Of a stretch of DNA of 24,210 nucleotides, positions 1 through 24,210 are shown one piece after another. Numbering within the stretch: position 1 is the first letter of the stretch; each line of letters begins with the position of its first letter. The translations under genes and the position numbers were made by a program. The stretch is from a virus. The notes below the pieces were generated by a model. The model was not told the origin of the DNA. It did no database searches and saw nothing but the letters and a program-made list of their open reading frames with translations. The DNA is taken from the IMG/VR virus record IMGVR_UViG_3300044630_006641, positions 1 to 24,210 of that record; one strand, 5' to 3'.

Positions 1-188
1 ACGCCGGGGCGGTGACAATCTCGGCTCTCGACACCATCGGGACGGATAACGTGCTGGGTGGTGGACTAACTGCGACCATCGCCATTACGGCTGACAACAC
101 CAACGACGCACTCAAGATCGAAGGCACCGGAGTTGCGGCGACCAACATCAAGTGGACGGCGCAGGTCAATATCACTCAAGTCGGGTAA
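1..188 (+). CDS. C-terminal end of a tail/fibre-type structural protein (5' truncated)
   Basis: An open frame enters from the left edge (first full codon at 3) and ends at TAA 186-188, giving about 61 residues. It is rich in Gly, Ala, Thr and Asn with alternating beta-type hydrophobics, and ends in ...KWTAQVNITQVG. Low-complexity beta-rich C-termini of this kind are common in phage tail-fibre and other virion appendage proteins. The next gene starts 8 bases downstream. The assignment as structural is inference from composition and phage context; no domain can be named from this fragment. Confidence 0.6.
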   Translation, partial: AGAVTISALDTIGTDNVLGGGLTATIAITADNTNDALKIEGTGVAATNIKWTAQVNITQVG

Positions 189-196
189 ATACTTTC

Positions 197-1027
197 ATGA
201 AAAAAATCCTGTTCAACTCATCAATGCCCCGCAGCGGCTCCGAATTGCTGCAAGTCCTGCTTCACCAGAACCCGGACATCTACGGCTCCGCTACCTCACC
301 CCTGTTGGAGTTCCTTTACGGGATGCGGGCCAACACCGGGCTGACCGAAGTGCAGTCCCAACCCCGCGACCTCATGCGGACAGCGTTTGCCCGCACCTGC
401 AAGGCCGCTGCCGAGGGCTACTACTCCGCCATCACCGACCGCCCTATCGTGTGCGACAAGAATCGTGGCTGGGCCGCGAACTACAACTGGACGAGCACAT
501 GGGCCGACCAGCCCAAGATGATCGTCATGGTGCGCGACCTCCGGGGCATCATCGCCAGCATGGAGCGCCTCTACCGAAAGAACACCGACACCACGGAGTG
601 CGCGGCCCTTCCGCTGCAACTCGATGCACGGGTTTTCAACTGGCTCAATTTGAACGCCCAGCCGATTGCCAACAACCCGAACGTAGGAGCGCCTCCGGTC
701 GGCCTTGCCCTCAATCGTTTGCGCGGACTGTTCATGGACGGCACCGCCGAGAAGGTTCTTTTCGTGAAGTGCGAGGACTTGACCAAAGCTCCAGCGGCCA
801 CGATGAGCCGCATCTACGCCTACCTCAAGCTCCCGGAGTTCGCCCACGACTTCGACAACATCAGGAAAGAAGTCGAGGAGGACACCAAGCAGTATGGGGT
901 GTTCGGGGATCACAACGTCGTCGGCAAGATTGCCCCTCTGAAAGACTGGAATGGCGTGCTGCCCGACAAGCTCTCCGATGTCATCCGCAAGGACTTCGAC
1001 TGGTATTTCTCCGCCCTCGGCTATTAA
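197..1027 (+). CDS. Sulfotransferase (PAPS-dependent family)
   Basis: 276 aa. The N-terminus FNSSMPRSGSELLQVLLHQNP (in part) matches the 5'-phosphosulfate-binding loop of sulfotransferases (residues 11-18, PRSGSELL; the family usually has PRSGTT/S). VMVRDLRGIIASMERL (about 111-126) matches the 3'-phosphate-binding motif with Arg113 and Ser121. The family transfers sulfate from PAPS to a hydroxyl or amine acceptor. I place the start at ATG 197 rather than at an upstream in-frame ATG at 152, because 152 lies inside the preceding gene and 197 puts the beta-strand and P-loop at the usual place at the N-terminus. The substrate is unknown. Next to a tail-fibre-like gene end, it could modify virion or host-surface glycans (inference). 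Confidence 0.85.
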   Translation: MKKILFNSSMPRSGSELLQVLLHQNPDIYGSATSPLLEFLYGMRANTGLTEVQSQPRDLMRTAFARTCKAAAEGYYSAITDRPIVCDKNRGWAANYNWTSTWADQPKMIVMVRDLRGIIASMERLYRKNTDTTECAALPLQLDARVFNWLNLNAQPIANNPNVGAPPVGLALNRLRGLFMDGTAEKVLFVKCEDLTKAPAATMSRIYAYLKLPEFAHDFDNIRKEVEEDTKQYGVFGDHNVVGKIAPLKDWNGVLPDKLSDVIRKDFDWYFSALGY

Positions 1028-1059
1028 AATCAACCGCAGTAATACAATCAACCACATAT

Positions 1060-1395
1060 ATGTCCCTACTCGATCCGATCGAAAACACCGTCTCGCCCGC
1101 CGCTCAGAAAGCCCGCCAGCTTCGTCAGAGCACCGTGCAGATCTTCAACCAGACCCTCCACCAGTGGGAGCAGGGGATCAATCTCCTCTGGGACGACGCC
1201 AACCCGCAGGCCGTGCTCGACGCACTGGAAGCCGATGGCGGCTCCTCGGTGGAACTCTTCACGCGCTCCAAAGAGCTGGTAGAGTTCCTCGTCGCGCAGA
1301 ATCCGCCCGCGTCGGAGCTGGCTCTCATCAACGCGGCCATTGCGAAGGTGAAGCCGTTCACGGTGGTGGACGGGAAAATCCTGATCACGGTTTAA
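1060..1395 (+). CDS. Small phage protein of unknown function
   Basis: 111 aa, starting MSLLDPIENTVSPAAQKARQ. ATG 1060 is 32 bases after the sulfotransferase stop. Much longer upstream extensions of the frame run through the sulfotransferase gene and are rejected. The N-terminal two thirds look helical (Gln/Leu-rich, VQIFNQTLHQWEQGINLLW) and the C-terminus ends in a probable beta hairpin (VKPFTVVDGKILITV). No family is recognised. It sits between virion-associated and membrane genes and is probably co-transcribed with them. No Shine-Dalgarno sequence is visible. Confidence 0.7.
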   Translation: MSLLDPIENTVSPAAQKARQLRQSTVQIFNQTLHQWEQGINLLWDDANPQAVLDALEADGGSSVELFTRSKELVEFLVAQNPPASELALINAAIAKVKPFTVVDGKILITV

Positions 1396-1401
1396 TCGCC
1401 G

Positions 1402-1932
1402 ATGTTCACACCCGCCAAACTCCTGCCGTGGCCCTGGTGGCGTAGATGGCTCATGCGACTGAAAATCACATGGGGTTACGTCATCGGGCGCGGCTACTGC
1501 TGGTGGGATCTGGAGACCGGCGAACTCTACGGCAACACGGCGATCTGCCGGGTGTATGGGCTGCCGCCTGGAAAATACCCTACGACCTACGAGAGCTTCG
1601 ACGCGATGCTGTGGGCGGACGATGACCGTGTGACGGTGCGGCGTTCTGTGGACAAATCCAAGGAGTTGCGCGCCGTGTTCCACGACACGTTCTGCGCGAA
1701 GGATCAGACGACCGGCGCGATGATTTTGATCAAAGCAAAGGGCTGGTGGCTCTACCGTGACGGAGAACCCGTCGCGATGCTCGGCTGGAACGAGCGAATG
1801 CCTTACTCCCGCAGAAATGAAAACGTGATCCGATTCTCGCAGAGCATGGAACGCAAGTTCGTCGAGGGTGATCGAACGGAGTGCATCGTCATGCTGAAAG
1901 CCTGCCTACCTAGACAATATGCCCGGAAATGA
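1402..1932 (+). CDS. PAS-domain-like protein
   Basis: 176 aa. After a Trp/Arg-rich N-terminus (PWPWWRRWLMRLK), residues about 35-132 follow the PAS (PAS_3-like) pattern: WWDLETGELYGN, then GLPPGKYPTTYESFDAML, then the loop WADDDRVTVRRSVDKSKE that corresponds to the usual hPDDR..v segment, a basic strand and a terminal AMLGWNER strand. PAS domains bind small ligands or mediate protein contacts in signalling. No kinase, cyclase or DNA-binding part follows; after the fold there are only about 40 residues. The start is 6 bases after the preceding stop. A stand-alone PAS fold in a phage is unusual. Fold assignment is by pattern only. Confidence 0.6.
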   Translation: MFTPAKLLPWPWWRRWLMRLKITWGYVIGRGYCWWDLETGELYGNTAICRVYGLPPGKYPTTYESFDAMLWADDDRVTVRRSVDKSKELRAVFHDTFCAKDQTTGAMILIKAKGWWLYRDGEPVAMLGWNERMPYSRRNENVIRFSQSMERKFVEGDRTECIVMLKACLPRQYARK

Positions 1933-2263
1933 AGAAATCCTCCAACTCTTGCGGGAGATGCGGACGAACGCAAACGGCAAAAAAGAAACCGTTGCGTATC
2001 TCGGCATCGCCGTCGGCATCCTCTCCGGGTTCCTGTCGTTCTGGGCCGGGCATGCGGTCACGGGAGAACGGGTCTCCCGGCTGCAGCATGACTTCATCGA
2101 AGCGAAAAGGATGCAAACCGAACTGCACGCCCGGATTGAGAAAGTTGACCGTGAAAACGATAAGGCCATCTCGGAACTGCGGACCAGTGTCGCTGCACAG
2201 CAGACCCAACTGGCGGAAATACGTGCAGATCTGAAGGAACTGTGGCGTACGGTGAAGCCCTAA
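1919..2263 (+). CDS. Single-pass membrane protein with coiled coil
   Basis: 114 aa, overlapping the end of the PAS-like gene by 14 bases. Residues about 26-45 (VAYLGIAVGILSGFLSFWAG) form one transmembrane helix. Residues 50-110 are a charged heptad-rich helix, predicted coiled coil. The first 25 residues are charged. This shape resembles inner-membrane spanins or tail-associated membrane proteins but has no diagnostic motif. Followed by a lipoprotein gene and a second membrane/coiled-coil gene, it may belong to a lysis set (inference). Confidence 0.65.
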   Translation: MPGNEEILQLLREMRTNANGKKETVAYLGIAVGILSGFLSFWAGHAVTGERVSRLQHDFIEAKRMQTELHARIEKVDRENDKAISELRTSVAAQQTQLAEIRADLKELWRTVKP

Positions 2264-2279
2264 AAGCGTTCCAGTACCA

Positions 2280-2549
2280 ATGAAGCTGCATTATATTCTT
2301 ATCTTAACCATGGGGTTGGCTGGATGTCGCACCACGGGCGGAACCGAAACCGCAGTACTACAGCAGAACATCGCACGCATCAATGAGGCAAGCCGGGCGT
2401 CCAGGGCGGATGCCAAGAAGATTAAGGAGCTTAGCCGAACCATTGCTAAAGCAACAGACCATCAGGGTCGGAGCCTCGACATAGCAGACCACAAGCAGGC
2501 TATCCTTGAAGGCTACTTCAAGTGGCTGATGCAACGGAGGAATCAATAA
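2280..2549 (+). CDS. Small lipoprotein, candidate outer-membrane spanin
   Basis: 89 aa. The N-terminus MKLHYILILTMGLAGC is a signal peptide with a lipobox (L-A-G-C, Cys16); the +2 residue is Arg, not Asp, which in Gram-negative bacteria favours outer-membrane sorting. The mature part of about 74 residues is helical and rich in Ala, Arg and Lys. Small lipoproteins beside an inner-membrane coiled-coil protein are typical of two-component spanins (Rz1 type), which disrupt the outer membrane at lysis. It lacks the high proline content of many Rz1 proteins, so the role is inference. Its TAA overlaps the next ATG (TAATG). Confidence 0.65.
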   Translation: MKLHYILILTMGLAGCRTTGGTETAVLQQNIARINEASRASRADAKKIKELSRTIAKATDHQGRSLDIADHKQAILEGYFKWLMQRRNQ

Positions 2550-3169
2550 TGTGTGGCAATTGTGAATATCGGCACGCGTCCGGCGTCAACTGTAGGTACC
2601 GCCTCGGCAGGGCTCCGGCTCGAGTGTGGATGCTCATCATCACAATCTTCACGCTGGCTGGTGCGTTCGCACAGGAACCAGCCCCACCAATGCCAGCCAT
2701 TGACTTTTCCACGTTTACACCGAAAACCGTGGCTCGCATCTTTGACGGTATGCGCAATGCACTTGCGGAGGCGCACCGGCAGCAGAGTATTATCGTACAG
2801 GCGAACGTGGAACTCGGCAAGCGGGCGGCAGACGCAGAGGAGCAGGCTAATATCGCAATCGCGGCAGCTGCCATGGCGGAGAAGGAGGGTGAAACGCTGC
2901 AGGGTACAATTATCGGACTGAGGCAGGAAGTACTGGAACTGGAAGCGAAGATGGCAGCATTACGCAGGTTCTGTCATGCCGTGTTGATAGCTATCTTCGT
3001 GACGGTAACCGCCTTCGTTTGGAGCGTACTGCAGAAGTTCGATGTGGGGCGAATCCCGTTAATTGGTGGGTGGCTGTCCGGGTACGCCGCCATTGCCAGA
3101 GTGATCATTGCTATTGCGGCGGGGTCGGCAGCTGCCACCACCGCATGGGTGATCCTATCCAGAATCTGA
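2549..3169 (+). CDS. Membrane protein with Cys-rich N-terminus and coiled coil
   Basis: 206 aa. I choose ATG 2549 because it overlaps the previous stop (TAATG) and has one of the few clear Shine-Dalgarno sequences in the window (GGAGG, about 8 bases upstream); a start at 2522 is possible. Order: Cys-rich MCGNCEYRHASGVNC, a hydrophobic segment at 27-42 ending LAGAFA that could be a signal peptide, a coiled coil at about 65-135 (Ala/Glu/Gln), a transmembrane helix at about 136-156 and a Gly/Ala-rich hydrophobic C-terminus (about 167-203). No family recognised. Position after a lipoprotein suggests an envelope or lysis role (inference). Confidence 0.65.
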   Translation: MCGNCEYRHASGVNCRYRLGRAPARVWMLIITIFTLAGAFAQEPAPPMPAIDFSTFTPKTVARIFDGMRNALAEAHRQQSIIVQANVELGKRAADAEEQANIAIAAAAMAEKEGETLQGTIIGLRQEVLELEAKMAALRRFCHAVLIAIFVTVTAFVWSVLQKFDVGRIPLIGGWLSGYAAIARVIIAIAAGSAAATTAWVILSRI

Positions 3170-3208
3170 AGTTCGCGGTTGCTGGCCGCACTCCCTAATT
3201 ATCTGGGC

Positions 3209-3775
3209 ATGCGTCCTGCCACTTTCATATCACTGCTCGAAGCAGCGGTTCCTAACCCGAAGTTCCGGGAAGTGGCTCTATGGCTGAAGGTGCACCGCAA
3301 TGCGTGTGACGTACTCCCACCAGACTGGGAAGAACTGACGTTACCGCATGTTGAGATTGAGCACAATACGCCGCGCGTGCCCAAGCGATGTTATGATAAT
3401 GCGCTGGCACTGGCAAGGTTCGACCCACGTTACCAGTTATACGGAGGTTGCGTGGTATGGGACCACAACTACCAGCAGGTTGTGAATTTCGATATCAATA
3501 AGTACTGGGGTACCAGAACCTGTCGAATAGTGCACGCCTTTTGTGTCATTGATGGTAAGATTGCTGACCCAACGTTCGGACTGAACTCGGACGACCACTA
3601 CTTCGGAAAGCTTCTCGATCCCGCACAGTTTAAGGATGATGCGGCGCTGGAATCGTTCCTATATAAATGCTCCGCCGCCTACGATGCAACCTTCCCACAC
3701 GATGAAGCCGTGTTAACGCGCACGTGGGAAGAATGGAATGCAAAGACGAGCAAAAGCAGCACCAATAATACCTAA
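3209..3775 (+). CDS. Leader-tagged protein with Cys-His-Asp peptidase/transglutaminase-like arrangement
   Basis: 188 aa from ATG 3209, the first ATG of the frame (an upstream TTG at 3179 is possible). It begins MRPATFISLLE, the leader peptide shared with seven other ORFs in this window; a cut after Glu11 would release AAVPNP.... The rest contains PKRCYDNAL (Cys61), IVHAFCVIDG (His109) and KIADPTF (Asp120). Cys-Tyr-x-Asn, then His-Ala-aromatic, then Asp-Pro-Thr is the order of a catalytic triad in papain/transglutaminase-like folds. It could be a peptidase, deamidase or cross-linking enzyme; the activity is inferred. The stop overlaps the portal start (TAATG). If packaged in the head it would act in the host after ejection. 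Confidence 0.6.
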   Translation: MRPATFISLLEAAVPNPKFREVALWLKVHRNACDVLPPDWEELTLPHVEIEHNTPRVPKRCYDNALALARFDPRYQLYGGCVVWDHNYQQVVNFDINKYWGTRTCRIVHAFCVIDGKIADPTFGLNSDDHYFGKLLDPAQFKDDAALESFLYKCSAAYDATFPHDEAVLTRTWEEWNAKTSKSSTNNT

Positions 3776-5793
3776 TGACTAAGAATCTCGGCAAATCATA
3801 CTCGCTCTGGTCACTTGCAGGCTGGTTTAAACCGGCTCCAACCAATCTCAGCAAGCAGGAACGGGAAACGGTTAACCGTATGCAGAATGGTCTGTCGTCA
3901 CCATTGCAGGGTGGGATGCAGGAGTATTACATGGGGCAGACGTCACGGAACTCGGACCCACAACAGCACTTTGGAGAAATGGAAGAAATGGCTGGGCACG
4001 AGATTGTTGCTCCGGTTCTCGCCATTTACGCGGAAGAAGCGACGCAGCCAGACTCTTCAAACGGAAAGGTGATCTGGTACGAGTGTGATGATAGTGAGGT
4101 GGAGGAAGATCTCAACAAGATGCTGGAACGGGTCAATGCAGACGATGACGCCTATGCCATCCACTGGGACCTCGCTGCATTCGGTAACAGCTTTCGGCGG
4201 CTCCTGCGTACCGAGGCGAATGGTATCGAGCACATTGTACCGATCCCGGTTTCGCACATTCGCCGCATTTACGACCTCACTACCAAGCGCTTGCTGGGGT
4301 TTAAGTGGGCCGGGCACGAACCCATGCCTGAGCAAGCGGTTCGCCTGACCTCCGGCAGCAAGTCTGAGAACATTTTCCCACCTTGGGACTTTCTCCACTT
4401 CCGCCGCATTACCAGCCGAACAACCTCGGAGTCCGAGTACGGCACGTCCATGGTGGAGCACCTGTTCACGCTCTACCGTCGCATCAAGCTCTCGGTGGAT
4501 CAAATGGTAGTATACAGACTTCACGCCATGCCAAGCCGCTGGATTTGCTGGGTAGATACCGGCACACAGACAGCGGCAGAACAGTCGGATACGCTGACCA
4601 TTTATAGGAACTTCCTGCGATCCACCATGGCGCTCGATGAAAACAAGTTCGAAAGCCGGTTCAACCCACCGGCAATGGACTCCATCCTCTTTTTCCCGAA
4701 GCCAACCGGCGACGAATCGAAGATTGATCAGATGCAGGGTACCAACGATGTGCCAGATGTGCCAGATATTGACCTGTTGACCAAGATGTTCTTCGGTGGT
4801 GCACGCGTACCGCGCAGTTATGTTGGATTCGGCGAAGACGACGGAAGCCTTGCCAACAACTCCCTTGCCAGCAAGGATATTCGTTTTGCCCGGTTGATCC
4901 GGGTGCTCCGGCAGCCTGCCATCAGCGGATACGCCCGGCTGGCTGATATTCAGATGGTGCTCAAGGACAAGGACCCCAGCAAGTACAAGGTAACCGTGCA
5001 GATGAGCAGTATCTCCGCCATCGAGGATGAGGTGAAGGCCGCGACCATTTTGAAGCAGGCCGAGGTTGCCAACGTGGTCTCCGACATTTGTCAGAAGCTG
5101 ACCATTCCAAATAAGGAAATTATCGATCTCGTGTTCCGGGAGTACCTGCACGTTCCGCGCAAGTTTGCAGACGTGGCTAAACTGGCTGCCGCCGTGCAAC
5201 AGGTGGTTGGCGGACCGGAGGGTGCTCCTGGAGGCGGCGGGGGCATGAGTGGGATGCCGATGGGAGGTGGTGGCGGAATTGGTGACGATCTTGGTCTCCC
5301 ACCAGAAGAACCAGAGGGCGCTCCGGAGGTGGAGGTAGACGGTGACCAGCCACCGCCTATCGCCACGACCGGGCAGGAATCGGTAACGGCACTTCAGCAC
5401 ACTATGCTACTGGAATTGCGCACGGCCATTAAGGGGAAGCACAAGCAGCTCATTCCGGAGATGAAGCGCCTCTCCAACACCATGCGGTCCCTGTATCGCA
5501 TCCACGCGACCGGGCGGGTTAGCCTCGTTGAAACCAGCCGAGTGCTACGATCCAAGGACGCCCTGCCGACTGGCAGACGTCTAACCGAAGGCGCGGACGC
5601 GTCCACAATTTACAGTGGTACGGTTCTGACACCGGTTGGCCTCGCTGAGGCTGAGGGCAATACCACCGTGGCGGAGAGTCACCCCGCTGTAAAGGCCGTG
5701 CACGGGATGCGCAAGGCCGCGAGCGGATCGCAGCCGCTGACCGAGCAGGTCAAGGCGGGAAAGATTCGCGTTACCGCACAACTCCACGAATGA
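3775..5793 (+). CDS. Portal protein (T4 gp20-like)
   Basis: 672 aa. The portal forms the dodecameric DNA gate at one capsid vertex and nucleates head assembly. Family features: an N-terminal conserved block (EIVAPVLAIYAEEAT), the core AIHWDLAAFGNSFRRLL, a wing/stem region with YRRIKLSVDQMVVYRL, and FFGGARVPRSYVGFGEDDGS, a strongly conserved portal motif. About residues 480-530 are a Gly/Pro-rich low-complexity linker, followed by a helical tail of about 135 residues. The tail holds two Leu-Thr-Glu tripeptides (603-605 and 655-657), identical to the end of the leader peptides. The start overlaps the previous stop. The tail extension is longer than expected for a simple portal core. Confidence 0.88.
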   Translation: MTKNLGKSYSLWSLAGWFKPAPTNLSKQERETVNRMQNGLSSPLQGGMQEYYMGQTSRNSDPQQHFGEMEEMAGHEIVAPVLAIYAEEATQPDSSNGKVIWYECDDSEVEEDLNKMLERVNADDDAYAIHWDLAAFGNSFRRLLRTEANGIEHIVPIPVSHIRRIYDLTTKRLLGFKWAGHEPMPEQAVRLTSGSKSENIFPPWDFLHFRRITSRTTSESEYGTSMVEHLFTLYRRIKLSVDQMVVYRLHAMPSRWICWVDTGTQTAAEQSDTLTIYRNFLRSTMALDENKFESRFNPPAMDSILFFPKPTGDESKIDQMQGTNDVPDVPDIDLLTKMFFGGARVPRSYVGFGEDDGSLANNSLASKDIRFARLIRVLRQPAISGYARLADIQMVLKDKDPSKYKVTVQMSSISAIEDEVKAATILKQAEVANVVSDICQKLTIPNKEIIDLVFREYLHVPRKFADVAKLAAAVQQVVGGPEGAPGGGGGMSGMPMGGGGGIGDDLGLPPEEPEGAPEVEVDGDQPPPIATTGQESVTALQHTMLLELRTAIKGKHKQLIPEMKRLSNTMRSLYRIHATGRVSLVETSRVLRSKDALPTGRRLTEGADASTIYSGTVLTPVGLAEAEGNTTVAESHPAVKAVHGMRKAASGSQPLTEQVKAGKIRVTAQLHE

Positions 5794-5794
5794 T

Positions 5795-6373
5795 ATGAGC
5801 GTCAAGTCTCCATATGGTGTTCTGGTGCCCGGCGCTGGTGGTAGGATTTTTGAACCAGCGTTGAAGCACCGGTTCGAGGTGGAATTCGAAAACATGGGTG
5901 GAATTAAAGGGTGGGATGCCAATCAGGCGTGGGCGGTTCGCACCTTTAACCCCGGTGGATCTCAAATTGAGGCTGGAGTCGTGCAGGTGCTCAATCAGCA
6001 AATTCGATACCCAAAGAATCTGAGCGCCGGAGATGCGGCGGAATTGGAGTTGATCATGCTCGATGGCAGTACCGCACTGGACGTGATGTGGCGATGGCAT
6101 ATGGCGGTTGGCAATCGCAATCTGACAACAGGTGGAAGCATTGGTCTGCTAACCGATTCATCTTCAAACGGTATCGGGGGCAGTGCTACCGTATATGCCC
6201 TTGGGCCAGATGGTGCGACCAAGATCGGCGGATGGTTACTGGAGAACATTTGGCCATGTTCTATCATTGCTGGTACCTTCGACCAAAGCTCGGAGTCTGA
6301 CCCGCTTGTTCACCGTGTTCGGTTCGAAGTAAATCGCGTCACCTTGCTTGGGCGCGGTGGGAGGTCGGTATGA
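5795..6373 (+). CDS. Tail tube protein (T4 gp19-like)
   Basis: 192 aa, directly after the portal gene. The N-terminal region RFEVEFENMGGI and the long alternating beta strands (AWAVRTFNPGG, QQIRYPKNLSAGDAAELELIMLDG, LVHRVRFEVNRVTLLGRG) fit the beta-barrel fold of contractile-tail inner tube subunits. These stack as hexameric rings inside the sheath. Length is slightly over the usual 160-170 residues. No sheath gene is adjacent, so the classical sheath-tube-portal order is not kept here. Its TGA overlaps the ATG of the next small gene. Confidence 0.75.
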   Translation: MSVKSPYGVLVPGAGGRIFEPALKHRFEVEFENMGGIKGWDANQAWAVRTFNPGGSQIEAGVVQVLNQQIRYPKNLSAGDAAELELIMLDGSTALDVMWRWHMAVGNRNLTTGGSIGLLTDSSSNGIGGSATVYALGPDGATKIGGWLLENIWPCSIIAGTFDQSSESDPLVHRVRFEVNRVTLLGRGGRSV

Positions 6374-6516
6374 AGGCTGACCCGTCCTGCCACCCCGTAT
6401 TTCCGAAGGAGCCGTCCGCTGTATATCGGTCGATGAAGCCGATACGGATGCGCATGCGCGTAGGCAAGCTGATTAAGGAGATTCGGCGCATCACGGCGGA
6501 CCCGCCTCGGAAGTAG
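6370..6516 (+). CDS. Small basic protein
   Basis: 48 aa beginning MKADPSCHPVFPKEPSAV and ending in an Arg/Lys-rich helix (IRMRMRVGKLIKEIRRI). It is supported mainly by its ATGA overlap with the tail-tube stop and by ending just before a promoter. The basic helix could bind nucleic acid or a virion partner. No family is recognised. Confidence 0.5.
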   Translation: MKADPSCHPVFPKEPSAVYRSMKPIRMRMRVGKLIKEIRRITADPPRK

Positions 6517-6520
6517 GTAC

Positions 6521-6549
6521 TTGACAGGCGTTCGTTCTTCTGCTAAGGT
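6521..6549 (+). promoter_or_regulatory. Promoter of the shared-spacer class
   Basis: TTGACA at 6521-6526, a 17-base spacer containing GCGTTCGTTCTTCTGC, and TAAGGT at 6544-6549. The ATG of the next gene is at 6557, 8 bases after the -10 element, so the expected transcript starts at or next to the start codon. The spacer is nearly identical to that of promoters at 12124, 22102-22130 (-) and 22544-22572 (-). The -10 is a poor match on its own; the shared spacer makes the call. Confidence 0.7.
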
Positions 6550-6556
6550 ATGCAGT

Positions 6557-6943
6557 ATGAACAAAACACTTCAAATCGCGCAGGAATTCAAGACACTCGC
6601 CGAAGCGGTTGCCGCAGCGGTCGCCAACCAATCACTCGATCTGAGCTACAACCCGGCAGAGGCTGCCCGCAAGGTGAAGGACTGCGACAGTGGATATCAC
6701 CGGGATCGTGGCGTTACCGCTGCCTTTCTCACTGATGACGGCGTCTATTACGTTTATGAGTCCGGCGGCATGAGCCTGCTACACAAATTCGAACCATTCA
6801 TCTCCTGCCTGAGCGACAGCGGGTTCCACATTGCGCAGATTGCGCCGGGTCGCACGAGCATCGTGATCAGCGAGTTTGTTATCAAGAAGACTGCCGAAGG
6901 GCGCGACTTCTTTCGTGGTCACCCTGAATTCCTCGCCGCCTGA
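6557..6943 (+). CDS. Unknown protein behind a leaderless promoter
   Basis: 128 aa, MNKTLQIAQEFKTLAEAVAA.... ATG 6557 is chosen because it lies 8 bases after the -10 element; the frame's earlier start at 6521 would fall inside the promoter. The first 50 residues are helical, the rest is alpha/beta (GVTAAFLTDDGVYYVYESGG, RTSIVISEFVIKK). No family is recognised. Being driven by the same promoter class as repair and helicase genes suggests early expression (inference). Confidence 0.65.
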   Translation: MNKTLQIAQEFKTLAEAVAAAVANQSLDLSYNPAEAARKVKDCDSGYHRDRGVTAAFLTDDGVYYVYESGGMSLLHKFEPFISCLSDSGFHIAQIAPGRTSIVISEFVIKKTAEGRDFFRGHPEFLAA

Positions 6944-6945
6944 CC

Positions 6946-7254
6946 GTGACTAACAGCATTCCTCCGCGTATGATTATTGCTATTGCAGATTCCAGCACCT
7001 CAAGCATCACGAACGGTGATGTTATCAATGGTGTTGTGCGGCATTGTTACACTCACGCCGATATTGATTCCAGTCATTGGTTGGCCGTAGTATACGACGA
7101 CGGCTCCGACGAAACGTTAACTGCGAACATCCTGAACCGCATTCAGGCGCGTCATAACCCTCGCCGATTTACGCATTCTGGATTACTGCCGAGGTTAGCA
7201 AAGCTTCCGGATCGTCCCAACCGGTGGCTAACTCCAACCTATGCAAAAATCTAA
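6946..7254 (+). CDS. Unknown small protein
   Basis: 102 aa from GTG 6946, two bases after the previous stop; an ATG at 6970 (MIIAIADSS) is the alternative. GDVINGVVRHCYTHADIDSSHWLAVVYDDGSDETL looks like a small beta-barrel, with a Pro/Arg-rich C-terminus. The stop overlaps the next ATG (TAATG), so it is probably translated in series with its neighbours. Function unknown. Confidence 0.55.
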   Translation: MTNSIPPRMIIAIADSSTSSITNGDVINGVVRHCYTHADIDSSHWLAVVYDDGSDETLTANILNRIQARHNPRRFTHSGLLPRLAKLPDRPNRWLTPTYAKI

Positions 7255-8486
7255 TGAAAAATGCCGTCGACGAGTACCAGAGACTGGTCTCCAAATCTCA
7301 GCAAGCGGGTTTGTCGATCCACAGGTACTGTATATCTGAGGGACGGGCGGGAACCTACGCCTCGGCGTTCTCCTACATTGCGTACTTGTCGAACCTCGCT
7401 GCAACACTGCGCCGCTTAGGTATAATTGGTCGCAAAGAGGCAATGACACTTTCAACGATTAACTACGAGGCACAGGACAAGGTGATCGCGTACACGTTGT
7501 CGCAACGCAAGCAACGGCGGAAGGATCGCATTGCCACAGTGGAGCGCATCTGCGCCAAGTTTCCGCAGGTGGTGAAGAATTCGTCACCGTGGTCGTTGAA
7601 GCTATTGGTAGACCCGATCCCGCGAGAGCTATGGGAGTCCCACGTGTGGCAGGAGTCTGAGCTCGGCCTTCCCATGTGCGTTGAAGAGCGCGTTGAGGCA
7701 CCATTGCCAGTTTCCTTCGCGCCCGAAGGAGATGAGGTGATCTACACTGGTCATGGCCGGTCGGTGCGAGTAACATGCGACGACGACGTGGACGGTCACG
7801 TGTTCCAGCGCGTGAGGGAGGAGCACAAAGAATTTTGCCAGGAACCGTTTACGGTGAAGGAACTTGAGCAATTTCACCGGGAGCTGAAGATTCCGAACCA
7901 TCGAGTAATACTGACACCGGACCTCGGTCACGGCCCCCTGCACGTGCTGATCAGTTGCTGCGCGGAACCAGAGCCGGAAAAGCCAGTCTCGAACCCTCCA
8001 AACTCCAGCGAGCGGTTCCACGAGCTGCGTGACTCTCTGACCGAGGACTATAGTAACCTTTCCATGCACATGGAAGGAGGTATCCTGCCACCGGAGGTTT
8101 CCAAGCTTATATTTGGTAACTGGTACGGAGACTTTACTCCCGCGCCGAAGCACCCCTCGCGAGCTACCGCAACACGACGCGTGCCGGAACCGAAGCCTGC
8201 GAGGCCGGAACCGAAGCCTGCGAAGCTGGCACCAACCAGCCTGCCTGCGTTTCAACCATCATCAGCTGGAATCAACAACCAAAAGGTGCAAGCCGTGGCG
8301 TGGGTTCTTGGGCGCATCAACACACTGACGCAACAGCTTCTAAACATTCCCGGTACCGTGCTGGAGGAGGTTACATTCCACCCCGGAGACTTTGAACGCA
8401 TGCAGGCGTTGTCCGTCTCCGCCTCCGACACGCTCACCAAGTTTGATGCCATTCTTGCTACCGTTCGAAACTTTCATAACCAATGA
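7254..8486 (+). CDS. Large protein of unknown function with Pro-Lys repeat linker
   Basis: 410 aa from ATG 7254, which overlaps the previous stop (TAATG); an in-frame start 30 bases upstream is less likely. The N-terminal 100 residues are helical and basic (TLSQRKQRRKDRIATVERICAKF), followed by a mixed domain with Cys-rich GPLHVLISCCAEPEPEKP. Around residues 312-330 two copies of a R/VPEPKPA unit form a flexible linker, followed by a helical C-terminus. The layout suggests an adaptor or DNA-binding protein, but no family is recognised. Its TGA overlaps the next ATG. Confidence 0.65.
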   Translation: MKNAVDEYQRLVSKSQQAGLSIHRYCISEGRAGTYASAFSYIAYLSNLAATLRRLGIIGRKEAMTLSTINYEAQDKVIAYTLSQRKQRRKDRIATVERICAKFPQVVKNSSPWSLKLLVDPIPRELWESHVWQESELGLPMCVEERVEAPLPVSFAPEGDEVIYTGHGRSVRVTCDDDVDGHVFQRVREEHKEFCQEPFTVKELEQFHRELKIPNHRVILTPDLGHGPLHVLISCCAEPEPEKPVSNPPNSSERFHELRDSLTEDYSNLSMHMEGGILPPEVSKLIFGNWYGDFTPAPKHPSRATATRRVPEPKPARPEPKPAKLAPTSLPAFQPSSAGINNQKVQAVAWVLGRINTLTQQLLNIPGTVLEEVTFHPGDFERMQALSVSASDTLTKFDAILATVRNFHNQ

Positions 8487-8641
8487 GTGTTCGCCGTCAT
8501 AAAGCTGTGAAGGCGTGCCAACGAGCTGAACGGGCCGAAAGCATCCGCTTCTGGTTGTCCCGGCTCCGTCCACTGGATTACGTGCTGATGCTCTTTTTCC
8601 TGCTCGGCGTTGTCATGATCGTTTACTGCCTCCTCCGGTAA
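8483..8641 (+). CDS. Small membrane protein
   Basis: 52 aa. It starts at an ATGA overlap with the preceding stop. The basic N-terminal half (VRRHKAVKACQRAERAE) would be cytoplasmic; residues about 32-51 (LDYVLMLFFLLGVVMIVYCL) are one transmembrane helix at the C-terminus. A holin or accessory lysis role is possible but unproven. Confidence 0.6.
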   Translation: MSVRRHKAVKACQRAERAESIRFWLSRLRPLDYVLMLFFLLGVVMIVYCLLR

Positions 8642-8661
8642 CATAGCATTCCTACAGATCT

Positions 8662-8934
8662 ATGAATCGCCCAAATCTCACCGCCAACGCCGCCGTCCGC
8701 CAAGCCGGAATGACCGTATCTGGCTACCTCGCATCTGCCATCGAGTCCATCGACGGGCAGTTTGGTGCTGGATACGCCACATCAAACCCAGCACTGGTTG
8801 CCGCTTTTATCCATGCAGCCACACTGGACTTTAACAACTGCGCGATGCACAGCGTTCTCGGCGAGATTGCCGATGCCATCAGCGAACTGGCGCATCGCAT
8901 TGGCGAACCGGCAGACACCGCAGCTGTCGCCTAG
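8662..8934 (+). CDS. Unknown small helical protein
   Basis: 90 aa, MNRPNLTANAAVRQAG..., Ala-rich and mostly helical. It converges on the terminase gene: its TAG (8932-8934) and the terminase stop on the other strand (8931-8933) share the palindrome CTAG, so there is no room for a terminator between them. No family is recognised. Confidence 0.6.
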   Translation: MNRPNLTANAAVRQAGMTVSGYLASAIESIDGQFGAGYATSNPALVAAFIHAATLDFNNCAMHSVLGEIADAISELAHRIGEPADTAAVA

Positions 8935-10997
8935 ATCGTGTGCACGGGGTCCGGCTTCCGAACGAACTCGCTTGGCCACGCGTCCACCGCCGGGTCTGAT
9001 ATGCGCCGGATCGCTTCGGACCGCTGTGCCAGCGTATAATCATCCATCTTGACGCTATCGTCTTGACTGGCATTGAATACCGCACCACAAATGCCGTCTG
9101 CAAGATCCTTGCTGCCCTGGAGGTTAAGAAGCTGGACGCCGTTATGAATCACTCGGATGAACTGGTCCGGATGGTCGATTTTATCGGGCCGGTCCTCAAG
9201 GTGTTCTAGCTCGGTCATGAGGTAGTCATGTCGGAACATGCTGAACCGACCCTCATCGAAGGTTTGCTTGAGCTGCACGTACTGATCCTTCTTCCGGTCC
9301 ACGGAGGTGTAGCAGGTCTTGAACCCGTTGCTTTCGAGAATGTTCCGCATCTCTAGTGACATGGCAGCTAAGTCGCAGCTAACCATCTTGATGTCGAAGT
9401 TGCGCTTCTTGAGCCACCATATGAACTCCCGGATACGCCCGAAGTCGATTGGGTCGGAACCGGAGGCACTACGGATCACCCGAAACGCTATGTCGAGTTC
9501 GAACACTGGTCGCATGGACTTAACGACCCGGTGCGTCAACCTGTCGATGACGTCCGTTTCCGCGTTACCGGTTGGGTGAATCATGGCAAACCCAAGGGCA
9601 TCCATGGCCCCGGATGCCATATCAAGATGAATGAACCGCCCGGCGTCCGGGTGTCTTCTGGGAACGATACGGGACGAACGGCGCTGAAGCAACCGTTCGA
9701 GGTTTACGAAGTCCGAAATCTGGCTGGATGTGGATCGGACGCTAAGTGGGATGGAGTCCGTACGCATCGGATCAGCCAGTTCGTCCGATATGGAGTTCAA
9801 GATTGGCAGGGTGCTGGCAAACAGCTTGGATACGCGACCCGTACTGATTCCGGCTAGGTCACGGATGGAGCCGGGCAGGTCGCGCTCAAACTCCGGGCGA
9901 TGTTCGACGGGCGGAAACAGAAGCCGTGACGGCGGCACGTCGAGCGCCAACGTGGGGTCGTCAATGATCCTTGGCGGCACGATGGCATCCCCTATATCTA
10001 CGGTGAACGTCTTGCCGCAGTACGACATCTTAACCGGGCCAACCACCTCCCACCATGCGAAGTCATATACTCGGACCTTAGGGTCATTGCGATACTTGCG
10101 GACGTATTCTACGAGGAAGTCATCTTCGGACTTGGCCGATGACATGAGGATAAGCAATCCGGGGTGGCTGGCCCCTGTCACCTCGCCCTTATCTCGCTTG
10201 AACCGGGAGGTAATACGGCGCTGAATAGCCTCAACCAGCTCGTGGGCAGCCTTGGCAGCATCCTTTTCCAGCCGGAAGTTTACCTCGTCCACGCAGCTAA
10301 CCAGTACGTTACGCCCCAACGCCTCATGAATTTTGGAACCAGCCTCAATAGCAAGGTTACCGGCAATGTCCACGCGCATACCGGAGAATTTCTGGTCCAG
10401 CCGGGTAATGGATCGCTCCCGGAAGAACGGACTAAGCCGCATGAACCGGATGGCGTCCGCAAAGGTGCCATCCTTGACCTGTTCCTGCGTCACCGAAAAG
10501 AAGCTGTAGGTAATAGCGGACGCAGCGGACAACCCGAAGTACTGTACAGGGTTGCGCAGACATAGGGCGTACGCCAGCCGATAGAGCAGGACGACCGACG
10601 CCATGAAGCTCTTACCTAAACCAATGGCACCGGTCAGTACCAGCTGTTGCACCTGTGAATCCGGGCCGAAGTCCCGCAGGAGCATTTCCCGCCACTTGGG
10701 GTAAAGGCCGTCCTGCCCGTTATCTGGGTCGGACCGACATGCCACGCCGAGGTAATAGTCGTCCTCGATGAACTCCTTCATTGTTGGCGGAGTGCGCAGG
10801 AAGTCGGCGGCGTTTAGCTCGTGGAGCAGCGGGGAGGTACCATCACCCTCGAACTGATGGAGGATGCGGGCAATGAGAGCCTTGGCATCCTGCGACGGCA
10901 TATATCCACACTCGGCCAGCAGTTCGGCTGCTACCCGTTCCCGTTCCAGCGTTGCTTTGTCGGCTACGGATTCGATCCGATCAAGAACGCACCTCAC
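8931..10997 (-). CDS. Terminase large subunit
   Basis: 688 aa from GTG 10997, just after an in-frame stop; ATG 10901 is an alternative. The ATPase and nuclease motor that packages DNA through the portal. Walker A is GAIGLGKS (123-130) after the helical N-terminus, Walker B is VLVSCVDEVN (231-240, Asp237/Glu238) and a coupling motif is LILMSSA (282-288). The C-terminal RNase H-like nuclease starts with HLDMASG (Asp459), with a further acidic site at VSCDLAAM (Asp542). All key residues are present. It is encoded on the opposite strand to the portal, unlike the usual clustered packaging module. Confidence 0.85.
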   Translation of the reverse strand: MRCVLDRIESVADKATLERERVAAELLAECGYMPSQDAKALIARILHQFEGDGTSPLLHELNAADFLRTPPTMKEFIEDDYYLGVACRSDPDNGQDGLYPKWREMLLRDFGPDSQVQQLVLTGAIGLGKSFMASVVLLYRLAYALCLRNPVQYFGLSAASAITYSFFSVTQEQVKDGTFADAIRFMRLSPFFRERSITRLDQKFSGMRVDIAGNLAIEAGSKIHEALGRNVLVSCVDEVNFRLEKDAAKAAHELVEAIQRRITSRFKRDKGEVTGASHPGLLILMSSAKSEDDFLVEYVRKYRNDPKVRVYDFAWWEVVGPVKMSYCGKTFTVDIGDAIVPPRIIDDPTLALDVPPSRLLFPPVEHRPEFERDLPGSIRDLAGISTGRVSKLFASTLPILNSISDELADPMRTDSIPLSVRSTSSQISDFVNLERLLQRRSSRIVPRRHPDAGRFIHLDMASGAMDALGFAMIHPTGNAETDVIDRLTHRVVKSMRPVFELDIAFRVIRSASGSDPIDFGRIREFIWWLKKRNFDIKMVSCDLAAMSLEMRNILESNGFKTCYTSVDRKKDQYVQLKQTFDEGRFSMFRHDYLMTELEHLEDRPDKIDHPDQFIRVIHNGVQLLNLQGSKDLADGICGAVFNASQDDSVKMDDYTLAQRSEAIRRISDPAVDAWPSEFVRKPDPVHTI

Positions 10998-11038
10998 ATC
11001 TTAAACCGTTCAACGGCCTAAAACAGCACCCGCATGGT

Positions 11039-11995
11039 CTACAACGGCGAACGGTGAACTGCAGGCATTCCGGCAAACCCACACGTAGCACGGATGGCGA
11101 GCAGATGCTGCTGGAATGCCGGGCCGGGATCATTCTTGCGCTGCGTAATTCTGTCGTGACCAGTCACGTCACGCAGTCCGTAATGCACGACCAGCAGCTT
11201 GCTGAGCGCCAGCACCGAGGCGATCTGTGCCGGATAGAAAATCTCCCACTCATCCCCGCCGTTCTGTTTTCCCGACCAATGAGTAGAGAGAAGAGTGGCG
11301 AAGCCGGGGACGTTTTTGCGCCCCCACCCGAATGCTCCCTTGGAGTCGCCCAGGTTGGCGATCTCGATTCCGATGGCTTCATCGTTGCCACCTTTACCGT
11401 TGGAGGAACTGTAAAGTATGCCGGTCGTGGGATCGACCCACTGGCTCCTGCCCGCATGGGATGCTTTCTGATTGCAGGGAACGTGCTGCACGATTGTTCC
11501 GTCGCGGTCCACGGTGAAATGTGCCGAGACGCCTCGCGCCTTCATAACGTCCACGGTACCGTCGACGTCCTTGATGAAGTCGCCGTTCAGATCTCCGTCA
11601 CCATCCGCACCCCCGGTGAAATGCTCGACAAGGTAGCGCGGCTTCAGAGGGCCTCCCCCAGGAAGCGGCTGACGCCACACACCAACGAGCCAATGATCGG
11701 ACCCCATGTTCAACCCTCCGGGAGTCAGGACCGGCGCGGGCGTGTTACCATGTGGAGCTTCAGTGGGAGCTTCTTTTCCTGCAATCGCCGCCTGCAGACG
11801 ACCCTCCGACAGCACGCCCCACCTTCCATCTACATCGTTACCTACGAACCCGAGGACGGCCTGCACGAGCTTGATCGTTGCCCTGTCGGCCTGGTTGAGG
11901 GCCGTGCGTGACTTCCTCCCGAAGTCGTTGTCGACCTTGAAAGGGTAAACTCCTGCGTCTTTCAGGACTTGTTGGATGCGTTCGATTTTGGTCAT
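11039..11995 (-). CDS. N-acetylmuramoyl-L-alanine amidase (endolysin)
   Basis: 318 aa. Residues about 1-75 hold two degenerate peptidoglycan-binding-like segments (KVDNDFGRKSRTAL; NDVDGRWGVLSEGRL). After a Pro-rich linker, about 118-305 is an Amidase_2 (AmpD/T7 lysozyme-type) domain with likely zinc ligands His125 (VEHFTGG), His280 (VTGHDRITQRK) and Asp289 (KNDPGPAF), plus SAHFTVDRDGTIVQHV and ASHAGRS. It cuts the amide bond between MurNAc and L-Ala. There is no signal peptide, so release would need a holin. Residues 131-146 are an unusual Asp-rich insert (DGDGDLNGD). Start ATG 11995. Confidence 0.87.
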   Translation of the reverse strand: MTKIERIQQVLKDAGVYPFKVDNDFGRKSRTALNQADRATIKLVQAVLGFVGNDVDGRWGVLSEGRLQAAIAGKEAPTEAPHGNTPAPVLTPGGLNMGSDHWLVGVWRQPLPGGGPLKPRYLVEHFTGGADGDGDLNGDFIKDVDGTVDVMKARGVSAHFTVDRDGTIVQHVPCNQKASHAGRSQWVDPTTGILYSSSNGKGGNDEAIGIEIANLGDSKGAFGWGRKNVPGFATLLSTHWSGKQNGGDEWEIFYPAQIASVLALSKLLVVHYGLRDVTGHDRITQRKNDPGPAFQQHLLAIRATCGFAGMPAVHRSPL

Positions 11996-12010
11996 AATAA
12001 TATACGTAGT

Positions 12011-12106
12011 CTACCGGGGCTGCTCATAGGTCAGGTAAGCGATACAGCGTTCACGGGCGGTGATGCTGGGTGCCGAAAACAGCTCGGTATTGTCAAGGTT
12101 GCCCAT
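12011..12106 (-). CDS. Possible 31-aa ORF upstream of the amidase gene
   Basis: ATG 12106 to TAG 12011, encoding 31 residues beginning MGNLDNTELFSAPSITARE. It ends 15 bases before the amidase start on the same strand and lies back to back with the promoter at 12124. There is no clear ribosome-binding site. It might be the first gene of the amidase-terminase operon or only part of the untranslated leader. Confidence 0.3.
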   Translation of the reverse strand: MGNLDNTELFSAPSITARERCIAYLTYEQPR

Positions 12107-12123
12107 ATTCCCAAGAACGCAAC

Positions 12124-12152
12124 TTGACAAGCGTTCGTTCTTCTGCTATTAT
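12124..12152 (+). promoter_or_regulatory. Promoter of the shared-spacer class, best -10
   Basis: TTGACA (12124-12129), a 17-base spacer with GCGTTCGTTCTTCTGC, and TATTAT (12147-12152). An ATG follows 6 bases later at 12159. It is the best match to a sigma-70-type promoter in the window and drives the run of small genes to the zinc-ribbon protein. Confidence 0.8.
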
Positions 12153-12158
12153 TCTTTC

Positions 12159-12224
12159 ATGACATCCGAACACGATCAAGTCACCCCGGCCCCGTTGGGC
12201 AAGGTCCGCGCCCGTCGCCGGTAA
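12159..12224 (+). CDS. 21-aa peptide ORF directly behind the promoter
   Basis: Starts MTSEHDQVTPAPLGK and ends in a run of Arg. The ATG is 6 bases after the -10 element and the TAA overlaps the next ATG (TAATG). Probably translated from a leaderless mRNA, coupling translation into the next gene. Could act as a leader peptide or as a small basic protein. Confidence 0.5.
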   Translation: MTSEHDQVTPAPLGKVRARRR

Positions 12225-12490
12225 TGCCCGGCCTGATGAGTCCACGAAACAACCAACAACCCGACAAAATGAAATACACCACTCAAAACAAACTCCGCAA
12301 AATCGCCCGCCGCGCTGCCAAGGTTGGCCTCACCGACGCGGCCATTACTCGCATGTCGTTTTACCAAACGATTTCGCAACTGCGATTCGCGGCGCGTCGC
12401 AATCCGCGCGTCAATATTTCGGATTTCACGAATTACGGAAAGCATTCGATGACCCCGATGGAATCGCTGGCAGAGTTCACCGCCGCCTAA
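12224..12490 (+). CDS. Small basic protein, possible DNA-binding
   Basis: 88 aa from ATG 12224 (TAATG overlap); an internal ATG at 12269 would give 73 aa starting MKYTTQNKLRKIARRAAKVG. Composition is Arg/Lys-rich, with two helical stretches (KLRKIARRAAKVG and YQTISQLRFAARR) that could form a helix-turn-helix. Family not recognised. A regulator or DNA-associated protein is a reasonable guess. Confidence 0.5.
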   Translation: MPGLMSPRNNQQPDKMKYTTQNKLRKIARRAAKVGLTDAAITRMSFYQTISQLRFAARRNPRVNISDFTNYGKHSMTPMESLAEFTAA

Positions 12491-12509
12491 TCCCTCACCA
12501 CTTCATCAA

Positions 12510-12569
12510 ATGAAATTCGCATCACCAAAACACACGCGGCAGGAAATCGCGCAATTCTCGCCACAATGA
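12510..12569 (+). CDS. 19-aa mini-ORF coupled to the next gene
   Basis: Encodes MKFASPKHTRQEIAQFSPQ. Its TGA overlaps the ATG of the next gene (ATGA at 12566). Support comes only from this overlap, which recurs throughout the window. Confidence 0.35.
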   Translation: MKFASPKHTRQEIAQFSPQ

Positions 12570-12868
12570 AACCCAACACCCCCATCAAAAAACGCGACAA
12601 ACTTCGCCGACTGCTATCCGCGCTTAAGCTGATGGAAGACAACAATGAATGTTTCACCTGCTGCGCAATTAGCAGGGACAAGACTGACCCAATGCGGGTT
12701 TGGTATACCGACGTGCTTCACATGCATTCCGGCGCACCACGCGGTACTGTGCAGTCATTCTGGGAGCGAGACTACTTGAACGAAGTGCACACGGATCGAA
12801 GCCGGTTCGCACATCGCCTTATGTGGCTGGCCTTTCTCCACACGCTCGTCTCCAATAACCTCGAATAA
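12566..12868 (+). CDS. Unknown 100-aa protein
   Basis: Starts MKPNTPIKKRDKLRRLLSAL with a basic helix, then a Cys-containing segment NECFTCCAISRD and a Trp/His-rich C-terminal half. No family recognised. It is part of the 12124 promoter run. The frame remains open after its TAA and reads the glycosylase-like fragment that follows. Confidence 0.55.
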   Translation: MKPNTPIKKRDKLRRLLSALKLMEDNNECFTCCAISRDKTDPMRVWYTDVLHMHSGAPRGTVQSFWERDYLNEVHTDRSRFAHRLMWLAFLHTLVSNNLE

Positions 12869-13144
12869 TCTCGCCGTGCCGTATCCAACCAACAACCCAT
12901 CGTTGACCCCGGTCAAAACCGTGTCGCTATCGTGGGTGACTGTCCAGAGAACCATGGGATTCCTTTCGTCGGAGCAAGCGGCCACCATAAACTTCTAACC
13001 CGTTCGCTCTTCGTCAATGAAAAGACAGTCGTAATGAACGCCTACTTCTCGCCTAATACCTGAGAATACCTGAGCCAGTACCTGAGAATACCTGAGCCAA
13101 TGCCTAATAACGTCAATAACATTAACCCCGAAGATTTGAAATGA
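12869..13144 (+). pseudogene. Truncated uracil-DNA-glycosylase-like frame
   Basis: In the frame continuing after the 12868 stop, codons read NRVAIVGDCPENHGIPFVGA and, about 25 residues on, VVMNAYFSPNT before TGA at 13061-13063. GDxPE..G.PFVGASG and the later strand with Asn match motifs of the small uracil-DNA glycosylase superfamily (family 4-like GExPG..E..G.PFVG.xG and itN.v...P). There is no ATG, GTG or TTG before the first motif, and the catalytic domain stops after about 60 residues. After the TGA the frame stays open to 13144, whose TGA overlaps ATG 13141. It looks like a decayed or recoded repair gene. GTG 12876 in another frame is an alternative start that would need a frameshift. 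Confidence 0.5.
13057..13096 (+). repeat. Tandem TACCTGAG repeats (22-bp unit, two copies)
   Basis: TACCTGAG occurs at 13057, 13067, 13079 and 13089, spaced 10, 12 and 10 bases, forming two tandem copies of a 22-base unit. It lies at the point where the glycosylase-like frame meets TGA and 45 bases before the next ATG. 22 is not a multiple of three, so the duplication shifts frame. Slippage scar or a helically phased protein-binding site. Confidence 0.8.
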
Positions 13145-14367
13145 CTACACCTACCTGCCCAATTTGTCACAAGAATACTGAGGTTCGACCCGGAGCATGG
13201 GTAGGCAGATGGGTATGTCGCATCTGCCAAGAGTCGTTTGGTTCGGAGCCCAATGAATTTCACCCGTTATTCCCCGGTGCGGAGTGCGCCGCAAGCCCCA
13301 CTTCCGAAAACTCATGGGTCGTCGGAGAAGCTGTGTTCGACGATCCACGTCAGGACACCATCAGTGGAGAGGTTGTACTCAACGACCCATGTTCACCATC
13401 TACACCCGAGACGAATGCGAATAAGCGCAGAGGCGTCGATTACACACCCGATTCGTCGAGTGATATGGTTTGCGATGCCGAACTTACGGAGAGGCTCGAA
13501 CTCGAACGCAATAACTGGAAGCAGGTGGCCCGCGAGCACATTAACCGTAATAACGAAAGCCTGCTCGCGCTGTGCAAAGCAACTGCCGAGCTGGATACGG
13601 CCCAATTCAACCTGAACCTGAGTCGTACGCAGCATCTTGAGTGCGCAAAAGAACTCGCTGCTCACCGCGATGAGCTCGCACCGTTGAGGCTCAAGGCGGC
13701 AGACCGGGACGAATGGCAGGAAGTAGCAATGAAGGTGTCCAAGGAACGGGATAATCTCCTCGCCGACAAGAAGGCTCGCGCAGAAATCAATACGAGTTAC
13801 CGACTATTTGACCTCGTGCGGTATCAACGTGCGGAGCTGCATAGGTCCGGCCTCATCACTAACGAGGAATACGGCTGGCTTTGCGCGTCTGATATGGCTA
13901 TAAGCCCTCAAGGGGGCAGTCCGTCGCGGCAACGGCTCGAGGATTACGACAAACTTCGCGCAGAGCTGGAAGCTGTGAAAAAGGAGCACGATGCTTTCCG
14001 AACGGAAAATGAGGCCCTGAAGGCGCAGGTGTCGTTTCACAAGAATCTCGGGATCACGCTGCTGGATGCCAAGTATCTCGACCCGGCGTGCCACAAGGGA
14101 TGTCAGTCCCTGAAGCACCACAACGACCTCAACGCCAGTCAGCAGACCATTGCCGTGCTGCGCGCAGCACTCGGAATTTCACCGGAGGAACGCATTCCCG
14201 AACAGAAGCCAACAGCCGGGTCACTGCTCGTGGAGCGCGGAGGCACCCGCGCGCGAATCAGCCCAACGTCTGATGAGGCAATTAAGCTGGAACGGACCGT
14301 TGCGCAGCTGCAGGAGGAACTGGACAACCACCGACAAGCCCGAAATAGCCTGCCAGACAGCAAGTGA
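13141..14367 (+). CDS. Zinc-ribbon/coiled-coil protein of unknown function
   Basis: 408 aa. The N-terminus carries C6-P-I-C9 and C26-R-I-C29, a CxxC-x16-CxxC zinc site in a context (CPICHK...WVCRICQESFG) like a zinc ribbon. A disordered Ser/Pro/Thr stretch follows (about 50-110). From about 115 to the end the chain is mainly long charged heptad helices, broken by a conserved-looking segment (SYRLFDLVRYQRAELHRSGL). This suggests an adaptor or DNA/RNA-associated scaffold. The start overlaps the stop of the glycosylase-like frame (ATGA). No family named. Confidence 0.65.
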   Translation: MTTPTCPICHKNTEVRPGAWVGRWVCRICQESFGSEPNEFHPLFPGAECAASPTSENSWVVGEAVFDDPRQDTISGEVVLNDPCSPSTPETNANKRRGVDYTPDSSSDMVCDAELTERLELERNNWKQVAREHINRNNESLLALCKATAELDTAQFNLNLSRTQHLECAKELAAHRDELAPLRLKAADRDEWQEVAMKVSKERDNLLADKKARAEINTSYRLFDLVRYQRAELHRSGLITNEEYGWLCASDMAISPQGGSPSRQRLEDYDKLRAELEAVKKEHDAFRTENEALKAQVSFHKNLGITLLDAKYLDPACHKGCQSLKHHNDLNASQQTIAVLRAALGISPEERIPEQKPTAGSLLVERGGTRARISPTSDEAIKLERTVAQLQEELDNHRQARNSLPDSK

Positions 14368-14429
14368 CAATGGTCTGCTGACTGGCGTTGAGGTCGTATC
14401 GGAAATCATCGTGCTCCTTTGCGATCAGC

Positions 14430-14458
14430 TTGACAGGTGTTCGCAAGCCTGCTAGTGT
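14430..14458 (+). promoter_or_regulatory. Promoter, divergent member of the shared-spacer class
   Basis: TTGACA (14430-14435), 17-base spacer GGTGTTCGCAAGCCTGC and TAGTGT (14453-14458). The spacer keeps GTGTTCG and CTGC of the other copies but differs in the middle. An ATG follows 8 bases later at 14467. Confidence 0.65.
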
Positions 14459-14466
14459 TCGCGTCT

Positions 14467-14502
14467 ATGCAAGTCATCTTATCCAAAACAGAGAATCGTT
14501 AA
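14467..14502 (+). CDS. Leader peptide ORF (11 aa)
   Basis: Encodes MQVILSKTENR, starting 8 bases after the -10 element and ending 7 bases before the next ATG (14510). The following gene also begins ATGCAA. Either a real leader peptide for reinitiation or a chance ORF; position relative to the promoter is the support. Confidence 0.35.
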   Translation: MQVILSKTENR

Positions 14503-14509
14503 CACGCCT

Positions 14510-14956
14510 ATGCAAACTTTCCTACCACATCTTGAATTCACCAGCTGCGCGCAATGCCTCGACCGCCAGCGCCTTGGCAAGCAGCGCGTGGAGGCAAAGC
14601 AAGTCTACCTCGCGTTAACGCAACCCGGTTACGGCTGGCAGAATCACCCTACAGTTAAAATGTGGCGTGGGCACGAATACTGGCTGCTGCAGTACGGATT
14701 GGAAGTATGCGCCGAGTGGATTAAGCGTGGATATAACGACACACTGCAACGCTGGTTCGATAAGCAGCAGCAGGATTTGCACGTACCACTCGGCTTCACA
14801 CTTGACTCGAAGCCTGATATGCCGTGGCTCACCCCGTCCTTCTGCCTTTCCCACCGTTCTAATCTCATTCGCAAGCTTCCATCGCATTACGGTCCAATGT
14901 GGCCAGATGTGCCAAGTAACCTTCCGTATACTTGGCCTGTGACAATCGTCGGCTAG
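14510..14956 (+). CDS. Pyrimidine-dimer DNA glycosylase family protein (Pyr_excise-like)
   Basis: 148 aa. The N-terminus MQTFLPHLEFTSCAQCLDRQ, LGKQRVEAKQVYLAL, GWQNHPTVKMWRGHEYWLL and EWIKRGY follow the family that pairs with T4 endonuclease V (denV; PF03013) in annotation. T4 EndoV excises UV-induced cyclobutane pyrimidine dimers, using the amine of Thr2 and a conserved Glu. Here residue 2 is Gln, as in many non-T4 members, so the exact chemistry is uncertain. DNA repair fits its promoter class, shared with the helicase and the glycosylase-like frame. Confidence 0.7.
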   Translation: MQTFLPHLEFTSCAQCLDRQRLGKQRVEAKQVYLALTQPGYGWQNHPTVKMWRGHEYWLLQYGLEVCAEWIKRGYNDTLQRWFDKQQQDLHVPLGFTLDSKPDMPWLTPSFCLSHRSNLIRKLPSHYGPMWPDVPSNLPYTWPVTIVG

Positions 14957-14964
14957 TTATTTAT

Positions 14965-15213
14965 ATGACAAGCACCGAGAAGAACCTGAATCCTACGCGT
15001 GTTATTCAACGTATCGATGAGGTGTTGCAAGGTGACGCCAAGTCCAGCGCCGTTTCCCACATTGGTCGGGCCTTGAATGAGTTGGCAGTTGCCTCCATGG
15101 CCGTGGAGGGGTCACCATTGCCTGCCACCCCGCCAACGCAGGATAATTCGGTCGCGTGGGCATTGCATCAGGCGCAGTCATGGGCGCATAAGGCTATGCG
15201 GGAACTTAAGTAA
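14965..15213 (+). CDS. Unknown small protein
   Basis: 82 aa from ATG 14965, 8 bases after the previous stop; a start at 14932 would lie inside the glycosylase gene. Mostly helical: TRVIQRIDEVLQGDAKSSAV and the C-terminus WALHQAQSWAHKAMRELK. No family recognised. It directly precedes the leader-tagged array. Confidence 0.55.
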   Translation: MTSTEKNLNPTRVIQRIDEVLQGDAKSSAVSHIGRALNELAVASMAVEGSPLPATPPTQDNSVAWALHQAQSWAHKAMRELK

Positions 15214-15221
15214 CTATTCAC

Positions 15222-15302
15222 ATGATGACACCAAGCACATTCACGCAGCTGACCGAGGCTGGGGAAGAGGTGACCGTTACCTCCCTGGGCTTCGGCGACT
15301 AA
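15222..15302 (+). CDS. Leader-only mini-ORF 1 (26 aa)
   Basis: ATGATG at 15222/15225, then MTPSTFTQLTE followed by only 14 residues (AGEEVTVTSLGFGD) and TAA. The leader is identical in sequence to that of the gene at 15311. A cut after Glu would release the 14-residue peptide. Either a packaged peptide, or the stump of a gene whose cargo was lost. The ending LGFGD recurs at 15710-15725, just before the 15736 gene. Confidence 0.55.
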   Translation: MMTPSTFTQLTEAGEEVTVTSLGFGD

Positions 15303-15342
15303 TTGTTCTCATGACACCAAGCACATTCACGCAGCTGACCGA
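15286..15342 (+). repeat. Leader-cassette direct repeat, copy 1
   Basis: 57 bases from TGGGCTTCGGCGACTAATTG to the leader's LTE codons. It covers the end of one frame (...LGFGD-stop), the spacer TTGTTCTC and the leader of the 15311 gene. Copy 2 at 15711-15767 differs at one base (A/G). Confidence 0.9.
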
Positions 15343-15694
15343 AACGTCAACCGACTGGGTTGGCAACAACGACTCTGGAGACTGGGAAGCAAGCAAAACT
15401 GAAGGCGGGCTTCTACTGCAGTTGGGAAGTGAGGCCGGTGGGCGTGATGTTACCATATACGCCAGAATTTTCAGGGTTGGGCAAACAGCTGGTCATTCGG
15501 ACGCGGTGGGTCGATGGATAAAGGGTGATAGGCCGTTATGGAAAGGTTCCCATGTATGTGACGGCGGTGAGGAGGGAGATGAGGAGTACGATGAGTATCA
15601 GGAAATGTTTGAGCTTTTGAACGATCACTGTTTCGAGGAAGTTTTCGTTAAATTGGGTGGTCGAACGGCCATGCAGCGTTTGCAAAACCGATAA
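15311..15694 (+). CDS. Leader-tagged acidic protein of unknown function
   Basis: 127 aa from ATG 15311. It starts MTPSTFTQLTE, then TSTDWVGNNDSGDWEAS.... After the leader it is strongly acidic, with a central beta-rich half (GGLLLQLGSEAGGRDVTIYARIF) and an Asp/Glu-rich stretch (GGEEGDEEYDEYQEMFELL). No fold is recognised. The leader is part of a DNA repeat, and between its stop and the next gene a remnant MASALGFGD frame is seen. If a head protease cuts after Glu11, the mature protein has 116 residues. Confidence 0.65.
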   Translation: MTPSTFTQLTETSTDWVGNNDSGDWEASKTEGGLLLQLGSEAGGRDVTIYARIFRVGQTAGHSDAVGRWIKGDRPLWKGSHVCDGGEEGDEEYDEYQEMFELLNDHCFEEVFVKLGGRTAMQRLQNR

Positions 15695-15710
15695 CTCATG
15701 GCTTCGGCCT

Positions 15711-15767
15711 TGGGCTTCGGCGACTAATTGTTCTCATGACACCAAGCACATTCACGCGGCTGACCGA
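15711..15767 (+). repeat. Leader-cassette direct repeat, copy 2
   Basis: Matches copy 1 (15286-15342) over 57 bases with one mismatch. It carries the LGFGD-stop end of a short frame, TAATTGTTCTC and the leader of the 15736 gene. Confidence 0.9.
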
Positions 15768-16095
15768 GGCACCAAACGAGGCCGCTGAGGCCGATCGGCC
15801 TGAGGTCGTGATTCACGTATGTAACCCGGACGACCGCTCCCTGTTTCTTGACGTCACAGTTCGGGCACACCTTGCTGCACCAGTTCGCAGCCTCGACGAT
15901 GTGGAGCTCGACCTGAACGGCGATCAGTACTGGGACATCTCCTACGGGTACGCGGGCGGTGGTGACGCTGATGGACGCCTTATCATCACCAACCCGGAAG
16001 GCGACGAAGGACCGTATGATGTGACAGATAAGGTGCTGGCAGCGCTGCAGAAGCCCGGCAAGGTTAGGTTCGGCTTCAGCCCGCAGGGTGAGTAA
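15736..16095 (+). CDS. Leader-tagged beta-rich protein of unknown function
   Basis: 119 aa, MTPSTFTRLTE then APNEAAEADRPEVVIHV. The body has alternating strands (PEVVIHVCNPDDRSLFLDVTV, VELDLNGDQYWDISYGYAGG, GRLIITNPEGDEG) and is acidic. It shares no visible similarity with the 15311 product beyond the leader. Predicted cut after Glu11. No family recognised. Confidence 0.65.
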   Translation: MTPSTFTRLTEAPNEAAEADRPEVVIHVCNPDDRSLFLDVTVRAHLAAPVRSLDDVELDLNGDQYWDISYGYAGGGDADGRLIITNPEGDEGPYDVTDKVLAALQKPGKVRFGFSPQGE

Positions 16096-16103
16096 TTATT
16101 TCC

Positions 16104-16199
16104 ATGACACCAAGCAGACTCACCATACTGACTGAGGCCGTTAACAGCTATGAGGCTCAGGATGACCTATGTGAGCTGGTCTGGCAGCTGTTGAAATAA
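16104..16199 (+). CDS. Leader-only mini-ORF 2 (31 aa)
   Basis: MTPSRLTILTE, then AVNSYEAQDDLCELVWQLLK and TAA one base before the baseplate-gene ATG. Upstream TAATTATTTCC-ATGACACCAAGCA repeats the arrangement of the other leader genes. The remaining 20 residues form an amphipathic acidic helix. Confidence 0.55.
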   Translation: MTPSRLTILTEAVNSYEAQDDLCELVWQLLK

Positions 16200-16200
16200 C

Positions 16201-18597
16201 ATGGCCACACCCGCAATTCAGTACACCGCCCGAGACTTCGCCTCCAATCTGGCGGCACTGCAGGATTACGTTCGAGCAAACTCGCCGGAGAACTGGAATA
16301 GCTTCTTTGCCGGAGACCTCGGTGAAGTGCTGGCTGAGCTCATTGCTTATGACGGGGCGCAGCTGAGCTTCATCGGCGACATGGCCGCGCTGGACTGCTT
16401 CCCCGGCACGCTCAAGCACCGTGAAGCACTCATCCACCTTTGCCACCTGGTCGGTTATCGCCTGCGCCGGTCCAGCACGGTTTCGTTAGCCTGTTACGCC
16501 CGTGCTGCCACCTCCCCGTCGCCGTCTGACCACGGGTACATCATTCCGAAGGGCGTGCAGGCTACCGGACGGGACGGCACCATCTGGGAGGTTGCCTCCG
16601 ACTGCATCATTGCGCCGGGCAACACCACGCCGTTGCGCATCGAACTCCAGTATGGCGACGTCATCGCCCCGCAGCTCCGTGCCGGGCAGACCGTGCAGGT
16701 TGTGGCGCTGGTTAAGCTTACCGTAGGTTCCGCCACGGCCACGCTCTGCCATCCGGACGGCACCCGCCTGAATGAGGCTACCTTCGGTCCGCGCGTATCT
16801 GCTGGCTCCATTCTCCGCATGACACAGGAGGTGCTGACATGGTCATCTACCGTGACAACGTGGGGAGGTGCCCCGCAGCCGCCCCGTGGTGAGTACGCCG
16901 TGATTGAGGCCGGGAAGCTCGCCAGCGACCTGCAGAATTACACGGTGCTGTACCTTGACCGCCCGTGGGATGGTGCCGCAGACTTTGTCGGTCAGTGGGT
17001 GATCGAGAACCGCAACATCATCATGTCGCAGGGTGAATCCCGGCAGGACGTGCTGACGCTGCCCGCTGGCACGAACCGTCCCGGGTATAAGGCTACCACG
17101 AGCTTCTACCCGGTTATTTCTGGAGACGTGGAGCCGTTCATCCCATCCGGCCAGCTTTCCACAGTCAACGGCGTACAGCTTGGGGCCATCGTTACCGTCA
17201 ACGGCGTGGCGTGGCAGGCGGTGGCCAACCTGCTCGCATGTGGTAGTGACCAGCAGGTGTACGAGTTCGACTTCGATGCGCTAGATCGGATGACCGTCAC
17301 ATTCGGCGACGGGCAGTTCGGCGCACTCCTGCCGGAGGGGGCGCAGATTACAATCTCCTACCGGACCGGTGGTGGTGCAGCAGGTAACGTGCTGCAGAAC
17401 GCCATTGATACCACGATCATCGGGCAGGTGGCCAGCCAGACCAGTACGCCGGTCTCCATTTCCATTTCCAACCCGTTCACCGTAGGTAAGGGTGGCAGCG
17501 AGCGGGAGTCCATCACCGAGGCCCGAACCGGCCTGCCCGCATTCGTCCGGGCCAACGACCGCGCCGTTTCGCCCGAGGACTATATCTCACTGGCCTCAGG
17601 GTTTAGTGATCCGGCTGCCGGGCGGATAAGGCTCGCGAAGGGCGTCCTGCACCGGAACGCGGTGCCACACGAGCAGAACATCGTCTGGCTGTACGCCTGG
17701 GTGTCCGGTCCGTCCGGGCAGTTAGCCTCTCCATCGTACGACCTCAAGCAGCGCCTGTTAGACTACATGAACGAGCGCAAGATGATGACTGATGAGGTAG
17801 TCGTGCTTGATGGTACGGTCGCCACCACGCCAGTCCAGCTTCGCATCCGCATGGTTACCGGTTCCTTCCCATCGGACGTCCTTTACCGGGTGCAGAACGC
17901 CATCAATGCAGTCTTCGCCGACCTTCAGCCGGGTGCCACACTGTACATTAGCCGTCTTTATGATGCCTGCATGGAGGTGACCGGGGTGCAGTACTGCGAC
18001 TGGCTCCTGCCGTCCACGGATGCCGTTCCAGCCACGGAGTTCGAGGTGGTTACCAACAGCCTCCAGCTGCCCGTTTACCTGACTATGACGGCCACCGGTC
18101 TGCTGGGAGACAACCACCTAACCGTCTCGGATACATCAAGCGTTGGTCCCGGTACCCGCATCTCAATCTTTCAGTACGGTGTGCAGCCGACCACGGCCAT
18201 TGTTGAATCCGTCACGGCCACGGTCATTACGCTACGCACCCCGTTGCTGGCCATGTACGCTATGACGGCCACGCTGATCATCGGCGACTTCCTGCCCCTA
18301 ATCTGGCAGTACGAGCGTCCGGTTCAGCTGTACGTGACATTCTCGTCCGACCCGGCGGCAGCCGCCGTGGCTACAGCGGGCATTAAGTTCCAGCTCAGCC
18401 GGTGGTTCGCCCAGGCCCTGCGCCCGGAACAGGCGTTGCGTCGGACCGACCTCCTTGCCGTGGTGGCCGGGGTGCCGGATGTGATAACCTGCGATGTGAA
18501 GATCGGGTCATCCACCTCCGTGCTGGAGTCCGTCACGCCCGGTAGTTACGAGCTGGTCACACTCGGTGGACTGGTGGTTAACGGGGTGATTATCTAG
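16201..18597 (+). CDS. Baseplate wedge protein (T4 gp6 / J family)
   Basis: 798 aa. The N-terminus YTARDFASNLAALQDYVRAN and the block FFAGDLGEVLAELIAYDGAQ followed by LSFIGDMAALDCFPGT and GYRLR are characteristic of gp6-type baseplate wedge proteins of contractile tails. gp6 rings hold the wedges together and drive the change of the baseplate on host contact. A central beta-rich section includes FGDGQFGALLPEGAQI, then VSPEDYISLASGF, another typical J/gp6 element. Somewhat longer than T4 gp6 (660 aa). It sits in the middle of the leader-tagged genes. GC looks higher than its small neighbours. Confidence 0.85.
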   Translation: MATPAIQYTARDFASNLAALQDYVRANSPENWNSFFAGDLGEVLAELIAYDGAQLSFIGDMAALDCFPGTLKHREALIHLCHLVGYRLRRSSTVSLACYARAATSPSPSDHGYIIPKGVQATGRDGTIWEVASDCIIAPGNTTPLRIELQYGDVIAPQLRAGQTVQVVALVKLTVGSATATLCHPDGTRLNEATFGPRVSAGSILRMTQEVLTWSSTVTTWGGAPQPPRGEYAVIEAGKLASDLQNYTVLYLDRPWDGAADFVGQWVIENRNIIMSQGESRQDVLTLPAGTNRPGYKATTSFYPVISGDVEPFIPSGQLSTVNGVQLGAIVTVNGVAWQAVANLLACGSDQQVYEFDFDALDRMTVTFGDGQFGALLPEGAQITISYRTGGGAAGNVLQNAIDTTIIGQVASQTSTPVSISISNPFTVGKGGSERESITEARTGLPAFVRANDRAVSPEDYISLASGFSDPAAGRIRLAKGVLHRNAVPHEQNIVWLYAWVSGPSGQLASPSYDLKQRLLDYMNERKMMTDEVVVLDGTVATTPVQLRIRMVTGSFPSDVLYRVQNAINAVFADLQPGATLYISRLYDACMEVTGVQYCDWLLPSTDAVPATEFEVVTNSLQLPVYLTMTATGLLGDNHLTVSDTSSVGPGTRISIFQYGVQPTTAIVESVTATVITLRTPLLAMYAMTATLIIGDFLPLIWQYERPVQLYVTFSSDPAAAAVATAGIKFQLSRWFAQALRPEQALRRTDLLAVVAGVPDVITCDVKIGSSTSVLESVTPGSYELVTLGGLVVNGVII

Positions 18598-18639
18598 CAT
18601 GGGTGACATCATCCGCATCGACCTTGCCATATGATCGCA

Positions 18640-18693
18640 ATGACTCCACGCCGGTTTATGTCTCTGATTGAGTCTGAGTTACGCTGTATATGA
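18640..18693 (+). CDS. Leader-only mini-ORF 3 (17 aa)
   Basis: MTPRRFMSLIESELRCI, then TGA, with an in-frame ATG 9 bases upstream. The leader pattern M-T-P-x-x-F-x-x-L-I-E is complete, but the frame closes six residues after it. Probably a gene broken soon after its leader. Its end overlaps ATG 18690 (ATGA). Confidence 0.45.
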   Translation: MTPRRFMSLIESELRCI

Positions 18694-18905
18694 GACCGAT
18701 GCGTTATCAGCAGCGCAATGGAGTATGCAACGATGCATGGTGGCGGTTTAAACCCGCACAGTGCGGCTGGAATTTTTATCGAGACAACCGACCAGACGTT
18801 CAGCATGGTCCCGATGGGGTAACTAAGGCAGCCCGAATTTTACCATTGTTGCGGCAGTCTAACCTAATTGTGGACACACCATTTCAGCAAAACTGGACAT
18901 CATGA
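18690..18905 (+). CDS. Doubtful 71-aa ORF
   Basis: MRPMRYQQRNGVCNDAWWRF..., Trp/Arg/Gln-rich, with no recognisable fold and no full leader although it begins MRP. It overlaps its neighbours as ATGA at both ends (18690 and 18902). It may be a real small gene, or the frameshifted body of the broken leader gene at 18640. Confidence 0.35.
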   Translation: MRPMRYQQRNGVCNDAWWRFKPAQCGWNFYRDNRPDVQHGPDGVTKAARILPLLRQSNLIVDTPFQQNWTS

Positions 18906-18943
18906 AGTTTGACGCCAAGCGATTGTTTCCTCATGATGCCCAC

Positions 18944-19390
18944 ATGAGGCCACTCGCATTTACTCAGCTGACGGAAACCGAATTCGTCACACATGGGAAC
19001 TATCGGATTCCGCGCCCGGTTCCAGTGGAGGCTGTGGTTGTTGACGGCGAGCGCCTGCAACCTGGCATTGCGCGAGGTGTTTCCACAATGTGGGTGCTGC
19101 GCAATGTGATGCCCACGGATGATCCGACATGGCCTGCCGTGTTCAACTACGTCGAGAGAAACCATTATGCGTCTGATCCGCAGTTCTGGAAGCGGTTTTT
19201 GGACTCGTGCAGCAAGAAGATCAAAACTCCCGTAAAGCTGCACATGGACCGACACGGCAGGCTGCTCTGTATCGACGGCCACCACCGGGTATGGGCTGCC
19301 GTGAAGCTTAGTCTTACAAGCCTGCCGGTTGTTTTCACCGAGCGATTGAAGCATCCACACCCGTCAGAGGACGGTGAGTTTGGCGTTTAG
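18944..19390 (+). CDS. Leader-tagged ParB-like domain protein
   Basis: 148 aa from ATG 18944, chosen because it places MRPLAFTQLTE at the N-terminus as in the sister genes. An in-frame ATG at 18902, which overlaps the previous stop, would add 14 residues. The C-terminal half has PVKLHMDRHGRLLCIDGHHR (His-rich turn at 111-115) and VWAAVKLSLTSLPVVF, the ParB/sulfiredoxin-fold pattern g..iDGhHR..A....g...ipv. This fold includes nucleotide-binding partition proteins, nucleases and phosphotransferases. The N-terminal half is unassigned. If packaged in the head, it could act on host DNA or nucleotides at once after ejection (inference). Confidence 0.55.
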   Translation: MRPLAFTQLTETEFVTHGNYRIPRPVPVEAVVVDGERLQPGIARGVSTMWVLRNVMPTDDPTWPAVFNYVERNHYASDPQFWKRFLDSCSKKIKTPVKLHMDRHGRLLCIDGHHRVWAAVKLSLTSLPVVFTERLKHPHPSEDGEFGV

Positions 19391-19392
19391 CT

Positions 19393-19851
19393 ATGAGACC
19401 AGTACAATTCATAAACCTAATCGAGCGCGGTGTTAAGCTGTATCACTCGTCCGGAGAGGTGTTCCCGAACGGCAAGCCGGAGTTTGATGCCTTTTATGGC
19501 GGCGAACAGTTCATCAAAGACTTTCCCAACGAGTTCGGTCAGCACCTTTACCAGATCACCCTTCCGGCCAGCGCTCGCGTACTGGACCTGAACGCCGGTT
19601 CGCCGGAGGCACGGCAGTTCAAGGCTGAGATGGCTCAGATAACGTGGCCGGATGATACGGAATACGCCGAGATGTTGCTGGCTGGAGACCCCGAGGCCGA
19701 GACCGACTTCTACGAAACGTGGACCGACAAGCACACGACCCTGCGCGTGATGCAGAAGCACCCGGAGTACGCCGCCGTACGGTATCAGGATGAGTACGTG
19801 GTGCCAGCGTCAACCACCAGCAAGCTGAAGGGGAAGAAGCTGCGGGGCTAG
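19393..19851 (+). CDS. Leader-tagged ADP-ribosyltransferase-like protein
   Basis: 152 aa, starting MRPVQFINLIE two bases after the previous stop. After the leader, VKLYHSSGEVF (His18), a loop, then HLYQITLPASARVLDLNAG resembles the opening strands of ADP-ribosyltransferase-like folds (lyHgt..., later vyev.lp..klld). Near the end, AAVRYQDEYVVPAS would supply the glutamate strand (Glu134). This is a weak, pattern-level match; the residues of the second motif are unclear. For comparison, T4 packages the ADP-ribosyltransferase Alt in its head. The gene converges on the helicase gene with only 14 bases between stops. Confidence 0.45.
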   Translation: MRPVQFINLIERGVKLYHSSGEVFPNGKPEFDAFYGGEQFIKDFPNEFGQHLYQITLPASARVLDLNAGSPEARQFKAEMAQITWPDDTEYAEMLLAGDPEAETDFYETWTDKHTTLRVMQKHPEYAAVRYQDEYVVPASTTSKLKGKKLRG

Positions 19852-19865
19852 GCGATCACTTGCGT

Positions 19866-22094
19866 TTAACGTGCTGCGCGACCCATGGCAAGGAAGGCTG
19901 GCCACCCCGACCATTCCGGATATTTGGACGGCTCGCTCGGCAGGCGTGGGTCCTTGCGATAGCTGGCCTTATACTCTGTGCAAGAGGTAATTCCGGCGGC
20001 AATGGTGGCGGATGCTGCCTCGACGATAGACGCGTACTTTGTAGGACGTTCAAGGAAAGCATCCCATCCTGGCCAGTCTGCGTAGTACCGTTCCGGGTCG
20101 CTCGGCAGGCGATTGTCGCTTTTAAATGCCTTGTTAGTATACTGCACGGAAGACTTAAGACGACAGGCAACAGCCGCTTTGGATGCCTCCTGCCATGTTT
20201 CATACTTTGGCTGCTTTTGCCCCTTCCCAAGGAAGGTCTCCCAGCCCGGCCAATCCGCATAAAAAGCAGTTGGCACAGCTGGAAGACGCAGGTCCTTGCG
20301 ATGCATGGCGCAGTTGTTGCCGGTGCCTTTTATATACGCCGTAGATGAACAAATCCCAAGTGCAACAGCCGCTTTGGATGCCTCCTGCCATGTTTTGTAC
20401 TTTGTAGGACGTTCAAGGAAAGCATCCCATCCTGGCCATCCTCCATGCGCGTAGTGTGTCGGCGGGGACTGCGGCAACCGGCAATCCGAAAGATATACCT
20501 GTCGGTAATGCGGACCGTTCGTAACGCCAAGTGCAACAGCCGCTTTGGATGCCTCCTGCCATGTTTCATACTTTGTTATACGTGCCGTCCGCCCAAGGAA
20601 GGCATCCCAGCCCGGCCAATTCACATAAAAAGTAACCGGCTCGCTCGGCAGGCGAGAAACCATGTGGCGCTTTGTCTTATAAGTCGTGGCAGACTCAATG
20701 CCGAGGGAGATAGCGGCAGCTGATGCCTCAGCCAAGGTGTACAACAGCGAACCATCCAGTTTGGCTGTAATGTGCCTTGCTGCTTTTACAATAACCTGCC
20801 GCAGAATACCACTTTCCACTGTGAGTCCCTGCGCGTTGTTCACGTTGCCGACCGCAACTCCCGCGTTATCGTCTGCTTGCGCATGTGCATGCATGCGCAT
20901 GGTTTGCGCAAGCGATGTATCCGCCTCGCACAGCGCTTGAAGCGTCGTGCCAACATGTCGATACGCCGACCGTGACAATTCGCCACCACGGGTGAGGGCC
21001 GGAATGACGATGTGCCCATACTTCTTGAGCGGATTGGCTCGGTCCACTCGGACGACGCGGCCACTGGCTTGGATGATGGTTCGCACCGATCCAACCGCTG
21101 ACATGAAGCAGATGGCGTCCATGCTTGGGAAGTCGATGCCCTCGTTCAGGCACTCGGCATACGTGACGATGATGGATTCGCTCGTTTGCACCAACCCGAT
21201 GATGCGAGCACGCTCGGTGGCCGGAGTGTCGCCTGTGATGGTATAGGCGTTGTACCCGGCAATAAGCAGGGTGCGGCGGAATTCGTCGGCCTCGGCGATG
21301 GTGGCGTGCTTACTGAGCAGTTTCTTGCACCCGGTCGCCTTGACGAACCTGGACAGCACGGTGATGAAGGCCCGCATTTTGGAATCCATGGAAAGTCTGC
21401 CCACTTCCACATCAACAGGGGACTCACCCACGAACACGTGAAACGGCAGGACGATGCCCGCATTCACAGCCTCGCGGAACGGCATGTCGTACACCCGCTT
21501 GCCGAACACCACTTCGTTATCCATGGAAAACCCTTGTTCTTCCTCATCAAATGCAACATGGTGCGGCGTGGCCGTCATGAACAGGCGCTTGCGGATGCTG
21601 ATGTCGTCGGTCAGCAAACGCCCAGCCACCTTGTCTGCCGACCCAGCCACGTGATGCGCCTCATCGAGCAGAGCCATATCGACCGTGTGACCGACCATCC
21701 CGGCAATCAGGGCTGGTACGCTGGCGTAGGTGGAGAATACGATCTTAGTGCCATGTTCGCGCAGGCACGTCTGGAGCACCCTCGGATCGGTTGTGTGCGA
21801 CACGGGTAGCTCCTCCTCCGAAACGTCATCCGGCTGTACGTTGCGACTGCACATCGCGATCCACCGGTCGAACTGCAACCCGTTGGCCTGGTACGTCTGA
21901 ATCAGCTGGCTGAGTAGCCCGATGGTGGGAGCGCATACCAGGACGACCTGCGCCTCCTGCTGCTGGATAGCCCACATGCCGACGAGGCTCTTGCCCCACC
22001 CCGTGCTGGCGGTCACCAAGGCCCGGTCGTGCGTTTTGAAGTGGCTGGCAATGGCGGCAAGGGCGACGCCTTGGGTATCGGGACGAGGTTGCAT
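19866..22094 (-). CDS. SF2 DEAH-box helicase with five C-terminal phage-integrase-type repeats
   Basis: 742 aa from ATG 22094, 7 bases after the -10 element; an upstream in-frame start (22235) would run through the promoter. Motif I TASTGWGKS (28-36), motif II LLDEAHH (DEAH 144-147), motif III FMTATPHH (TAT 174-176) and motif VI QASGRVVR (342-349) define a superfamily 2 ATPase related to type III restriction/UvsW-like helicases. About 445-742 hold five repeats of about 58 residues: an EASKAAVALGI helix, a variable stretch, a DxRLPSxP turn and WPGWDAFL. This resembles the integrase repeat unit (INT_rpt, PF14882) found next to phage integrases and helicases. Probable role in replication, recombination or defence evasion. 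Confidence 0.8.
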   Translation of the reverse strand: MQPRPDTQGVALAAIASHFKTHDRALVTASTGWGKSLVGMWAIQQQEAQVVLVCAPTIGLLSQLIQTYQANGLQFDRWIAMCSRNVQPDDVSEEELPVSHTTDPRVLQTCLREHGTKIVFSTYASVPALIAGMVGHTVDMALLDEAHHVAGSADKVAGRLLTDDISIRKRLFMTATPHHVAFDEEEQGFSMDNEVVFGKRVYDMPFREAVNAGIVLPFHVFVGESPVDVEVGRLSMDSKMRAFITVLSRFVKATGCKKLLSKHATIAEADEFRRTLLIAGYNAYTITGDTPATERARIIGLVQTSESIIVTYAECLNEGIDFPSMDAICFMSAVGSVRTIIQASGRVVRVDRANPLKKYGHIVIPALTRGGELSRSAYRHVGTTLQALCEADTSLAQTMRMHAHAQADDNAGVAVGNVNNAQGLTVESGILRQVIVKAARHITAKLDGSLLYTLAEASAAAISLGIESATTYKTKRHMVSRLPSEPVTFYVNWPGWDAFLGRTARITKYETWQEASKAAVALGVTNGPHYRQVYLSDCRLPQSPPTHYAHGGWPGWDAFLERPTKYKTWQEASKAAVALGICSSTAYIKGTGNNCAMHRKDLRLPAVPTAFYADWPGWETFLGKGQKQPKYETWQEASKAAVACRLKSSVQYTNKAFKSDNRLPSDPERYYADWPGWDAFLERPTKYASIVEAASATIAAGITSCTEYKASYRKDPRLPSEPSKYPEWSGWPAFLAMGRAAR
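20168..20575 (-). repeat. Near-identical DNA repeats inside the helicase gene
   Basis: A stretch of over 40 bases starting CAACAGCCGCTTTGGATGCC occurs at 20168, 20363 and 20534, almost unchanged, and encodes TWQEASKAAVA on the other strand. AGGACGTTCAAGGAAAGCAT also recurs (about 20042 and 20408). Identity at DNA level means recent duplication or gene conversion of repeat units. Confidence 0.85.
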
Positions 22095-22101
22095 GACGCG
22101 C

Positions 22102-22130
22102 AAAATAGCAGAAGAACGAACGCTTGTCAA
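22102..22130 (-). promoter_or_regulatory. Promoter of the shared-spacer class, for the helicase
   Basis: On the minus strand TTGACA (22130-22125), a 17-base spacer containing GCGTTCGTTCTTCTGC, and TATTTT (22107-22102). The helicase ATG is at 22094, so the mRNA should be leaderless or nearly so. Confidence 0.75.
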
Positions 22131-22166
22131 GTGGTCTTCGGCGGTACGGTGTGAAACTTCGCCCGG
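22109..22166 (-). repeat. Duplicated gene-end plus promoter, copy next to helicase
   Basis: 58 bases matching 22551-22608 with three mismatches. It spans the -35, the spacer and about 36 bases of upstream coding-type sequence. Confidence 0.9.
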
Positions 22167-22231
22167 ACGGCACTCCGTATGTTGCGGGCGGCGTGTTCCA
22201 GCCATTGTGCGCATGTCCATGACTGGTGATT
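22127..22231 (-). pseudogene. 3' remnant of a second copy of the 305-aa gene
   Basis: The frame directly after the stop of the 86-aa gene reads 34 codons ending VRAKFHTVPPKTT-stop. The 305-aa protein ends RRAKFRTVPPKTT at the matching place. There is no start codon, and the stop lies inside the -35 TTGACA. It looks like the tail of a duplicated gene that was kept because it carries the promoter, or the C-terminus reached by readthrough. Confidence 0.6.
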
Positions 22232-22492
22232 TCAACGGCGGGCAGATTCTTCGTCAGATTCAACCCAGACCTGACTGTCACCTTGCTTGAGCATCTGCAT
22301 CAGCGTGGCGCGAATGTGCTCTCGGATTTCAAATTCCTTGGCACGCGCCTCGGCTTCCGGAACGTCGCCGGGCTTCGCGCGTTCTTCAAGCGCCGCCTCG
22401 ATGGACGGGAAAACGTCAATGACTCGGTCGAAGATAATGTCGGTGGCGTTATCAACGGCGCAGTGGGAGATGGTGGCAGGTATTGTGGTCAT
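22232..22492 (-). CDS. Unknown small acidic protein
   Basis: 86 aa, MTTIPATISHCAVDNATDII..., then a long charged helix (ALEERAKPGDVPEAEARAKE) and a Met/Gln-rich stretch. The ATG overlaps the stop of the 16-aa leader ORF (ATGA). No family recognised. A DNA-mimic or adaptor role cannot be judged from sequence. Confidence 0.6.
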   Translation of the reverse strand: MTTIPATISHCAVDNATDIIFDRVIDVFPSIEAALEERAKPGDVPEAEARAKEFEIREHIRATLMQMLKQGDSQVWVESDEESARR

Positions 22493-22539
22493 AATGGTAG
22501 GTATCGGCGGACTTCGCGAAGCCGTGCTCTTGTTTTCAT
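22489..22539 (-). CDS. 16-aa basic leader peptide ORF
   Basis: Encodes MKTRARLREVRRYLPL. ATG 22539 is 4 bases after the -10 element and the TGA overlaps the next ATG (ATGA). The same promoter - short basic ORF - coupled gene layout is seen at 12124-12224. Confidence 0.45.
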   Translation of the reverse strand: MKTRARLREVRRYLPL

Positions 22540-22543
22540 GGAA

Positions 22544-22572
22544 GTACTAACAGAAGAACGAGCGCTTGTCAA
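22544..22572 (-). promoter_or_regulatory. Promoter of the shared-spacer class, for the 86-aa gene
   Basis: TTGACA (22572-22567), 17-base spacer (AGCGCTCGTTCTTCTGT) and TAGTAC (22549-22544). The stop codon of the upstream gene is inside the -35 hexamer, as at the helicase copy. Confidence 0.65.
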
Positions 22573-22608
22573 GTGGTCTTCGGTGGTACGGTGCGAAACT
22601 TCGCCCGG
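22551..22608 (-). repeat. Duplicated gene-end plus promoter, copy in the 305-aa gene
   Basis: Pairs with 22109-22166 (55 of 58 identical). It includes the last codons and stop of the 305-aa gene and the promoter. Confidence 0.9.
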
Positions 22609-23486
22609 CGCTTCTTCGCCTCCGTCTGCGCCCACGCCAAGGCCATATCGCGCTCTTCCACGGTCATGCGGCCAGTCATGGCTCGATCAAAGACGTCGGA
22701 GAGACCACGAGCTTCCTTCCAGTCTTTAAAGCTACCATACCGATCGATGTACTGCTTATGCGGCTCGCAGAGAATGGTAAGAAACCCAATACACAGCAGG
22801 GTATCAAAGAATGCGGCTGGCGTCAGTAGCTCCGGGTTGACAATAGTTGGCAGCACCAGTGCCCGCCGAAGCACGAAGAATCTGTCCACCCACTGCTTAA
22901 TGTGGGCGTGTCGCACTTTGCCTCCACGAATGAACCGCGACTCATAACTGACGCCTGCTGCCGTTGGAGCTTTGCCATGATGATTTTCGGTGACGGTGGT
23001 ATCTACGTAAACCTCGTGTGTTCGCATGATAAACGCCTTGGCCTTATCAATACTCTCCACGGCATGACTCGCTGCCGTAATATGCGGCACCCTGAACCGC
23101 CGCCCGGCCCGGTTTTCACCCCAAATAAAGTTAACAGACCGCCCCTGACAGGTTATGCGTCCGTCGAAGTTCACACCGTCATTGCGAACCAAGTCCAGCC
23201 GCACATCATACCCGTCGACTGTGAGGCTGCGGGAGGCAATAAACGGGCGAGTATATAGCATAATGGGGTGTGAATTAAGTGGTGCCTGCGGCACGAGTTC
23301 CACGTGCTTGTCGTCGCGATGACCGTCCCAGTCCCACAGGTTATTTACAACGCGTTCTGTGGGCCGCAGGCTAAAAGTGGTCGGTGAGAGGATGCTGGTT
23401 TGTGCAGAGCCAGCTTGCACCGGTCCTCCGATAGAGGGAGCGCTCCGGCGAGCGCCGTATGATGGCCAGTAGTTGCCAACCCTCAT
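22569..23486 (-). CDS. Unknown 305-aa protein
   Basis: ATG 23486 to TGA 22569, MRVGNYWPSYGARRSAPSIG.... The N-terminal 60 residues are Ser/Pro/Thr-rich and probably disordered. The middle is alpha/beta (ASRSLTVDGYDVRLDLVRND, RITCQGRSVNFIWGENRAGR). A hydrophobic helical segment (PAAFFDTLLCIGFLTILC) precedes DRYGSFKDWKEARGLSDVF and an Arg/Lys-rich tail. No family is recognised. It precedes the promoter driving the next gene, and its 3' end was duplicated next to the helicase gene. Confidence 0.6.
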   Translation of the reverse strand: MRVGNYWPSYGARRSAPSIGGPVQAGSAQTSILSPTTFSLRPTERVVNNLWDWDGHRDDKHVELVPQAPLNSHPIMLYTRPFIASRSLTVDGYDVRLDLVRNDGVNFDGRITCQGRSVNFIWGENRAGRRFRVPHITAASHAVESIDKAKAFIMRTHEVYVDTTVTENHHGKAPTAAGVSYESRFIRGGKVRHAHIKQWVDRFFVLRRALVLPTIVNPELLTPAAFFDTLLCIGFLTILCEPHKQYIDRYGSFKDWKEARGLSDVFDRAMTGRMTVEERDMALAWAQTEAKKRRAKFRTVPPKTT

Positions 23487-23515
23487 GCTCGGTGGGCCTA
23501 CATATCACACCACAA

Positions 23516-24210
23516 TTAAGAACGCCTCCGACCTAGCGCCTCGTTAATGCCCGGAGGCAGCTCGGTGTAGCAGGCCTTGGACTCCATGGCCTTGGCCCGG
23601 CGAATGGCCTCATCGAGGCGAGGGTAAATGCGGTCGCGACATCCCTGCGCCACGGCCTTGCGCACTTCCACAATCAGCGTAATGAGCTTCTCGCGCAGGA
23701 TCTGGTTGGACTCCAGCTGGATGTTATGCGTGATCAGGCAATCTGCCGCCCACACCCGTTCGCTCTTGCCGCCGTTGTCGGAGCGGATGAGCGTCTTGCT
23801 GACAAGGAGCAGTTCGCTGAACAGTTCCTGTTGCAGGGCCTCGACGCTCTTGCGCTGCCCACGAGGCGTTGGGTTTTCCGTATCTGCTCCAATGATCGTA
23901 CCATCACCCCAGACGCGGATGTCGTCGTCCGTACCAGCACCGGGCTCCGGCGGGGCGTAGTACCGCTGCAGAAACTGCTGGCAGATGGTCATGTTGTTTG
24001 CGCCATCGGCCCCGGACAGGATGATACACCGGTCGATGACACCTCCTCCGACGCGGCGGCGCTCGATATGCAGGCCGAGACCGTGACCACCGCAGGCGTC
24101 TCCGTGCGCCTTCAAGTCACCGTCATGGAGTTGCTTATCTTCAATAACCGGTTGATGCGTCCCCTTCCGGATAAGGGCGCGGATGGTGCGGACCCGGACA
24201 GCCTGTGCTT
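23516..24210 (-). CDS. Unknown protein, 5' end beyond the window
   Basis: The frame has no stop up to the right edge (first complete codon at about 24208), so the start lies outside; a TTG at 24115 is not needed. At least 231 residues are visible. It has GGHGLGLHIERRRVGGGVID, ILSGADGANN, a Pro/Gly-rich linker (YYAPPEPGAGTDDD) and a helical C-terminal half (QRKSVEALQQELFSELLLVS, REKLITLIVEVRKAVAQ) ending EALGRRRS. No family is recognised. It is probably in one transcription unit with the 305-aa gene 29 bases downstream. Confidence 0.65.
   Translation of the reverse strand, partial: AQAVRVRTIRALIRKGTHQPVIEDKQLHDGDLKAHGDACGGHGLGLHIERRRVGGGVIDRCIILSGADGANNMTICQQFLQRYYAPPEPGAGTDDDIRVWGDGTIIGADTENPTPRGQRKSVEALQQELFSELLLVSKTLIRSDNGGKSERVWAADCLITHNIQLESNQILREKLITLIVEVRKAVAQGCRDRIYPRLDEAIRRAKAMESKACYTELPPGINEALGRRRS

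Follow-up and report, generated by a model that had tools for sequence, protein, structure and literature searches.

Eight open reading frames in a 24,210-base virus record, the whole of which is called the window here, begin with a shared 11-residue leader whose peptide consensus is M-x-P-x-x-[F/L]-x-x-L-x-E. We read this leader, with a probability of roughly 85%, as a T4-type capsid-targeting propeptide that has its own consensus and an enlarged, changeable and recombining set of cargo proteins, and we infer that the proteins carrying it are packaged, cleaved and ejected. The reading draws on features taken from sequence, namely the tag, its spread among relatives, the constraint on the peptide, a protease with aligned His and Ser motifs, a set of L-x-E sites and the junctions at which tags appear to be exchanged.

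The leaders and associated features of the window are listed in Table 1. All eight leaders lie where the preliminary description had placed them and have the residues it gave, and the common ending it had noticed, L-[T/I/L]-E at residue 11, is present in every one. The strict DNA form ATG-NNN-CCN-N6-TTY-N6-CTN-NNN-GAR occurs seven times in the window versus 0 times in 100 dinucleotide shuffles; the leader at 16104 is the eighth and falls outside this form, having Leu in place of Phe at position 6. Nothing resembling a Shine-Dalgarno site is apparent ahead of the leaders. The preliminary description had raised the doubt that genuine starts might lie upstream of the leader; most of the genes have no such start, or none that is conserved. 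The genes at 15736, 16104 and 19393 were each checked and have no in-frame start upstream, an in-frame TTG is found 10 codons upstream of the leader ATG at 3209, and the start at 18944 is preferred to the upstream ATG at 18902 because homology to its counterpart G002_19154 begins 3 nt before the leader ATG.

Table 1. Positions of the leader-bearing reading frames, the portal gene and the leader-spanning repeats in the window
Feature	Position	Strand	Description
Tagged gene	3209..3775	+	188 aa; leader MRPATFISLLE; directly 5′ of portal gene
T4-type portal protein (gp20 family)	3775..5793	+	Pfam Portal_T4, E 1.1e-20
Four direct DNA repeats of ~52 nt	15208..16138	+	span stop codon, AT-rich box, ATG and leader
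Tagged short ORF	15225..15302	+	25 aa; leader MTPSTFTQLTE
Tagged gene	15311..15694	+	127 aa; leader MTPSTFTQLTE
Tagged gene	15736..16095	+	119 aa; leader MTPSTFTRLTE
Tagged short ORF	16104..16199	+	31 aa; leader MTPSRLTILTE
Tagged ORF	18640..18693	+	17 aa; leader MTPRRFMSLIE
Tagged gene	18944..19390	+	148 aa; leader MRPLAFTQLTE; C-terminal part weakly ParB-like (PHROG)
Tagged gene	19393..19851	+	152 aa; leader MRPVQFINLIE

Five of the eight leaders head longer ORFs (119-188 aa). Pfam gave no match for any of these five products, and the 18944 product alone among them has PHROG matches, which are weak. The other three ORFs are probably remnants. The one at 18640 looks truncated, as it matches the start of a gene that encodes 166 aa in the relative G004 (MTPRRFISLIESELRCIW...), while the one at 15225 is probably a remnant or a recombination scar; in G002 the matching leader position continues into the body of the 15736 gene. 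The 16104 ORF is doubtful as cargo. The preliminary description had taken all eight genes to be packaged under a capsid-targeting code of the phage's own, a view that the tag, the protease and the L-x-E sites described below support for the longer genes; the three tiny ORFs are too short to be plausible as cargo and count against the capsid-targeting reading.

The two nearest records, both from IMG/VR, are G014 (99.98% identical over 12.4 kb) and G002 (88-100% over aligned pieces). In G002 the leader is retained on homologues of 3209, 15311, 15736 and 18944. The leader of the 3209 homologue is identical in G002 and G014, and that of the 15311 homologue in G002 is the same even though its body has diverged to 69% at the DNA level. 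Homologues of 15736 are present in G002 (leader MTPSTFTQLTE) and in the distant G009 (leader MNPKDFSKLVE). An additional tagged gene of 194 aa (MNPTTFIQLTE...) lies right behind the baseplate gene of G002, where the window has the 18640 remnant. Relatives lacking the leader had been anticipated as a possible objection; those found for tagged genes keep the tag or bear another of the same form.

A degenerate leader scan of IMG/VR returned 23 stretches, many from one contig group that includes G001 (61 kb), G003 (41 kb) and G004 (50 kb); G001 has 13 matches to a relaxed pattern versus 0 for the reversed control. Across 12 contigs (440 kb), a leader profile gave 66 matches at 14 bits or more, versus an average of 0.0 in five whole-set shuffles and 0 in reversed DNA, which argues for the capsid-targeting reading. 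As the profile was trained on leaders of the same contigs and the contigs overlap, the 66 matches are not independent genes and it is the empty controls that matter; in 16 of the 66 the frame stays open for more than 40 codons upstream, and some start codons are uncertain. Grouping the tagged bodies that reach 20 aa gives 33 families, between which BLASTP detects no similarity at E 1e-3, a threshold at which distant kinship between some is still possible. That these families have only the leader in common agrees with the preliminary description, which had called the bodies unrelated, and again favors capsid targeting. Together, G002 and G001 carry about two dozen tagged ORFs, some very short. 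The residue after Glu11 is Thr in 9 of the 33 families and Ala in 8, and the frequent Thr counts against the capsid-targeting reading, the sites in the capsid protein being followed mostly by Ala. A few exceptional leaders, which likewise count against it, end in Asp or lack the Glu (MTPSRFISLVS).

The consensus is limited to this lineage, since the tag is absent from the more distant G011 (capsid protein 54%) and G010 (capsid protein 65%) has only a few Pro-less forms, for example MNTHQFVRLLE and MNLNHFLLLVE. Among the nearest other gp23 phages, a repeated MxPxxFxxLxE tag is absent from 49 kb of the 595-kb phage LR756511 and from 41 kb of Listeria phage LIS04. Searches of isolated phages with the 3209 and 19393 products (tblastn) gave no match, and a search of bacterial and archaeal genome contigs found no relative of the capsid protein. 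Where the pattern matched once in an unrelated IMG/VR contig, the match seems due to chance or to a different context. One further candidate, MTPESFMELIE in G015 (L008), was rejected as the same tag, as its ORF starts upstream with that phage's own MIKIKFFKE.

The gp20-family portal protein places the window in a T4-type head lineage, and a baseplate protein, a tail tube-like protein, a terminase-like protein and an endolysin are also encoded. Neither a prohead protease nor gp23 was found on the window contig, which like the other contigs is a fragment from an uncultured phage. Positions 1-4861 of G001 are collinear with window positions 19125-24210 (97.8% over aligned pieces). The first 126 bases of G001 are identical to the end of G002, and both come from one metagenome; judged by these sequences, the two are very probably adjacent pieces of one genome. 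At 49937-51646, G001 encodes a protein of 569 aa in which a charged, scaffold-like region comes after an S77 prohead protease domain. It matches Pfam PF03420 with 34.9 bits (cut-off 27; E 3.3e-10), the T4 gp21 structure 5jbl with E 9.1e-6 and the PHROG head maturation protease with 1.6e-25. In the alignment to 5jbl, LEHPE of G001 covers the catalytic His region, which has Ala in the 5jbl chain, and GVSSRGGGSL stands over GVASRGLGSL at the Ser motif. We take the 5jbl chain to be an H85A construct. Given the profile match and the alignment at the His and Ser motifs, the G001 protein is a predicted member of Peptidase S77 (T4 gp21). A gp23-type capsid protein (1.5e-48) follows at 51705-53150, and through the collinear G001 the gp21-type protease and the gp23-type capsid protein are assigned to the same phage, a predicted pairing that argues for capsid targeting. 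The link to the protease runs through collinear relatives and the window contig has no protease gene, which counts against that reading.

The capsid protein of G001 has propeptide sites RLAE|A, SLTE|A and GLDE|A. Among five relatives (54-98% identical to the reference), site 1 is L-A-E in all five, site 2 is L/I-x-E|A in all five and site 3 is L-D-E|A in four, and four of the five proteases have an L-x-E-like site (PLFE, SLTE, SLVE, PLIE) close to their N-terminus. T4 gp21 also has LIE, at residue 9 (PMC9026906). The preliminary description had called for a protease with [L/I]-x-E preference, and a gp21-type enzyme is now found in the collinear G001, beside a gp23 with conserved L-x-E|A sites. 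The recurrence of LxE-like sites in the capsid propeptide (RLAE|A, S-L-[T/I/L]-E|A, LDE|A) and in most of the proteases supports the capsid-targeting reading, as do two tagged G001 genes (48440 and 49183) just upstream of the protease gene, the place that genes 67 and 68 occupy upstream of 21 in T4.

Two tagged bodies gave domain matches. In G001_16515 an ADP-ribosyltransferase domain (ART-PolyVal, scoring above the Pfam cut-off) starts at residue 13, right behind the tag, and G001_42110 matches two acetyltransferase (GNAT) models at E 1.3e-4 and 4.3e-4, passing the cut-off for one of them. For most of the bodies tested the databases gave no match, and PDB sequence searches with three tagged proteins gave none. 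The structures that AlphaFold predicts for the 3209 and 19393 products (mean pLDDT 39.5 and 64.7) are too poor for fold assignment. Foldseek of the 19393 model against PDB found nothing below E 1, a RES toxin complex ranking second at a non-significant E 3.4; a by-eye guess that 19393 is ADP-ribosyltransferase-like was dropped on these grounds. One possible alternative is that the tag marks prohead core or scaffold parts, degraded or kept for head assembly, rather than injected effectors. The tagged genes at the place of T4 67 and 68, whose products are core proteins cut by gp21 (PMC5694885), would fit this, and 48440 and 49183 individually may well encode core proteins. As a general account it is nevertheless unlikely, as the bodies are diverse and vary between close relatives, and the ADP-ribosyltransferase domain and the weaker acetyltransferase match point to accessory effectors.

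A second alternative holds that the leader merely accompanies duplicated DNA or a mobile promoter or start cassette, and that the peptide has no function. The repeat copies at 15225, 15311, 15736 and 16104 are 75-94% identical to the reference copy over ~52 nt, the upstream AT-rich box included, so these four leaders are recent copies, and leaders are located at recombination junctions; both points speak for this alternative. The remaining window leaders, in contrast, agree more as peptide than as DNA. A strict filter, which itself demands the key residues but not their codons, yielded 41 distinct leader DNAs with Pro at position 3 in 41 of 41, Phe at position 6 in 40, Leu, Met or Ile at position 9 in 37, 2 and 2, and Glu at position 11 in 41. 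Pairwise identity over the four key codons is 0.88, 0.99 and 0.47 at codon positions 1, 2 and 3; positions 1 and 2 are fixed and the third is nearly free, and therefore the residues are kept by differing codons. The G009 orthologue of 15736 (MNPKDFSKLVE) likewise retains the pattern with only 5 of 11 residues identical. Despite the DNA common to the four window copies, these comparisons favor a functional peptide rather than a regulatory DNA element, and such constraint is in turn a reason for the capsid-targeting reading. Given also the profile matches set against empty controls, duplication or a cassette is a very improbable explanation.

The junctions themselves are informative. The window gene 19393 and G001_890 have bodies 96.5% identical at the DNA level from the codon after Glu11 on, while their leaders are identical at just 22 of 33 positions and their upstream DNA is unrelated; in G001 this body bears another tag, MRPARFMQLTE. 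Conversely, G001_22662 and G003_16567 have upstream DNA 96.7% identical and 27 of 33 leader positions in common, and their bodies are unrelated. A single 195-aa protein of G003 corresponds to two neighboring tagged genes of G001 and has an internal NRFTSLTE remnant. Leader and body thus act as modules that can be exchanged separately, and the fact that exchange falls exactly after Glu11 argues for capsid targeting. Least probable of all is that the leader is an address for a different destination, be it a membrane, the tail or some other part of the virion, or a phage compartment inside the cell. Its amphipathic look and its place at the N-terminus of many unrelated proteins would suit any sorting signal, but a membrane or compartment signal would need no L-x-E end, and this invariant end is the expected cleavage motif of the lineage's protease family and recurs in the capsid propeptide.

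For the capsid-targeting propeptide, a mechanism can be proposed. The N-terminal part of the leader (Pro3, Phe6 and nearby hydrophobics, probably forming one face of a short helix) would dock tagged proteins onto the prohead core during head assembly, the docking partner most likely being the scaffold-like region fused to the gp21-type protease. Once the shell closes, the protease would cut after Glu11 at [L/I/M]-x-E, as expected in the capsid protein, and the freed bodies would stay inside the head until their ejection along with the DNA. Bodies would gain the tag, and tags would be swapped, through recombination at the leader. The cargo may act against host defence or in host take-over.

The closest parallel is the capsid targeting sequence (CTS) of the T4 internal proteins IPI, IPII and IPIII, reportedly described by Mullaney and Black in 1996, whose full letters are presumably MKTYQEFIAE. 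The T4 CTS has been reviewed (PMC9026906, PMC3012670), and it is established that the diverse internal proteins of T-even phages have only a capsid-targeting leader in common (PMC3012670, PMC12373910), a precedent that supports our reading. Both tags are N-terminal propeptides of about 10 residues on unrelated small proteins, both have the [L/I]-x-E end of a gp21 protease, and in both cases the bodies vary between relatives and the phages have gp20/gp21/gp23-type heads. The differences are also clear. The tag here is MxPxxFxxLxE, with 11 residues and an invariant Pro3, rather than the assumed MKTYQEFIAE; it heads 33 or more cargo families, whose genes are spread across the structural region, and the protease is fused to a scaffold-like region. 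When the two are aligned on the cut, [L/I]-x-E coincides, whereas the aromatic is at P6 here and at P4/P7 in T4, and neither Pro3 nor Phe6 is matched by a T4 residue at that spacing, so the targeting half is a different code; this unlikeness counts against the capsid-targeting reading. The preliminary description had held the tag to be distinct from that of T4, and this holds: two genes in the T4 genome begin with codons for MKTYQEF, with aromatics at other distances from the cut. By sequence comparison, the tag is not a homologue of the T4 one and is a predicted functional analogue. In the 10-residue T4 tag, residues 4 and 7 serve mainly in targeting and residues 8 and 10 in processing, and Asp at the last position stops processing but not targeting (PMC9026906). 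By analogy with this Asp effect, a family with the leader MNPFQFISLID would be packaged uncut.

Other systems show parts of the same picture. T4 Alt is a packaged and ejected ADP-ribosyltransferase that acts on host RNA polymerase and has a propeptide of 7 residues (PMC9026906); the tagged ADP-ribosyltransferase domain found here parallels it, in favor of capsid targeting, but belongs to a different family (Pfam ART-PolyVal). In SPN3US and phiKZ, inner head proteins have N-terminal propeptides that are cut by a gp21-related protease and are thought to be targeting sequences (PMC5694885). These propeptides often exceed 100 residues and end in A/S-x-E, in contrast to 11 residues and L-x-E here. 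The N-terminus of P1 DarB suffices to route a foreign protein to the capsid, and the Dar proteins have no consensus (PMC9024508), whereas the N-terminal signal predicted here has a strict consensus common to many proteins. The principle is thus already known, and what is new is the consensus, the lineage, the size of the tagged repertoire and the visible exchange of tags. A literature search of incomplete coverage returned no report of an MxPxxFxxLxE tag.

Ip1, Ip2 and Ip3 of T-even phages each inhibit particular GmrSD restriction systems, and many ip genes were discovered by detecting the leader signal (PMC12373910). The tag of this uncultured lineage would escape a homology search with the T4 tag. 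By this tag, 33 or more families, of which hardly any has a database match, are singled out as proteins that are probably packaged in the head and injected. These families probably act at the very start of infection and so form a directly testable set of anti-defence or take-over candidates, and the phage's injected arsenal could be read off in this way from sequence alone. The lineage also supplies natural examples of tag exchange and would offer a second, orthogonal tag and scaffold pair for loading proteins into phage heads.

More broadly, each gp21-bearing lineage could have its own address code, changing with scaffold and protease, and an open cargo bay that, through recombination where tag and body meet, would hold about two dozen injected effectors per phage, a generalization for which the odds seem to us evenly balanced. 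Such lineage-specific codes are hinted at by a second, unrelated tag, MI[K/R]IKxFxE, borne by several ORFs in an AT-rich phage that also encodes a gp21-like protease.

Two adjoining tagged genes of G001, a 61-kb relative contig, are represented by one ORF of 195 aa in both G003 and G008. The second tag persists inside this ORF as NRFTSLTE, and the 195-aa ORF is a natural gene fusion of two tagged genes. G001 also encodes a prohead protease together with a scaffold-like region as a single protein; open frames of 610-680 aa are found in four relatives, and Listeria phage LIS04 too has an annotated peptidase, of 560 aa, at this place.

Many leader ATGs (window 15208-16138 and relatives) are preceded at 5-12 nt by an AT-rich box resembling TAA[C/G/T]TATT, and no Shine-Dalgarno-like site was found with it in these sequences. 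It may act as a late promoter, or else as a start signal of an unusual kind.

A pyrimidine dimer DNA glycosylase gene of the window adjoins the tagged gene cluster, yet carries no tag. A 1285-aa ORF upstream of the window's region is a candidate tail-fibre or adhesin protein. Its product contains a long GNxxNxGxxCQISG-type repeat array. Between the window (5793-8660) and relative contig G002, near-identical blocks are interspersed with non-matching ones, and G002 has an additional ORF of 355 aa, with HNH-like cysteine/histidine repeats, between its homologue of the tagged gene at 3209 and the portal gene.

A different N-terminal peptide, roughly MI[K/R]IKxFxE, is repeated on several unrelated ORFs of G015 (IMGVR_UViG_3300033143_005935; L100/L101), a phage contig of 28% GC with a gp21-like match under the Pfam cut-off. 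This peptide is possibly another lineage-specific packaging tag.

Features in the window and other contigs
Feature	Location	Remarks
Pyrimidine dimer DNA glycosylase, T4 DenV family	window 14510-14956	Pfam PF03013, E 4e-26
1285-aa ORF	L004:2557-6414	upstream of window's region
355-aa ORF	L005:1559-2626	G002
Protease-scaffold protein, 569 aa	L062:9937-11646	G001:49937-51646
Fused 195-aa ORF	L065:13949-14533 (G003)	G001 counterpart 39870-40405
ORFs with MI[K/R]IKxFxE-type start	8863, 15978, 16456, 16840, 18712 and others	G015
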